Shown here: positions 1 through 64,000 of the stretch, one piece after another
How positions within the stretch are numbered: position 1 is the stretch's first letter
Layout of the letters: every line of letters begins with the position of its first letter
IMG/VR virus record: IMGVR_UViG_3300033143_001281
Location: 16,271 to 80,270 of that record
Direction: 5' to 3' (one strand)
Length of the DNA stretch: 64,000 nucleotides
From: a virus
The notes under the pieces: generated by a model
What the model was told of the DNA's origin: nothing
Seen by the model: only the letters and a program-made list of their open reading frames with translations
The model's database searches: none
Program-made: the position numbers and the translations under genes

Positions 1-2704
1 TGAAAGTGGACCAACTTTTTCTAGCTTAACACAGCCGGTACAATTTTTACCTTATTCTAAAAAAACTGATGATTGGGCTGCATGGAATCTTGATTGGTTA
101 GAACTACAAGGAATAGAGTTCTTACGTATGAATTCTAGAAGACTTCTTAAAAATTATAAATTAGCAAAAGGTATAATTGATAAAACAGATTATATTGTTG
201 AACCAGATAATGAGTATAAAGAGTTGATGGATGTATTAACTCAAGAAAATGATTCAGCTTTAGAATTAAAATTTTATCCAATTGTCCCTAATGTAATTAA
301 TGTTCTTACTGGTGAATTTGCTAAAAGATATACTAAAGTACAATTTAGAGCCGTAGATGATACATCTTATAATGAGATGTTAGAACAAAAAAGAATTCAA
401 GTTGAAGAAGCATTGTTAGCAGATGCAGAATCAAAGTTAGTTCAGAAAATGGTGATGATGGGAATGGACCCTTCATCAGAAGAAGCAAAACAAAGTTTAT
501 CTCCACAGGGTCTTAAGTCATTACCAGAAATAGAAGACTTTTTTAGCAAGTCTTACAGAAGCATGGTTGAAGAATGGGCATCTCATCAACTAAATGTAGA
601 TGAAGAAAGATTCAAAATGCAAGAGCTTGAAGAGAGAGGCTTTAGAGATATGTTAATTGCAGATAGAGAATTTTGGCATTTCCGTATGTTAGAAGATGAC
701 TATGATGTAGAATTATGGAATCCAATTTTAACTTTCTATCAAAAATCTCCTGATCAAAGATATATTGCTGATTCAAATTATTGTGGTAAGGTTGATTTAA
801 TGACTGTTGCAGATGTTGTTGATAGATATGGATATTTAATGGATGAGAAACAACTTAAATCATTACAAAAAATATATCCTGCACGTTCTGCACAATATCA
901 AGTAAATGGTTATCAAAATGATGGTGCATATTATGATGCTACCAGATCTCATGAGTGGAATACTCAGATGCCAGGTTTAGCATATAGACAATTCACATCT
1001 AATTATTGGGATGACCCCGCAAGAGGTGGAGATATATTAAGTCAGATATTAGATGAAGGTGAAGATGTACAGATGTGGGGAGAAGGAAATCTTATGCGTG
1101 TATCTACAATATATTGGAAGACACAAAGAAGAATAGGTCACCTAACTAAAATAGAAAAAGACGGTGATATTACACAAGAAATAGTAGATGAAACATTTAA
1201 ACTTACTAAGAAAGGTGTATATGATACTTCTATATTCAAACAAAAAAGAAAAGATAATTTAATAGAAGGTGAACATATAGATTGGATATGGATTAATGAA
1301 GTTTGGGGTGGTGTTAAAATTGGTCCAAATTTACCAGCTATGTGGAGATCTACTATGGGTGATAATATTAATCCAATATATTTAGGTATTAATAGAACCA
1401 AACCTGGTAGACTTCCTTTCCAATTTAAAGGTAATAATTCACTTTATGGGTGTAAGCTACCAGTTGAAGGTAGAGTTTTTTCAGATAGAAATACTAGATC
1501 TACATCTTTAGTAGATTTAATGAAAGCGTATCAAGTTGGATACAATATGGTTAATAACCAAATTGCTGACATTCTAATAGATGAATTAGGAACAGTAATA
1601 ATGTTTGATCAAAATGCTTTACCACGTCACTCAATGGGTGAGGATTGGGGTAAGAATAATTATGCAAAAGCATACGTAGCAATGAAGGATTTCCAAATGC
1701 TACCACTTGATACATCTATTACAAATACTGAGAATGCCACTAACTTTAATCATTATCAAACTCTTAACATGGAGCAGACTAATAGATTAATGTCTAGGAT
1801 TCAACTTGCTAATTATTTTAAACAACAGTGTTTTGATGCAATTGGTATTAATCCTCAACGTTTAGGAGGTGCTGTTTCAGCTCAAACAGCTACAGGTGTT
1901 GTTCAAGCTATGCAACAATCATATGCACAAACAGAAATGTATTTTGTACAACATTCAGATCATTTAATGCCACGTGTACATCAGATGAGAACAGACTTAG
2001 CTCAATATTATTATAGTACAAATCCAAGTTTAAGATTATCTTATATATCTACAGAAGCAGAAAAAGTAAACTTTACAATTAATGGTACTGATTTATTGTT
2101 ACGTGATTTTAATGTATTTGCAACAACCAAAACAAATCATAGAGCTATATTAGAGAATCTAAAACAAATGGCTTTAACAAATAATACTACAGGAGCAAGT
2201 ATTTATGAATTAGGAAATATAGTTAAAGCAGATTCTATTGCAGAAGTAACAGATATATTAAAAGATTCTGAGAAAAGACAGCAGGCAATGCGTGAGCAAG
2301 AAATGCAACAACAACGTCAGTTGCAAGAACAGCAGATACAAGCTAAGGCTCAAGAAGAACAACAAAAACTTCAAGTGGAGATTTCTGAAAATGAAAAAGA
2401 TAGACAGAATAATATCACACTAGCAGAAATTAGATCTGCTGGATATGGGTCTATGGTTGATTTAAATCAAAATCAAGTGTCTGATTACCAAGATGCTATG
2501 AAAGATATTAGAGAAACAACTCAGTATCAACAGCAAATGGATATGAAGCGTCAAGAAAGCACTATGAAACAAAGCATGGAATCTGAAAGATTAAATGTTG
2601 AAAGAGAAAAGATAAATGCCCAAAAAGAGATAGCTAATACAAAACTTCAAATAGCTAGAGAAAACAAAAATAAGTATGATCAAAAGGATTCTGAGAAAGA
2701 ATAA
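1..2704 (+). CDS. Portal protein, crAss-like (5' end outside window)
   Basis: Probable portal, the dodecameric ring at the head vertex through which DNA is packaged and ejected. The first in-window ATG is at 128, but the same frame is open back to base 2 and encodes a Trp-rich segment (DDWAAWNLDWLELQGIEFLR) that runs directly into the conserved RRLLKNYKLAKGIID block, so the true start is upstream of the window. The body is alpha/beta with many aromatics. The last 130 or so residues are Gln/Glu/Lys-rich and predicted coiled coil. The length (over 890 residues) is in the range of crAss-like portals. It is followed by a scaffold-like gene and the capsid gene, as expected. Family assignment is by sequence feel and gene order; I could not run a profile search. 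Confidence 0.8.
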   Translation, partial: ESGPTFSSLTQPVQFLPYSKKTDDWAAWNLDWLELQGIEFLRMNSRRLLKNYKLAKGIIDKTDYIVEPDNEYKELMDVLTQENDSALELKFYPIVPNVINVLTGEFAKRYTKVQFRAVDDTSYNEMLEQKRIQVEEALLADAESKLVQKMVMMGMDPSSEEAKQSLSPQGLKSLPEIEDFFSKSYRSMVEEWASHQLNVDEERFKMQELEERGFRDMLIADREFWHFRMLEDDYDVELWNPILTFYQKSPDQRYIADSNYCGKVDLMTVADVVDRYGYLMDEKQLKSLQKIYPARSAQYQVNGYQNDGAYYDATRSHEWNTQMPGLAYRQFTSNYWDDPARGGDILSQILDEGEDVQMWGEGNLMRVSTIYWKTQRRIGHLTKIEKDGDITQEIVDETFKLTKKGVYDTSIFKQKRKDNLIEGEHIDWIWINEVWGGVKIGPNLPAMWRSTMGDNINPIYLGINRTKPGRLPFQFKGNNSLYGCKLPVEGRVFSDRNTRSTSLVDLMKAYQVGYNMVNNQIADILIDELGTVIMFDQNALPRHSMGEDWGKNNYAKAYVAMKDFQMLPLDTSITNTENATNFNHYQTLNMEQTNRLMSRIQLANYFKQQCFDAIGINPQRLGGAVSAQTATGVVQAMQQSYAQTEMYFVQHSDHLMPRVHQMRTDLAQYYYSTNPSLRLSYISTEAEKVNFTINGTDLLLRDFNVFATTKTNHRAILENLKQMALTNNTTGASIYELGNIVKADSIAEVTDILKDSEKRQQAMREQEMQQQRQLQEQQIQAKAQEEQQKLQVEISENEKDRQNNITLAEIRSAGYGSMVDLNQNQVSDYQDAMKDIRETTQYQQQMDMKRQESTMKQSMESERLNVEREKINAQKEIANTKLQIARENKNKYDQKDSEKE

Positions 2705-2772
2705 CTGGTGTTAGCTATATACTGCAATTTATTTTTAATTTTCATCAAATATTATAAGTTTATAATATAAAG

Positions 2773-2795
2773 TTTACGTATATTATATATGTAAC
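2773..2795 (+). promoter_or_regulatory. Putative late promoter motif upstream of scaffold gene
   Basis: The gap between the portal and scaffold-like genes contains GTATATTAT (2778-2786), then four bases, then GTAAC (2791-2795). The same arrangement occurs in several other gaps of the window. It lies about 40 bases before the ATG at 2826. Promoter function is inferred from recurrence and position. Confidence 0.5.
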
Positions 2796-2825
2796 AAGTA
2801 TTAATTATTTAAAACCAACATAATT

Positions 2826-4133
2826 ATGGCAACTGAAACACAAACTGTGAATAGTAAAGTAGAACAAGTAGATATTAATTTAGATGAAATATTTAACGCT
2901 GCACCTAGTGGCGCTGATATGATTCAAGATGATAAGAAGCAGAAAAATATTTTTTCTGGAAGTTCTGCTAAAGCAGACTTTAGTTTTGCAGATCCTGATA
3001 AAGATGAAAAGGATGACCTAAATGCTAAAGTTGAAGCTAAAGAAGAAAATACTGAAAATGAAACAGAGGTAACAAATACCCCTGAAAATGAAACAGAGGT
3101 AAAAGAAACTGAAACAAAGGTAGATGATATTATTGATTCTTTAAATGAAGTTGAAGAGGAAGATGATAAAACAGATGCACCAAAAAGAGGTAGAAAATCT
3201 ATTTCTGGTATATCAGATGTTTTTAACAAATTAATTAAAGATGATAAAATTGTTCCTTTTGATGATGATAAAGCATTAGAAGATTATACTGCTAAAGATT
3301 GGGAAGAATTAATTCAAGCTAATTTAGAAGAAAAAGCTAATCAAGTTAGAAGAGAAACCCCTAAACAGTTTTTTCAGTCTTTACCAGAAGAATTACAAAT
3401 TGCTGCAAAGTATGTAGCGGATGGTGGTAAAGATTTAAAAGGTTTATTTTCTACATTATCACAGGTAGAAACCCATAAAAGTTTAGATGTAAAGAATGCT
3501 TCTGATCAAGAAAGAATCATTACAGAATATTTATCTGCAACTGGCTATGGTACTACAGAAGAAATTGCTGAAGAAATAGAAATTTGGAAAGACTTAGGAA
3601 AGTTAGAACAACAAGCAAACAAGTTCAAACCTAAGTTAGATAAGATGCAGGAAAAAGTTGTTGCTCAAAAATTAAAAGAACAAGAGTTAAAGAAAGCACA
3701 ACAAGAGCAAGCATCAAAGGCATATATGAAAAATGTATATGATACATTAAAAGAAGGAAAATTAGGAGATATCAAAGTTGATAGAAAGACACAGGCTATG
3801 TTATATAATGGGTTAGTACAACCTAATTATCCTTCAGTAAGTGGACGTAACACAAATTTACTAGGTCACTTACTAGAAAAATATCAATTTGTTGAACCAA
3901 ACTACGGATTAATATCTGAGGCATTATGGTTATTGCAAGATCCAGAAGGATATAAAGCAAAAATTATGGATAAAGGTGCACAGAAAAGTGTAGAAAAAAC
4001 AGTTAGAAAATTGAAGACTGAGCAATCAAATGCAGGAGGAGCATCATTGGGTGTTAATAGAGCGGAAGCAGAAAGCAAAAGATCTTCAAAAAGAAAACTA
4101 AGTAGACCAACAAATATTTTTAAACGAATTTAA
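2826..4133 (+). CDS. Putative scaffold or head-assembly protein
   Basis: 435 aa, located between portal and major capsid genes, the usual place for a scaffolding or prohead-assembly protein. The N-terminal 120 residues are very acidic and low complexity and contain a short tandem repeat (ENETEVTNTP then ENETEVKETE). The middle is helical (EEIAEEIEIWKDLGKLEQQ, then a Lys/Glu/Gln coiled coil at about 275-305). The C-terminus is strongly basic (SKRSSKRKLSRPTNIFKRI). An acidic-coil-basic layout is typical of scaffolds, but no catalytic motif is visible, so the role is inferred from position and composition. The start is ATGGC after an AT-rich leader, with a promoter-like motif upstream. Confidence 0.5.
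   Translation: MATETQTVNSKVEQVDINLDEIFNAAPSGADMIQDDKKQKNIFSGSSAKADFSFADPDKDEKDDLNAKVEAKEENTENETEVTNTPENETEVKETETKVDDIIDSLNEVEEEDDKTDAPKRGRKSISGISDVFNKLIKDDKIVPFDDDKALEDYTAKDWEELIQANLEEKANQVRRETPKQFFQSLPEELQIAAKYVADGGKDLKGLFSTLSQVETHKSLDVKNASDQERIITEYLSATGYGTTEEIAEEIEIWKDLGKLEQQANKFKPKLDKMQEKVVAQKLKEQELKKAQQEQASKAYMKNVYDTLKEGKLGDIKVDRKTQAMLYNGLVQPNYPSVSGRNTNLLGHLLEKYQFVEPNYGLISEALWLLQDPEGYKAKIMDKGAQKSVEKTVRKLKTEQSNAGGASLGVNRAEAESKRSSKRKLSRPTNIFKRI
3052..3102 (+). repeat. Short direct repeat in scaffold-like gene
   Basis: The sequence ctgaaaatgaaacagaggta occurs at 3052 and again at 3082, a 30-base periodicity that encodes the duplicated acidic segment ENETEV. It is a coding repeat, probably from slippage or local duplication in a disordered region. 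Confidence 0.8.
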
Positions 4134-4195
4134 TTAAGTAAATTAAATATATAGTAACTAAAAACAATTATTAACAATTAAAACAATCAAAAATT

Positions 4196-5771
4196 ATGGC
4201 AACTCCAGTTTTAAATAATGGGATTTTCCTAAGAGATACAAGCTATAAAGCTAGTTCTCATGTTGATTCGTATCACCTTACCCAAATGCTTGGTAATCCT
4301 GAGCCTATGGATATGGGACCAATTGATCTTTGGGCTATGACCCAAAAGGTAGAAATGCCTTTGTATCAAATGGCTTCTTTTGGTATGGCAAACTCCTATT
4401 GCACAAGACCTTCCTTACATTGTAGCTGACATTGAACCTGCTAACGCTAGCAAAGGTATTGATGGAACTACTTTTAAGATTAAGGTTAACAAGAGATCAT
4501 TTGGTCATGGTGATATTATCACATATGACAAGTATAATGGTCTTGAATTATACATTACTGCGGATGATATTATCCCTGCAGGTGATGGTTTTGTTTATAC
4601 AGTACAGTTGGTAAACAACAATAATAGTGCTGTATTAGACAACAAGTATCTTGCAAAAGGAACTAAATTCTTTAGAAAAGGTTCTGCAAGAGGTGAGTAT
4701 GGTGAAAGATTTTCTGACATTGAAACAGGATCTGGATTCCGTGAATTCTACAACTTTGTAGGAGGAGCTGAAGCACACGTACACTATTCTATTTCTAGCC
4801 GTGCTGATCTTATGATCAAAGGTGGTTTGAATGCTGATGGTACTGTACCAGTAACTGAGATTTGGAGAAACTTTGATACTGACCCAAATAATCCATCTGT
4901 ACCTAGTATTGAAGGATTAGTAGCATCTATGGGTAAAGCTGGTGCAAGAGAAGCATTTGAAAATGGAACTCTTACACGTACTTTCATTACAAATATGGAA
5001 GCAGCACATTTATCTAAAATTGCTACAGATATTGAAACTTACCTCATGTGGGGGAAAGGTGGTAGAATTAAGCAAGACGGTCCAGATGATATTAGATTAT
5101 CTGTTGGTTTATGGTCTCAGTTGGATAACTCATTTAAAAGAGTATACAACAAGTCATCATTTACACTTGACATGTTTAAATCTGAGCTTTACAACTTCTA
5201 CCAAGGAAAAGTTGAATTCAAAGGACCAGACCCACAAAGATCACTTGTTGTACAAACAGGTATTGGTGGTATGCAACTTATCAACAAAGCAATTGCTGAT
5301 GAAGTATATGGTTCTGGTTTAGTTCAAAATGCTACTGATGTTGGAGCTGTAACAGGTAAAGGCATGGATTTAGATTATGGTTTTGCTTACACAAGCTTTA
5401 CTATTCCTTTCTTAGCTAACGTTAAGTTTGTATTGAATCCGGCATTTGATAACTTAAATACTAATGACATTGAGAATCCATTAATTGATGGAAGACCTCT
5501 AAGTTCATTTAGTTTTATCATCTTTGATGTAACTGATGAAGGTAATGACAACATTCACTTGTTGAAACTTTCTTGGGATAATCAACTTAAGTGGTTCTAC
5601 CAAAATGGTACTATGGACTACATGGGAAGAACTCAAGGATTTGCATCTACTGGACAGTTCAATGGATATAGAGTTTATATGACTCAAACCATGCCAGCTA
5701 TATGGGTTAAAGATCCGACTAAAGTTCTAAAAATTGTAATGAGAAACCCTGTAACAGGAGGATCATTCTAA
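4196..5771 (+). CDS. Major capsid protein, HK97-fold crAss-like, with an internal +1 frame break
   Basis: Major head protein. The first frame begins with ATGGC at 4196 and runs into a stop at 4427-4429. The second frame is open from about 4380 to 5771. Reading frame one to FGM and then skipping one base (the second G of atggcaaact at 4385-4394) joins MASFGM to QTPIAQDLPYIV and gives one protein of about 525 aa, near the size of crAss-like capsid proteins (roughly 490-500). The C-terminal part has conserved-looking beta-rich segments (AHVHYSISSRADLMIKG; SFTIPFLANVKFVLNP). It sits after the scaffold-like gene and is followed by a strong terminator, consistent with high-level expression. The break is either an assembly or sequencing error or, less likely, a programmed +1 shift. 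Fold assignment is by context; the break itself is directly seen. Confidence 0.75.
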
Positions 5772-5785
5772 GAACAATAATTAAA

Positions 5786-5816
5786 GGGGAGGTGGGTTAA
5801 ACCTCCTCCCTTTTTA
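5786..5816 (+). terminator. Intrinsic terminator after capsid gene
   Basis: GGGGAGGT pairs with ACCTCCTCC across a short GGGTTAA loop, with one G-T wobble, and is followed directly by TTTTTATTTT. It lies 15 bases after the capsid stop codon, so it would end the capsid transcript. Confidence 0.85.
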
Positions 5817-5842
5817 TTTTTAACCTTTTAAAATATACTATC

Positions 5843-6040
5843 ATGGCACTAGATATTAAAAGACAAAACAAAACATATGAATTTTCAAATTCAAGTGTTT
5901 CTAAAATACTTGCTTCTAAAGCAGTTGGTACGGATATCTTAGCAAGAGACCATGCAGATGATGCAGCAGCAAAAGCTGCAGGTTTAGCAAAAGGTGATTT
6001 ATATCACACAGCTGGAGCTTTGAAGATAGTTGTTAGTTAA
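5843..6040 (+). CDS. Small virion protein, possible head decoration
   Basis: 65 aa. The C-terminal half (DHADDAAAKAAGLAKGDLYHTAGALKIVV) matches a short motif that I recognise from small phage structural proteins: an Ala-rich helix followed by GxLYxT and a final beta strand. The N-terminal half is Lys/Ser-rich with no visible domain. Its position directly after the capsid gene and its small size suggest a capsid-associated protein. No enzyme motif is present. The role is inferred. Confidence 0.5.
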   Translation: MALDIKRQNKTYEFSNSSVSKILASKAVGTDILARDHADDAAAKAAGLAKGDLYHTAGALKIVVS

Positions 6041-6053
6041 AGTCAAAAACTAT

Positions 6054-6073
6054 AGCAAGGGTAATACCTTGCT
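6054..6073 (+). terminator. Hairpin after small virion gene, weak terminator
   Basis: AGCAAGG (6054-6060) and CCTTGCT (6067-6073) form a 7-bp perfect stem with a 6-base loop. There is no long T run afterwards, so it may be a weak terminator or an RNA-stabilising hairpin. Confidence 0.45.
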
Positions 6074-6157
6074 TTAGAAATATTAGTAATAATAGAATGT
6101 ACACTATGGTGTATTATTTGACGCAAGTAATAATTATTAATTTTTAAAAACCACAAA

Positions 6158-7177
6158 ATGGAAGATTACACAATTGTTGAAAAGTATCAACACACAAAAA
6201 AGAATAGCACAATTGCTATTCGTCCTTATTTTAATCCAAGCAAAGAAAATATGGGTTTAGAAGCATATGGGCTATCATTACATGATGGTGTATGGCATCA
6301 AGAAAGTTTAGCTTGTTTAGAAATGAATGGAGTTAAGAGATACGTTACAGGTCTTAATGAGTTTGCTCCTGAAGTTAAAATGCTTGACCCTAAAAAGAAA
6401 AAAGAAAAAATTGCAGAAATTAGAAAAGTAGTTTCTGAATTAGAAGCAGAGTTAGCTGCTAATGTAGTTGATCCTGAAGATAAAGATTTTTGGAATAAAC
6501 TTACAGTTATGAAACCTGATAACTCAAAGTTTTGGGATAAGATTGAAATTAGATGTGGTAATGATCCGGTGTTTTTAGAACCTGATACTGATCCGTATGA
6601 TAAAATAAAATTATATGCTATTAAAGCTGGAGGTTTTTCTATTGTTGCTAAATCATTAGCTGAAGCTAAAAGATCTCAGAAAGAACCTAAATTTTATTTA
6701 GATACAGTTAAAGAAACTCTTACAACAAGAACAGAGTTAACTAAAATTAAAAATAAAGCATTATCTAACTTGCAAAAACTTTATGATAGTAATGCAACTA
6801 AATTGATGTATGTTTCAAAAGTAGTTGATGTAGATAGTGTACAATATACTAAGAACACACCTAATGATATTATGTATGAAAATATGGATACATATATAAC
6901 AGGTAATGGTGCAGAGAGCAACAAGAAAAGAGCAGCATCACAGTTTTTAGAAGTATCTGAATTAGATATGGAAGAATTAAAATTAAGAGCATTAATAAAA
7001 GATGCCTTATATTATAGATTTCTATTAACTAAAGCAGGTGGTTGGATAGAGCCAATGGATAGTGGTGTTAGGTTAGGTAAAAGACCACATGAATGTTTGG
7101 AATTTTTAAAAGATCCAAATAATGAAGAAACATTATTATCATTATTGGATAAAGTAGAACCATACTGGAATTCATAA
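6158..7177 (+). CDS. Hypothetical virion-module protein
   Basis: 339 aa, function not recognised. It has an N-terminal beta-rich part (residues 1-70), a basic coiled-coil segment around 75-100 (PKKKKEKIAEIRKVVSELEAEL), and an alpha-rich C-terminal region with repeated Leu/Glu helices ending KVEPYWNS. No signal peptide, membrane segment or catalytic motif is visible. It lies between the capsid cluster and a ring-like protein, so a head-completion or assembly role is plausible. It is separated from the next gene by only 10 bases, so the two are probably co-transcribed. Confidence 0.45.
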   Translation: MEDYTIVEKYQHTKKNSTIAIRPYFNPSKENMGLEAYGLSLHDGVWHQESLACLEMNGVKRYVTGLNEFAPEVKMLDPKKKKEKIAEIRKVVSELEAELAANVVDPEDKDFWNKLTVMKPDNSKFWDKIEIRCGNDPVFLEPDTDPYDKIKLYAIKAGGFSIVAKSLAEAKRSQKEPKFYLDTVKETLTTRTELTKIKNKALSNLQKLYDSNATKLMYVSKVVDVDSVQYTKNTPNDIMYENMDTYITGNGAESNKKRAASQFLEVSELDMEELKLRALIKDALYYRFLLTKAGGWIEPMDSGVRLGKRPHECLEFLKDPNNEETLLSLLDKVEPYWNS

Positions 7178-7187
7178 TATATAAAAA

Positions 7188-7892
7188 ATGGAAAATAGTA
7201 CACTCTTAATTAAGATAAAACAAAGGCTCAATAAGCTTGATAGCAATGACTATGATAACATTGAGTGTTGGCAATTTATAGAAGCCTTTAATAAAGCACA
7301 AATTGAGTGGTGTAGAAGAAATCTTCATGGTGGAAATATGTATAAGGAAGGGGATGAGCTATCTAAAAAAAGGATAGATGATCTCCAACCTTTACTTATT
7401 GAATTATCATTAACAGGAACTGTTACAGAAACTTATTTTGAAACTAATAATTTTCCAGTAGATGAATATTTAGAATATAAACGTGTAACAACACAGGCAA
7501 AAGATGATTGTTGTACACCTAGATCTATGACTGTTTATTTAGCTGAGGAAGCTAATGTGCCTCTTTTATTAAGAGATCCATTAAAAAATCCAAGTTTTGA
7601 ATGGGGTGAAACTTTTTGTACTATGTTAAATAATACAATAAGAATATATAAAAATGAAAATTTTGATATTGTGAATCCTATATTAACATATTATAGAAAA
7701 CCAACTTTAATACAAATACCAGATTGTGTAGATCCATATACTGGGCAAGTAAGTACAGTAAATGTAAATTGTGAATTCAAAGATGATTTAGTAGAAGTTA
7801 TACTTGATGATACAGCAGCATTAATAGCTGGTGATATAGAAAATATGTATCAGCAGCAAAGAGGTACACAATCTGCAGAAAGGAATAATTAA
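7188..7892 (+). CDS. Putative ring/head-tail adaptor protein, crAss-like
   Basis: 234 aa. The N-terminal segment (ECWQFIEAFNKAQIEWCRRNLHGGN) resembles a conserved block that I associate with crAss-like structural adaptor proteins. It is followed by a beta-rich middle and an acidic helical C-terminus. A connector (ring) role below the portal is inferred from this resemblance and from co-transcription with virion genes. Six Cys residues occur in no clear metal-binding array. A profile search against the ring proteins of phage phicrAss001 would settle it. Confidence 0.45.
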   Translation: MENSTLLIKIKQRLNKLDSNDYDNIECWQFIEAFNKAQIEWCRRNLHGGNMYKEGDELSKKRIDDLQPLLIELSLTGTVTETYFETNNFPVDEYLEYKRVTTQAKDDCCTPRSMTVYLAEEANVPLLLRDPLKNPSFEWGETFCTMLNNTIRIYKNENFDIVNPILTYYRKPTLIQIPDCVDPYTGQVSTVNVNCEFKDDLVEVILDDTAALIAGDIENMYQQQRGTQSAERNN

Positions 7893-7919
7893 TGTATTGT
7901 TTTTTTAACTAAAAATGAT

Positions 7920-7936
7920 TATATTATTATAGTAAC
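7920..7936 (+). promoter_or_regulatory. Putative late promoter motif
   Basis: TATATTAT (7920-7927), four bases, then GTAAC (7932-7936): the same spacing as in other gaps. It is about 95 bases upstream of the start at 8021, leaving a leader with hairpins. Function is inferred from recurrence. Confidence 0.45.
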
Positions 7937-7984
7937 AATGAAGTTACGAACAGAGTAAACTGTTAAAATCTTTATTTATAACCA

Positions 7985-8004
7985 GTGAGGGTAATGGTCC
8001 TCAC
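7985..8004 (+). promoter_or_regulatory. Leader hairpin upstream of abundant virion gene
   Basis: GTGAGG (7985-7990) and CCTCAC (7999-8004) form a 6-bp G+C-rich stem ending 16 bases before the ATG at 8021. It could protect the message or modulate translation. The GTG at 7985 is part of this stem and is a poor start codon. Confidence 0.4.
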
Positions 8005-8020
8005 ACAAATTTTATTTATT

Positions 8021-9502
8021 ATGGCTTATTTTAATAATGCGTTTAACAAGACGTTTGTTGTGTCTTCAGTAGATACTGCTGGTGGAACATCAACAAGCGC
8101 ACTTACCGCAGGACAATTAGGTTTAGTAGATGGAGCTGACTGGCAAACTGTAGCAGTTGCTGGTGGTGGTGCCGTTCCGGCTATCACTGCTGGAGAGCTT
8201 GCTTATGTTGTTGAAGGAGCTTTTTATTCTAAAGACACAATTGGTAACAATCCTGGACACGGTGGGTACAAAGAGTCTGTAAAATCTAAAGGAATTAATC
8301 CAAGATATATTACAAGATTATGGGCTGCTAACTGTCTTAGTGCATCTCAAGCAACAGCAAGCTTATCATTAGGTTCTGACTGTGCTCCATGTGGTAAAAC
8401 ACAATTTATGAGAATTGATGTAAAAGGTTCTCCAGCACTAAGATTTTTAAATCACAATGCATATGCTATTGGTGATTCTGCAAATGTATGTTGTGTAGAA
8501 GGTCAAGAATACATTGATCCTACATTAATTGTTGGTGCAATGGCACAAATGGTTTTAGCTGACCCGCTAATCAAGCCGTTTGTAGCAGAAGCTGATTTAA
8601 ATGGTGTAGCAACTGCATCATTATCTGCTGGTGGAACAGGTTATGCTCTTGCTTCAGGTGTTGCAACTACTGGTGGATCAGGATCAGGTGCTAAAGTGAA
8701 CATTGATTCTCTTGGTGCTTCTGATGCTGTAGCAACATTTTCAATTGCTGATGTAGGTAGTGGTTATGCTGCTGCAGATGTATTAACTATTACTGGTGGC
8801 GGTGGAAATGCAACATTTATTGTTGATACAGTTACTGAAGGTGGTGTTATTGTAAGTGTTACTGATGCAGCTGGTGAAGTTGTACAATCAGTTTATTCAA
8901 TTGCAGAAACACAAGATGGTACATACACTCCTTCTACAACTCCAAACACATCAGGAGCTAAAGTTTCTGCTGAAGTTAAATTTGTAGGTGCATATGTTGA
9001 TACTGTTTTTGGTAATTGTTCATTTAGAACTACTGATCACTTTAATGCAGAGCCTGTTGAAATCATTGTATCTTTACTTGATGAGACTGGTAATCCTTGT
9101 AATGATTGTGGTGTAGCTTCATCTACTCCAGGTTCAATGCAACAAACTCAAGGTGAAGAAGTACTTAGAGAATTAATTTTATCTGAAAGATACCGTCAGA
9201 GTCCTTTTAATCAAGGTAATGCTGATAGTTCAAGAATCAGAGAAATTGAAATGTCTTCTGAAATCCTTGCTGCTGTAGATAGAACAGCTACATATAGAGC
9301 TTATTACATCCAACATTCTGTACCAAGATTCAACAATCCTTCTGGAGTGTTTGATAATGATCAGTATGTTTACAAAATTTATGTAAAATGTGATGATGCT
9401 GCTGGACAAGCTGCAGTTATTGATCTTATGGAAGCTTTAGAAGCTTGGGCAGGTGATAACGGAAACAAAATTGTATTTGAAGATACTAACGTATACTGGT
9501 AA
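8021..9502 (+). CDS. Virion structural protein with inserted beta-rich GxGY domain
   Basis: 493 aa using ATGGCT at 8021, preferred over an in-frame GTG at 7985 because it fits the MA- start of the neighbouring virion genes and leaves the leader hairpin untranslated. Residues 1-185 and 300-493 look like one structural protein (N-terminal segment YFNNAFNKTFVV; C-terminal EDTNVYW). Between them, at about 200-275, lies a Gly-rich block with repeated GTGYALASGVATTGGSGSGA and GSGYAAADVLTITGGGGNAT patterns, a domain type I know from marine phage surface proteins. The gene ends in a strong terminator and has its own upstream promoter motif, consistent with an abundant protein. The exact role (tail, decoration or head fibre) is not recognised. 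Confidence 0.55.
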   Translation: MAYFNNAFNKTFVVSSVDTAGGTSTSALTAGQLGLVDGADWQTVAVAGGGAVPAITAGELAYVVEGAFYSKDTIGNNPGHGGYKESVKSKGINPRYITRLWAANCLSASQATASLSLGSDCAPCGKTQFMRIDVKGSPALRFLNHNAYAIGDSANVCCVEGQEYIDPTLIVGAMAQMVLADPLIKPFVAEADLNGVATASLSAGGTGYALASGVATTGGSGSGAKVNIDSLGASDAVATFSIADVGSGYAAADVLTITGGGGNATFIVDTVTEGGVIVSVTDAAGEVVQSVYSIAETQDGTYTPSTTPNTSGAKVSAEVKFVGAYVDTVFGNCSFRTTDHFNAEPVEIIVSLLDETGNPCNDCGVASSTPGSMQQTQGEEVLRELILSERYRQSPFNQGNADSSRIREIEMSSEILAAVDRTATYRAYYIQHSVPRFNNPSGVFDNDQYVYKIYVKCDDAAGQAAVIDLMEALEAWAGDNGNKIVFEDTNVYW

Positions 9503-9527
9503 TACATATTAATGTTTAAATTAATTA

Positions 9528-9557
9528 GAGCAGGGGGAAATCTCCTGCTCTTTTTAT
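9528..9557 (+). terminator. Intrinsic terminator
   Basis: GAGCAGG (9528-9534) and CCTGCTC (9544-9550) form a perfect 7-bp stem followed by TTTTTATTTT, just after the stop codon at 9502. Confidence 0.9.
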
Positions 9558-9571
9558 TTTATATATTCTTG

Positions 9572-9610
9572 TTTTTTTTGTATATTATCTATATAGTGTA
9601 TTAAAGTAAC
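9572..9610 (+). promoter_or_regulatory. Putative late promoter motif
   Basis: T8 followed by GTATATTAT (9580-9588), immediately downstream of a terminator and 28 bases before the ATG at 9616. A GTAAC occurs at 9606-9610, though not at the four-base spacing seen elsewhere. Confidence 0.5.
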
Positions 9611-9615
9611 AAAAA

Positions 9616-10191
9616 ATGGCAAGCAGACATATATTAAGTTTAGAAATTCCCACAGTATCTAACTGTGATTTATTGTGTATAAAAGACACTAGTCAATATT
9701 CTAAAGAATTGGCTGTTGATTGTGAAGAATTGTTGATAACCTTACCTGGTTATTCGGTACCTGTTTTAATAAAAGTTGATAAAGATTTTGATATGTGCTT
9801 AACTGCATGTACTCTTTCTTTACAAAAAGAAGACTGTGGAACTAAACAATCACAAATTCCTGATGGTATTTACATTATAAAATATAGTGTATCACCTAAC
9901 TCTAAAGTGTATGTTGAATATAATCATTTAAGAGTAACTAAATTACTAACTACTTATTATGAAGTATTGTGTGATTTAGATGTGCAAGCATGTCAGCCAG
10001 ATTCTGATAAACAGGAATTATTATCAGAAATGTATTATATAAGAACTATAATTGATGCGGCAGTATCTAATGTTGAATATTGCCAATCATCTGCACAAGG
10101 TATGCAGTTATATAATTATGCAAAACAAATGTTAAACAAGATATCTTGTCCATCAGGCAACTGTGGATCAAGCTCAAAATATTTAATATAA
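9616..10191 (+). CDS. Hypothetical virion-module protein, Cys-containing
   Basis: 191 aa, function not recognised. The first 130 residues are beta-rich (MASRHILSLEIPTVSNCDLL; DGIYIIKYSVSPNSKVYVEY), followed by a helical part with LLSEMYYIRTIIDAAVSNVEY and a short Cys-rich tail (ISCPSGNCGSSS). The beta-then-helix layout suits a small adaptor on the virion. It starts a new transcription unit after a terminator and promoter motif, and the next gene follows within 12 bases. Confidence 0.45.
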   Translation: MASRHILSLEIPTVSNCDLLCIKDTSQYSKELAVDCEELLITLPGYSVPVLIKVDKDFDMCLTACTLSLQKEDCGTKQSQIPDGIYIIKYSVSPNSKVYVEYNHLRVTKLLTTYYEVLCDLDVQACQPDSDKQELLSEMYYIRTIIDAAVSNVEYCQSSAQGMQLYNYAKQMLNKISCPSGNCGSSSKYLI

Positions 10192-10203
10192 ACCAACAAT
10201 AGA

Positions 10204-10386
10204 ATGGCAAATTGTACCAAATGTAATAAAGTATTTACTTGTGGATGTCAAAAAGCTAGATCAAGTACAGGTGAACTTGTTTGTAAACCATGTGCAGCTA
10301 AAGAAAGAGCTGAAATGGATTTATCATCAAGAGATTTATCTTTAGAGTTAGCTAAACAACAAATACAAGATTTAAGAAATAAGTAA
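10204..10386 (+). CDS. Small putative zinc-ribbon protein
   Basis: 60 aa. The Cys pattern is CTKC, CGC, then CKPC (two CxxC pairs plus a CxC), which would suit one zinc site, followed by a charged helix (residues 35-60). The binding partner is unknown. It lies between two structural genes with spacings of 12 and 7 bases, so it is part of the same transcript. The zinc site is inferred from spacing alone. Confidence 0.55.
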   Translation: MANCTKCNKVFTCGCQKARSSTGELVCKPCAAKERAEMDLSSRDLSLELAKQQIQDLRNK

Positions 10387-10393
10387 AAGAAAT

Positions 10394-10936
10394 ATGGCAT
10401 CATCTATAGTAGCAACATCTAATACTGCTCAAGAAAAAGAATTGAGTCTTTTAAAGAGAATCAAGACTGAGCAGAATTTTGCAAAACAAGCTTATGCTAA
10501 GTTTCAATCTGCAAGGTTTGGAATTGCATCATGTTGTTATACAGATTTTCAATCTGCTAATGTAAAAAAAGAATTATGTGATTGGCAAAATGCTGCTTCA
10601 TCAAAAGTTGTTGTAGCATCAGGTGTATCAGGAGTATTTGTTGAACCATTGGCTTCAATAAATATTAAGGCAAGCCAATCATGTCCTCCTACACCAACCA
10701 ACGTCTGTACAGTATTAGATTTAGCAGAAATAATTGCTGATACTGGAACATATGTTTTCTGTCAAGATGCACCATTGGCTGTTTGGACTATTACTCATAA
10801 CATGGGTAAATTTCCTTCAGTTACAGTTGTAGACAGCGGTAATAGTGTTGTTGTAGGAGATATAGATTATACTAATTCAAATGTATTAGTTATAACATTT
10901 GCAAGTCCATTTAATGGGTGTGCATATTTAAATTAA
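10394..10936 (+). CDS. Short fibre/virion surface protein with C-terminal tail-fibre-type domain
   Basis: 180 aa. The N-terminus is helical (residues 1-60, KELSLLKRIKTEQNFAKQAY), a possible trimerisation or attachment segment. Residues about 118-180 (WTITHNMGKFPSVTVVDSGN onward, ending NGCAYLN) match the small beta-sandwich domain that I recognise at the ends of phage fibre and decoration proteins (W-x-I-x-H-N-x-G, then a V-V-x-G-D strand, ending A-Y-L-N). It is probably displayed on the capsid or tail. It lies directly upstream of the long fibres. Confidence 0.55.
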   Translation: MASSIVATSNTAQEKELSLLKRIKTEQNFAKQAYAKFQSARFGIASCCYTDFQSANVKKELCDWQNAASSKVVVASGVSGVFVEPLASINIKASQSCPPTPTNVCTVLDLAEIIADTGTYVFCQDAPLAVWTITHNMGKFPSVTVVDSGNSVVVGDIDYTNSNVLVITFASPFNGCAYLN

Positions 10937-10970
10937 ATAAAGTAAAACAATAACAATAAATTAAATAATT

Positions 10971-13286
10971 ATGGCAAGTATCAAATTTTTAAATAATATT
11001 ACCTTAGTGGGTAATCAGCTAGAATTAGCTAGGATTCAAAATTTAGGTAGTGCTCCCACGGTTTACGGTGATGGTCAATTATATTATGATACTGCCACCA
11101 ACAAACTTACATTACGTGAAAATGGAAATTGGGTGCCTATCCAAACAGGACCAGAAATATCTTATGATTTAACTGTCCCAAGTGGAACAACAGCAATTAG
11201 ATTAACTGATGGAACTACAAATGATGATATCACTATTACAGGTGGTACAAATGTAACAGTTGTAAGAACAAGCGCAACAGAGCTTACTATTAATGCAACA
11301 GATTCTGCTGCAGGTACAGTAACTAGTGTAGCTGGAGGAACTGGTATTACAATAAGTGGTACACCTACAGTTACACCAACTGTTAATATAGATTACTTAG
11401 GTGCAGACAACGCAATTTTAGCCACGCCATCAAGTGCAACTCCTGTTGGTGCTGATACAGTGTGGTTCTCAGATGCTGATGATAGTAACATCAAAAAAGC
11501 TACTATTTCATCATTTCCAGGTTTTGGTAAAGATGGTACAGTAACAAGCGTTGGTACTAGTAACTCAACATTTATATCTGGATCAGGTGGACCAATTACA
11601 AGCTCAGGATCTTTAACATATAGTTTAAGTGCAACAGGAACACCAAGTGCAACTACATTCCTTAGAGGTGATAATGCTTGGGCTACTCCTGCTGGTGCAT
11701 ATACAGACTGGAAATTAATTGGTGATGGCGGTACACCTGTAGATATTGGTGATGGTGAATCAGTAAACTTTATAGGTGGTGCAGGTATTGATGCTACAGC
11801 TGCAAGTGGAACGCCAAATACTTTAACATTAGCTTTAGATCTTAATGAATTACAAGCTGTATCCGCAGCTTCATCTGATTATATTGCTATTGTAGATTCA
11901 ACAGATAACTCTACTAAAAAAGCATTGGTTAGTAGTTTACCATTTACTAACAATAGTGGTGTAACTTCAATTAACTTAGCTGGTGATAGTGGTTCAACAA
12001 GTGCTATTACTTCAACAGGTACATTTACTATTGCAGGCGGGACAAACGTTACAACATCTGCTACAGGTACTACAGTAACAATTAATTCTACAGATCAATT
12101 CCAAGGTACAGTAACAAGTGTAACTGCAGGGCTTGGTTTAACGCAGACTGGTACAAGCACTGTTAATCCTACAATATTAGTAGATTACTCTAATGCAGGT
12201 ATTATTGCTGATGCAACCGGTATGTCAGGTTCTGCAGAATCAGATGATATAATTTTATTAGCTGATGATAGTTTAAGTGGTGCTGTTAGAAGTGCTTCTT
12301 TAGTTGATATCCCATTAAACGTATTAGGACAACCTAATGCATCTGTAAATTTAGGCTCTCAGAAAATAACTTCTCTTGCTAATGGTACTGCTAGTTCAGA
12401 TGCTGTTAATTTAGGACAAGTACAAGGATTAATTGCAGGAGTAGGTTTATTCAAAGGTGGATATAATGCAAATACAGGTTTAACTACAGACTTAGGTGCA
12501 GGAAATGGTTCATTAGATGGGGCAAGTAACATTGCTTTAGACTTAGGTGACTTCTTTGCTGTAACAGTTGCGGGTACTGCGTTTTTTACAGAGACGTTAG
12601 AACCTGGAGATATGATCTATGCTAACACTGATATTGCAGCTAATTCAAGTCCTTCAATTAGTGATTATACTGTAGTAATACAAGATGCAAACGTTGCAGG
12701 TGTAGGTGCTACAGATGGTGGCACAGATAAAGGTGTTGCTGGATTTAGTAGTGCATCTTTTGCTGGTACATCAAATGGATTTATTACAATTAAAGCTGGT
12801 GGTATTAGTGATGCTCAGTTAGCAAGTACATTTAATAAGATCATTGGTACGGACTCAGATATTAATACTTCAGGTGTTATTGTAATTGATCAGTTAAATA
12901 TGACTGATGGTGTTATTCAGTCACACACTACAAGATCATTACCTAATTCTACAGAAACATCAGTTGGTGTAACTGAAATTGCTACACAAGCAGAAGTAGA
13001 TGCTGGAACAGATGATTTCAGATATGTTACTCCTGAGAAGTTAGCAAATTATGCAAGTATTAAAACTTTTGTAGGTACGTATCCTGCTACAAATACTAAT
13101 AGCTGGACAGTAGCCCATGGTTTAGGAACAGCTGATGTAATTGTACAAATTTATGAGTTATCATCAGGAGCAACTGTATATGCAGATGTACAAAGAGATA
13201 CGTCTTCTCCATATAGTTTAACTATCAACACAGGATCAACTACTACAGCAAGTACGCTTAGAGTTATGGTTACTAGGGTAGGATAA
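10971..13286 (+). CDS. Long tail fibre protein
   Basis: 771 aa, Gly/Ser/Thr-rich and of low charge, a typical trimeric beta-structured fibre. The N-terminus (MASIKFLNNITLVGN) resembles that of the next fibre, suggesting a shared attachment mode. The shaft has repeats with the patterns VTSVAGGTGITISGT and GTVTSVTAGLGLTQTGT. A conserved block near residue 625 (GTDSDINTSGVIVIDQLNMTDGVI) recurs in the 1423-aa fibre. The C-terminal 75 residues (WTVAHGLGTADVIVQIYELS onward) form a distal beta domain of the same general type as in the 180-aa protein upstream. The likely job is binding a receptor on the host surface. A terminator follows the gene. Confidence 0.75.
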   Translation: MASIKFLNNITLVGNQLELARIQNLGSAPTVYGDGQLYYDTATNKLTLRENGNWVPIQTGPEISYDLTVPSGTTAIRLTDGTTNDDITITGGTNVTVVRTSATELTINATDSAAGTVTSVAGGTGITISGTPTVTPTVNIDYLGADNAILATPSSATPVGADTVWFSDADDSNIKKATISSFPGFGKDGTVTSVGTSNSTFISGSGGPITSSGSLTYSLSATGTPSATTFLRGDNAWATPAGAYTDWKLIGDGGTPVDIGDGESVNFIGGAGIDATAASGTPNTLTLALDLNELQAVSAASSDYIAIVDSTDNSTKKALVSSLPFTNNSGVTSINLAGDSGSTSAITSTGTFTIAGGTNVTTSATGTTVTINSTDQFQGTVTSVTAGLGLTQTGTSTVNPTILVDYSNAGIIADATGMSGSAESDDIILLADDSLSGAVRSASLVDIPLNVLGQPNASVNLGSQKITSLANGTASSDAVNLGQVQGLIAGVGLFKGGYNANTGLTTDLGAGNGSLDGASNIALDLGDFFAVTVAGTAFFTETLEPGDMIYANTDIAANSSPSISDYTVVIQDANVAGVGATDGGTDKGVAGFSSASFAGTSNGFITIKAGGISDAQLASTFNKIIGTDSDINTSGVIVIDQLNMTDGVIQSHTTRSLPNSTETSVGVTEIATQAEVDAGTDDFRYVTPEKLANYASIKTFVGTYPATNTNSWTVAHGLGTADVIVQIYELSSGATVYADVQRDTSSPYSLTINTGSTTTASTLRVMVTRVG

Positions 13287-13295
13287 TAAATATTC

Positions 13296-13330
13296 AGAGA
13301 GGATAATTAATTTTATCCTCTCTAAATTAT
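13296..13330 (+). terminator. Intrinsic terminator between the two fibres
   Basis: AGAGAGGATAA (13296-13306) and TTATCCTCTCT (13313-13323) form a perfect 11-bp stem with a 6-base loop. The sequence after it is AT-rich with short T runs, so termination may be partial. Confidence 0.75.
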
Positions 13331-13357
13331 TTTGTATTTTTGGTAAAAATTATATAG

Positions 13358-16300
13358 ATGGCAATAAAATTCTTAAATAGTCAATCCATAACGGGTTCCC
13401 TTACAGTTAGTTCAATATCTAATGCGTCATCTGATACAGATAAGTTTTTAGTAAGTGATAATGGTATTATTAAATATAGAACTGGTGCTCAAGTTTTAGC
13501 AGATATAGGGGCTGGTACAGGTGATGGTTCTGTAACTTCTGTAGGTTTAGGATCATTAGATGGAATATCTGGTTCTATTGCTAATCAAACTACAACACCA
13601 TCAATAAGTCTTACAAATACTGATAAAGGATCAGCACAAAATATATTTAAAAATGTTGCGGTTTCAGGACAAGGAACAATTGTAGCTGATTCAAATAATG
13701 ATACTATAACGTTAGTAGGTACAGGTGTATCAATAACTACTAATGCTACAACTGATACAATTACATTTTCAGCATCTAATAATTATTTAACAAGTGCAAC
13801 ATTTAATACTTCAGACGGTGTATTAACACTTAATAGACAAGGTCTTTCTGCAGTAACTGTTGATCTTGATGGTAGATACGTTACATCTTCAGGTGTAACA
13901 TCTGTTGCAACAACTTTTCCTGTATTAGGAGGAACAATTACAAGTACAGGAACTATTAGTGTTAAAACACCTGAAAGTGGAGATTGGTGGAATGGCGGTG
14001 TACCTGTAGTAGGAACAGATGGTGTAATGGAAATTGGTAAGTATATTGATTTTCACGCTACTGATACTGCTACTTCAGATTTTGATGTAAGATTAACAGC
14101 TACAACTGGTAGTTTAGATGTATCAGGAGATATAGTAATAGGTGGTGGTGATATAACTCTAACTGGTACAGGAAGAATTCAAGGTGTGGATACTGTATCT
14201 GCAGGAACTGATGCAGCTAATAAAACTTATGTAGATAATGCTGTTAGTGGTTTTGTTGATGGTTCTGGTACAGCTAATGATGTAGCAATGTGGTCAGATA
14301 GTGATACATTAACAGATGCACCAATAGCTATTTCTGGAAATAATGCAACTTTTGCAGGGACAGTTTATATACCTTCAAAGTTAGAGCATACTGGAGATAG
14401 TGATACTTTTTTGAATTTTTCAGATAATACTATAACACTAACCGCAGGTAACTCTTCTACAATTTTTTCAGGTAATGGTAATGTAACTTTTCCAGGTGAT
14501 ATTTCTATTGCAGGTGGTGATATTACTTCTAATGGTATACAAATTATAAGTAATTCAGCTTCATCAAATCATTTAAAAATAGGTGATATTTCTGTTGATG
14601 ATTCTATACAACAAATCTATTTAGATACATGGGGTGCTACACAAATATATTTAGATGATAATGAAACTGATATTAAAAGTGATACAGTAAAATTTTCTGG
14701 TGGAATACAAACATCAGCACCAACAACTTATTTAGGTTTAACATCAACTAATTTATTAACAGAAAGAACTCTAGCACAAACTAAAACAGATTTAGGTATT
14801 ATTACTACTGTTCAAACTGCAAATCAAAATAGGATAGCAGTTAGTAACATTAATGGGCCGGTTGTATCAATAGATGCAAATACATCAGCAGTAAGCAGTT
14901 CTTCATCAAATTTAGCTACAGGTGCACAAATACAAACAGCTATAGATACAGCAATAACAGGAGTATTAAAATATCAAGGAACCTGGAATGCATCTTCAAA
15001 TTCACCAACATTAACAAGTGGATCAGGTACACCAGGTTATTATTACATTGTATCAACAGCAGGATCTACTAACCTAGATGGCATAACAGATTGGGCCGTA
15101 GGAGATTGGGCAGTATTTTCTGATTTAGCAACAGATGCATGGCAAAAAATAGATAACACTCAAGTTGGTAATGTAACAGGTTCTGGAGCAAGTGGTAAAG
15201 TTGCTTTTTGGAATAGTTCATCAAATATAACAAGTAATTCAGCATTTACTTATGATGGCAATAATTTAGCTGTTGGTGGCAGCATGACCTGGTCGGGTGG
15301 TAGTTCAACTGAATCTAATTTAGCTTATGATAGAAGTATTACTTCATTTGGTGATTCAGGTACGTCTACCGTGACGTTAACAATAGGTAGACAAGATGGT
15401 AATACTTTAAGCACATCATTTAACGTACCACAAGGAACTGTAACTGGTACTGGGTCTAGTGGAAGAGTAACATATTGGAATTCTTCAACAGGTGTAACAA
15501 GTAATTCAGCTTTCACATTTACAACTAATAATGGTGGTAGATTACAAGCAAATAATGTAATTCTTCCAAATGATGGAAATTATTTAGGTTTTGATACAAG
15601 TGGTAATGCTAGAACTGTAGCAACACTTGATTCTAGTAATAATATTGAAATATCAAACGCTGCTTTACAAAGCGGATCTAATACAAATATATATGGTGGT
15701 GATAATACTATATTTTATGTAGGAGGTTCAGAAGAATTAAGAATAAATAATGTAGGAGCTATTGGTATTGCTGGAACAAATTATGGTACATCAGGACAAG
15801 TTTTAACTTCTTCTGGTTCAGGATCAAATCCAACATGGTCAAATCCAAGTACAGGTAGCAACAATTATGTAAGCTCTGTTAGTTTTAATACTAGTGATGG
15901 TATACTTACTCTTAATAGAAATGGATTAAGTGCTCTAACTGTTGATTTAGATGGTAGATATAATCCTACTATAGGTACAGATACTGATATCAATACATCA
16001 GGATATAGTATTATTGATCAGATTAACATGACTGATGGAGTTATAACATCTACTGGTGCAAGAAACTTATTAAATGTACATATAGAAGATACTAGAGCAG
16101 CAGAAAAAACACCTAATGATTATCAGGACAAAGCATTATCACTTGACTTTACAGATGAATTTGGTTCACTAGGATCATGGTGGAGTGGTATTACTATGAA
16201 AGGTTGGGCTGATAATTATCAAGCATGGCAGCTTATTAGTGGTTCTGATACAAGTGCTGATAACGTATTATATTTTAGAACTGGTATTGGTACAACATGG

Positions 16301-17629
16301 GGAGACATGCATGAAGTATGGGGTTCCATGAGTTCTAAAGGAGAATTTGGTGATAATCATAGTATTACAGGTGATAGATCTTTTGCTTTAGGTGATGGTA
16401 ATACTGCATCTGGTATTAATTCAGTTGCTTCAGGTAATATAACTACTGCATCAAATTTTGCATCAGTTGCATTTGGATATGATACTACAGCTAGTGGGGC
16501 AACTTCTATGGCTATAGGAGCATTAACAACAGCCTCTGGATCTAATTCATTTGCAGCTAATGGAAATTCAAGAGCAACTGGTCAAGATTCATCATCTTTT
16601 GGTCAAGAAACTTTAGCATCTGGTAATCAGTCCTTTTCTATAGGGTATAAGACAACAGCAAGTGGTGATTCCGCATTTTGTGGAGGTGGTGAAGGTTCTT
16701 CTGCTACTAATACAAACTCTTTTGCTTTTGGTGCAGATGTAGATGTTACGGCTGCACACAGTGCTGGTTTTGGTAGAACACATGATATTTCTGGTGTAGA
16801 ACATTTAGTAGGTGGTTTATCTAATACTATTAGTGGGGGTGCCAATTTAGTTGGTGGATCAATAAATACATTAGCAGGTTCACCTGAAGGTTTACTTATG
16901 TGTGGTGCTAGTAATTCTAATTTAAGTGGTGCTGGTGATTATAGTTTAATAGTAGGTCAATCTAATCAATGTCAATTTGGTGATTGGAGTTTTACTGGTG
17001 GTAAAGATTCAGACAACTTTAGTAATTTTGGTATTGCATATGGTTCTGGTGCTACTGCAAGTAAAGCAAATACAAATTTTGCTTTTGGGGAAGGTGTTAC
17101 AACACCAACTAATGCAACAGCAGCAAATGATGCTAATCAATTTGTGGTTGGTAAATATAATAGTTATAGTGATGGTAGAATACATAGATTTTCAGTAGGT
17201 AATGGTACAAGTGATCTTAGCAGATTCACTGCATTTTGTGTAGATAATTCAAGTAGAGTTGGTATCAAAGATCCTACGCCATCATATGAATTAGATGTAA
17301 CAGGAACAATTAGAGCAACTGGTAACGTTATAGCATTTTCTGATGAAAGAGTTAAAGAAAATATTAAAACAATTGATTCAGCATTAGATAAAGTAAATAA
17401 TTTAAGAGGTGTTGAGTTTAATAAAATAGGTGAAGAAAAAAAGTCTATTGGTGTTATAGCCCAAGAAATAGAAAAGATACTTCCAGAAGTAGTTGAAACA
17501 GATGATAAAGGAATGAAATCAGTTGCTTATGGAAATATTGTAGGTGTCCTTATAGAAGCTGTTAAAGAACAACAAGCACAAATAAATCAACTTACAGATA
17601 TAGTAGAAGAATTAACTAAGAGAGTTTAA
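13358..17629 (+). CDS. Tail fibre/adhesin with YadA-like repeats and C-terminal S74 intramolecular chaperone
   Basis: 1423 aa. N-terminus MAIKFLNSQSITGS, then Gly/Ser/Thr-rich shaft repeats. A duplicated block (SDGVLTLNRQGLSAVTVDLDGRY near 155 and SDGILTLNRNGLSALTVDLDGRY near 850) is followed by a stretch at about 1005-1110 of 14-residue YadA-head-like repeats (SFALGDGNTASG, SVAFGYDTTASGAT, SMAIGALTTASGS), as in trimeric autotransporter adhesins. Residues 1328-1423 are a Peptidase_S74-type chaperone: SDERVKENI starts at the catalytic Ser1328, then IGVIAQEIEKILPEVV, ending in a coiled coil. In known members this domain trimerises the fibre and then cuts itself off, so the mature fibre would be about 1327 residues. 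The next gene starts 2 bases after its stop codon. Confidence 0.85.
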   Translation: MAIKFLNSQSITGSLTVSSISNASSDTDKFLVSDNGIIKYRTGAQVLADIGAGTGDGSVTSVGLGSLDGISGSIANQTTTPSISLTNTDKGSAQNIFKNVAVSGQGTIVADSNNDTITLVGTGVSITTNATTDTITFSASNNYLTSATFNTSDGVLTLNRQGLSAVTVDLDGRYVTSSGVTSVATTFPVLGGTITSTGTISVKTPESGDWWNGGVPVVGTDGVMEIGKYIDFHATDTATSDFDVRLTATTGSLDVSGDIVIGGGDITLTGTGRIQGVDTVSAGTDAANKTYVDNAVSGFVDGSGTANDVAMWSDSDTLTDAPIAISGNNATFAGTVYIPSKLEHTGDSDTFLNFSDNTITLTAGNSSTIFSGNGNVTFPGDISIAGGDITSNGIQIISNSASSNHLKIGDISVDDSIQQIYLDTWGATQIYLDDNETDIKSDTVKFSGGIQTSAPTTYLGLTSTNLLTERTLAQTKTDLGIITTVQTANQNRIAVSNINGPVVSIDANTSAVSSSSSNLATGAQIQTAIDTAITGVLKYQGTWNASSNSPTLTSGSGTPGYYYIVSTAGSTNLDGITDWAVGDWAVFSDLATDAWQKIDNTQVGNVTGSGASGKVAFWNSSSNITSNSAFTYDGNNLAVGGSMTWSGGSSTESNLAYDRSITSFGDSGTSTVTLTIGRQDGNTLSTSFNVPQGTVTGTGSSGRVTYWNSSTGVTSNSAFTFTTNNGGRLQANNVILPNDGNYLGFDTSGNARTVATLDSSNNIEISNAALQSGSNTNIYGGDNTIFYVGGSEELRINNVGAIGIAGTNYGTSGQVLTSSGSGSNPTWSNPSTGSNNYVSSVSFNTSDGILTLNRNGLSALTVDLDGRYNPTIGTDTDINTSGYSIIDQINMTDGVITSTGARNLLNVHIEDTRAAEKTPNDYQDKALSLDFTDEFGSLGSWWSGITMKGWADNYQAWQLISGSDTSADNVLYFRTGIGTTWGDMHEVWGSMSSKGEFGDNHSITGDRSFALGDGNTASGINSVASGNITTASNFASVAFGYDTTASGATSMAIGALTTASGSNSFAANGNSRATGQDSSSFGQETLASGNQSFSIGYKTTASGDSAFCGGGEGSSATNTNSFAFGADVDVTAAHSAGFGRTHDISGVEHLVGGLSNTISGGANLVGGSINTLAGSPEGLLMCGASNSNLSGAGDYSLIVGQSNQCQFGDWSFTGGKDSDNFSNFGIAYGSGATASKANTNFAFGEGVTTPTNATAANDANQFVVGKYNSYSDGRIHRFSVGNGTSDLSRFTAFCVDNSSRVGIKDPTPSYELDVTGTIRATGNVIAFSDERVKENIKTIDSALDKVNNLRGVEFNKIGEEKKSIGVIAQEIEKILPEVVETDDKGMKSVAYGNIVGVLIEAVKEQQAQINQLTDIVEELTKRV

Positions 17630-17631
17630 TA

Positions 17632-18114
17632 ATGGGAATAGTTACTTCAGGTGTATTGTTTTTAGGTAATAGTGAAGAAATAGTAGATGGAAGATCTATT
17701 GCCCGTGAATTAGGAAGAGAAAACGGAGGTGAAGTTTCCTTGGGAGAATCATCCGCAAGAGCTTTAGCACAAAGAGAAGGAACTCAAGAAATATCAATGC
17801 AGGACTTTTATGGTAAATCTCAAGCACAGTGTTTTCCACATCTATTTGGTTTTGATTCTAAAGATCCGAGAGTTGCATGTAAAAATTTTGGTACTGGATC
17901 TTTAACAGTATATTCTACACAGTCTATTGATTGTGATAGTTTTCAACAATGGAATGAAACAGGAGGTTCTTCCCCTTTCTTTATGGATGGATCATGTACA
18001 CAATCATGGATAAGAATACTTTTTGGATGGTATAGTTTTCAAAATGGACTAGGAGAGATATGGACTGTTAATTTTGGATCTAGTGGTTGGAACAAATGTA
18101 ACCCATGCAGTTAA
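17632..18114 (+). CDS. Small fibre-associated protein
   Basis: 160 aa. Residues 30-65 contain two copies of a short motif (GEVSLGESSARAL and QEISMQDFYGKS) resembling the I-S-x-x-D-F-x-G segments found in phage fibre proteins, here probably for attachment. The C-terminal 90 residues are aromatic and Cys-containing (DCDSFQQW, WIRILFGWYSF, WNKCNPC) and may be a binding domain. It overlaps the end of the S74 fibre transcript, so it is likely a fibre tip or adaptor. The function is inferred. Confidence 0.45.
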   Translation: MGIVTSGVLFLGNSEEIVDGRSIARELGRENGGEVSLGESSARALAQREGTQEISMQDFYGKSQAQCFPHLFGFDSKDPRVACKNFGTGSLTVYSTQSIDCDSFQQWNETGGSSPFFMDGSCTQSWIRILFGWYSFQNGLGEIWTVNFGSSGWNKCNPCS

Positions 18115-18161
18115 AGAAAATAATTTTTATTATATTTACATAAAATTTTAAAATTTCTATA

Positions 18162-18554
18162 ATGGCAAAAAGAAAAACTAGAAAAAAAACAGTTAAAAAA
18201 TCTGTTGAAAAACAAACAAAAGAATTAGGACCTGATGATATTAAATATACTTGGGAAATTGTTTCAATAGTTACATCTGCACAATCAACTATTGAACAAA
18301 TTATATACGAACTTCACGGTACTGTTGGTAAATATTCTACAAAGAAAACGGCAGCAGCAACTGGAGCACTAGCTCTTTCATTTGATCCAAAAGATGAATA
18401 TACTACTACAGATTACAATCAGTTTAAAAAAAATGATTTAATAAAATATGTAAAAAGTAAATTGAGTGATAAATACTTAAATAGTTTAAAAAATATTATT
18501 ACTCAAGAATTATTTGGAAATAAAAAAATAATTTCTGGATCTGATTTAAAATAA
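18162..18554 (+). CDS. Hypothetical basic protein
   Basis: 130 aa, function not recognised. It has a very basic N-terminus (MAKRKTRKKTVKKSVEKQTK), which could bind DNA or RNA, then a helical body. Its location among fibre genes suggests a structural or chaperone role. No catalytic motif or membrane segment is seen. Confidence 0.45.
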   Translation: MAKRKTRKKTVKKSVEKQTKELGPDDIKYTWEIVSIVTSAQSTIEQIIYELHGTVGKYSTKKTAAATGALALSFDPKDEYTTTDYNQFKKNDLIKYVKSKLSDKYLNSLKNIITQELFGNKKIISGSDLK

Positions 18555-18588
18555 TTTACTATATTTGTTAATATAAAAACCAAATAAG

Positions 18589-18843
18589 ATGGCTAAAGCA
18601 AAAACAAAAAAGGCAGCTAAATCAATTACAGCTGCAGAGTTAAAAGAAGTACAAGATGTTCAGACAACACTTAATCAAGTTATTTATAACATAGGTGCTG
18701 CTGAAATAGCAACTCAGAAATTGCATGAAGCTCATGCATCTGCAAATGCAAAATTTCAAGAAGTTACTGCAAAACTACAAAAAAAATACGGTGAGGTTAA
18801 TGTAGATTTATCTACAGGTAATATTACACCAATAGAGGCATAA
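18589..18843 (+). CDS. Small coiled-coil protein
   Basis: 84 aa. Basic N-terminus, then one long helix with heptad-like Leu/Ile/Ala (residues 15-70) and a short tail (KYGEVNVDLSTGNITPIEA). Small proteins of this shape with KYGxVNVxxxxGxI tails are common in phage genomes, but I know no function for them. It may be a fibre chaperone. Confidence 0.5.
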   Translation: MAKAKTKKAAKSITAAELKEVQDVQTTLNQVIYNIGAAEIATQKLHEAHASANAKFQEVTAKLQKKYGEVNVDLSTGNITPIEA

Positions 18844-18874
18844 TACTCCACTTCTCATAATATTCTTACAAAAG

Positions 18875-18911
18875 TTTTTAAGATCAGACTTTTCTGGTTT
18901 TAAAAATTTTT
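18875..18911 (+). terminator. Intrinsic terminator
   Basis: TTTTTAAGATCAGA (18875-18888) pairs, with a few wobbles or mismatches, with TCTGGTTTTAAAAA (18893-18906) across a 4-base loop, followed by T5. It lies between the coiled-coil gene and the next transcription unit. Confidence 0.75.
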
Positions 18912-18929
18912 GTATATTATAATTGTATA
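18907..18929 (+). promoter_or_regulatory. Putative late promoter motif
   Basis: TTTTTGTATATTAT (18907-18920), four bases, then GTATA. It follows the terminator directly and precedes the ATG at 18971 by about 50 bases. Confidence 0.5.
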
Positions 18930-18970
18930 GTTTGTAAGTCAGAAGTACATTATAATAAAAAAGAATATTT

Positions 18971-21181
18971 ATGATCCCAACAAATTCAAGTATAACCACA
19001 AACGGTTGTGATAATATATCATCCAATTGTGTAATTTGGCAAGGGCCAGATATTGCATGTATAGATTTATGTACTGGTGATACTATAAGCATAGTTACAA
19101 AAAAAATTGCAGATAAGGTTTGTCAAATTATAACTGATGGTGTAACTGCTAATCCGGACTTAACAGGATTAGATTTAAGTTGTCTTAATATTCAAGGTGT
19201 AACACCAACAGAATTGGTTCCTGTTCTTCAGGCAATGGTTACTCAAATATGTGCTAACACAAATAGTAGTGGCGGTGGAGGTCTTGGTCCTTTACCAACT
19301 ATGACATTACCTGCTTGTTTAGTGTATGATGATCCAAGTGGAAACCCAGTAACACAATTACCACTAGATCAATTTGCTACATTAATTGCAAATCAGGTAT
19401 GTACTAATTTAGCAAGTATTACTACTATAAATGCTACTTTAACAAGTTACAATACTAGAATTACAACTTTAGAAAATTGTGTTTTACCTTGTGGTGGTTC
19501 AGTAGCAGAAGTTCAAATAGTACCTACTTGTGTAAGTAATGTAGGTCAATTAACTAATGTATCAGTAGTAGTATTAGCACTTGAAAGTGCGTTTTGTGCA
19601 TTACAAACGGCTGTTGGTTTACCTGGAGCTATATCTTCTGCAATATCTCAAACAGTAATTACAGGATCTTATAATACACTAACAGATAATAGTGTTTCCT
19701 ATGGAAGTATTGTTGGTTGGAATAATAGTCCAAGTACATTGGCAGAAAGCGTTCAAAATGCATGGGTTGTAATTGATGATTTATATAGTGCAGTAGCAGC
19801 TATACAAACAAATTGTTGTCCTGGTGGATGTGACAGTGTAGTTTTTGCATACTCTACATCTACTCAAATTAATACATCAGGTGTAATAACAGGTATTAAT
19901 TTTGATTTTACAGGATCTACTATACCTGCTTCATTTAATGATACATCAGGTTATTCTATTATTACTTTAACAGATGCAAATGGAGCTTCAACAAATACAG
20001 TATTTAGTGTAGCAAGTTTACAAAATAATCCAGCAGGATTATTAGTGTCAACTGGAACTTTAAATACTTTTCAAAATATTCAAGTTTCTTTAAGTTTCTC
20101 AGTTACTGATGGTAGTGATACATGTGAAGCAGCTCAAAATTCTGTGGTTAATGGCGTAATACCTTGTCCAACTATGTTATCATCAGGAATTACTACAACA
20201 GAAGCAACAATATCATTTGGTAATTTATTAGGTACTAGTGCTGTATATACATTAGACTTGTTAGATGTTAGCAATAATGTGGTTGCTACACAAGTATTTA
20301 ATAATCCAGGTGTATCATTAACACATACATTTACAGGATTAACTCCAGGTAGTAATTATACAGCTAGGCTTACTATAGGTATTGGTGGAGCAACTGAGGT
20401 GTGTACTAATACAATTAATTTTACAACAGTTAATGGTGCAGCACCATGTACAGATGGTATGGATGTAGCATTTGTTATTGATTACACTTTCTCTATGGGT
20501 AGTGAAATAAATGCAATTAAAACTGGATTTGCTTCATTAGTAAACACTATTCAAACAAGCTCAGGAGCTAATAACTATAGAATAGGTGTTACTACTGCTG
20601 ATGAATATACAGATCCTACTACTCAACCTACTTATAGTGCATGTGCTGATTATCAAGCATTACCAGCTTCGCAAAGAATTATAAATACAGGAATAGGACA
20701 TACACAAGTTATTACAGCTTGGGAAATGTTCTCAGATAATAATGGTGCAAGTGCTACAACACAAGTTAATTTACTTAATGATGGTGTGGGTGATGGTACA
20801 GGATGTATTCAATTAGGTAATGGTGGTGGTGCTCCTGAACCAACAGATATGGCCATAAATCAAATATTAAATAATGATTTCTTAGGCGCTTGGAGACCAA
20901 ACGTTGCTAAGTATATTATTGTTATAACAGATGAATTGTCAGGTGGTCCAGACGATAGCTTTACTGCAGTAGATTATGCACAAATACAAACGTTTATTAA
21001 TCAAGCATTAGCACAAGGAGTTACAATATTTGTTCTAGGTGAAGGGGTTGATAAAACATTTAATAATGGTGGTACTTTAGTATTCCCATGGAGAGAGTTA
21101 GCAGATCAAACAGGAGGTAGTTGGAATATAAATGAAGATCCATCTACAATAAATGCAGAAATAGTAGCTGGTTGTTCATAA
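18971..21181 (+). CDS. Virion surface protein with FN3 and von Willebrand A domains
   Basis: 736 aa. Residues 1-60 form a Cys-rich N-terminal segment (SNCVIWQGPDIACIDLCTGD) that probably anchors it to the virion. The middle is Ser/Thr/Asn-rich and fibre-like. Residues about 395-485 look like a fibronectin type III domain (TTEATISFGNL, then FTGLTPGSNYTARLTI). Residues about 497-735 are a vWA domain: VAFVIDYTFSMGS carries a metal-site motif (D504, T506, S508; the usual DxSxS with Thr in the second position), followed by IIVITDELSG. vWA domains bind protein or glycan ligands through a metal ion, so receptor binding is likely. No promoter gap separates it from the next gene, which also has an FN3 domain. 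Confidence 0.7.
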   Translation: MIPTNSSITTNGCDNISSNCVIWQGPDIACIDLCTGDTISIVTKKIADKVCQIITDGVTANPDLTGLDLSCLNIQGVTPTELVPVLQAMVTQICANTNSSGGGGLGPLPTMTLPACLVYDDPSGNPVTQLPLDQFATLIANQVCTNLASITTINATLTSYNTRITTLENCVLPCGGSVAEVQIVPTCVSNVGQLTNVSVVVLALESAFCALQTAVGLPGAISSAISQTVITGSYNTLTDNSVSYGSIVGWNNSPSTLAESVQNAWVVIDDLYSAVAAIQTNCCPGGCDSVVFAYSTSTQINTSGVITGINFDFTGSTIPASFNDTSGYSIITLTDANGASTNTVFSVASLQNNPAGLLVSTGTLNTFQNIQVSLSFSVTDGSDTCEAAQNSVVNGVIPCPTMLSSGITTTEATISFGNLLGTSAVYTLDLLDVSNNVVATQVFNNPGVSLTHTFTGLTPGSNYTARLTIGIGGATEVCTNTINFTTVNGAAPCTDGMDVAFVIDYTFSMGSEINAIKTGFASLVNTIQTSSGANNYRIGVTTADEYTDPTTQPTYSACADYQALPASQRIINTGIGHTQVITAWEMFSDNNGASATTQVNLLNDGVGDGTGCIQLGNGGGAPEPTDMAINQILNNDFLGAWRPNVAKYIIVITDELSGGPDDSFTAVDYAQIQTFINQALAQGVTIFVLGEGVDKTFNNGGTLVFPWRELADQTGGSWNINEDPSTINAEIVAGCS

Positions 21182-21198
21182 AATAAAAAAGAATTAAA

Positions 21199-21762
21199 AT
21201 GGCATGTAATTGTACAAAATGTAGTCAAAAGTGTAGCTGTGCTGATACAGCATTAACAAACCCGTGTACTTATACTGATTGTAGTGTGGGTAGCGAAAGA
21301 TGTGATGATGTACAGTGTGCTGCATGTGTAAGCTATTGTGGTACATCTTTTAAGATAGGTGATACTGGTAGTGAAATAGTTATAACTTCTGGTGAAAGAT
21401 TAGATTCTATTATTCAAAAGTTTGCTATGATATTAGCAAATGGTTTGGGTGCTTGTACATCAAGTGATTTACAGCATGATCCATATAATGTTTATGCTGG
21501 TGTTATTACAAGTAGTACAGCAGAAGTAATATGGGATGGATTGTGGAGTTCAAGTACTGGAGTAAATATATATTTAGATACTCAAATAGCTCCTGGAGGA
21601 TGGGTATTACAAAACTCATCACCTATTGCAACTACAATAAATAATTTTCAATTAACTAATTTAACAGCAAGTACTGCATATAAAGTAAAAGTTGTTGATA
21701 ATGGGAATAGTGCGGCATGTAAACCAATAGAGATTTTATTCTCAACATTAGCGGCATCATAA
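21199..21762 (+). CDS. Cys-rich FN3 protein, probable virion surface protein
   Basis: 187 aa. The first 55 residues contain many Cys in CxxC spacing (CNCTKCSQKCSC, CSVGSERCDDVQCAAC), suggesting metal binding or disulfides. A short conserved-looking segment follows (GTSFKIGDTGSEIVITSGERL). Residues about 98-187 are FN3-like (STAEVIWDGLW, then LTNLTASTAYKVKVVDNG). It is co-transcribed with the vWA/FN3 protein 17 bases upstream and may assemble with it. It is probably exposed on the virion. Confidence 0.55.
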   Translation: MACNCTKCSQKCSCADTALTNPCTYTDCSVGSERCDDVQCAACVSYCGTSFKIGDTGSEIVITSGERLDSIIQKFAMILANGLGACTSSDLQHDPYNVYAGVITSSTAEVIWDGLWSSSTGVNIYLDTQIAPGGWVLQNSSPIATTINNFQLTNLTASTAYKVKVVDNGNSAACKPIEILFSTLAAS

Positions 21763-21796
21763 AAAAAAACAACAAGTGGTGGTTTGTTGGTTTTTC
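21762..21796 (+). terminator. Weak hairpin with T run after FN3 gene
   Basis: CAACAA (21770-21775) and TTGTTG (21784-21789) form a 6-bp stem, flanked by A9 on the left and T5 on the right, right after the stop codon. Confidence 0.5.
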
Positions 21797-21811
21797 TACT
21801 ACAAACGTTGG

Positions 21812-21843
21812 GAGAGACTGGGGTGACTCAGTCTCTTTTTTTT
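21812..21843 (+). terminator. Intrinsic terminator
   Basis: GAGACTG (21814-21820) and CAGTCTC (21829-21835) form a perfect 7-bp stem followed by T8. It is the second hairpin in this gap and the stronger one. Confidence 0.85.
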
Positions 21844-21893
21844 ACAATTAAATAAAAATGCTTATTTTTACATAAATCCTAATTAAAACTTTT

Positions 21894-23114
21894 ATGTCAA
21901 ATTATTTAAAACAAAGAATCATTGAAAGCCTCAAATGGAAAAAACATCCCTCATATTGTGCAGATAAATTAAATATTACAGAATCACAATATACCAAATT
22001 AAAGAAGCAAATATTACAAGAAAGAAAGAAGGATAAAAAGAAAGATAAATTTTTTAGTAAAGCTGCAGATAATGCTCAATTAGTTGAATCAATAGATTTA
22101 GAAAAAGGTGAAGGTAAAATATCTGGTACATTTGATCATGAACCTAAAAGTGCTGAAGAAATTATTAAACTACTTAAGATAGATACAAACAAATGGAAGC
22201 TATCACAATATTGGAATAAACAAATGGGTGATCACTGGAGAGTTTCTGCATTAATTAGTCAGATAAAAAATCCAGATGAAAAACATTTTGAAGAGCTTCT
22301 TAAAAATTGGAAACCTCAGCAATATAAATTACCAAAAACTAAACTAAATAAAAAAGGAGAAAAAGTTTGTGGTGTTATGTCATTACAAGATATTCATTTT
22401 GGTAAACAAGGAAATGAAACTATTGATAAAGATTTTGAGGAAACCATTATTAATTTATTAGAAAGAGCTACACCAGCACATAATATTGAAAAGATGTATT
22501 TTGTTGTAGGAGGTGATCTAATCAACATGGATACATTTGAGGGTACAACTACAAGTGGCACAGGATTAGATAATTGTATGACAGCTACAGATGCGTATAT
22601 ACAAGCATTTAATGCCATGCATTGGGCTATTGGTTATATAAAAGCTTTCTGTAAAGAACTAGTTATAGTTTATGTACCTGGTAATCATGATAGACTTTCT
22701 TCATTTCATTTAGTTCATGCTCTATCACAATCTATAAATAGTACTGAAATTACTTGGGATATTAAATATGAAGAAAGAAAAGTTCATGTGTGGTATAATA
22801 ATTTTAATGCATTTGAACATGGTGATAAAAGAAGTAAAAATAATCCATTAATATATGCATCCGAGTATCCTAAAGAATGGGGTCAGACAGTTAATAGAAC
22901 TTTATTCAAAGGTCATATTCATACAGACAGAAAAGTAGAATACATGACATCTAATGAGACAGCAGGTTTTATAGAAAAGACATTACCTAGTCTAGGTAAA
23001 ACAGATTATTACCACTATTCTAATAAGTATGTGGGTAACAGAAGAACAGGTAAATTAGAATTACAGCATCCAACTTTAGGTAATATAGCTGAATTTGCAC
23101 ATCAAGTATTATAA
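21894..23114 (+). CDS. Calcineurin-like metallophosphoesterase
   Basis: 406 aa. It shows the full set of metal-ligand motifs of the family in order: DIH (D166, H168), GGDLIN (D208), GNHD (N264, H265, D266), FEHGD (H309) and GHIHT (H341, H343). The first 60 residues look like a helix-turn-helix-type segment (YCADKLNITESQYTKLKKQI) with a following Lys-rich coil, so it may bind DNA. The substrate is not visible from sequence; phage members are often Mre11/SbcD-like nucleases or phosphodiesterases. It is unusual as an enzyme inside a structural block. It is flanked by terminators, so it is probably its own transcription unit. Confidence 0.85.
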   Translation: MSNYLKQRIIESLKWKKHPSYCADKLNITESQYTKLKKQILQERKKDKKKDKFFSKAADNAQLVESIDLEKGEGKISGTFDHEPKSAEEIIKLLKIDTNKWKLSQYWNKQMGDHWRVSALISQIKNPDEKHFEELLKNWKPQQYKLPKTKLNKKGEKVCGVMSLQDIHFGKQGNETIDKDFEETIINLLERATPAHNIEKMYFVVGGDLINMDTFEGTTTSGTGLDNCMTATDAYIQAFNAMHWAIGYIKAFCKELVIVYVPGNHDRLSSFHLVHALSQSINSTEITWDIKYEERKVHVWYNNFNAFEHGDKRSKNNPLIYASEYPKEWGQTVNRTLFKGHIHTDRKVEYMTSNETAGFIEKTLPSLGKTDYYHYSNKYVGNRRTGKLELQHPTLGNIAEFAHQVL

Positions 23115-23117
23115 AGA

Positions 23118-23151
23118 CTCCTGTTAAATTTCATTTAATGGGGTTTTTTTT
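23118..23151 (+). terminator. Intrinsic terminator
   Basis: CTCCTGTTAAAT pairs with ATTTAATGGGG (TTAAAT/ATTTAA core, with G-T wobbles and C-G pairs beyond) across a TTC loop, followed by T8, directly after the phosphoesterase gene. Confidence 0.7.
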
Positions 23152-23169
23152 GTAAATTATAAATGTAAC
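23144..23169 (+). promoter_or_regulatory. Putative late promoter motif
   Basis: T8 then GTAAATTAT (23152-23160), four bases, then GTAAC (23165-23169). The ATG at 23173 would leave a leader of only a few bases. The T run overlaps the terminator, so the two elements share sequence. Confidence 0.5.
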
Positions 23170-23172
23170 CAT

Positions 23173-23739
23173 ATGATTAATAATTTTAGAAAGCCTGATC
23201 TAAAAGCACCTAGATATAGAGAAAAGAGATTGGGGTTATTAAACGAGGAAACAATAAGAGAGTTCAAAGATAAAAAACCTATGTACTCTCAAATAGATAA
23301 TGTTAAATTAAAAAAGATTATAAAACTATATAATGTAAAACTTTGGAATGCAGTTATAAACAATAGAGATGGTGTAGAATTACCTGATTCATTAGGTTTC
23401 TTATTTATTGGAACGTGTAAGCCTTCTAAAACAGTTAATACTAATTATGCTTTATCTAAAGAATATGGCAAGGTTTTACAAAATAAAAACTGGGAAACTG
23501 ATGGTAATTTGGGTAAAATATTTTATACAAATTATTCAACTAAATATAGATTTAAAAATAGAGAGTTGTGGAGGTTTGTTGCATGTAGAGAGTTTAAAAG
23601 AGCTGTAGCTAAAAGCTATCCTAATAATTGGACCAGATATGTAGTTATGAAGAATAAATATAGAGTAGCTCATTTATATGATGAGAACTCAGATGAAACC
23701 AACAAAGCATTAAAGTATTATAATGAATTTGAAAAATAA
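23173..23739 (+). CDS. Conserved hypothetical protein of crAss-like type
   Basis: 188 aa, basic and aromatic. The core (LYNVKLWNAVINNRDGVELP, then LGFLFIGTC, LGKIFYTNYSTKYRFKNREL) matches a family that I believe recurs near the ring/muzzle genes of crAss-like phages, but I know no function for it. It has no metal-binding Cys/His set and no signal peptide. Its position 6 bases upstream of a ring-like protein suggests a late structural or assembly role. Confidence 0.5.
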   Translation: MINNFRKPDLKAPRYREKRLGLLNEETIREFKDKKPMYSQIDNVKLKKIIKLYNVKLWNAVINNRDGVELPDSLGFLFIGTCKPSKTVNTNYALSKEYGKVLQNKNWETDGNLGKIFYTNYSTKYRFKNRELWRFVACREFKRAVAKSYPNNWTRYVVMKNKYRVAHLYDENSDETNKALKYYNEFEK

Positions 23740-23744
23740 AAAGA

Positions 23745-24416
23745 ATGGCAACAATAGCAGAAACAATATCTAGAATTAGGGGTCAAGTCAAAGCTGAAGT
23801 TCAAGATGCTTTTGTTACTGATAGATATATTTATAGTCTTATTGAAAAATATGCTCAGTTCTTAATGAGAAGGCAAGACTATGCAAACAAACTTATAAAA
23901 TTTAATTCAGTTTGGAAAACATTACCATATGTAGAATTGATTGAGGTAGATAAAGTAGAAGCACATTGTGCTGGAATACAAAGTGGTTGTACAATAAAAC
24001 GTACAAAAAATAAACTTCCATCAATGTTTGAAGGATATTGGGGACCTCTTATACGAACCATAAGTTCTATTGATGGATCACAAGAGTTACAAGCAACTCA
24101 ACCAGGAACTTATACCTCTATGACTAAAACTACTACTTTTAAATATAATAGATCATTATATTTTTGGTGGCTTGATGGTTATATATATTGCCCAAACATA
24201 GAATGGGATGCTATTAAAGTTGAAGGTGTATTTGATTCTGATATTACTAAATGGGATTGTGATATAGAAAATGACTGCACACCTAGATATGATCAACAAA
24301 TATTTATACCAGAGGCTTTGTTTGCAGAAATAGAAAGTCAAGTTGTTGCAGCAATGACAAATACAATGCAAATCCCTTCAGAAGATTCTGATAACAAAAG
24401 AAACATAAATAGATAA
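23745..24416 (+). CDS. Putative ring/tail structural protein, crAss-like
   Basis: 223 aa. N-terminal helices (IAETISRIRGQVKAEVQDAF, SLIEKYAQFLMRRQDY) are followed by a beta-rich middle and a C-terminal helix (FAEIESQVVAAMTNTMQIP). It is one of two short genes just before the muzzle gene. In phicrAss001 the corresponding position is taken by the proteins that form rings between portal and muzzle. The assignment is by gene order and general resemblance. Confidence 0.55.
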   Translation: MATIAETISRIRGQVKAEVQDAFVTDRYIYSLIEKYAQFLMRRQDYANKLIKFNSVWKTLPYVELIEVDKVEAHCAGIQSGCTIKRTKNKLPSMFEGYWGPLIRTISSIDGSQELQATQPGTYTSMTKTTTFKYNRSLYFWWLDGYIYCPNIEWDAIKVEGVFDSDITKWDCDIENDCTPRYDQQIFIPEALFAEIESQVVAAMTNTMQIPSEDSDNKRNINR

Positions 24417-24418
24417 TA

Positions 24419-25357
24419 ATGGGAGTATCACATAAATATAGAACGTTTAGTCAATTAATGGAAGATGTATCTATTGATTTTTCTACATATGCATTAGAAG
24501 GTATGATAGAACCTCAACAGCTAATAAAAGTTGCACAAAGGGTAAACTATGATTTAGGTTTAAAAATACATAGAACTAAGCAAGTAATAATTGATATTGA
24601 ACATGGTAAAGGACAATTACCTGTAGATTTTAAATATATTAATTATGCATTTAGATGTGGTAATTATAAAATAAACACAACAATGCCGTCAGGTACACAC
24701 GTTGAAACATTTAATGATGTTCCATATGTACCTGCACCAGGTGAGAAAGCTCCGTGCAATACAGATCCTACATGTAAAGATGTATGTGTAATTAAAACAT
24801 GTGATGATGAAAAAAGTTATCAATTAGTTCAAAGAGTTGGACCAGATCAGTATAGATGCTTTGATAGTTGGACACAACTTAGAATTCAAGATGTTAATGA
24901 TGCTGTATGTTATTGTCCAACATTAGGAGCACAAGCATTAGATATTGCTGAAGTAAAAGATGGATGGCTTATTACAACTTTTAAAACAGGTAAAGTTTAT
25001 TTGAGTTATCAAGGAGCTATGGAAGATACTTTTGGTGATTTACTGGTATTAGATCATCCATACTGTAATGAATATTATGAGTATGCCATAAAACAAAGAA
25101 TACTTGAGAATATGGTTTGGCAAGGAGAAAATGTATCTAATCAATTAGGATTAGTAGAACAAAGGTTAAGAGCTGCAAGAAATAATGCATTAGGTTTTGT
25201 TAATACTCCTGATTTCAAAGATATGTGGAAAGTCTTTACAATGAATAGAAGAGCACAGTATCATAATTATTATAATATGTTTTTGAGTTATGCTCCTATA
25301 AATCCAAGAGTTGTTTCTGCACCAAATGTTTCATCAAGCGGTAGCACAACAGTTTGA
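24419..25357 (+). CDS. Putative ring/tail structural protein, crAss-like
   Basis: 312 aa. The N-terminal segment (FSQLMEDVSIDFSTYALEGM, then QQLIKVAQRVNYDLGLKIHRT) and the C-terminal helical part (YEYAIKQRILENMVWQGENV) are typical of crAss-like tail proteins. A Cys-rich loop (CNTDPTCKDVCVIKTCDDEK) lies in the middle. It starts 2 bases after the previous stop (taataATG) and is the only intact-frame gene here ending in TGA. It is likely part of the ring stack joining portal to muzzle. Confidence 0.6.
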   Translation: MGVSHKYRTFSQLMEDVSIDFSTYALEGMIEPQQLIKVAQRVNYDLGLKIHRTKQVIIDIEHGKGQLPVDFKYINYAFRCGNYKINTTMPSGTHVETFNDVPYVPAPGEKAPCNTDPTCKDVCVIKTCDDEKSYQLVQRVGPDQYRCFDSWTQLRIQDVNDAVCYCPTLGAQALDIAEVKDGWLITTFKTGKVYLSYQGAMEDTFGDLLVLDHPYCNEYYEYAIKQRILENMVWQGENVSNQLGLVEQRLRAARNNALGFVNTPDFKDMWKVFTMNRRAQYHNYYNMFLSYAPINPRVVSAPNVSSSGSTTV

Positions 25358-25375
25358 AAATAGAAGTAATATATT

Positions 25376-28300
25376 ATGGCAAAAAAAAGATCATCTTCTT
25401 CAAATAACAGGCAGAGGCAATCTAGAACAAGTTCATCTGTGCAAACAAATTCATTCACTAAAGGAATGAACAAAGACATTGCACCTTCTTTGGAAAATAA
25501 CCAAAGTTGGTGGCATGCACGTAATGCTGCAAATAATTCAGAAGATGGTGATGTGGGTGTTATTGGTAATGAGCCAGCTAATTTAGCTTGTGGTGTTATA
25601 CCATATACAATCATTGGTGCTGTTCATAGATATGGGGATGAGTGGATAGTATATTCTACAGATGATATTAATTCTGAAATAGGAAAATTTGATGACAGTG
25701 AATGTAAATATGAAACACTTGTTAATGATCCTTGTTTAAACTTTAATAGAAAATATTTAATTACAGGTGCAGCAAAAGAAAATTTTGATTGTACATGGCA
25801 AGTCTATTGGGATGATGGTAATAATCCATCAAGAACATTAAATATTGATGACATACCTTGGAAAAAAGTTCAAGTCACAGGTCCAGATATAGATGGTAGT
25901 GATTGTGTTACTTATGAAGTTATTGAGCCAAAAAGATTAGACTGTGAACAAATAAGATTAGCGCCTTTAGTTGATACACCTTGTATTGTTTTAAGCAATT
26001 CAACTGACTCAGGTATGATACGCAATGGTGCTTATCAAGTGTTTGTTGCATATGTAGAAAATGAAGTAAGAGTAACTGATTATATTGGTATTTCAAATAT
26101 TCAGACTATATGGAGTCATGAGGGAAGTAATGGTTCTTTAAATATAAGTTTATCTAATTTAGATAAAGATTATGAATATTATGAAGTAGTACTGCTTAGA
26201 AGAAACCAAGGTCAAACTTCTGCTAAAAGAATTGGTTTTTATAGTGTCCAGCAAAGTGATATAAATATAGATTATATAGATGAATCATTACCAGCAGTAT
26301 CTTTAGAAACAATTCCTTTGCGTAGTCCAGCCTATGAAAAATCTGAATCAATGTTTGTTGTAAATGATTGGCTGATAAGACAAGGCCCAACAGAACAATT
26401 TGATTTTAATTATCAACCAGATGCAAACAACATTCAAGTAGAATGGGTTGCTAATGCAGAAAATACTAACTTTTACTATAAAGGCGGTAATAAATATAAT
26501 TTTTTAAGAGATGAGCAATATGCTTTCTTTATAAGATGGATATATAATACAGGAGAAAGATCTTCTTCATATCATATACCTGGTAGAGCACCAGAATCTT
26601 ATACTACTCCCAGCGGTTTAGTATATCAAGAAGATGAGATAATTTATGGAGATAATGTTTTAGATACTGTAAGTGGAGATAAACTATTTAAAGTATATAA
26701 TACAGCTTCAGTTACTTCATTAGTTACTGAAGAGTTAGATGATGGTACTGTTGTTTATGCAAGAGGAAAAATGGGATATTGGGAATCTACGGAAAGATAT
26801 CCTATGAAGCCTGATATTTGGGGTGACTTATGTGGTAAGCCCATAAGACATCACAAAATGCCATCAGAAGAAACATCTAATGCATTAGCACTAACAAACA
26901 CAAGTGGTGATTTAATAAATATATTGGGTGTTCAATTTTCTAATATTGCAAGACCCAAATATAATGATGGTACATTTATACCAAATGTAGTAGGATATGA
27001 GATACTAAGAGGTTCTAGATTAGGTGCAAAATCTATACTTGCAAAAGGATTATTTAGAAACATGCGTAAGTATACTGTTCCTAATCCGGAAGATTTAATT
27101 GGAAATAATGTTCAAGGCTTATATGTAAATTATCCTTATAATGATCTTAGACCAGATATTTATTTTCACACAGGTGGATCAGGTAGTTTAAAAAGAACAG
27201 ATGGTTGTGATTCATTTGATGGTTCTATGACATCTTATCAAGCATTAGGTGATGAACCTGATATAGGTGGTGAGCCGGCAGGTTATTCAAGAAAAGTTTT
27301 TAGTTTTTCTTCTCCTGATTTAATGTTTACAAAGCCATTTTTAAATGCTTATGAAACTCGTATATATGGGCAGCTAAGTGGTAATGCAACTGGTAGATTT
27401 AAACAATCAGAAGACCATCCTCAGTTTAAGTTATTAAGAGGTGGTGCTGCATTAGTAGCATCTATTATAGGTTTTGGATATGCAATTCATCAGATTAGAG
27501 GTACAGAAGGTAGAAGAATGAATTCTACTGGAGGTAATATGACAAGTATTTCAGGTAAAGGAGAAGAAATAAAAGGTACAGAGCAAAGGGGTAACAATGG
27601 ATTTGTTACGTTAACTGTACCACCTGGTGTTGCTACGGTAAATTGGAGTCCAAGAAGTGGAGGAGTAATTTCTGGTGGTGATTGGGAAATACAAGATCCT
27701 GCTAAGCTAACTACATATCAAACAGCTGCTACTGCAGCAGTTGGTGCTTCTTCAGGCTCATCATTAGCATTATCTTTATTAATGGAAAGTTTAGCTGGTA
27801 TAGGAGATTTATATACTGGTGGATTAGTTACTGAGATTCAAGAAGGCGCTCAAATCACACAAAATGCTGGTCATGCAAGTGTGTTGGGTGTCAATTCAGG
27901 AATACAAACAAATACAAGAACAAAAGATACAAGTACATCTAATATTCCACAAATATTTAGAACAATTACTGGTTTATTAAGTACTCAAACAAATCTTGCT
28001 ATAGGAGGTAATGAAATTATTGAACTTCTATATAATTTAGCAGATGAATCTTCTTTTGCATACAAGTACAATTCAGAAGGTTTTTTCTTTGATTTCTCAA
28101 ATCAAACAAATGGTTTATGGAGAATAAAAAATACTGATTCAAATTATATTGGTCAATCATTTCAAACATTTAATCAAGGTGAATATAAAATAAATAATTT
28201 ATATAGACCTAGTACAGTTGCTGTAGCTTTAGATAAAGAATTAACTGATCCAGCTACAGTTGATACATCTAGATTTTCTATAGGTGGTGAACTGAATTTA

Positions 28301-31300
28301 ACTTTAAATGCCGCAGGAGAATATGTAAGTTCTACTCCAGTAGAGTTTAGTGATAGTTATTTGCTAGAACCTACTACTGAAAGAGGATCAACAATATCAG
28401 CATATTATGGTGCATTAAAATTTAATTTTGATAATCAATATGGTCAGTTATCTGGTATCAAACAAGTTCAAATGCGTGGTTGTGTTGAGCTGCTTGATCC
28501 TGATAAACCAGATGAATATTTATACAGCAGTAAACCTATTTTTGCAGGAGATACATTTGTAGGTAGGTATACTGAAAAAGTTATAATGCCAATATTTAGT
28601 AATTATTTATTAGGCCAACCTGATAATTATACTTTTGATTATTCTTTATATGTAAACATACCTTACCCAAGATGGTGGTTAAATTCTCAAAGATATGACA
28701 TCACACCATTAGCAAGAGAAATAGCTACTCTAGGTCTTGTTAGTACTGGCTCTTTAGAAGCTCTTTATCCAAATGATTTATTTTATTTGGATAGAGGTAA
28801 TGATTCTTGTGCTACAGGTTTTAATGCATTATTTAATGATGATGATCCTAATCCAACATTTGAAATGCTATATGCATATATGTATACACATATTAATGGT
28901 ATGTTAGATTTTTATGTGGAGTCTGAAATTAATTTAGATCAAAGAGATTGGGAAGATGAACCAGCAAAAAGAATATACAGTGTTTATGATTATAATGATA
29001 CTGATGAATTATTCCATGCAGCTATAGAAAAAGAAGACAACTTTTATAAATATGATGAATCATTAAGTGTTGGAAAGTTTCCTACACAAATGGCATCTTT
29101 TGCTGAAGTACAGCGTTTAGATTATGATCCTTACATTGCTGAGACTTGTTATGTAAATTATCCTAAAAGGTTAATATATTCTTTACAGGCACAAGAAGAA
29201 TCAAGAAAAGATTATTGGAGAGTATTTTTAAATAACAACTATAGAGATTTTAAAAATGATGTTAGTGTTATAAAACCAATCAATAAAAGCGGTGCATTAA
29301 TATTCTTTCCACATTTGTCACCTCAAATGTTTCAGGGACTTGATACATTGAAGACTCAGCTTGATACTAAATTAACAATAGGTGATGGTGGTTTGTTTAG
29401 TCAACCCTTCCAAAATGTTGCAAATGCAGATATATCTAATGAGTATGGTTCATGTGAAAGTTTAAGAGGTGTTATTAATACACCTGTTGGTTTATTTTTT
29501 ATATCACAAGCACAAGGTAAGATATTTCAATATGCTGGTAAAGGTCTTCAGCCAATATCAAATCAAGGTATGAAATGGTGGTTTGCAAAATATTTACCAT
29601 CTAAATTTATAAAACAATTTCCAAATTCAGAGACATCAGTATGGACAGATAATCCAGTTCAAGGTGTGGGTTGTCAAGTTATATATGATTCAGTAGATGA
29701 TGTAGTTTATTTTATGAAAAAAGATTATAAACTTAAATCTCAATATATTGCAACAGCAGAATTTGTTGACACTGATTATAAGCCGGTTATTGTAGAAACT
29801 GTACCTGGTGTAAAAGTTAATGTAGACATAGGTGATCCAATTTATTTTGATGATTGTTCATGGACTATTAGTTATGATCCTAAAGTTAAAGCTTGGATTT
29901 CATTTCATGATTGGCACCCTGAATTAGCGTTACCAAGTATAAATCATTTCTTTACTACAAAAACAACAACTACTACTATACCTCAATGTCCTCCAGGATA
30001 TTCTTATAATCCTTCAAATGGTTTGTGTGAAATAGCAATTAATCAAACTGTAGATGCAACTATTGTTGTTGATGAAATAACTGAAAATGTTGTATCAGGT
30101 GGACCAGTTAATTGTTTGGTAGATGTTGTGATTGCAATGGACACTTCTGGTAGTACAAATAGTGCTAATAGAAGACAAGCACAACTTGCCCTTGTTGCTG
30201 CTTTCTTAGCGGATCCTCAAATAGTAACTTTGATGAATAATGCACAGATGCAGATTGGATTTACAGAATGGGATACTACAACTCAACCTTATAATATTCC
30301 TAATCCTGCTGGTGGTACTTGGTCTATGAGTAATACAGTTACTAATGCAGCGGTACAAAACTGGTATAACTCAGTATGGTGTGTTGGAGGAGGTTGTGGT
30401 ACAAGTGAAATTGTAGGTTTGAATGGCGCACAAGCATTAATAAATAATAAGGCTGGTTCTCAACTAGGAGATAGAAGTGCTCAACCAAATTTTAGAAATG
30501 TTATTTTATTTATAACAGATACAACAGGTACTCCTGGTGCACAAACTGGACAACCTTTTCAAAGTAGCAATGTAGGTACTGGTACTGGACCTGCTAACCA
30601 ATTTTTGTATGGTATATATTGTGGTGCTACAAATGCAACTCCACCTAGTACAGCAACATTAAATGCAATAACACAAACTACAGGACCAGTTAACGTTGAT
30701 CCATTTCAATTTGGTATAAATGCTGCCAACCCAGCAACTTTTCAACCTGTTGCAAATGCTATTGCTGGTGCAGTTTGTGGAACAGATTATGAGTGTGAAT
30801 GTCCTACAGGCTATACATTAGTTTATCCAGACCCTGTTACTTCATCATATAGTTCTGCTACTGGTACTTGTACAGATGTTCCTGGAGAAGCTCCAATATG
30901 TAGAAGAGTTACTTGTGAGTGTCCACCTGTTGTTGTGCCTGGAACAGTAGTTACCGAATTGGGAACTTGTCCAGATAGTGCTCCTGGAATATATGATATT
31001 GGTGATCCTAATTGGGTTGACCCAGATCCAAGACGTTGTAATTTTTATTTTTATGAAAGTACAACAGCTAATTTTGAAGTAGGATCATTTTGGAGACATA
31101 ATGTAAGATGTGATTTATTTGCAAATTACTATAATGAAGATTACCCATGGGAAATAGATTTAATATCTAATACCGGTCAGTCAGTAAACACAGTCCGTAG
31201 TTTTGAATATCAATTAGAGACTTATGTTTATAAAGGAGATCCTCAATATAATATGTGTGGGGGAGATAAATGGGAAGATTTAGATTTTAATTTTGATAGA

Positions 31301-31699
31301 GCAATTGTATATAACAATGATCAGACTTCTGGATTATTAAATATTAATCAGCAGTCTACAAATGATCCTTGGGGTAATCTAACATATCCAATAATAAATT
31401 TTAATAGTATAGATATTTTAGCATCTAAAGTTGAACACAAATTTAGATTTAATCAATTTTGGGATATAACAAATGATAGAGGAGAATTTACAAATGTTGA
31501 GCAGTCTATATTTGATACGGAATGTAATGGATATATAAGACCTTTAAATAGTATAAATTTAAATTATAATAAACCTCCAACACAAAGAAAGAAGTTTAGA
31601 CATTATTCAAATCAAGTTATATTAAGAAGACAGCTTTCAGGAAATAGAAAAATGTTATTAAGATTAAATAATACTAAGTTATTACTATCACAAAGATAA
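25376..31699 (+). CDS. Muzzle/'stabilization' tail protein with inserted vWA domain
   Basis: 2107 aa. The N-terminus (TNSFTKGMNKDIAPSLENNQ) and the segment DGNNPSRTLNID near 150 match the crAss-like tail protein usually annotated 'stabilization protein', called muzzle in phicrAss001, which forms the distal tail barrel. The signature WISFHDWHPELALPS ends near residue 1520, and its usual continuation FWRHNVRCDLFANYY only resumes at 1905. Between them, at about 1530-1900, is an insert: a Thr-rich linker, an EGF-like Cys segment (CPPGYSYNPSNGLCE), a vWA domain (VVIAMDTSGSTNS with D1589, S1591, S1593; later FITDTTG) and a second Cys-rich part. The C-terminal 200 residues resume the family (DLDFNFDRAIVYNNDQTSGL). 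It overlaps the next gene by 1 base. Confidence 0.8.
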   Translation: MAKKRSSSSNNRQRQSRTSSSVQTNSFTKGMNKDIAPSLENNQSWWHARNAANNSEDGDVGVIGNEPANLACGVIPYTIIGAVHRYGDEWIVYSTDDINSEIGKFDDSECKYETLVNDPCLNFNRKYLITGAAKENFDCTWQVYWDDGNNPSRTLNIDDIPWKKVQVTGPDIDGSDCVTYEVIEPKRLDCEQIRLAPLVDTPCIVLSNSTDSGMIRNGAYQVFVAYVENEVRVTDYIGISNIQTIWSHEGSNGSLNISLSNLDKDYEYYEVVLLRRNQGQTSAKRIGFYSVQQSDINIDYIDESLPAVSLETIPLRSPAYEKSESMFVVNDWLIRQGPTEQFDFNYQPDANNIQVEWVANAENTNFYYKGGNKYNFLRDEQYAFFIRWIYNTGERSSSYHIPGRAPESYTTPSGLVYQEDEIIYGDNVLDTVSGDKLFKVYNTASVTSLVTEELDDGTVVYARGKMGYWESTERYPMKPDIWGDLCGKPIRHHKMPSEETSNALALTNTSGDLINILGVQFSNIARPKYNDGTFIPNVVGYEILRGSRLGAKSILAKGLFRNMRKYTVPNPEDLIGNNVQGLYVNYPYNDLRPDIYFHTGGSGSLKRTDGCDSFDGSMTSYQALGDEPDIGGEPAGYSRKVFSFSSPDLMFTKPFLNAYETRIYGQLSGNATGRFKQSEDHPQFKLLRGGAALVASIIGFGYAIHQIRGTEGRRMNSTGGNMTSISGKGEEIKGTEQRGNNGFVTLTVPPGVATVNWSPRSGGVISGGDWEIQDPAKLTTYQTAATAAVGASSGSSLALSLLMESLAGIGDLYTGGLVTEIQEGAQITQNAGHASVLGVNSGIQTNTRTKDTSTSNIPQIFRTITGLLSTQTNLAIGGNEIIELLYNLADESSFAYKYNSEGFFFDFSNQTNGLWRIKNTDSNYIGQSFQTFNQGEYKINNLYRPSTVAVALDKELTDPATVDTSRFSIGGELNLTLNAAGEYVSSTPVEFSDSYLLEPTTERGSTISAYYGALKFNFDNQYGQLSGIKQVQMRGCVELLDPDKPDEYLYSSKPIFAGDTFVGRYTEKVIMPIFSNYLLGQPDNYTFDYSLYVNIPYPRWWLNSQRYDITPLAREIATLGLVSTGSLEALYPNDLFYLDRGNDSCATGFNALFNDDDPNPTFEMLYAYMYTHINGMLDFYVESEINLDQRDWEDEPAKRIYSVYDYNDTDELFHAAIEKEDNFYKYDESLSVGKFPTQMASFAEVQRLDYDPYIAETCYVNYPKRLIYSLQAQEESRKDYWRVFLNNNYRDFKNDVSVIKPINKSGALIFFPHLSPQMFQGLDTLKTQLDTKLTIGDGGLFSQPFQNVANADISNEYGSCESLRGVINTPVGLFFISQAQGKIFQYAGKGLQPISNQGMKWWFAKYLPSKFIKQFPNSETSVWTDNPVQGVGCQVIYDSVDDVVYFMKKDYKLKSQYIATAEFVDTDYKPVIVETVPGVKVNVDIGDPIYFDDCSWTISYDPKVKAWISFHDWHPELALPSINHFFTTKTTTTTIPQCPPGYSYNPSNGLCEIAINQTVDATIVVDEITENVVSGGPVNCLVDVVIAMDTSGSTNSANRRQAQLALVAAFLADPQIVTLMNNAQMQIGFTEWDTTTQPYNIPNPAGGTWSMSNTVTNAAVQNWYNSVWCVGGGCGTSEIVGLNGAQALINNKAGSQLGDRSAQPNFRNVILFITDTTGTPGAQTGQPFQSSNVGTGTGPANQFLYGIYCGATNATPPSTATLNAITQTTGPVNVDPFQFGINAANPATFQPVANAIAGAVCGTDYECECPTGYTLVYPDPVTSSYSSATGTCTDVPGEAPICRRVTCECPPVVVPGTVVTELGTCPDSAPGIYDIGDPNWVDPDPRRCNFYFYESTTANFEVGSFWRHNVRCDLFANYYNEDYPWEIDLISNTGQSVNTVRSFEYQLETYVYKGDPQYNMCGGDKWEDLDFNFDRAIVYNNDQTSGLLNINQQSTNDPWGNLTYPIINFNSIDILASKVEHKFRFNQFWDITNDRGEFTNVEQSIFDTECNGYIRPLNSINLNYNKPPTQRKKFRHYSNQVILRRQLSGNRKMLLRLNNTKLLLSQR
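29960..31087 (+). other. vWA-containing insert within the muzzle gene
   Basis: This segment encodes residues of about 1530-1904 of the muzzle protein. It begins at the poly-Thr linker after HDWHP...FFTTK and ends at FWRHN, two blocks that I expect to be nearly adjacent in other crAss-like homologues. It contains the DTSGS metal-site motif and flanking Cys-rich modules. Boundaries are approximate. Confidence 0.6.
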
Positions 31700-32997
31700 T
31701 GAAAGAATCATTTGAATATAGCACAGTCAGAGGTTTGCCGGGTGGGCCTAACGAAGAAATTACTTATGTAACAGGTGTTTTTTCTATAGAGGGTTATAAA
31801 AGAAACTCACCTGATGTAAACAATCCTTATAATATTATACCATCAGCAGATATTACTATGAAGGGTGTAGATTTTCCAGTTAGAGGATATGGTAATAATG
31901 GTATTGTTCAAGATATGATACCCGGAAAAGAAAATTATAACTATGGAGATGCAGATTATGTTGTTGAAGTTCCAATGGCTGAAACTGGTGGTGAAGGTAG
32001 ATGTTGGCCTGGATATAAACCTGTTAGTGGAAAATTAGCATATACTTCTGGTAGTTGTGAAAAAGCGCAGGATGGTACAGAAACACAACCTATAGAGCTT
32101 GATGAAGTTGTTGTTAAAGCATATAATTTAAATAAGCTAACTGAAGATGAAAGAAAGCTTTATAACATTTTTAGAACAGGTGTAGGAAGATTGCAAATGA
32201 TAGATAACCCTGATTATAATCCAAACTGGAAAGATAACCCATCAGAAAACATAGGTATTGTAAGAAGAGAAAAAATACCAATGAAAGATGAAGATGGTAG
32301 ATCAGTGAGAGTAAAAGATTTTATGCCTAATTTAAAATTATATAAAAAGATTGATGGAAATAATGTTGAATTTGATGTTTCTTTTGAAGATGCTTTACGT
32401 TTATATAGAGAAGCTGGATCACCAACTATATCTAATAAACCAGGTTTTATGGCAAGATTAATGCCTGAAAAATATAAAGTTAATAAAAAATCTGGAGATT
32501 TTAGAGCTCATGCTAATCCGGTTTTTAATAAAATTTATATACCAGAGGGATCGGGTCCAAGTTATTTTAAACCTTTTCTTGCTGAAATAGCTCACATACA
32601 TCCAGATTATAATTTTTTACCAACATTATCGGGTACACTAGACAGAATAAAAAGGTCATATCAAGAAAGTGATTTTATAATACCTGGTCCTGGTTTTATA
32701 CCTTTACCTACTAAAATAGCAGATGATAGTAATTATAAAAGCAAAAAAGATTTTGAATATAAAACTCATCAGATAGCAGAAAAAAATATTGCAGATGCTT
32801 ATTTTAAAAGAAAGGAAAAAGGCGGGCAAGTAAAAGAAATGTTTAGTACATATGCAAATTACATTAATGGAAAAGATAAAAGTCAAAATGCTAAAAAAGC
32901 ATTTGATAAACTAAATAGAATCTATTATAAAGATGCTAAGAAAAGTGGGATGGGCGTAGCTAATTTTATTGCTACATATATTATTCCAAATTCTTAA
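31699..32997 (+). CDS. Hypothetical protein with possible degenerate zincin motif
   Basis: 432 aa. It starts at TAATG, overlapping the muzzle stop by 1 base. Residues 1-150 are loop-rich, with a Cys pair (EGRCWPGYKPVSGKLAYTSG then SCEKA) and an acidic/hydrophobic strand LDEVVVKAYNL. Residues 285-300 (FKPFLAEIAHIHP, with A295-E-I-A-H299) look like an HExxH zinc-protease helix that has lost its first His. A second possible conserved spot is EYKTHQIAEKN near 354-364. If the family is a metallopeptidase, this copy is probably inactive. I do not recognise it with confidence. It precedes genes for internal proteins. Confidence 0.4.
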   Translation: MKESFEYSTVRGLPGGPNEEITYVTGVFSIEGYKRNSPDVNNPYNIIPSADITMKGVDFPVRGYGNNGIVQDMIPGKENYNYGDADYVVEVPMAETGGEGRCWPGYKPVSGKLAYTSGSCEKAQDGTETQPIELDEVVVKAYNLNKLTEDERKLYNIFRTGVGRLQMIDNPDYNPNWKDNPSENIGIVRREKIPMKDEDGRSVRVKDFMPNLKLYKKIDGNNVEFDVSFEDALRLYREAGSPTISNKPGFMARLMPEKYKVNKKSGDFRAHANPVFNKIYIPEGSGPSYFKPFLAEIAHIHPDYNFLPTLSGTLDRIKRSYQESDFIIPGPGFIPLPTKIADDSNYKSKKDFEYKTHQIAEKNIADAYFKRKEKGGQVKEMFSTYANYINGKDKSQNAKKAFDKLNRIYYKDAKKSGMGVANFIATYIIPNS

Positions 32998-33026
32998 ACC
33001 CTAAAGATTAGTGAATCTCCTTAATT

Positions 33027-33040
33027 ATTTGTATATTAAT
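33027..33040 (+). promoter_or_regulatory. Putative late promoter motif
   Basis: ATTTGTATATTAAT (33027-33040) fits the recurring GTATATTA element, with an imperfect downstream half. It follows a weak hairpin (AGATT/AATCT near 33005-33018) and precedes the ATG at 33058. Confidence 0.4.
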
Positions 33041-33057
33041 AATATAATATTAGCAAA

Positions 33058-33726
33058 ATGGATCTAAATAAAATAAGTTTAAAACAACAAGGTGGGGATG
33101 CTATGATTCCAAATGAACCGGGTATGAGAAATGAACCCAAAGTAGATCCTGCTATTCAACAAATTACTGAGTTTTTTGCACAAGCAATTGAGTCAGGTCA
33201 AAGACCTGAAGATGTTGTTATTTCTTTGATGGATAAACAAGTTGATCAAGAAACTATCATTCAAGTTCTTACAGGTATAGGTTATGAACAAAATGACTTA
33301 GAAGTTTTGTTTCAAAACATTCAAGAAAGAACTAACCCTGCACCTCCAACAGATCAACAGATAAATCAAAATCCTGAACAGTTAGCAAGACAACAAAAGA
33401 TACAAGAAGAGCAAGAAGGTTTAAACGTTAATATAGATCCTATTGAAATGGCTAAATCTGGTATTGAAATTAAGCCAGAAAATAGAGGTAAGTTTACTAA
33501 GTGGGCTAAAGCACGTGGTATGACTGTTAAAGAAGCATATACAAAGGTTTTAAAAAATAAAGATAGATACCCTGCATCAGTTGTAAAGATGGCTAATTTT
33601 GCACGTAATGCAGCTGGTTGGAAAAAAGGACAAGAGGGTGTTGAAATACCAAGCCAAGCTTTAGATGTAGTTGAACCATCTGCTTTGGAAAGAATGCAAG
33701 CTAAACTTCGTAACTTCGTGGCTTAA
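33058..33726 (+). CDS. Structural protein with phage-type basic C-terminal motif
   Basis: 222 aa. The N-terminal half is helical, with IIQVLTGIGYEQNDLEVLFQ resembling a UBA-like helical repeat. The middle is Gln/Asn/Pro-rich. Residues 155-205 hold a motif I know from many phage structural proteins: IEIKPENRGKFTKWAKARGM followed by VLKNKDRYPASVVKMANFAR and NAAGWKKG. Its function is unknown; it may contact DNA or the capsid. The gene overlaps the next by 1 base (TAATG), so the two are translationally coupled. Confidence 0.55.
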   Translation: MDLNKISLKQQGGDAMIPNEPGMRNEPKVDPAIQQITEFFAQAIESGQRPEDVVISLMDKQVDQETIIQVLTGIGYEQNDLEVLFQNIQERTNPAPPTDQQINQNPEQLARQQKIQEEQEGLNVNIDPIEMAKSGIEIKPENRGKFTKWAKARGMTVKEAYTKVLKNKDRYPASVVKMANFARNAAGWKKGQEGVEIPSQALDVVEPSALERMQAKLRNFVA

Positions 33727-36711
33727 TGAAAAGAGACGAAAGGGCATCATCTATGACTCCAGAAAATTCACCTCTATTCTGGGGCACAGAAGTAATGGGT
33801 GGTATTCCTGAAGGATATGCACTAAATCCATTACAAACAGCGGAGTTTAGAGATGTAAATCAAAATGGTAAAGATGATAGGGAAGAAGGCCTATATATAA
33901 AAAGAGATTTAATACGTAAAGAAGATTTGCCTAAAAGCAATGGTCTAAAAAAAGGTGGGGAGTTTAAACCACATTTAATGTATGATCCAAAGACTGGTAA
34001 AGCTTATGAAGCTAAAGTACCAGCTGATCATGAAAGAATGGCTAAGATGGGATACTTGCATAAAGATGAAATGCAAGGTGGTAAAGCTCAGATGGGTTTT
34101 GAAATGTCTGAGTTAGCAAATTTTCTAAGAACCGTAGAAGGTGATGATCTAACCCAGTATAAACAAAATTATCAAAATAGTTTTATGGCTGAAGGATATA
34201 AACCTAGCCAAGAGGAGTTTGATAGAATGGATCAATCTACAAAAGAAATGTATGTTGAATCTTTTCCTGGTCATTATAAAATATCAGCTGATACACCAAC
34301 AGCTTTAGATTTATACAAGTTAAGATATCAAAATAGTTTTATGATGCCTACACAAACTGATGGGCCTCAATACAAATATGGTGGACCAAAAGGTGAAGAA
34401 GCTTATTTAGCAAGAAGAGATGCTGCAATAAAAGCATCTATGGATAAAGCATATACAGGTAAAGAATTAAATGATGCTATTCAAAAATATGCTAAAAAAG
34501 ATAATATTTATATTACAGGTAAGGACGGCAATGTGATATATGATGGTAGAAGTAATGAATCTCCTGCTGCTAATGGAGTAGTTACAAATCCATTTTATGT
34601 AAACCCTTTAATATTTAGTTCAGGTAAAAGTTTTCAGCCGGGTAGACTTGTAAATGATATTACTGATTTATATATGGGTGTTATTGGAACAGAAGATAGT
34701 CCTGGTATAATAGGTTATGGAGGAGCAGAAGCTAACTATTTACAAAATCAAAAAGATAAATATGAAAATGCAACATTTGAATATAAAGCAGATGATTCAC
34801 CAGAAAATATAGAAGCTATAAAAGCTTACATGAAACAATATGCTTTAGAGAATCCTAATGTAGAAGATGCAATTGCTAATTTACCAAATATTAAAACTAG
34901 TGAAAGAAAAGTAGATAAAGCATTAAACTCATTTACAGATTGGTTTAAAAATGCAGGACAAAATGTAAAACAAGGTGGTCAAGAAACATATAATGCTATC
35001 ATAGATATGATACAAGGTACTAAGGGTACTAGCACAAGAACACCGGGTATAGTTCCTGATGCTCAACTTGGTAATGGTGAATTTGGTGATTTTGATGTTA
35101 TGACAGAAGATAACCCATATGGTTTACCAAATTGGATGTTTGATTTAACTGTAGATCCTGGTCAAACTAATTATATGGAAGACACAAGGGCTGTGGCAGA
35201 TGCACAGTTAGCAAAAAAGTTTCCTGGTTTAGGTGATACACCTTTGCAAGAAGAACAAAATAAACAACGTGAAAATCAAGAAAGAGATGCACAATTAACT
35301 GCAGATGAATTATTTGAAAAAATAGAACCTGGTACTATGGATATAGATACCAATGAAGGATTCTTTGAAAAAGCAGAAAGATTTGGTAATAGCACAGCTG
35401 TTAGACTGGCTGATCAACTTGCAGATAGTACAGTTAAAATTTTTAGTAATGTAAATGACATTTATGCTGATCAAGCTGTTGATGAAGCACAAGTAGATTT
35501 TTATAATACTAGAGGTGCAGATTTTGTAGCTCCAGTTGTTACTGATGCTTTATTTAAAAGAGGAAAAGGACCAGATATAAATTCAGGTATTTATGGTTCT
35601 GAGGGAGATGCAACTACAGGTTTATATTTAACCAAGAAAGGTGGTGAACCTAGTAATGCAGGTTTTCAAGCTTTGCCAGATTATGTTCAAGATAAGATAA
35701 TGAAAAGACAAAATGGTGGAGAAGAAATATATAACAATCCTTTTGGTGATCTAAGATCTTTTACAGATGATTTGAATCAATATCAAGATGGAAATGGTGA
35801 GATGACAAAAGATGAATTAATGAGTCAAATAATGGATCTTAGAAGTCAAGTAGAAAAAGAGGACTCAAGGATTCAAAATTTCCAAAGTAATATTGACAAG
35901 TTATATAGAGGCTTTTTAACATCTAAAGAAGTGGATGATGAGGAACTAAGAAAAGCGCAACTAGCAGAGATATTAGGTGCTGATTCTTCCATTGATCCTG
36001 CTTTATTTAATACTATTGAAGGTGATTATGGACAGCGTGTTGTAGGATTAGATAGTATTCCAGCAGCAACTAGAAAGTGGTTACAAAGTGGGACTAATGC
36101 AGGTTATGGTTGTACAAGCTATGGTTGCGGAATATTAAGACAAGCAGGTGCAACAACTGCAGAAGGCAAACCTTTTCCAATTATATCAGGAAATAGCCAA
36201 CTTAATAGTATGATTGAACGCAATGAAGGAGGTTTAGGAATGCAATTAATGGAACCTGGTTTTACTGATTTATTACCAGGTGATAGAGTTGTATCTAATT
36301 ATAGTACTTCAGGTGGATCTGGTTCTGCACATACAATGATATTTACTGGAGATTATGATGAAAGCGGTTCTCCTATAATGATGGAAAATAGTGGTGGTAG
36401 AGTTAGAGGTGGAGTAAGTTATAGATCATTGAGTGATATTAAAGGTTATCAAGATACTAGTGATCCTGAATCAGGATTAAGAGTAACAAGATATGTGGGT
36501 CAAGCACCTGAATTACGCACTCAACTAAGAGATTTACAAAGAGAATTAGACCGTAGAAATATGGCTGATATACCTTTAAAAACTAGACCTATAGCACAGC
36601 TTTCAACTTTAACCACCTACTTTTCAAAAAAGCGGTGGTGAAACAATAAATGTTGATGCTACAATGTTAGCTAAATTAATTGCAGCAGGAGCTGATATAG
36701 AAATGTTATAA
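33726..36711 (+). CDS. Large virion protein with C-terminal NlpC/CHAP-like cysteine hydrolase; frame break near its end
   Basis: The first frame gives 971 aa, ending at a TGA at 36639. Removing one base in TTTTC (36621-36625) or in the adjacent A6 run continues as FQKSGGETINVDATMLAKLI and ends with TAA at 36709-36711, 2 bases before the next ATG, which strongly suggests the true C-terminus. An EF-hand-like loop (DVNQNGKDDREE) lies near residue 46 and another (DGNGEMTKDEL) near 690. Residues about 790-920 resemble an NlpC/P60-CHAP hydrolase: Cys796 in GYGCTSYGCG, LLPGDRVV, and His869 in GSAHTMIFTG. Such domains cut peptidoglycan during entry. It is probably a tail- or head-internal lytic protein. 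Confidence 0.65.
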
Positions 36712-36713
36712 TT

Positions 36714-39557
36714 ATGGCAAAAATTAAAATAAATAAATTACCAAAAGGATTTAAACTTGTTGATGGTAAAGTTGTAGAAGAAAAAGTCATGCGAAATGGT
36801 GGAGACATTTATTCTACAGGTGATCAAGCTGATTATGGTTTAGTTACAACACCTCAAGAGTATTATGGGCAAACAATGTTTAATAATACAGATGACCAAT
36901 CTACAAGATATAGTTTATCTGGAGTACCACGTGAAGATGCAAACATTGAAGCAGAAGGTGGTGAGACAGTGCTTACTGATTTAAATGATGATGGTAATTT
37001 TGGTTTATATAATATTACTGGTCCAAGACATTCACAAGGTGGTGTGCCAATGTTTTTACCAGAACAATCTTTTATTTTTTCAGATACACCTAAATTAAAA
37101 TTTACAAAAGATGAGATGTCAGAATTTGGAATGGGTGGTTCTAAGAAAACACCCGCTAAAATTTCTAAGAATTTTGGTTTGAATAATTATTATGCTGAAT
37201 TAGACTCACAATATGCTGATGAAATATCAGCTGTTAGTGCAGAACTTATGTTAAAAAAGAACATGGAAGACCTTTCAAAATTAGCTTACATGCAAGAAGC
37301 AAAAAAGAATTTTGAAGATGGTGTACCATTAGCAGCACATCCATTTTTATTATCTGAAAATATTGATCCATTACAGTTTACAGCTCAAGTAGAAGATATA
37401 ACACAGCAACAAGCAAGACAAAATGCTATTGCTCAATTATCTCCAGGTCAACAAGAACAATTATTTTTAGTTCAACAAATGTTGCAACAACAACAAAATC
37501 AAGTTGATGCAGCACAGGCTCCTGATCCTTCACAATTTGCAAACCAAATGCAAATGGCTAATGCAGATAACGATATGTTAAGCATGGCTGAATATGGTTA
37601 TGAAATGAGAGAGTTTTTGGATAAAGCTCAAAGAGGTACTGAAATTGTATATAATAGAATGGAGGATGGAGACTATGGTATACCTAGAAAGGCTGAAGCA
37701 ACTGAAGGTATGTATTATGTAAATGCTATACCGGGCAGTGAAGATTTTGGTAAGGGTTATATATTTAAAGATGGTAATTATGTACATGTTGAAACAGTTG
37801 CATTTGATGAAGACTTTAATATAATAAATAGAGTACCTGCTGAAGAAACCGTTACTGATACTGAAGCTATTGATATTGTTGGTTCAGGAAATACTGAAGT
37901 TGTAGAAACAGAAGAAGAAACTACAAATACTAATTCAGAATTTAATCCTTTCCCAATAGGATCTGAAAACTATATAGAAATTGAAAATCTTAAAAAAGAA
38001 GGTTATACATTTTCTATTGTAAGAGATGGACCTGAAAAAGGAAGACTTAGAGCATACAGACCAAGAAAGTCTAGATTTGATGCGCAGGGTGACAGAGAAA
38101 TAGCTCAATATGAAACAACAGGTAGTGGAGGTGATATAAATGTATATGATGACAATGTAAGTTCACAAGGAGATGTATTAAGAAATTCTTCTATAGCAAA
38201 TGAAAGATATGGTAGATTAGCTGGTGTAAGACCTGAGACACAAGGTTTTGCTGGTGGTGATTTTGCATTTGGTACTAAAGAAATTGAATCACAAGAATCA
38301 CAACAAGCATTTGAAAGAATGTGGAGTGATGTTTTAGATGATATAGAAGGTTGGGATTATAGAAGACCAGCATTTAAAAATGAAGAAGATAAAGCAAAGT
38401 ATTTAAGAACAAAAGACAAAAGTCTTTTTGATCCTGAGTGGTTAGGACAATGGAAACAATTTCAAATAAAATCTGAAGAATTAAGAAAAGCAGATGCTAA
38501 AAGATTAGGTATTCCATATGTACCATATTACAAAAATCCAGGTGATGAAGGATACAGAACAGGAGATGGTCCTGATGGTATTCCTGGTTTAAATACCTAT
38601 AATACACCAAGGTTTGACGTAGATGTACAAACAGAAGATGAAAGATTTTTTGATTTACCAAAAAAGAAAGAAAAAATTGAAATAACTGATATAGAAGAAG
38701 CAGAAGGACCAGTTAAAAGGTATTGGGCACAGGATATGAATAATATGACTGCTCTTGGTTTAATGAAAGATGAGTTATTTTTACCTTGGTCACCTAAGTT
38801 AGAAGAACAAAAAATTGATTATGTTTTAGATGATTATACAGGAAGAGTAAATGCAATAATGGGAGCACAGAATGTTATGTCTGGAGCTTTAGGGGCATAT
38901 GGTCCACAGGCTATTGCAAGAAGTAATATTCAAGGTAAGTCACTAAATGAAATAGGTAAAGCTATACAAACAACAAACACTAATAATGTTAATACAATGA
39001 ACCGTGTTGCTGCAGCTCAAGCTTCTATGGATAATAGAATTGATGCAGGTAATGTAGGTATAGAAAGACAGCTTTATGATGATACACAAGCATCATTACA
39101 ACAAAAACAAAATTTTGATAATGCAAAAATTGCTAAGGCAAATGAGTTATGGAATACAGCAATAACAAATGCATCTAATACATATAATATGAATACTATG
39201 TATGATGAGTTTAACATTCGTCCAGATTGGGGTGGAGATGTTATATTTACTGATATTGGAAGAAAACCATATAAGGATACTTCACAAAATAAACAAGAAG
39301 CTTTCTTAGATGCATATACTAAGCTTAGAAAAAATTTACCAGCAGATCAAAAAATAACACCTGAGTTATTGAATATGTACATGCAATTAGGAAATAGTGG
39401 TGGTTATACACCTAGTACACAAGGAAAAGCTGTATTACAACAAAGGGGTTTGACAGGTTACACGGGTAGTAATGTACCGCTTGGAAAAAAAGGAACAGAA
39501 ATAAAAGATTTACCAAATGCATTTCCCAATTTTACAGTAGGTAAGATGGGTGTATAA
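36714..39557 (+). CDS. Large internal/virion protein, function not recognised
   Basis: 947 aa. The N-terminus (KIKINKLPKGFKLVDGKVVE) and the segment HSQGGVPMFLPEQSFIFSDT, near residue 105, are patterns I associate with large structural proteins of aquatic Bacteroidota phages. Residues 215-270 are Gln-rich (FLVQQMLQQQQNQVDAA). The C-terminal 250 residues are helical, with a coiled coil (RVAAAQASMDNRIDAGNVGI). No signal peptide or catalytic motif is visible. It is presumably a packaged or tail protein. It follows the CHAP-like gene by 2 bases when that gene's frame is repaired. Confidence 0.5.
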   Translation: MAKIKINKLPKGFKLVDGKVVEEKVMRNGGDIYSTGDQADYGLVTTPQEYYGQTMFNNTDDQSTRYSLSGVPREDANIEAEGGETVLTDLNDDGNFGLYNITGPRHSQGGVPMFLPEQSFIFSDTPKLKFTKDEMSEFGMGGSKKTPAKISKNFGLNNYYAELDSQYADEISAVSAELMLKKNMEDLSKLAYMQEAKKNFEDGVPLAAHPFLLSENIDPLQFTAQVEDITQQQARQNAIAQLSPGQQEQLFLVQQMLQQQQNQVDAAQAPDPSQFANQMQMANADNDMLSMAEYGYEMREFLDKAQRGTEIVYNRMEDGDYGIPRKAEATEGMYYVNAIPGSEDFGKGYIFKDGNYVHVETVAFDEDFNIINRVPAEETVTDTEAIDIVGSGNTEVVETEEETTNTNSEFNPFPIGSENYIEIENLKKEGYTFSIVRDGPEKGRLRAYRPRKSRFDAQGDREIAQYETTGSGGDINVYDDNVSSQGDVLRNSSIANERYGRLAGVRPETQGFAGGDFAFGTKEIESQESQQAFERMWSDVLDDIEGWDYRRPAFKNEEDKAKYLRTKDKSLFDPEWLGQWKQFQIKSEELRKADAKRLGIPYVPYYKNPGDEGYRTGDGPDGIPGLNTYNTPRFDVDVQTEDERFFDLPKKKEKIEITDIEEAEGPVKRYWAQDMNNMTALGLMKDELFLPWSPKLEEQKIDYVLDDYTGRVNAIMGAQNVMSGALGAYGPQAIARSNIQGKSLNEIGKAIQTTNTNNVNTMNRVAAAQASMDNRIDAGNVGIERQLYDDTQASLQQKQNFDNAKIAKANELWNTAITNASNTYNMNTMYDEFNIRPDWGGDVIFTDIGRKPYKDTSQNKQEAFLDAYTKLRKNLPADQKITPELLNMYMQLGNSGGYTPSTQGKAVLQQRGLTGYTGSNVPLGKKGTEIKDLPNAFPNFTVGKMGV

Positions 39558-39616
39558 ACTTAAACAGTTTATGCTCAATGCTTTGTAAACTTATTAAATT
39601 ATATTAATTTTGAATT

Positions 39617-42600
39617 ATGGCAACATATATTAAAGGATCAGAATCTTTCTTACCGGATATTAAACCATTTACACCGGATTATAAATTTTTGTCTGCTGTT
39701 TTGCAAACAAGAACAGATAAGTATGATGCTAACTTTAAAGCAACTAATGATCTATATAATAAAGTTGTTTATGCAGATTTATCAAGAGAAGACACAAAAG
39801 AAAGAAGAGATCAATACGCAGACTTAATAAGTCCTCAGATAGAAAAAATATCTGGAATGGATTTATCTTTGGCACAAAATGCTGATGCAGCACGTAGTGT
39901 TTTTGCACCATTTTATGATGATGATTTAACTGTAAAAGATATTGTTTTTACATCTCAATATAGAGATGAAATGGCTTATGCGGATAGGTTAGCTGAGAGT
40001 TCAAATAAAGAAATGAATGAAAGATATTGGGAAACTGGTAGAAGAGGTTTACAATATAGAATGGATGATTTTATTAATGGATCTGCAGATCAAGCACTCC
40101 AAGCTAGTTTGCCTAAATACATAGAAGATGCTGATTTATATCAATTAGCTACAGATTATTTAGAATCTATGGAACCACCTTTGAGTGTTAAGATAGATCA
40201 TTATGGAGAAAATGCTGATGGTACAGCAAACACTGATTGGATTATTACTGAAAAAAATGGAAGATTGGTAACTGGTCAAGCACTACAAGCTGTACAAAAT
40301 GCATTACTAAATAATCCTAAAGTACAAGCTGCATATCAAGAAGATGCATTTGTAAAAAGTAGAGATTTTGCTGCTCAAGGTATGCAAGCAGGACAATTTT
40401 CTTCTGTAGAACAAGGTCAAAATGCTTGGGCAACTGAACAGATAAATATTATAAATAAACTTAATGATTCAGAAATAGAAGAAGCATCACAAAAGAATGA
40501 TCAAGCTCAAAGAGTAAATTTATATTGGCAAGACTATAAAAATAAAAATGGTATTATACCTGGTTCTGATATGGATGAAGCAATGAAAGAGCACGAAAGC
40601 ATTGCAGAAGCAACACAGAAAGCATTAGATGCTAAATTAAATATTAAACGTATAGGTGCAGCTCCTAAAAAAAGTATACAGGGTAATTTAAATAAAGCAT
40701 ACAATATGCTTATGAATTACAATATTGCTAGAGATATGAAAGCAGCTGCTGTAAATTATGGAGCCAGAGACCAAGAATACACAATGCGTGTTAATGAGAT
40801 TGCTTTATTTGAAAAGAAGAAAAAGTGGGATTTAGTAATGGAAAGAACTAGAGCTAGTAATAACATGGCTTTACAAAGACTTAAAAATAAAAATGCTAGA
40901 GACTTAGCAATTGAGAAAGGAGAAATAGTTGATAATTCTGGTAATCCAAATTCATTACAAAATAAATTAAAAAGAAGAGGTATAACTTTTAATGACCCTA
41001 ATACATTTACAGCAAAAACTGATAAAGATGGAGATGTTACTAGTAATGTAGATGTACCAGCTATGAATAGCGAAAGGTTTATTGAACTTGATAATAAAGT
41101 TTTTGAGCGTCAAGTAGATGCAATCCTAGATATGAAAAAAACTTTATACCCTGATGGTAATACACCAGCAAGAAATCAGACTTACAAGTTTGAGTACGAA
41201 GGTGCTATAATAGAAGGGACTGTAGAATCAATAAAGAAAAAGTTATTAGAAACAGTAAAAACTGAAGGAGATGAAGGTGGACCTACCGAATATGTTAATA
41301 GAGGTCTTGTAGCTTCTTTGTATGAAAAAGAAAGTGAATTATTTTTAAACAACCCAGAAGTAACAAAAAATATTAACCCTAATGCAACTGCTGATCCTAA
41401 TATACGTGGTCAATATGATGATCTTTATGATAGAATAGCGGGACCTAACAATAGCATTAATACTCAAATTGCTGGTTTACAAGCTGCTTATGGTAAAGTA
41501 AATGAATTAACTTTTAATGCTGGAGAACTTACTTATAAAGCATTACATGATATAAATAGTGGTTATGCTGGTGGATACAGCAAAGATGCATCAGATTTAC
41601 AAAAGGCAGGATGGCCATCAATTTTTGATGAGAATGGTGTATTGTTAAATAAAGATGAATATAGAAAACTAGTTGTAGCTGGCATTGAGAAAGGTGAGAT
41701 AACAAACCCAAATATATCTGGCTGGGATAGTGGCACTAACAACAAAGATTATAAAGCATTCCGTACTTATAGCAGAAGTGAAATGGATAATTTATATGGT
41801 TATGATCGTAATAATGCTTATGCTCAAGAAGTAAGAAAAAAGTATAGGAGTTTGATAGGTGGTGTTAATGAAGTACAAATGGCGGCTGTTAACAATGATC
41901 TAAATGCTTATTATGACATGCAGTACAATGCATTAAATAATGCTTTAACAGGTAAAAAAGGAAACATACCAACAGCATCTTTAAATACTGTGTTAGAAGG
42001 TGGTGATTATAATGTTGGAGATTTAATGATGAATCCAAGTTATAAATATTCTGTTAATCCATTAACTCCTAATATTGAAGCTGAAACAGAAGTTGGTAAC
42101 TTTTTGGATCAAATGGATCATTTAAATACTACAGGTAAAGGTTATGGTATTGTAGCAGGTGATATAGACGGATTAGATTCTGATGAATTATTATCTCAAC
42201 AAGCTGTTGCACAAAAAGTGCATAATTTATATATGGAAGATTTACAAAGTTGGTACAATAATCCAAAAAGATCTAATGCTGACAAGACTGCTCCAATAGC
42301 AACATATACTTATAATCCTGTTTATGGCAGGTCAGAAGATGGTAGAAAAACTACAGCAGCAGCTCAATGGTTATATAGCCCAGAGTGGTTAGCTTCTAAA
42401 GTTGTAGGTGGTAGTGATGTTAGCGACCAATATGGAGCATTAACAACAGATGATATTAAATTATTAAGTGATGCGGGTCAAAATGGAGAATCAGGAATTA
42501 CTATAATTTATGATCAAAAAGATGATATAAATCCAAATTCAAATGAGAATTTTTATGTTTCTAAAATAAATAGTGCAATTCTTCAAAATGGTAAAGGTTA

Positions 42601-42895
42601 TGCAGAATATTCATTACCAGATGGCATTGGTAATACTGTAGATTTTAGAGTAGTTAAAGATGGATCATTAGATTATAGATTAAATTATACTTTACAGACT
42701 TATGTCCCATACAATCCTACTACAGAAAGTGGTGGTAGTTATATAACAGAAACTCAAACTCAACCTATTGATATGTCCTATGGTATAAGAAAGCTTGATG
42801 AACAAGTATTTAATTTTTATGATTGGGCTAAGTCAAGAAGAGAAGAAAATAGATTGGCTCACAAAAGAGATCAAGAACAGTACGGAATAAAATAA
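39617..42895 (+). CDS. Large helical virion protein, probable cargo/internal protein
   Basis: 1092 aa, mostly helical and charged, no membrane segment. N-terminus MATYIKGSESFLPDIKPFTP, then a conserved-looking block DYKFLSAVLQTRTDKYDANF. Long helices occur at 250-420 (EEASQKNDQAQRVNLYWQDY). Its place just before the giant polymerase gene and after tail genes fits a head-cargo protein that is ejected with the DNA, as described for large proteins of phicrAss001. I recognise no enzyme motif. Confidence 0.5.
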   Translation: MATYIKGSESFLPDIKPFTPDYKFLSAVLQTRTDKYDANFKATNDLYNKVVYADLSREDTKERRDQYADLISPQIEKISGMDLSLAQNADAARSVFAPFYDDDLTVKDIVFTSQYRDEMAYADRLAESSNKEMNERYWETGRRGLQYRMDDFINGSADQALQASLPKYIEDADLYQLATDYLESMEPPLSVKIDHYGENADGTANTDWIITEKNGRLVTGQALQAVQNALLNNPKVQAAYQEDAFVKSRDFAAQGMQAGQFSSVEQGQNAWATEQINIINKLNDSEIEEASQKNDQAQRVNLYWQDYKNKNGIIPGSDMDEAMKEHESIAEATQKALDAKLNIKRIGAAPKKSIQGNLNKAYNMLMNYNIARDMKAAAVNYGARDQEYTMRVNEIALFEKKKKWDLVMERTRASNNMALQRLKNKNARDLAIEKGEIVDNSGNPNSLQNKLKRRGITFNDPNTFTAKTDKDGDVTSNVDVPAMNSERFIELDNKVFERQVDAILDMKKTLYPDGNTPARNQTYKFEYEGAIIEGTVESIKKKLLETVKTEGDEGGPTEYVNRGLVASLYEKESELFLNNPEVTKNINPNATADPNIRGQYDDLYDRIAGPNNSINTQIAGLQAAYGKVNELTFNAGELTYKALHDINSGYAGGYSKDASDLQKAGWPSIFDENGVLLNKDEYRKLVVAGIEKGEITNPNISGWDSGTNNKDYKAFRTYSRSEMDNLYGYDRNNAYAQEVRKKYRSLIGGVNEVQMAAVNNDLNAYYDMQYNALNNALTGKKGNIPTASLNTVLEGGDYNVGDLMMNPSYKYSVNPLTPNIEAETEVGNFLDQMDHLNTTGKGYGIVAGDIDGLDSDELLSQQAVAQKVHNLYMEDLQSWYNNPKRSNADKTAPIATYTYNPVYGRSEDGRKTTAAAQWLYSPEWLASKVVGGSDVSDQYGALTTDDIKLLSDAGQNGESGITIIYDQKDDINPNSNENFYVSKINSAILQNGKGYAEYSLPDGIGNTVDFRVVKDGSLDYRLNYTLQTYVPYNPTTESGGSYITETQTQPIDMSYGIRKLDEQVFNFYDWAKSRREENRLAHKRDQEQYGIK

Positions 42896-42902
42896 AATAT
42901 AA

Positions 42903-45900
42903 ATGGAGGATCAGTCTAACAAACCTTTAGCAAACACCATAGCTAATAATCAAAGAACTTCTAGTGTTATTCCACCAGGAGAATTTAATTTTATACCTAT
43001 AGAGGAAATGTTTGAAACACCAGAAACAGATCTGGCAAACGTTATTGCAACAGATCCTGGTGCTATAGCTCAAGTAGATAGGTATAAAGCAGACATAGAT
43101 AAATATGGTATACCTGCAATGGCAAGTTTAGGTACGGTTAGTCCATCTTTAGCAACAGGTAAATATAATCCAGTTGCTCAACAAAATCCCTCACAAGCTG
43201 CTTATCAAGAAGTTAAAAATATATTAACTGCTAAAAAAGACGGTCCCGGTGGTCAACGTGTTGCACCCAGATATGCAAGTATTAGACAAAGCAATTTCTT
43301 AAGATACTATGAACATCCAGAATTTGCTGATTTAGGTTTTACACCATATGCAAATATGGAAGAGTTCTATAATGCTAATTCTACAATATGGGATGATATG
43401 AGTAGAATGAGTGGTCAATTTGCAAGTCTTGCTGGATCAGGTTTTAATAGTGTATATAGATCTTATGGTGATATGTTTGGTGACGGAAGTTATTTATCAC
43501 AACCAGATTTAGAATCAGCTTTTGAATTTGAAGATGCAATGGCCATTGGTAATTCTAGTAGAGGTGGTGCATTAGGTTTTACAAATAATCTTTTATTAAA
43601 TAGTGCATATACATTTGGTATTATTGGATCTATTGCAGTAGAAGAATTAATATTAGCAGGTGCTGCAGCAGCACAAGGTTTTCTTAATCCAGCATCTGAT
43701 GCATTATTAGCAAGTAGATCAGTTGCAAACGTCAAACGTGCAGGTGATGCTATTAGTGGTTTATTTGATATGAAAAAAATGGCAGATGCTACACGTAATG
43801 CAATGAAAACATTAAGTGAGATAGATACTGCTAGAGATTTTTGGGCTGCAACACAAGGTACAAGAAAAGTTTTAGGTCAAGCCTTTACACCTAATACAAT
43901 GTATGCTTTAAAGAATTTTAAGAGTACAAAAAATGCAACTCAAAATGCTGTTAACTTAGCAAAAATGAAAGCTGGTTTTGGTGGCTTTTATAGAGATTTT
44001 AGAGCTGTCAATTTAGCTTTAGCTGAAAGTAAACTAGAAGGTGGTATGGTTTACAATGAGCTTATAAGAGAAGGTGTGAATATGGCACAAGCCAAAAGTG
44101 GTGTAACTGTAACTCCTGAAGAATTTGCTAGTATACAATCAAAAGCATCAGAGGGTGCGTTTTATACAACTATGGCAAATGCACCTATTATATATGCCAG
44201 TAACTGGTTTGTTTTAGGAAATGCCATGGGCGGATTCAATAGAAGCCTGGGTAGAGTTTTTGGAGAAACTTTTGAAAAAGGATTGAATGGTAGACTTTTT
44301 AAAGGTAAAGGAGTAAAAGATGCAGCAACGGGAAAAGTAAAAAATGTTTTTAAAGATGCTGGTACAGGTCTAGGAGGCTGGTGGACAAAAGTCAGAGCGG
44401 GTGGAGTAAAGGGTAATACCGGCAGGGCATTAGCAGCTAGTGCTAGATATTTTGCTGCAAACATTGCAGAAGGTATACAAGAAGTTGCACAAGAAGCTGT
44501 TTCAGCAGGAACTAAAGGTTACTATACTGCCCTATTAGATGATCCGTTGGCAGGTGGTGTAGCATTAAGAAATCAATATATTGCTTCTGGAATGTCTAGC
44601 CAGTTTAGTGGTCAAGGAGCAGAAACTTTTTTATCTGGTTTTTTAATGGGTGGTATTGTACAAGGACCACAGAAATTATTTTTTCAAGGTATACCTGCTT
44701 TATATCAAAGAATAAGTGATCCTAAAGCTTATAAAGAGTATCAAGAAATTAAAGATAAGTATGTTAAAGATTTAGTCACTGTGCATAATGAAGCATGGAA
44801 CGCACAGGCTGATGATCCAGGATCAGTGTTTGATCCTCAAAAATTAAATTTCTTTTTTCAAAAACAGGCTGCTGCTGAAATGAAAAAGAATGTATTTAAT
44901 CAAGATAGATTTGGATTTCAAGATGAAAAAGATGGAGCTAAGTTTCATCAGATGTATACTATTTTTAGAACTGGCACATCAGAACTGTTTAAAAATCAAT
45001 TGAGAGATTATTTAAAAATGACTGATGCAGAATTAGCACAGGCGTTTCCATCTAGTAAAGCTGATGTAAAGAGTGGAAAGATAAGATCAAGATTAGAAAA
45101 ATTTATTACACAAATAGATAAGGCAGAAGCTGATTACATTAGAAGAAAAGATGATAATAAAAATCCTTTTGATCCAAGCCAGTTTAATAAAGAGACAGAA
45201 AAAAGACAGTATATACAAGAAGTTTTAAAAAGTCAAGCATGGGAGCATGCTAATTACTTGTATATGTTTACTGAAAATGGATTTCAACGTGCTCTAGAAA
45301 GAGCTAATAGTATATATACTGAATTAGCTAATGATCCTTTGTTTGATGGTATGGCTGCTAGTGATGTGACTGTATTATTAGATCCTGATTCTATAAGTAA
45401 TGAATTATTTTTACTATCAAAAGATATATTAGTTTTAGATGATTCAACAGAACAAGGTAAGAAAGATAAAAAAAGATTAGAAGGTAAATTAGAAAGACTA
45501 AAAGAGATTCAAAAAGTTTTATCTGATAAAAATCTACTTAACAATGATGGTACTTTTGATAAAAGAAAACTGGGTAGCAAACTTTTACCTGTGTTTGAAA
45601 AGTACATAAAGTATTTAGCAAATAGCAAAAATACATTTGCTGATAAGTCTAAAATAAAAGAAGCACTAAAAAAAATGATAGATTATGGTGCACTTAAAGG
45701 TAGAGCAAGAGTATATGATAAAGCAATTGAGTACTTAGCTAATCCAGAAAGATTTAATGAGATTGTTAATAGACAAATAGAAGTTAATAAAAATATATAT
45801 AGAAGTTTATCTTCTAATTTTGAAAAACAAATAAAAAAATATTTAAATGTTGCAGAGGCCAATGAGCTAATGAATCAACTTTTTAAAAGAGGTTATGTTG

Positions 45901-48900
45901 GTGATCCAGAAAATGTAAAAGGTTTTTTACAAACTGGAGATGTAAGATATTTAAATGCAATGACTTTTTACAACGAACAAGGTCAAATTGATAAAAAGGT
46001 TGATAAAGTTAAGTATGATGAAATACAAAGATTACTTGATGTCTATAGGAACAATCAAGAAAAAACTGAAGAGTCAGAACAATCTCCTAAAGAAGAAAAT
46101 CAAAAGGAGGATATTACACAGGCAAAAACAGCACAAGATCAAGTTTTAGATGATGCATCTATAGATGTTATATTACCTGAAACAAATAATACAAGAATGC
46201 TAAATGAGCTTTTAAAAAGACAGTATTCTAAGTATTCTGCTACACAAACAGTTTTAGGAGAAAACGTATTGACCTTTGAAGAGTGGAGAAATGCTGAGGG
46301 TGCAATATGGCAAAACACATTTAATGCTTTAAAAAAATTATGGGCATCTGGTAAACTACCAGTTTTAGATGCACAAGGTAATGCAGCTTACGTAAATGTA
46401 ACAGAAGATCAATTACTAAATGAACTAGGTTTTGATGCATGGTTAAAGTCTAGAGAAGTAAGAGAAAATGATTTAGTAAGTGAAATTTTACAATCAGCTA
46501 ATGTTTCTTTGGATGAAATAATTGCACCTACACAGAAACAAACAACTAAAGAAGATATAACTAAAGGAAAAAATAATGTTGATATATATAAAGAAGGTGC
46601 ACGTGTTAACGTTATTAAAGTTACAACTATAGATGAAAATGGAAAACCTGTTGCATTTTTTAAACTAGTAGATCCAAAGGGTAATGATTTATCAGCAGAC
46701 TTGCTTGGTTTGATAGATAGCAAATATGAAGGTACATATCCCACATCAAAAGAAGCTGTACAAGCACAAGAAGCTTTAGAAAAACAAGCACCCGATAATG
46801 CACCTTTTAAATTTGATAATGAAGAATTAAATCAAGGAATGCTTGTTTATAGAAATGGTAAGGAGTATGTTGTAATAAGTACACCTAGATCTATTTCAGG
46901 TGGTAAGTTGCGTTTAAGAATTAATGATGGAAGTAATAAGATAACAGTTATAAATAGGGGAGAGTTTGCCGGAAGATTTACTAAACAAGAAATCAAATAT
47001 GATTTTGATCCTACTAATGCAAGAGTAAATATTCAAAAAATAAATCAAATATATCCTCATGCTAATACTGTTGATGGTCAAAGAAATTATACTGAGGCTT
47101 CTAAAAGATTAGATTTGATATTACAAATCTTAGATGAAACAGATTTAAAAAATTTAAATTTAGTTATAGAAGCAGATCCGAAAGGTGGTGTAGATCAGGG
47201 TCAGTTTACTATGGAAGGTAAAAACCCAAATAAATATGTTAAAGTAAAAACATCTGCATATAGAATAGGTTTAGCAGCAGGAAGTCAAGAAACACAGAAA
47301 AGAATAAATGATGCATTGCTTAAGAATGGTATAAAACTTTCAGATAATCCAAATGGTATTTTTGCTTATATACCAAATGATGTATTTGAAATGATAGATG
47401 CAGAAGGAAATCCTGTAGAAAATCTTAGCACAATAACTCCTGATCTTGCTAATAGTACATTGTTTGTTAGCAAAGCACTTAGAGATAGTTTAACAAAACA
47501 AGAAATATTAAATTTAGCAAGAAGTAATTTTGCTCTTAATAAGTTAATTACTATTGAAGCAACAAATGCACTTGCTAAATCTGAAGGTGCAATAGCTTTT
47601 GTGCCTGTAGATAAATTAGATTTTAACTTTTCACTTTTAGTTTCTGGAGGTAATGTTGTTTATGATAATAGTTCAGTTAGATCTTTGTCTTCATTAAAAT
47701 ATCAACATGCTGATGAAAATGGCAACTATTTAATATATGATCTTAAAAAACTAAAAGGTGGTAAGGTAACAGAGAGCACTATTACTAATTTGGAAGGTAA
47801 AGAAGCTAGAGAACTAGAAGCTAAGGTTGAGGCTGGTCTTGAAGCGTCTGGACAAAATGGAATATTAGAAGCAGCTAGAGATAGATATATGGCTGCAGTT
47901 TTGTTACCTAATGGAGCATATAGATTAGTTCCTTTGAAAGCAGGTACTATGACAGCAGAAATGCGTGCTGAGTTAGCTGTAAAACTTATTGAGCGTGCAG
48001 AGTTAACAAAAAAAGAAAATTTAGACAAGAAGGGCAAAGAAAAAAGTTTATCATACAACTATAAATATAATGATAATCTAAGTGAAGGATTGTTTATTTC
48101 TACTATACCGGGTTATAAAATATCATTACAAGTAGATCCATGGGGAAAGATACAAATGCAGCTTTATGATAAAAATCTAGGTAAGCAAGTGGGTAAAACA
48201 ATTAGCGTTGAAGTTAAAGATATAGACTTGCTTAAACTTCAAGATGATCCTTCTCAAGCTGTAACACTAATGCAAGAGTTGGTTACCAAATTTAATAGTG
48301 ATGAAGATATTAAAGCAACCGAAGTAAAACTAACAAATAAAAATTTTAGAACAAGTTTTCCTGATGCAGCAACTGTTAATGATATAATTAATAAAACAAC
48401 TACTAATGTAGTAGGACAAGTCATAGATACTTTTCAAGCCCAAGTATTTTCTTCTTCGGATGTTATACAAGCAATGGTTGATTTAGAAATGACAACAGTA
48501 GCTTCTGAAAGTCAAACTGATCCTTTACTACAAGAGCAAGAAGAAATACAAGATGTTTTGTCTTTAGAGTCTTATAGTGAAGAAGAGTTTAAAGATTTAG
48601 AAAATAATGGTTTTGAAGATATATCAAGAAAACAATTAGAAGTAATAGTAGATAAACTCACACAACCTGTACCAGCAGCATTAACTGAAAGAGAGAAAGA
48701 AGTCTATTCTTATAGGTCTGATATGATTGATTCAATGGAAGCAATCAAAAGAGAAAAAGAAAATCTTAATCAGGATAGCTCAGACCAGCCTATTAAATCT
48801 AGCACGGATGGAAGAAGTGCTGGTGTAAAACAAATAATATCTATCTATGTTGGAGGACAATTATTTTTTAATATAAATGCTTCAGGCTTTGAAATAGCAG

Positions 48901-51900
48901 AAGCTTTTAGTGCTAATGGGGTAACGTTACAGGAAGCTAAAGCCGCAATACCTGGTTTAGATGGAAAATTGAAAGCTTGGTTTCAAAGAGGTATTGATTA
49001 TTTAGAAGGTGATATCAGTGAGCTTGAAAGTCTAAAACAAAAACTTGAAGCACTAAAATCTGAATTAGTAAAAGATATATCTCCAAAAAATAGACGTAAA
49101 GTTCTTAGAGAAAATGAAGAATATCAAAAACTTTTAAAACAAGTTAAAGATATTGAACAAAAAGGTGCTAACAAGATACTTTCACCAGAGCAGTTATCTC
49201 AATCTGATGAAACAGATATCAATGTATTTACTAAATGGGCAGAAGAAAATCTACCAAGTTATATCAATATAGCTGATATAAATACTCTTGGTAACAACAT
49301 GAAAGCTGGTGGTGTACGTGTTGGTGCTTTTGTTTTAGCACTAGATCAACTAGCATCTGGACTAAACCTACAAGGTACAATATATACATCAGCTACTAGT
49401 CCTTATAAATATCATGAAGCTTTTCATGGTGTGTTTAGAATGTTATTAACTGATGTAGAAATTAATCAGTATATAAATATTGCTAGAAAAGAGGTGAGAG
49501 CAAAACTTAGATCTGAGGGTAAAAGTTTTGAAGCTGAACTAAAGAAATTTAGAAATTCTGCTAATACATATACTAATATGTCAGAATCAGAATTAATAAG
49601 AGAATATTATGAAGAGTATTTAGCTGATGAGTTTGAAAAATTTAAGACAGATCCAACTAATACTAAAACAGATTCTTCAGTTAAGTCTTTATTTACTAGA
49701 ATATTGGACTGGATTAAATCTATATTTAGTGTTAAATCACAGAATGAACTTCAAACATTATTTCAAAATATTGATTCTGGTAAATTTAGAAATGCTGAAA
49801 TTCAAAGAAATCAATTTACTATTTACCCGGAAAACGGGTATATATTAGAAGCAAATGCTATTATACCTTATGCATCAGAGCAAGTAGATAATAAGGTTGG
49901 GTATATTTATTTAGACAGTGATATAGCAGATCCTATGTTACGAAACATAAGTGCTATGTATTTATCTAGAACTTCTGAGCTTAAAGAAGCATATAATCCC
50001 GGAAAAGTTTTAGATGAGTTAATAGATGATTTTGCATGGTTATATAGTCCAGAAAATCCTATAAATGCAGAAAGAAGTGAAATGCAGTTAGATAAGCTTA
50101 GACAAATTGAAAACGCTTTTGATAATTACTCACAGGAAATAAAGGATCAAGTTGTTAAGTTTTTAACTAGTATTAGTGATAATGTATCTGGAGAAAATCT
50201 TGACGCAGCAGAATTTGAAGACTCAAAAGAGTTAAGAAAAACAACAGAGTATGACAAAGATGCTTCTATGATAGGAGGATTTAGATCTTTAAGTTCTTCT
50301 ATAAGACAGTATATTGCTACAACAACATTAGAAGAAACGGATTACTTTGGGAATGTTGAACTTACAGATGGAGAACCATTAATTATAGCTGTTGATTTTA
50401 TTAATGCATACAATGGATTATTAAAAGCAGTCAAGAGTAAATCAGATCCAAAAGCTATATTACAAAGCATGTATTTCTTTGGTCAGGATAATGCTCATGC
50501 AGGTGCTGTTGTAAGAAGAATATTAAAGGATGTTGGTATAACTGAAGAGCAGTTGCTTTCAGAGAAAACTCTTCCAAAACAAATAGCTAATCCATTATTA
50601 TTTCAATCTATATTAAAAGGTTTTGAAAACTTTAGAGTAGATTATTTATTTAATGAGCGTGATGATAAGGGTAATGTTATTATATACTCTGCAGCTGAAA
50701 GAGATGATAGAAATTCTCAGTTGGATAATTGGAAACAAGCATATATATACAAAAGAAAACAACTTGTATCTAATAGAGATAGAAAAAGAAGATTGAATAT
50801 ATTATTAAAAGATATATCAGATGATATAAGAATAACTAATAAATCTATTACAAACAAAAAGCTCAAAGAAGATGCACAAAGATATTCTCAAGAGTTATTT
50901 GATTTAGTTGGTATAAAATTGAGCCCTTTATATTTACAATTTAATATGGTCTATAACAGATCTAAGTTAACTGTTAAACAAAAAGCATTATTAAATTTTG
51001 ATAAGGATGCCAACCCATTGACTGAAGATCTTGATGGTAAGGCTTATAAGGTTAATTCAATAGACATGCTTAATCTTTTAACTAAAGCTGATAGTGATAT
51101 ATTTGAGAGAGGTGATGAAGGTATGGATAGTAGGTTAAAAGCAATGGCTATTGGTAATAGCTCTTTTGATGAGACTGTTGGTGCAACTGTATTTAAAAAC
51201 CCAAATGGCGATTTAGTATATGCACATCAGATGCCTACATATCACTTGAGAAAAGTTGCTGAACTTAATGATCCAAGTAAGTTAGAAGCTCTTATTACTT
51301 CTGATCCTTATTTGGCTAATAACTTTTTGTTAAACAGCAGCGCTTTTAAAAATTTATCAAAAGAACGCAAACTAAAAGTATTAAGAATTGCAGGTACTAA
51401 AATTTCTGATTTAATAAAAGCAAATCAAGAACAAGATGAAAGTTTAGGTAAGACTAAAGATAGTTCATCTTATGGTGATTATACACCACAAGAGTTTACT
51501 CTTAATCTAATTAATAATTATACAGCTTTATTAAATAATAGAAGTTACAAGGTTACTTCTGTTGATTCATTAGATAAAAATGGTAATGAGGTATTAACAG
51601 CATTAGCTCCAGTTTTAATTAGAGTTATGGAAGCATCTAATACAGGAGATATGATAAATCTACCTGTTATTAAGACAGTTGATTTTAATGGTAAAGAATC
51701 TAAAATAACTGAAGAGGTTGTAGATATTTACATTGATCAAATAAGATCTGAGTTTCAAAGGATTGTTAGAGAAAGCAATGAAAAAACTAAGACAAAAGAA
51801 CTTATAGAAGGTTATAATACACCGGGTGGTAGAGCATTTCAGTTTTTTAATAGTGGTTTGTTAATTGGATCACCAGCTTTAAAAAAGCAATTGGTTGAAG

Positions 51901-52175
51901 CAGCAATAAATGCTGGTAAGACAAATACAAAATTAACTTTAGATGAAGCAATAGAGGGATTAGTTATACAAGTAGCTCCAACACAACAAACTAGTGAGGT
52001 AATAAATATATATGCAGGAACAAATGAAAATGCTGAGTTAAGTAATTTTGCAAAAAGACCTTTTGCTAGTGAGCTTATAGATGGGCAGTCTAAATATGGT
52101 AATTTTATTTTTAATACTGTACTCCAAGTTATTTTAATGAAGAAGGATTGCTTACAAAAGAAGGGGAAAAACTGA
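42903..52175 (+). CDS. Giant virion protein, N-terminal part: zincin protease and first half of a NADAR domain
   Basis: 3090 codons in this frame, starting at ATG 42903 (atATGGAGGATC), 8 bases after the previous stop. Residues 100-170 (APRYASIRQSNFLRYYEHPE) resemble the start of large crAss-like proteins. A hydrophobic stretch lies at 225-265 (AYTFGIIGSIAVEELILAGA), possibly membrane-active. A Glu/Lys linker lies near 1055-1080. A gluzincin-type site has H2171-E-A-F-H2175 and a Glu-rich helix about 65 residues later (EEYLADEF), the usual third ligand. Residues 3035-3075 (INIYAGTNENAELSNFAKRP) begin a NADAR domain. The frame then breaks at about 52115-52135 and the protein very likely continues in the next frame, giving about 4.75 thousand residues in total. 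It is probably packaged and ejected. Confidence 0.7.
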   Translation: MEDQSNKPLANTIANNQRTSSVIPPGEFNFIPIEEMFETPETDLANVIATDPGAIAQVDRYKADIDKYGIPAMASLGTVSPSLATGKYNPVAQQNPSQAAYQEVKNILTAKKDGPGGQRVAPRYASIRQSNFLRYYEHPEFADLGFTPYANMEEFYNANSTIWDDMSRMSGQFASLAGSGFNSVYRSYGDMFGDGSYLSQPDLESAFEFEDAMAIGNSSRGGALGFTNNLLLNSAYTFGIIGSIAVEELILAGAAAAQGFLNPASDALLASRSVANVKRAGDAISGLFDMKKMADATRNAMKTLSEIDTARDFWAATQGTRKVLGQAFTPNTMYALKNFKSTKNATQNAVNLAKMKAGFGGFYRDFRAVNLALAESKLEGGMVYNELIREGVNMAQAKSGVTVTPEEFASIQSKASEGAFYTTMANAPIIYASNWFVLGNAMGGFNRSLGRVFGETFEKGLNGRLFKGKGVKDAATGKVKNVFKDAGTGLGGWWTKVRAGGVKGNTGRALAASARYFAANIAEGIQEVAQEAVSAGTKGYYTALLDDPLAGGVALRNQYIASGMSSQFSGQGAETFLSGFLMGGIVQGPQKLFFQGIPALYQRISDPKAYKEYQEIKDKYVKDLVTVHNEAWNAQADDPGSVFDPQKLNFFFQKQAAAEMKKNVFNQDRFGFQDEKDGAKFHQMYTIFRTGTSELFKNQLRDYLKMTDAELAQAFPSSKADVKSGKIRSRLEKFITQIDKAEADYIRRKDDNKNPFDPSQFNKETEKRQYIQEVLKSQAWEHANYLYMFTENGFQRALERANSIYTELANDPLFDGMAASDVTVLLDPDSISNELFLLSKDILVLDDSTEQGKKDKKRLEGKLERLKEIQKVLSDKNLLNNDGTFDKRKLGSKLLPVFEKYIKYLANSKNTFADKSKIKEALKKMIDYGALKGRARVYDKAIEYLANPERFNEIVNRQIEVNKNIYRSLSSNFEKQIKKYLNVAEANELMNQLFKRGYVGDPENVKGFLQTGDVRYLNAMTFYNEQGQIDKKVDKVKYDEIQRLLDVYRNNQEKTEESEQSPKEENQKEDITQAKTAQDQVLDDASIDVILPETNNTRMLNELLKRQYSKYSATQTVLGENVLTFEEWRNAEGAIWQNTFNALKKLWASGKLPVLDAQGNAAYVNVTEDQLLNELGFDAWLKSREVRENDLVSEILQSANVSLDEIIAPTQKQTTKEDITKGKNNVDIYKEGARVNVIKVTTIDENGKPVAFFKLVDPKGNDLSADLLGLIDSKYEGTYPTSKEAVQAQEALEKQAPDNAPFKFDNEELNQGMLVYRNGKEYVVISTPRSISGGKLRLRINDGSNKITVINRGEFAGRFTKQEIKYDFDPTNARVNIQKINQIYPHANTVDGQRNYTEASKRLDLILQILDETDLKNLNLVIEADPKGGVDQGQFTMEGKNPNKYVKVKTSAYRIGLAAGSQETQKRINDALLKNGIKLSDNPNGIFAYIPNDVFEMIDAEGNPVENLSTITPDLANSTLFVSKALRDSLTKQEILNLARSNFALNKLITIEATNALAKSEGAIAFVPVDKLDFNFSLLVSGGNVVYDNSSVRSLSSLKYQHADENGNYLIYDLKKLKGGKVTESTITNLEGKEARELEAKVEAGLEASGQNGILEAARDRYMAAVLLPNGAYRLVPLKAGTMTAEMRAELAVKLIERAELTKKENLDKKGKEKSLSYNYKYNDNLSEGLFISTIPGYKISLQVDPWGKIQMQLYDKNLGKQVGKTISVEVKDIDLLKLQDDPSQAVTLMQELVTKFNSDEDIKATEVKLTNKNFRTSFPDAATVNDIINKTTTNVVGQVIDTFQAQVFSSSDVIQAMVDLEMTTVASESQTDPLLQEQEEIQDVLSLESYSEEEFKDLENNGFEDISRKQLEVIVDKLTQPVPAALTEREKEVYSYRSDMIDSMEAIKREKENLNQDSSDQPIKSSTDGRSAGVKQIISIYVGGQLFFNINASGFEIAEAFSANGVTLQEAKAAIPGLDGKLKAWFQRGIDYLEGDISELESLKQKLEALKSELVKDISPKNRRKVLRENEEYQKLLKQVKDIEQKGANKILSPEQLSQSDETDINVFTKWAEENLPSYINIADINTLGNNMKAGGVRVGAFVLALDQLASGLNLQGTIYTSATSPYKYHEAFHGVFRMLLTDVEINQYINIARKEVRAKLRSEGKSFEAELKKFRNSANTYTNMSESELIREYYEEYLADEFEKFKTDPTNTKTDSSVKSLFTRILDWIKSIFSVKSQNELQTLFQNIDSGKFRNAEIQRNQFTIYPENGYILEANAIIPYASEQVDNKVGYIYLDSDIADPMLRNISAMYLSRTSELKEAYNPGKVLDELIDDFAWLYSPENPINAERSEMQLDKLRQIENAFDNYSQEIKDQVVKFLTSISDNVSGENLDAAEFEDSKELRKTTEYDKDASMIGGFRSLSSSIRQYIATTTLEETDYFGNVELTDGEPLIIAVDFINAYNGLLKAVKSKSDPKAILQSMYFFGQDNAHAGAVVRRILKDVGITEEQLLSEKTLPKQIANPLLFQSILKGFENFRVDYLFNERDDKGNVIIYSAAERDDRNSQLDNWKQAYIYKRKQLVSNRDRKRRLNILLKDISDDIRITNKSITNKKLKEDAQRYSQELFDLVGIKLSPLYLQFNMVYNRSKLTVKQKALLNFDKDANPLTEDLDGKAYKVNSIDMLNLLTKADSDIFERGDEGMDSRLKAMAIGNSSFDETVGATVFKNPNGDLVYAHQMPTYHLRKVAELNDPSKLEALITSDPYLANNFLLNSSAFKNLSKERKLKVLRIAGTKISDLIKANQEQDESLGKTKDSSSYGDYTPQEFTLNLINNYTALLNNRSYKVTSVDSLDKNGNEVLTALAPVLIRVMEASNTGDMINLPVIKTVDFNGKESKITEEVVDIYIDQIRSEFQRIVRESNEKTKTKELIEGYNTPGGRAFQFFNSGLLIGSPALKKQLVEAAINAGKTNTKLTLDEAIEGLVIQVAPTQQTSEVINIYAGTNENAELSNFAKRPFASELIDGQSKYGNFIFNTVLQVILMKKDCLQKKGKN

Positions 52176-55100
52176 TTGCTGATTTAAGTAAAGCTACTGG
52201 AGCACAAGCTAAATCAATAGGTAGAAAAATAAAGGGGTTAGATGTAAAAAGATGGGATAGTCTATCAGAAGGAATTATGAAAGGTTTAATTAAAGAATCT
52301 TTTGAACAAAACCCTAAAGCTCTTGAGAAACTATTAGCTACAGGTAATGCTACATTAACTCATACACAAGATAAGACTAAGTACCGTGAATTGTTTCCTA
52401 AAATATTAATGGAAGTAAGACAAGAGTTAGGTGGTTCTCAACCAACACAACAAGCTAGTGAGGTTGTAGGAATGACAGCTTTAAGAAAATCTGTTGTTGA
52501 TAATTTAGAAAAAGAGTTTAGTGAATTTAGAAAAGAAATAAATGAACTTAATATATCTGATAAAATATCTAAGCAAATAGCAGAAGGACCAACAGTTGCA
52601 GCAGGTGTAAGTAGAAGAGAACTTACTAAATCTCAGGAACAATTAAATTTAGTTACTAATAATCCTAATCATAATTTAAAACAAGTATTTTTTAATGATT
52701 GGATAAATACAATGGCTATAAATGAAATATTACTTGGAGATCAAGCTATTTCACTATCTAGCCCAGTAGATAAAATTAAAAGAGCTAAAATGCAAAATGC
52801 TGCTTACTTTAGTGCAGCATCTGCTATTTCCGCTCCTGAACAAGGTGTACATCATCCTGTTAAAGATATAAGTTTGGTAGCTTTAGAAGAGCCTGTTAGT
52901 CCTGACGGTATTGACTTGGCGGATGCACAAATGTATATTACCACAAAAGCATTTAGATATATGTGGTTTGGTTTTGGAAAGCTCACTGATGCACAAGCTG
53001 AATTACTTGATTTAATAGATGAGGGTCAAGAAATAACATCTTATTCTGTTTTTGGTGACAAAGAAAACACCCAGGCATACGCTAAAATGCAAGCATTATT
53101 AAATTCAAAAAAGCTTATATATGGTGATGGTAGTACATTCTTAAAAATGTCTGCATTTACTTTAACTAAAAACTTTACTTCTATTCAGAACCCAGAAACT
53201 AAAAAGTGGGAACCAAGACCTAATAGAGTACAGTTACATAACTTAAGAGAAAAGTTAGAAGCAATAGAAAATGAGAAAGGTAATCAGACACTAGGGATTG
53301 CTGCACCATTGAGTGCAATTAAAATGAAAAAGCAAAAAGTAAATGAGCTAACAGATTTAGATAATTCTAATCCATTTACTAATGGCTATACAAATTTAGA
53401 TGCTTCATTTATGGGTCTGCAGCAATTAAATGTTTCAAATAAATTGGAACAAGTTGATCCAACACAAATCAAACAAATTATAACATCTGAACAAGATCCA
53501 AAGACACATGTTCCTGGATTAATGATGAACGTTGGAGATATAATTACAGAATATAATAAAGCAATAAGTAAGAGAGTTACAATTAAATTCCAAAACAAAA
53601 AGAACTTAACCTTCTCTTATGAAACCGCAATGGATGAATTTGAGATGTCCAAAGATGCTGGTTCTATTACTCCAAAATTGTCTGCATATTTAAATTTTGC
53701 AATAAACGGATTACAAGCATCTCAGTCTAGTAGTCAACTATTAGAGTTCTTTTCTATGGACAATGGTGTTCAAGAGTATAACTTAAATAATCCTATAACT
53801 TCTAAAAAGTTTGAACAATTATTTCTAAGTTATTTTAGTAAAGGTGTTTTCTCTGAAAGAATACCAGGTTTAGCATTGACTTTAGTATCTGATTTTGGTA
53901 ATCAAGTATATAGAAGAGTATACGAAGTTGAGATAGTAGATGGAAAAACTATACCGGTAAGATCTGAGATTATAAGAGAAAAAAGTTGGAAAGGAAATAG
54001 TAATGATATACAAGACTTAAATACCTTAACTCCAGAATCTGAAGGTTTGTCTGAAGGTATTGTAGTTTTAGATAGACTTAGACACGGTCTTAAAGAATAT
54101 AAAGATATTACTGATCCAGATTCATATACAGGACAAAGATTTACAGAGATGATGATGCCAAGTCATCATAAATCTGTGATGGATATGATAGAAAATAAAC
54201 CTAATGCAAAAATGCCTGATGTAATATCTAAAATGTTTGCTATTAGAATACCTTCACAGGATAATCATTCAGCAATGAATGTAAAGTGGGTTGATTTTTT
54301 ACCTGTTTATTATGGATCATCAGCTATGTTTGCAAGAGAGTTGGTAGAGATATCAGGTGCTGATTTTGATATTGATAAAGTATTTGCACAAATAAAAGAT
54401 TTTTACGTTGAGTCAGGTGAGTTTAAAGAATATGGAAGAGCCGTTGGCATGGCTGAAAAGCATAAAGACTATCTTAGATATATTACTAGAGAAGTACAAA
54501 AGCCTGGTAATACATATTATGAAGCATATCAAACTTATATTAGAAATCAAAATGCAAGTGAAATAGATAATAGTGTTGAGACAGATGTTTTAACTGATCA
54601 GGGTTTAATTTCACAAGAAGGATTAATAGCATTAGAAATGTTAGGTTTGCCTAAAACTTTAGAAGAATATAATAATTACTATAAGAAATTTCAAGGAGAA
54701 CCATATGAAGCGCCTTATAATAATGACATACTAGATTATAGATATGCTTTATTAGGTAATGATAATGTAACATCTGGTGATAATCCTATATCATATACCC
54801 CAGCTACAGTAAATATAATCAAAGATGTTTTATCAGAACTATCGGGACAGTCTAAAGTATTCAAGGATAGAATGGAAGAAGACAGTGTAGAAGTTGATAA
54901 TATATTAGGAAAAATAAAAGCTTTCAAAGCAAATAAGGGAGCATCAATTGGTGCTGTAGTATTACCTAACTTATATTTAAGTTTATTAACTGAGTATGGT
55001 ATTACCTTAAAAAATCCCATACGAATAAATGGTAAAGATTACTTTGACTATAAAGAAACATTAGATGACAATGGTAATAGAAAACAAGATACAATATCTG

Positions 55101-57166
55101 CTTTGATTACTATGGCAACAGATAATGCAAAAGATAGGTTGTTATCTAAACTAGGACTTAATAGACACTCATTGGGTATTGTTGCTAATTTAACAGCTTT
55201 AGGTATAAATCTAAAAACATCAACTCTTTTAGTCAATCACCCTACTATACAAAAATTATATAATGAAGCTCTAAATAAATCAGAGAAAACTGATCCAGGA
55301 ATTAAAAAGTTGGTGCAAGATTTTATAGAGTCTACTACAGACGTCAATGAGTTATTAGAAGTTACTGATGAGTTATTATTAGATAATATAAATCAACCAC
55401 AAAATATTTCTAAACAAGATAATCTTAGTGTATTATCAGTATTTTTTGAGGCAATAAAATTAAAAGACTTTACTGGAAAAATGGGTGCAGCTACTAGCTT
55501 AACAAAAGGTATTGGTAGAAACATGGCAGAAGTAAAAGAAAAATATAAAAAGATTGCTGAGCTTACAGATAAAGATGCTCCAATGGATCTAAATGCAATT
55601 TATAAAAGCAATACTTGGTACAGTCAATATAACAGAATGTTTAATCAACTTGTAGAACAACTGCTTCCTGCTGTAGTTCTAAGATCAAATGCATCTTTTA
55701 CTAGTATATTAGATCGTGCATTAGAAACTATGAATACAGAAAGCAGACAGTTTACATCTGAAGTAGAAGAAGACGTATCATTAGATTTACTTTCATATTT
55801 GACAATAAAAGCATACCAAAAAAATATGCTAGATAATGGAACACTTGATCAAAAAAGTTTTAGCAATGATTTAATATATCCTTCTGAATATAATATTACT
55901 GATGTTATAGCTGATCTTAAAGAAATACAATCTTCATTGGGTCAAGAAAATTTATTTTTAGATGATTATGTAATACCTGAAAAATCTAGTGATGTAGGAA
56001 ATTCAACAGGTCTTAATTTAGCAAATGCAAATACTTTTAGAAATTTAAGTAAACAACAAAAAATAGATCTTCAAAATGATTTTTCTAAATTATTTGGATC
56101 ATTAACAACAAGGGGTGCTGCTAAAACACTAATTAACTATATGATGGTGAAAGATGGATTCCAACTTAGATATGGTTCATTGTTGTCATCTATTAGTCCT
56201 TTTGTTTTAAATGATTATTTATCTACTATTAATTCTGTTGAGTCAGCGCTCAAAGGTGCATCTACTTTTGAATCTGTTTTTGGGATGAGTCAAGATAACT
56301 TAGCTGAAGAGTTTAGAGATAATTATCTAAGGTCTAATATAAGTGGTAGACTTCTTAAAACTTATAATCAAAGTCCTATTACTAGAGGGTTTGGTAATAA
56401 AAAAGAAAAAATAATTTTTAATAGACAAGAGGGTATATTAAAGATGAATAATGTAACCATGCAGGTTCCAAAAATGTTTATAAGAGTTCAAACTATAGAA
56501 GGTGCAACCATAACTTTAATGCTTGATAGAGAAGCAACAAAAGATAAAAAACTAGTATATAATGTTATTGAAACATATGGTTCTAATAGTCAAACTGGTA
56601 TAGGTTTTATTTTTGGTGATAGACCCACCCATAGAGAAGTAAGAAATTATGTTAGAAATAAAGGTAATGATGTAAATCAAGATCCTGATGCAAGCATAAG
56701 CTTTGATGCTATGGATGGTGCAAAAGCTGTACAAGCTGAGATATTACAATCAGAAAATATTAATATTACTGCTGATGAAAATTCTATCATGGTTAAGTTA
56801 GATCCAGAAGCACAAGAAACTGATATAGCAAACACAAACTTACTACTTGAACAGCTTGGTTTAAATGAGGTAGCTAAAGACCAAGATGAGTTAGAAGCAA
56901 ATGTTATTGAAGATGTTGATACTTCTTTACCTGATGTTGACGAAGGAGAAGCACAATTAAGTCTCAATTTTGAACAAGAGTTGGATGAACAATATCCTGA
57001 AATAACTGAGTTTTGGGATACAGTAATATCACCAGATAAAAAAGCTTTAGAAAATTTAAGAGCAAATAATATTGTATCTTTGGAAGACTTGATTGAAGAA
57101 TATAATAGAGGAACTTACGCTAGCATAGCAGAGTTTATAGATCAAATAAAAAATTGTAACTTATAA
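52148..57166 (+). CDS. Giant virion protein, C-terminal part: rest of NADAR domain and virion RNA polymerase DFDID block
   Basis: 1672 codons. A TTG at 52148 opens the frame formally, but the open frame extends back to about 52115 (YFNEEGLLTKEG), so this is the continuation of the upstream frame. Residues 15-105 complete the NADAR domain (KSIGRKIKGLDVKRWDS, ESFEQNPKALEKLLATGNAT, LTHTQDK, ILMEVRQEL). Near residues 690-745 the order RIPSQDNHSAMNVKW, VDFLPVYYG, ISGADFDIDKVF matches the second double-psi barrel of cellular-type RNA polymerases and of the crAss-like virion polymerase (DxDxD metal-binding motif, here D739, D741, D743). In phage phi14:2 this enzyme is ejected and transcribes early genes. 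The remainder is helical, with an acidic C-terminus. Confidence 0.65.
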   Translation: MLTKEGEKLIADLSKATGAQAKSIGRKIKGLDVKRWDSLSEGIMKGLIKESFEQNPKALEKLLATGNATLTHTQDKTKYRELFPKILMEVRQELGGSQPTQQASEVVGMTALRKSVVDNLEKEFSEFRKEINELNISDKISKQIAEGPTVAAGVSRRELTKSQEQLNLVTNNPNHNLKQVFFNDWINTMAINEILLGDQAISLSSPVDKIKRAKMQNAAYFSAASAISAPEQGVHHPVKDISLVALEEPVSPDGIDLADAQMYITTKAFRYMWFGFGKLTDAQAELLDLIDEGQEITSYSVFGDKENTQAYAKMQALLNSKKLIYGDGSTFLKMSAFTLTKNFTSIQNPETKKWEPRPNRVQLHNLREKLEAIENEKGNQTLGIAAPLSAIKMKKQKVNELTDLDNSNPFTNGYTNLDASFMGLQQLNVSNKLEQVDPTQIKQIITSEQDPKTHVPGLMMNVGDIITEYNKAISKRVTIKFQNKKNLTFSYETAMDEFEMSKDAGSITPKLSAYLNFAINGLQASQSSSQLLEFFSMDNGVQEYNLNNPITSKKFEQLFLSYFSKGVFSERIPGLALTLVSDFGNQVYRRVYEVEIVDGKTIPVRSEIIREKSWKGNSNDIQDLNTLTPESEGLSEGIVVLDRLRHGLKEYKDITDPDSYTGQRFTEMMMPSHHKSVMDMIENKPNAKMPDVISKMFAIRIPSQDNHSAMNVKWVDFLPVYYGSSAMFARELVEISGADFDIDKVFAQIKDFYVESGEFKEYGRAVGMAEKHKDYLRYITREVQKPGNTYYEAYQTYIRNQNASEIDNSVETDVLTDQGLISQEGLIALEMLGLPKTLEEYNNYYKKFQGEPYEAPYNNDILDYRYALLGNDNVTSGDNPISYTPATVNIIKDVLSELSGQSKVFKDRMEEDSVEVDNILGKIKAFKANKGASIGAVVLPNLYLSLLTEYGITLKNPIRINGKDYFDYKETLDDNGNRKQDTISALITMATDNAKDRLLSKLGLNRHSLGIVANLTALGINLKTSTLLVNHPTIQKLYNEALNKSEKTDPGIKKLVQDFIESTTDVNELLEVTDELLLDNINQPQNISKQDNLSVLSVFFEAIKLKDFTGKMGAATSLTKGIGRNMAEVKEKYKKIAELTDKDAPMDLNAIYKSNTWYSQYNRMFNQLVEQLLPAVVLRSNASFTSILDRALETMNTESRQFTSEVEEDVSLDLLSYLTIKAYQKNMLDNGTLDQKSFSNDLIYPSEYNITDVIADLKEIQSSLGQENLFLDDYVIPEKSSDVGNSTGLNLANANTFRNLSKQQKIDLQNDFSKLFGSLTTRGAAKTLINYMMVKDGFQLRYGSLLSSISPFVLNDYLSTINSVESALKGASTFESVFGMSQDNLAEEFRDNYLRSNISGRLLKTYNQSPITRGFGNKKEKIIFNRQEGILKMNNVTMQVPKMFIRVQTIEGATITLMLDREATKDKKLVYNVIETYGSNSQTGIGFIFGDRPTHREVRNYVRNKGNDVNQDPDASISFDAMDGAKAVQAEILQSENINITADENSIMVKLDPEAQETDIANTNLLLEQLGLNEVAKDQDELEANVIEDVDTSLPDVDEGEAQLSLNFEQELDEQYPEITEFWDTVISPDKKALENLRANNIVSLEDLIEEYNRGTYASIAEFIDQIKNCNL

Positions 57167-57169
57167 GAT

Positions 57170-60100
57170 ATGGCACGTTGTCCTAATAAAAATACAGCAG
57201 AGTATAAAGCTCTTAAAGAAGTTTTTAAAACAGAAATTATTACAAATAATGTAATTAATAACTGGCAAGATCTTAATAATGTAGATACATTTCCTAGTGT
57301 TATACAAGCACAAGATATGTTAAGGAACCAAAGACTTGCAATGAACTTAAAAAAAAGACAATTTGGTGAATCTTTATTAAATAATTTAAGAAGAGAAAGA
57401 ATAGGTCACAGCTACAAAAACAAATTTTATATTAATAATTCTAATCCTAATACAGGTTTATTTGATGAGTTATTTTTAAGTAAAAACATTAAGAGGCTTA
57501 ATAGATATCTTGATGTTAATAATATTCCTTCAAATAGAATTACATTAGAAAGAACAGCTAAAACATATAGATTAACTGTTAATGATGATTTGTTTACAAC
57601 AAACGATATGCTTGAGTCTTCTAGATCTTGGGATACACCAAGAGCAAGAAGTATTGTAAAACATCTTAGGAGAATGTTTCCTCAAGTAAATATAGAGATG
57701 CTTTCTGTTGCAGAAGCAAAAGAGATGTATAAGTCAATGCCTGAATGGAAAAAGTCAAACACCCCTTTTGATAAAGTTAATTCTTTTTATGTTGATGGAG
57801 TTGCTTATTTAATTAAAGGAAGAGTAACAGATGAAATTGCTATTGAAGAAATGTTACATCCATTTGTTGATGCTATAAAAGCAGATAATGAAGATTTGTT
57901 TAACTCATTACTTAAAGAAGCAAATAGTAATTTCCCAGAGATGGTACAAGAAATTGCTGATTCATATAATTTAGATAGAAGGTTTAGTCAACTTGATAGA
58001 GATTTAGAGATTGTTACTCAAGCTTTATCAAGACATTTTAATAATCAATATGAAAAAGAAGGTGGACCAAGCCGAGGATTTTTAAATAAAATAAAAGAGG
58101 TCATTCAATGGTTTGCAAATATCATTAAAAATTTTAATGAGTATTTAACAGGAAGACCATTAGACGTATCATCCATTAATGATACAGCAACATTAACTGA
58201 TATTGCAAAACTTTTAAACACAGAAGGTATACAATTTAAACTTGAGTCACGAGTTAATGGCAAGATTAGATATAGTTTATCTCCTGAAAAAAAGAAAGCG
58301 CTTGACATACAGCGTAATTCTGCAAATGAAATTCAGAAGCAAGTATTAAATAAACTGTTTAATGTTGTAGAGTCAAGCAAAGAAGAGTTTGATTCATTAT
58401 CAGCAAATCTAAATGATACTAGTAATCCTAGCATTGTTATTTTAAATGAAAAGGATCATACATATTATAATATTACTACAGGAGAAGTTTACACTTCCGT
58501 GACTACTGCTATTAAAGGGAGATTGAAAAATCAAGAAGATGTTCAACTTAATTTGGATGTTGGTAATGATGTAGATGCAATTCTTGATTCAGTTATTGCT
58601 GGTGAATCTCCTGCAGAAGTACAATCAAAACTCAGTATTTTGACACCAGAAATGGCTGAGCAAGTATATGCACAGTTAGAAACTACATTAGATATGATTA
58701 TGCCTGAAGGTTCTATAGCATTATCACAGGTTGTTTTATTTGATGAGAACACTAGTTTAGCAGGAACAGCAGACTTACTTATTATTGATAGAAATGGTTT
58801 TATTAGAATTGTTGATTTAAAAACTAGTAAGAACTCAATTAAATCTAGATATGTAACTGATAAAATTACTGGTAGAAGTGAATTTAAAAAGTATGATAAG
58901 AGTTGGGATATTGTACCATCAGATCAAGATGTCATAAAAGATTTACAAGACAATAACGTTAAAAAAGAAAACGGTAAAAAATATTCTAAAGAACAAATTG
59001 AAAATAGAAAGAAAGAGTTATCTCCTTTATTGTATGAAAAAGCAGGTGTAGAAAAACTATCTACTAGAGAACAACACAACCTTCAAGTAAATTTATATAG
59101 AAGGATGGTTGAGAATATGGGCTATAAAGTCTTTCAAGGAGAAGGGGCTTCCACCACTATTCATTTTGTTGCTGATATAACAGGAAAAGGTAAAGATCAA
59201 AAATTTAATGGTAATATTAAACCTGACGGTAGAATAGATCATCCGCCTTCAGAAAATTTAATTTATGTAAATAAACTAATACCTGAAAACTTAGATAACA
59301 TTGAAAAGGATAAACTTGAAAGTGCAGTTAAAAATGCTGAAGATCAAATACTAGATGCAGAACAATTAGCTGTAGACTCTGAGCAAGAAGCAGATACCGT
59401 TGATGCACAACAGTATCCAGAGTACAATACTATTTTAGCAGCACTTGAAAACTATAGATTAGGTTTAGTTGATAGAAGAAAAGCACTAGATCAAGTTAAA
59501 AAAAGTATTTACAGTGATAGAACAAAAAAAGAGCAACGTGAGCAAATTGCAAGTCATCTAGCATATATTGGTATTGCAATAAGTGAAGGACCTATAGCAC
59601 AATCAAAAGCATATTCTTCTTTATTACGTGATGCATTAAAGGAAATTAGAAAGTTTTCTGCATATGTACAAGATCCTTCAAACTTTGGTAAGACAGAGTA
59701 CATAACATATGTCTTAAATTTTGATAGGTTTGCAAAAACATTTGTTGGATTATACTCTATTGAGCAGTCTAATGAATTAAATGCAACTCAACGTTCTTTA
59801 GTTTTATCTTTACAGTTAGAACTTAATAAGCTAACTGGTGGTGACAAAAAAGGAGAAGGTATAATTAATCAAGCAATTTCTGATTATGTAAAAGAAACTA
59901 TCCGAACAAGATCTAGTAATGAATTTGGAGTAGATGGTAGTGCATTTACTAAAGAAGATCTTGATATGGTTATGGAAATGGCAAGAGATATAAACGGTAC
60001 AGAGCTACAAACTAGAGATTTAGATACTTCACCGGATGTTCTTTTAGGAGTTATGGCAAAAATATACAAGGCCAAAAAACAAGAACTATTGGACAGAGTT

Positions 60101-62947
60101 GCTGAAACTAAAGCAAGAGTTACAGTAGCTGCAGAAAAACTATTAAAACTTTCACCAACAAACGATAAAGAAAAGATTTATGACTTTATGCATGAGTCAG
60201 ATGGTAGATATGTAAAACCAATAGGTCAACAGTACTATGATCTTGAAGAATCTTTGGGTGCTGTATTAACAGATAATGATGGCCAGCCATATTATTACAG
60301 AGACATATCAAATTTAGATAATGCATCACAAGAAGATATAGACTATAATATAGATTTAGCAAATAAAAAAAGAGCATACTCTGATTTTATGGCGGGTGAA
60401 ATGAAAAATAGTGCTAATGAACTTGTAGATGGTGAATACCATAGATATACTGATGAATTTAAACAGGCTAGAAATAAGTTTGAATATTGGTCACCTGGTT
60501 CTGATAAAAGCCGTAGAGGCAGATGGAATAGAAAAGCTGGTAATAGTGATAAAGACTATGCTTTATATGAAGCTAAGTATTATGATATGAAACCTGTTAC
60601 TTTTGCAGAAAGGAATGCCCTAGGTGATGCCACAGGAGTTATAGTTAAAGATCAGATTTTCAGAGCAGTTAAGCCTGAATTTAGAGAGGTCCGACTTACT
60701 ACAAGAAGTGGTCAGGACATGGCAAGTGCTAAATACAGATCTATCATGAACCCTACAAATGCATTAGAACAAGCACAAAAAGAGTTTTATGAAATGTATA
60801 TAGATGTTTATGAAAACTACCTATTAAAGAAATTACCTGTAGGTGAATTAACTAAGATGGTTGGTAAAACACCACTAGTTAAAAATAATTTAATAGATGA
60901 TTTAAAAAATAAACCTACTATAGTATCTAAGTTATATGCAAAAACAATTGGTAGTAGTGCATGGAACATGTTCAAGAAAACATCATCTCAGAGAGGTGTT
61001 GTAACAGATGAAAATGGAAACTTAATTAGTTCATTGCCTATATACTATACGGGAAGACCAAGAATAGATGGAGAAATAGAAGTTGTAGATAAGCAGATAA
61101 CAGCACTACAAGATAAAAAAAGAAAGGGTTTAATTGGTCCAGATGCATATGAAAAGGAAATAGCCATATTAAATGGTAAGATGGAAAGACTAAGATCACA
61201 ACCTAGTACGGGTCAAATAAGCAGAGATTTAGGAAGTAGCTTATTAAAGTTTGCTGCAATGGCTGAAAACTATGAAGTGATGGGCACAATTGAAGATACT
61301 CTTAATGCATTTTTAAATGTTATTGAGAGAAGAGAATATCAACCAGCTGATACAAGTATTGAAACAGGAACATTTATAGACAATGCATTTAAGAAAAGAG
61401 GTATTATAAAAGGTAAAGATTCTAATGTATTAAAAAGAGCTAAGAAATGGATGTCTATGATATACTATCAAGATGATATGATGACAAAAGGTGCTGCTGA
61501 TAAAATAGCAGATGGTCTTATTCAGTTGTCTTCTTTATCTTATGTTGCTTTTAACCCATTTGGTAACTTCAATAACTATGTTATAGGTAGAATTAATAAC
61601 AATATTGAAATGCTAGGTGGTAGATTTTATAGCAGAAAAGCATATCAAAGAGCTACTTATGAATTTAATAAACGTGCTATACCAGATATAGTTCAAAGAA
61701 CATCATATGTTGTAGGAGACCTTGGTGATGTTTTGACTTTGGGATTAGTACCTGGTTTACAAAAGTCTACTTATGATCCACAGAAACCTAATAGTAAGTA
61801 TGAAGCATTTGTAGATTTATTTAGAATGATGGATAGTATGTCTGATATACGTGAACAATCCTCATCTACATCAGAAGGTAAAAGTTGGTTTGAAAAAGCT
61901 ACTGAATGGGGATATGTATTACAAGATGCAGCAGAATATAATGTACAAACAAAAGTTGGTATGGCTTTACTAATGGATACATTTATAAAGAATACAGAAA
62001 CTAATGAGGTTATGTCTTTATATGATGCATTTGATTATGATGCAAATACACATAAAAATGTATTGAAAGATGGCTTTACTATGATTGTAGATAAGAATGG
62101 TAATAACTTGCGTGAATACTCTGATGAATTTAGATATGAACTTAGAAATCAAATACGTGAGGTCAACAAACAAATTCATGGTAACTATGCAAAAGAAGAT
62201 AGAGTTGTAATGCAAAGTACTACTATTGGTAAGTTAGCATTTCAGTTTCATAAGTGGGTGGCTCCAGCTATAAGAGCAAGATATCAAAGAGAATACTTTG
62301 ACCAAAACCTTGGTTGGATGGAAGGCCGTTATATATCTGCTTGGAAGTTTTTAGCATATACAAAAGAACAAATAGTAAAAGGAAACATGGAGTTTTCTAA
62401 GTATAATAAAGGTTTTTTAGAGTCATACGGTTACACAGGCAAAGGTGGTAATATAGATCAAAGAGCAACTAATAAACTTTTTGGGTTTTATAGAACAATG
62501 GGTGAAATAGGAATTATATTATCTACTCTTGTTTTAAGTGAAATATTAGGATCTTTACTTGCAGGTGAAGATGATGATAGTGATACAATGAAGAGATTTA
62601 AAAATGTTGCAAGATATCAAGCTGATAGATCTTTTAAAGAACTTATAATGTTCTTACCAGTACCAGGAGGATTTGAACAACAATATCAAATGTTTAAATC
62701 ACCAATTGCTGCAACAAGAACTTTAGGTGAATTAGGTGAAGCACTTTCTCTCACAATAAGAACTCCTATGGCATATTTGTATTATTCTGATGATGAGTTC
62801 AGATCAAATTCAAGTTTTGTTTACCAACAAAAACCAAGAAAAGGAGAACTTAAAGTTTATAAAAACTGGAAAGATGTGTTACCTATTATTTATTCTATAC
62901 AAAAATGGGATGCATATCTGAAATTGAATAATTTCTATATCAAATAA
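57170..62947 (+). CDS. Giant internal/ejected protein with RecB-like (PD-(D/E)XK) nuclease domain
   Basis: 1925 aa, starting 3 bases after the polymerase stop. Residues 215-250 contain EIAIEEMLHPFVDAI, a zincin-like helix whose first metal His is Glu (E226-E-M-L-H230), so it is probably inactive. Residues 425-560 look like a PD-(D/E)XK nuclease of the RecB/Cas4 type: DHTYYNITTGEVYTSVTT, then GTADLL with D535, then IVDLKTSK with D549 and K551. The C-terminal half is helical, with VNKQIHGNYAKEDRVVMQ and LAFQFHKWVAPAIRARY, blocks I know from large crAss-like proteins. One hydrophobic helix lies at about 1780-1800 (IGIILSTLVLSEILGSLLAG) before an acidic turn. The likely role is ejection into the host with processing or protection of DNA. 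Confidence 0.65.
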   Translation: MARCPNKNTAEYKALKEVFKTEIITNNVINNWQDLNNVDTFPSVIQAQDMLRNQRLAMNLKKRQFGESLLNNLRRERIGHSYKNKFYINNSNPNTGLFDELFLSKNIKRLNRYLDVNNIPSNRITLERTAKTYRLTVNDDLFTTNDMLESSRSWDTPRARSIVKHLRRMFPQVNIEMLSVAEAKEMYKSMPEWKKSNTPFDKVNSFYVDGVAYLIKGRVTDEIAIEEMLHPFVDAIKADNEDLFNSLLKEANSNFPEMVQEIADSYNLDRRFSQLDRDLEIVTQALSRHFNNQYEKEGGPSRGFLNKIKEVIQWFANIIKNFNEYLTGRPLDVSSINDTATLTDIAKLLNTEGIQFKLESRVNGKIRYSLSPEKKKALDIQRNSANEIQKQVLNKLFNVVESSKEEFDSLSANLNDTSNPSIVILNEKDHTYYNITTGEVYTSVTTAIKGRLKNQEDVQLNLDVGNDVDAILDSVIAGESPAEVQSKLSILTPEMAEQVYAQLETTLDMIMPEGSIALSQVVLFDENTSLAGTADLLIIDRNGFIRIVDLKTSKNSIKSRYVTDKITGRSEFKKYDKSWDIVPSDQDVIKDLQDNNVKKENGKKYSKEQIENRKKELSPLLYEKAGVEKLSTREQHNLQVNLYRRMVENMGYKVFQGEGASTTIHFVADITGKGKDQKFNGNIKPDGRIDHPPSENLIYVNKLIPENLDNIEKDKLESAVKNAEDQILDAEQLAVDSEQEADTVDAQQYPEYNTILAALENYRLGLVDRRKALDQVKKSIYSDRTKKEQREQIASHLAYIGIAISEGPIAQSKAYSSLLRDALKEIRKFSAYVQDPSNFGKTEYITYVLNFDRFAKTFVGLYSIEQSNELNATQRSLVLSLQLELNKLTGGDKKGEGIINQAISDYVKETIRTRSSNEFGVDGSAFTKEDLDMVMEMARDINGTELQTRDLDTSPDVLLGVMAKIYKAKKQELLDRVAETKARVTVAAEKLLKLSPTNDKEKIYDFMHESDGRYVKPIGQQYYDLEESLGAVLTDNDGQPYYYRDISNLDNASQEDIDYNIDLANKKRAYSDFMAGEMKNSANELVDGEYHRYTDEFKQARNKFEYWSPGSDKSRRGRWNRKAGNSDKDYALYEAKYYDMKPVTFAERNALGDATGVIVKDQIFRAVKPEFREVRLTTRSGQDMASAKYRSIMNPTNALEQAQKEFYEMYIDVYENYLLKKLPVGELTKMVGKTPLVKNNLIDDLKNKPTIVSKLYAKTIGSSAWNMFKKTSSQRGVVTDENGNLISSLPIYYTGRPRIDGEIEVVDKQITALQDKKRKGLIGPDAYEKEIAILNGKMERLRSQPSTGQISRDLGSSLLKFAAMAENYEVMGTIEDTLNAFLNVIERREYQPADTSIETGTFIDNAFKKRGIIKGKDSNVLKRAKKWMSMIYYQDDMMTKGAADKIADGLIQLSSLSYVAFNPFGNFNNYVIGRINNNIEMLGGRFYSRKAYQRATYEFNKRAIPDIVQRTSYVVGDLGDVLTLGLVPGLQKSTYDPQKPNSKYEAFVDLFRMMDSMSDIREQSSSTSEGKSWFEKATEWGYVLQDAAEYNVQTKVGMALLMDTFIKNTETNEVMSLYDAFDYDANTHKNVLKDGFTMIVDKNGNNLREYSDEFRYELRNQIREVNKQIHGNYAKEDRVVMQSTTIGKLAFQFHKWVAPAIRARYQREYFDQNLGWMEGRYISAWKFLAYTKEQIVKGNMEFSKYNKGFLESYGYTGKGGNIDQRATNKLFGFYRTMGEIGIILSTLVLSEILGSLLAGEDDDSDTMKRFKNVARYQADRSFKELIMFLPVPGGFEQQYQMFKSPIAATRTLGELGEALSLTIRTPMAYLYYSDDEFRSNSSFVYQQKPRKGELKVYKNWKDVLPIIYSIQKWDAYLKLNNFYIK

Positions 62948-62992
62948 GACAAATTTGCAGGTTTAATTCTTTCTTGTTTAAATAAGAATAGT

Positions 62993-63005
62993 TATATTAT
63001 AGTAT
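62993..63005 (+). promoter_or_regulatory. Putative late promoter motif before the last gene
   Basis: TATATTAT (62993-63000), then four bases and TAAAC in place of GTAAC. It lies about 45 bases before the ATG at 63043, in the only gap after the giant genes. Confidence 0.4.
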
Positions 63006-63042
63006 AAACCAACAGATACAGACTATAATTTAAATTTTAAAT

Positions 63043-64000
63043 ATGAGAAGGTATTTAATCCTGTTGGTTTTTTTCTTAGTTTCTTACACATCTAGCGCTC
63101 AAGGTTTCTTTGATTCTCTTTACAAAGATTTTTTAAAGTTTGGTACTATTTATGGAGCAGGTGATATAAGCAATTCCATAGAAGCAGCTGAGCCAACTTA
63201 TTTTGTTAGAACTAATCCTAATGGTAGTATATATGATATCCCTGTTGTGGAAGATAATACTCCTGATTACCCATTTGATTATAGAATAGGTTTTGGTATA
63301 CGTAAACTAGCTAGGTTTAACTATGAAAGAAAACCAAGAAACTTTTATGATGGTACTGAAACACAACTTGCTTTTACTGCACCAACATCAGCATTTCAAG
63401 GTTTAGAGTATCAACTCCATTATGAAAAAGAAAGATGGAGGGGTGAGTACTTTGATAATAATAGATACTTTGTAAAGCATACTGGTAAATATCATATAGT
63501 TAAAGCTGAGTCAAGAGAAGTAGGTAAAATTAATTTAAAGTATCAATCAGCAGAAGCAAGGTTGAGATTACCTATAGGTAAAAAGTTCTCTTTATCTGGA
63601 GGTGCAATCTTCAGAACTCATGACCGTGCTTATGGATATAATCCAATTGAGATCTGGTTAAATGAAACTGATGAAGATGGTTTTGCAGCTAATCCTTGGT
63701 ACACTTTAGGTTTTATATATGGATATGATGATATATTCTATACTGAAGAAGATGAAAATGGTAATGAAATAAATGATTGGTATTGGGTAGATCCAGATGG
63801 GAACAGAGTTGCAGATACAGATTTAGAATTTAGAGAAACAATCTTTAGAGATTTAATGAATAGATACAATAGAGAAGCATGGTCAACTCTAGATAGATTT
63901 GGTGAGATTGCTCCTATAGTAGGATTTGATTACTATCATTATAAAAACAATTTCTGGTTGCATGCCTATGCTAACTGGATTCTTCCTTATCATAAGTATA
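63043..64000 (+). CDS. Secreted, possibly outer-membrane, protein (3' end outside window)
   Basis: At least 319 codons from ATG 63043, running off the window end. The first 20 residues (MRRYLILLVFFLVSYTSSAQ) form a clear signal peptide: two Arg, a hydrophobic core and a cleavage region SSAQ-G like those of Bacteroidota secreted proteins. The rest alternates polar and aromatic residues in strand-like runs (YRIGFGIRKLARFNYERKPR, LSGGAIFRTHDRAYGY, WLHAYANWILPYHKY), suggesting a beta-barrel or surface protein. I do not recognise the family. Such a protein would be exported by the host and could alter its envelope, for example in superinfection exclusion or lysis, but that is inference. Confidence 0.6.
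   Translation, partial: MRRYLILLVFFLVSYTSSAQGFFDSLYKDFLKFGTIYGAGDISNSIEAAEPTYFVRTNPNGSIYDIPVVEDNTPDYPFDYRIGFGIRKLARFNYERKPRNFYDGTETQLAFTAPTSAFQGLEYQLHYEKERWRGEYFDNNRYFVKHTGKYHIVKAESREVGKINLKYQSAEARLRLPIGKKFSLSGGAIFRTHDRAYGYNPIEIWLNETDEDGFAANPWYTLGFIYGYDDIFYTEEDENGNEINDWYWVDPDGNRVADTDLEFRETIFRDLMNRYNREAWSTLDRFGEIAPIVGFDYYHYKNNFWLHAYANWILPYHKY

Follow-up and report, generated by a model that had tools for sequence, protein, structure and literature searches.

A fused crAss-type virion RNA polymerase of an environmental crassvirus with a NADAR insertion between copies of a DNA-conserved joint

The giant polymerase reading frame

The window, which is the whole 64,000-nucleotide stretch analysed here, comes from a viral record of 80,270 bp (IMGVR_UViG_3300033143_001281, positions 16271-80270). 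It encodes on its plus strand a giant protein of a known kind, a fused crassvirus virion polymerase, which shows two features not met with in the literature consulted: a recurrent NADAR insertion and a joint conserved at the DNA level. As assembled, the giant is split into two frames. ORF1 (42903..52175, 3090 aa) contains a gp47-like half, a zincin-like region, the N-terminal polymerase region and the first part of the NADAR, and ORF2 (52148..57166, in a frame open from 52115) contains the remaining NADAR, the catalytic part of the polymerase and a variable C-terminal tail. The single giant frame described by the first-pass annotation is therefore not found in the window itself, but it is present in the near-identical contig IMGVR_UViG_3300033388_000570 (L001) and in most of the fetched relatives. 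ORF1 shows no significant family in Pfam or PHROGs and no match by megablast against phage records, and an Rfam scan over 39000-64000 gave no match.

The HEAFH motif of the zincin-like region and the DFDID motif of the polymerase are located in one ORF at 148 of the 160 fetched relative loci, most of these ORFs ranging from 4,200 to 5,900 aa; the 160 loci include some contigs fetched twice and represent dozens of non-redundant phages. Among the remaining 12 loci, several are truncated at a contig end or show a variant of the motif. Since a frame of more than 4,000 codons joining both motifs recurs in most of the fetched relatives, the giant frame is not a product of chance, and the zincin-polymerase fusion is ordinary in this environmental clade rather than special to the window phage. 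After removal of near copies, 64 zincin sequences and 76 polymerase ORFs were left.

In profile comparisons, the giant after about residue 2310 matches the catalytic polymerases gp50 of crAss001 and gp66 of phi14:2, with a family-family match of probability 100 (E=5.9e-41). The DFDID block already seen from the sequence is located at 54362..54376, and is a DxDxD motif within the conserved polymerase core. An alignment of 60 polymerase sequences matches PDB 6vr4 with a profile E=8.9e-15, and the modelled core (52670..56254; pLDDT 85.9, pTM 0.86) has 6vr4_A as its best PDB match (fold E=6.9e-30, TM 0.68), followed by QDE-1. These profile and fold matches strongly support the identification of a crAss-type virion RNA polymerase of the phi14:2 gp66 type.

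NADAR cassette and frame break

The NADAR cassette (52001..52441) is a pure insertion relative to the clade profile, which it interrupts cleanly at 2932/2931. The window reaches 36.7 bits against Pfam NADAR when the whole record is searched (cut-off 35.1), and the relatives L001 and cr126_1 reach 43.5 and 57.5, respectively; in PADLOC, the NADAR part weakly matches a candidate family. Within the clade set, NADAR is found in the window and L001 only and is absent from the other fetched giant proteins. The NADAR reported by the first-pass annotation is confirmed. It straddles the break and is not a separate domain next to it; the annotation overlooked that this domain was inserted recently, between repeats, and is itself the part that is broken.

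A search for the NADAR subfamily gave 65 loci. DFDID is also present in 52 of the 64 scored NADAR ORFs, and 53 of the 64 show either DFDID or a match to an RNAP profile, a fused share that is a biased estimate, as the search was seeded with polymerase-fused NADARs. Relative to DFDID, the NADAR lies as far as 1994 aa ahead or as far as 1537 aa behind, and in cr126_1 it is found at the N-terminus of the polymerase. The upstream placement requires six changes when traced on the NADAR tree, and well-supported branches force at least three of these. The Glu and Lys of VExxFQxxK, a Trp and the phage-type last His are invariant in all 65 aligned subfamily sequences, L001 included; the window NADAR lacks the first two of these catalytic residues, which fall in a missing segment.

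Contig L001 shows one continuous ORF (716-14944, 4742 codons) and, away from the junction, is mismatched to the window at four positions over about 21.7 kb (~99.97% identity). Relative to L001, the window has a deletion of 34 bp between 52121 and 52122, inside the NADAR core, which shifts the frame. L001 itself is without a different segment of 69 bp (23 codons, in-frame), which is present in the window about 65 bp further on. Both lesions fall inside the NADAR and each removes conserved active-site residues: on a published residue map (PMC11543638), the first catalytic Glu and the VExxFQxxK Lys fall in the stretch missing from the window, and the KxxGR Lys and Gly in that missing from L001. 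An exact search with the NADAR DNA of the window found the contig of L001 as its sole match and no undamaged copy from the same population. As both known copies are damaged, the NADAR may be useless to the phage or decaying.

No polymerase could be made from the genome in its assembled form, and the record thus carries either a private null mutation or a fault of assembly. Chances are about even that the break arose in assembly or sequencing and that the real phage has a continuous frame and an intact NADAR. The closely related giants are all continuous (4610-4775 codons in relatives at 46-58% identity), and L001, only four substitutions away elsewhere, carries another lesion at the same spot, as if this spot assembled badly. 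Against an artefact, neither deletion shows microhomology at its ends, as read by eye from the alignment, and short-read graph assembly seldom yields such joins without supporting reads; moreover, the lesion of L001 preserves the frame, as selection would. Programmed frameshifting from ORF1 to ORF2, for which the overlap of about 60 bases between the two frames might speak, is very improbable and was rejected, since no slippery heptamer lies in the right phase within the overlap (the sole heptamer-like string, at 52164, is out of phase), the relatives do without any shift, and the conserved residues missing relative to L001 account for the break. Another relative (L063:3851-17508) is also broken, between an ORF of 3261 aa with the zincin and an ORF of 1304 aa with the polymerase.

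gp47-like half, zincin-like region and known systems

Residues 1 to about 2310 of the giant align with crAss001 gp47 in profile-profile comparison. The zincin-like region (residues 2080-2340, 49140..49922) is the C-terminal domain of this gp47-like half, and crAss001 gp47 holds HEAFH in its own C-terminus, which shows 29% identity to the region by tblastn. The HEAFH...EEYLADEF arrangement noticed at first reading is present: HEAFH is at residue 2171 (49413..49427), and YYEEYLADEF downstream contains an invariant Glu-Glu (49611..49616; E158 and E159 of alignment A4, 63 sequences) which is a candidate third zinc ligand. The HExxH residues and the downstream Glu-Glu are invariant in A4, and HExxH is found in every properly aligned relative. 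The zincin assignment stands on this motif set and the gp47 homology, but not on the fold: the model of the region is poor (pLDDT 62) and the fold search gave no meaningful PDB match. A weak profile lead to the Pro-Pro endopeptidase 6fpc (E=0.024) aligns its HExxH with HEAFH, and a Pfam scan of the 63 zincin members gave no peptidase among the matches listed, only scattered weak unrelated ones. Taken with the homology to gp47, the invariant motifs support the HEAFH region as a probable zincin, for which enzyme activity is predicted.

In phi14:2, the genes g067, g066 and g065 follow in this order on one strand, which gives the giant the look of a fusion between adjacent genes. Profile comparisons detected no direct homology between the first half of the giant and g067, and g067, at the corresponding place in the gene order, contains no HExxH. 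The C-terminal part of g067 (L012:11808-13070) resembles by eye a GNAT acetyltransferase, and a weak GNAT match is also found in a module of L146.

The giant shares with phi14:2 gp66 (6vr4) and crAss001 gp50 the DFDID motif, the fold and the place in the transcription block beside gp47- and gp49-like proteins. The first-pass statement that such parts are separate genes elsewhere holds for these two phages, in contrast to the giant, which is fused to the gp47-like half and zincin and carries the NADAR insertion. However, it does not extend to the Suoliviridae phage cr131_1, in which, with TAG read as Gln, HEAFH and polymerase are joined in a single frame that runs as far as an intron-like interruption. 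The giant fused RNAPs of Suoliviridae, for example cr131_1 gp50/gp48, also show a NADAR; cr131_1 differs by the sense TAG, the likely intron inside DxDxD and the position of the NADAR, far downstream of the catalytic motif. The polymerase frame of cr131_1 is split between GSD and FDID (L013:16317-17112) by the likely intron, which contains a homing-endonuclease-like ORF. RNAP genes of crAss phages reach about 6000 aa according to a review (PMC10136315).

N4-like virion RNAPs and polyvalent proteins (PMC5512222) are likewise ejected giants joining polymerase, zincin and conflict domains, with autoprocessing proposed; the N4 polymerase is T7-like, whereas that of the giant is of the two-barrel crAss type, and the words NADAR and crAssphage are absent from that paper. 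As in polyvalent effectors, the chain contains several unrelated enzymatic domains which vary between relatives: the zincin motif, the polymerase and the NADAR in the window, and DUF7831, P-loop and unnamed modules in relatives.

The first-pass annotation proposed a self-processing, ejected polyprotein. In such a reading, the zincin would cut the giant, in the head or after ejection, into a gp47-like half and a polymerase. The zincin is located at the boundary of these two parts in profile comparisons, its metal-binding residues are conserved, and N4-like virion polymerases, for which autoproteolysis has been suggested, are described as always fused to a zincin (PMC5512222). Self-processing is a conceivable reading, somewhat less likely than not, as the zincin of crAss001 lies at the end of gp47, which is made apart from the polymerase there, and is therefore not needed to part the two, and g067 of phi14:2 is without the motif.

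Repeat joint and proposed exchange of modules

The NADAR cassette is flanked by two copies of a 23-bp direct repeat, the joint: the first (51978..52000) encodes PTQQTSEV and the second (52442..52464), identical in 22 of 23 positions, encodes PTQQASEV. In the relative L002 the site is empty and holds the 20-nt core of the joint as a single perfect copy. A search for the joint ACACAACAAACTAGTGAGGT, allowing up to three mismatches, gave 21 copies in 15 of the 63 non-redundant relatives, all of them in the same frame of the coding strand and none on the other strand. Among the first 30 loci, the real joint had 11 matches, whereas shuffled patterns gave 0.01 on average. Ser is encoded by AGT in 22 of 22 distinct contexts and Glu by GAG in 18 of 22, these codons having usages of 27% and 24%, respectively; the contexts are partly related by descent, and this codon bias is hence given without a probability.

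The site occupied by the NADAR in the window (middle site) carries other modules in L017 and L020, and in L113 it is filled by several modules in a row, one of them P-loop kinase-like. DUF7831 modules are found in L113, in the tail of L081 and, more weakly, in the tail of L091. Homologous modules occupy the middle and the tail sites in three pairs: the NADAR of the window and that of L209 (56%), an unnamed module of L020 and L082 (65%), and another module of L113 and L030 (75%). In L059 (3044-20770), a giant ORF of 5909 aa shows a stretch of 1242 residues between the middle-site anchors. The giant ORF of L113 (4622-14506) has no zincin, its first 1713 residues are unrelated to the relatives, and its row of modules precedes the joint; from the joint onward, it is 76-78% identical to L018 and L021, and L113 is either a recombinant or an assembly chimera.

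That the repeats are merely a conserved protein linker (PTQQTSEV) with no role in domain exchange would agree with the location of all 21 copies of the non-redundant set in the coding frame, and, with the joint limited to 15 of the 63 non-redundant relatives, shared linker ancestry could explain part of the pattern. A linker alone is nevertheless an unlikely explanation, because the choice of AGT and GAG is conserved beyond need and the middle and tail sites are occupied by homologous modules. A broader proposal, put forward tentatively and with slightly less than even confidence, is that the virion RNAP of environmental crassviruses is a loading platform, on which joints conserved as DNA mark recombination sites exchanging counter-defence cassettes that would be delivered together with early transcription.

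Proposed role at entry

The reading preferred here, which is probable and falls well short of certainty, is that the gp47-like and zincin half fused to the virion RNAP is packaged and ejected for early transcription, and that the giant also carries swappable accessory domains, probably for counter-defence. Products of crAss001 gp47, gp49 and gp50 were detected in virions by mass spectrometry (PMC10172136), and g065-g067 of phi14:2 are likewise virion proteins by mass spectrometry according to the phi14:2 record; we infer the ejection of the giant from these virion homologues. The giant would be packaged in the capsid, would be ejected ahead of or with the DNA and then refold, and the ejected polymerase would transcribe the early genes. 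Modules such as NADAR would be gained or lost at linker sites between copies of the short DNA joint.

NADAR can strip ADP-ribose from guanines (PMC11543638), and its chemistry is also described in PMC11125620. On the polymerase, an intact NADAR might strip the ADP-ribose of a DarT1-like toxin from guanines of the incoming DNA, and the template would stay readable. The domain resembles phage NADARs of the T4 gp30.3 type and DarT1-associated antitoxins in its Pfam NADAR match and in the phage-type His of the last conserved motif, but these are free-standing, whereas the domain described here is embedded in a virion polymerase and its window copy is without active-site residues. Phage NADARs have been argued to act mainly on soluble ADP-ribose derivatives (Iyer et al., 2022; PMC9503650). 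In another study, the NADAR of a phage was active in vitro yet did not protect cells from DarT1 (PMC11125620).

If this reading is true, the start of crassvirus transcription is joined to the evasion of defence at entry, themes which are usually treated apart, and a NADAR arriving with the polymerase would be active ahead of any phage gene expression. The joint would then be a testable rule for the gain and loss of domains in giant ejected proteins, and reading the sequence between joints would offer a route to unknown counter-defence domains. A literature search for crassviruses with NADAR or domain shuffling found nothing relevant; its coverage was partial and priority is not fully established.

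Genomic context

The window phage shows a crass-type portal, major head protein, TerL and transcription block, which place it in Crassvirales. The portal (128-2704) has as its best isolate match, with 32%, the cyanobacterial Leptolyngbya phage Lbo-JY46. Upstream of the giant and on its strand, an ORF of 1092 aa (39617..42895) without Pfam or PHROG match probably encodes another virion or cargo protein, judging by its position and the crAss001 gene order. Downstream, an ORF on the same strand (57170..62947) encodes an RNAP-associated protein of the same type as crAss001 gp49 and phi14:2 g065. It contains a PDDEXK domain together with a degenerate zincin motif, and matches crAss001 gp49 (hhalign probability 99.3), PF12705 and phrog_298. 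Its copy of the motif is EEMLH, and the corresponding strings are EEFAH in crAss001 gp49 and EEAGH in cr126_1. In five of five compared proteins, the first His of the zincin motif is replaced by Glu (EEMLH or EEVLH); phi14:2 g065 keeps HEIMH and cr131_1 gp47 keeps HELLH.

Follow-up and report, generated by a model that had tools for sequence, protein, structure and literature searches.

The window, a stretch of 64,000 nucleotides (positions 16,271 to 80,270 of the virus record IMGVR_UViG_3300033143_001281), stops at the end of its 80,270-base record, and the open reading frame on the plus strand at 63043-64000 is still open there. This frame holds the first 319 codons of a gene for a putative outer-membrane beta-barrel protein, hereafter the barrel, an assignment based on the open frame, a full-length relative and an AlphaFold model of a barrel. 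The last ~74 codons lie past the contig end, and the 3' part was read from relatives only. The full-length relative (L003:10001-11179) encodes 393 aa and is 95% identical to the window copy, while the upstream neighbour, a plus-strand gene for a 1925-aa protein at 57170-62947, is only 52% identical between the same two phages; it forms the left border of the lysis slot described below and lies outside the module to which the barrel belongs. Within the L003 homologue of this neighbour, residues 418-632 form an exonuclease-like stretch (phrog_298, 1.2e-11).

Ahead of the barrel start, 11 relatives share a CAAATTTRCAG-like box followed, ~32 bases on, by a TATATTATNNTATAAACC-like box. The corresponding plus-strand boxes in the window are CAAATTTGCAG at 62950-62960, which has no other exact match in the window, and TATATTATAGTATAAACCA at 62993-63011, ~30 bases ahead of the start codon. 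Without mismatch, the whole element occurs once in the window, in agreement with the proposal that the gene has a promoter-like motif of its own, and the element at 62950-63011 may act as a promoter.

The portal protein of the window matches that of Leptolyngbya phage Lbo-JY46 at 32% and, with 22-27% identity, those of crAss-like phages and of phages of the Cellulophaga phi4:1/phi17:2 type. The barrel is also carried by, among others, phages of ~164 kb, a DnaB helicase from this context being 55% identical to its counterpart in Flavobacterium phage immuto, and by a third group with a protein of 2,300-3,100 aa upstream of the barrel. These relatives, together with the type of signal peptide, point to Bacteroidota as hosts of this marine virus. 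Elsewhere in the window, a relative of DNA repair exonucleases lies within the structural block (21894-23114; phrog_704, 1.7e-40), and a 3090-aa open reading frame (42903-52175) has no significant PHROG match.

Distribution of the barrel family

Scans of IMG/VR for relatives of the barrel matched from 143 to more than 573 stretches. No match was found among Pfam, PHROG and NCBIfam models or PDB sequences, nor by tblastn in the cultured phages of the collection, nor by profile in Flavobacterium phage immuto and Cellulophaga phage phi17:2. By sequence, the barrel is a member of a large family of uncultured phages that carries no annotation. The searches for the full gene and its homologues recovered the complete gene in relatives and, with one genome per species scanned, homologues in phage-like contigs only. 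A recent gift from a host was rejected as an origin: that scan returned only three contigs (L082, L083 and L084), in all of which a giant phage gene (cluster 6) adjoins the barrel and which look like phage sequences that binning has placed in MAGs. Of the three, L082 and L083 were assigned to a Woesearchaeota archaeon MAG, probably by mis-binning. Between the window and L003, the dN/dS of the barrel is 0.065, a value indicating that purifying selection on it is strong.

Export signal and predicted fold

The original prediction placed a Bacteroidota export signal at the N-terminus, and the relatives agree. Judged from their N-termini and the conservation of the cut site, the signal peptide (MRRYLILLVFFLVSYTSSAQ) is encoded at 63043-63102 on the plus strand. 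A hydrophobic N-terminus is found in 75/76 full-length relatives, nearly all with a cut of the [A/S/G]Q type, and the cut-site Gln is retained in 197 of the 204 distinct barrel proteins. The signal is of type I, with no lipobox, and Cys is rare in the mature proteins. The letters of the signal change fast (pN 0.18, compared with 0.03 over the whole barrel gene), so that its character is conserved and not its letters.

The barrel-like body proposed for the protein is likewise supported. An AlphaFold model built with 88 homologues (pLDDT 81.8, pTM 0.73) contains 12 barrel strands, an even number as is expected of a barrel, and polarity alternates along its strands (z = 3.8 relative to shuffled residues, a value reached by 9/365 circular shifts). 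The C-termini of full-length relatives, such as GLNYTFR, are of the outer-membrane type; the penultimate residue is Phe in 117/204 and Leu in 51/204, which corresponds to a BAM-type C-terminal signal, seen in relatives only since the window copy is cut. Foldseek matches in the PDB are almost all outer-membrane barrels of a general porin-like kind, although weak and unspecific (TM-scores 0.2-0.45), so the model supports the barrel class and no particular porin. The closest fold is the viral protein model A0A516LKJ4 from BFVD (TM 0.62/0.70, E 3.4e-24, 22% identity), which carries no name and is probably a distant homologue.

The longest predicted extracellular loop comprises residues 194-285 (63622-63897, plus strand), as assigned from the model strands and conservation, its sidedness following from the signal peptide and the even strand number. 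The idea that the loops are the most conserved part was rejected, as they are about as conserved as the strands; selection on them is purifying, and signs of diversification are absent.

A trio of predicted envelope genes

The barrel belongs to a set of three envelope genes that almost always occur together, reported here as a new module. Its other members are TMCC, a protein of ~95 aa with one N-terminal membrane helix followed by a charged coiled-coil tail, and an exported protein with a thioredoxin fold. In a limited search of the open-licence literature, no prior description of this trio was found. Clustering of the neighbours at 147 barrel loci placed TMCC in 129 and the thioredoxin-fold protein in 134, the former count being low in part because the gene was missed at some loci by the choice of open reading frames. 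A separate scan that started from the thioredoxin gene alone recovered both the barrel and TMCC in all 72 readable loci, the other eight being cut by the contig start with no room upstream. One clade has the permuted order TMCC-thioredoxin-barrel (44 loci in a pooled set that includes duplicates); the linkage thus outlasts re-ordering, which argues for a joint function of the trio. The thioredoxin fold was recognized by Pfam Thioredoxin (E 1.8e-5) and by profile matches to solved thioredoxins, down to 4e-11, and a CxxC redox site was present in none of 113 sequences.

Two further genes were observed in L003, the closest relative. Between the barrel and TMCC lies a gene for a two-helix membrane protein of 134 aa (L003:11184-11585), a possible holin with no family match above chance, and L003:12301-12924 encodes an exported protein of 208 aa with a C-terminus (YDRQGNLI...GLYLI...) that by eye looks similar to type IX secretion sorting domains.

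Lysis-gene context

In several phage contexts the module adjoins holin and/or endolysin genes. The genes found beside the trio encode Phage_holin_4_1, Peptidase_M15_3, Amidase_2 with PG_binding_1 and a relative of the phrog_33083 endolysin, as well as two-helix holin-like proteins and u-spanin-like lipoproteins. In the 164-kb phages the trio stands between a gene for a small two-helix protein and those for an amidase and a holin (L214), and in other lineages the barrel follows ribonucleotide reductase genes, near holin and endolysin genes and apart from structural genes.

The corresponding position in sister phages of the window, a slot between the 1925-aa gene and ribonucleotide reductase genes, is occupied by a holin and a homologue of TMCC, termed TMCC-prime, in L247, L248, L249, L252, L254 and L260, and by a holin alone in L255. 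The promoter-like element, including its second box, also precedes TMCC-prime in L248 and L260, which indicates that it belongs to the slot and not to the barrel. A homologue of TMCC-prime occurs in pelagiphage HTVC027P, one gene away from a peptidase M15. The view that the barrel is a core gene of the lineage was rejected, as only 3 of the 18 loci retrieved with the upstream gene as anchor carry it; sister phages that lack it hold a holin in the same slot, and the barrel is accessory.

In the window's own lineage, the endolysin (amidase) gene lies far from the barrel (G000:10642), and 2.3 kb before it, to the left of the window, G000:7861-8040 (the same gene as L348:7861-8040) encodes a u-spanin-like lipoprotein of 59 aa with a C-terminal membrane helix. 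A u-spanin-like lipoprotein is found on the same strand in 11 fetched barrel loci. Another is encoded at L349:6263, likewise near the amidase gene; the lipoproteins at L348 and L349 measure 59-72 aa, and homologues lie beside the trio in L006-L008, L061 and L171-L173. Replacement of the o-spanin by the barrel as a general rule, an idea initially grounded on the lack of a same-strand lipoprotein within 6 kb at 58 of 88 loci, was withdrawn in view of the gene at L348:7861.

Exchange between phage lineages

On the barrel tree, at least 10 changes among three named contexts are needed. Nucleotide identity rises along the barrel gene to 99-100% at the cut end. The right ends of the window, L002 and L004 fall on one and the same base, and the last 114 bases (63886-64000) are exact between the window and L004, although identity in the upstream gene is only about one half. 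In the simplest reading, a recombination junction probably lies in the barrel gene and also broke the assembly, which would have forked there. Overall, distances of the three genes are correlated (r 0.35-0.49), exceeding permutations made within contexts; between different contexts, a mirror-tree test gave no correlation. Joint transfer of an intact trio is therefore not supported, and parts of the module may also be exchanged separately.

Possible functions of the module

The original prediction was that the protein may alter the host surface, through superinfection exclusion or lysis. The results support export and a barrel fold, and of these two candidate roles the gene context favours lysis over exclusion. 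The reading preferred here, which we hold tentatively and at somewhat less than an even chance, is a late, lysis-associated envelope module that assists or gates the breakdown of the outer membrane. It builds on the export signal, the near-obligate linkage, the lysis-gene context, the swapping of the module and purifying selection, and would entail the predicted barrel topology, a physical complex, late expression and a role in outer-membrane rupture. The exported barrel would sit in the outer membrane, TMCC in the inner membrane with its coiled coil in the periplasm, and the thioredoxin-fold protein, presumably redox-dead, in the periplasm. Parts in all three compartments, kept together with holin and endolysin genes, suggest an envelope-spanning late complex, which would assist or gate outer-membrane rupture when holin and endolysin act. 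Since a candidate u-spanin is encoded at another place in the phage of the window, the module is not a simple spanin substitute and would work alongside the u-spanin-like lipoprotein without replacing it. A more specific version, in which marine Bacteroidota phages possess a lysis module of three parts, so far undescribed, that opens or destabilises the outer membrane at lysis and is exchanged between unrelated lineages, is doubtful. Against a lysis role stand the distance of the lineage's own endolysin gene from the barrel, the u-spanin-like lipoprotein already present and the sister phages that lyse without the barrel, making it accessory, as exclusion genes often are. The missing correlation of gene distances between contexts also weighs against this reading.

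The main rival, though unlikely, is superinfection exclusion, in which the barrel would occupy or mask a surface receptor or block DNA entry, with the periplasmic partners as anchors. Phage-encoded outer-membrane proteins that alter the surface are known, such as lambda Lom and the PA-2 Lc porin, and the predicted surface location would suit this role, as would the accessory presence among close sisters and the exchange between lineages, both typical of exclusion genes. Exclusion fits less well with the lysis-slot position in several contexts, with the strict coupling to TMCC, whose homologues accompany holin or endolysin genes where the barrel is absent, and with loops under purifying selection that give no sign of diversification. 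PADLOC gave no credible match to a defence system. That the Foldseek matches are general porin-like barrels would suit a general porin or an envelope-maintenance protein keeping the infected cell productive through uptake or repair, but these matches are weak, no homologue was found outside phage-like contigs, and neither the coupling to TMCC nor the lysis slot would be accounted for, which makes such a role improbable. Three parts that span the envelope and adjoin holins could also form a sensor of lysis timing, in which the barrel would respond to an external cue, a second phage for example, and the thioredoxin-like protein and TMCC would relay this cue to the holin, a logic comparable to T4 lysis inhibition; no T4 rI/rIII-like sequence was seen, however, and this analogy seems quite improbable. 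The slimmest chance is given to a virion component or injected protein: in the window lineage the barrel directly follows large structural-type genes, but practically all relatives have a cleavable signal peptide, other lineages place the gene after ribonucleotide reductase genes and beside holin and endolysin genes, off the structural genes, and neither a tail nor any other virion family was matched.

Relation to known systems and significance

Among the closest known systems are two-component spanins such as lambda Rz/Rz1, a lysis-locus pair of an inner-membrane protein with a periplasm-facing coiled coil, comparable to TMCC, and an outer-membrane protein. TMCC has the i-spanin layout, with a single N-terminal membrane helix and a predicted periplasmic coiled coil, yet matches no spanin family. 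The outer-membrane part here is a predicted beta-barrel with a type I signal peptide cut at [A/S/G]Q, not a small lipoprotein with the lipobox Cys of an o-spanin; a thioredoxin-fold partner is added, and no sequence match to spanins was found. The unimolecular spanins of Bacteroidota phages share the lysis locus with the barrel in some phages but are small lipoproteins in their own right, with a membrane helix at the C-terminus, and the barrel is not among them. Proteins of the Lom/Ail type, the PA-2 porin and porin-like proteins in viral structure libraries are also phage-encoded outer-membrane barrels with a signal peptide. The barrel differs from these proteins in lacking a Pfam or PHROG match to those families and in its near-obligate partnership with two genes and its lysis-slot position; moreover, Lom/Ail is an 8-strand OmpX-like barrel, while ~12 strands are predicted here.

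In a survey of spanins, Bacteroides phage B124-14 and Croceibacter phages P2559S/Y were listed as spanin-less (PMC6139136), a later survey reported Bacteroidetes phages with unimolecular spanins only (PMC12596118), and the annotation of two Cellulophaga phages from the North Sea includes possible unimolecular spanins (PMC8776804). Little is known of how Bacteroidota phages get through the outer membrane during lysis. The module, found repeatedly at lysis loci of different lineages among hundreds of uncultured marine phage contigs, supplies three specific candidate genes. If exclusion were true, the trio would constitute a novel type of surface-remodelling complex encoded by phages. Either role would provide candidate functions for protein families that carry no annotation today.
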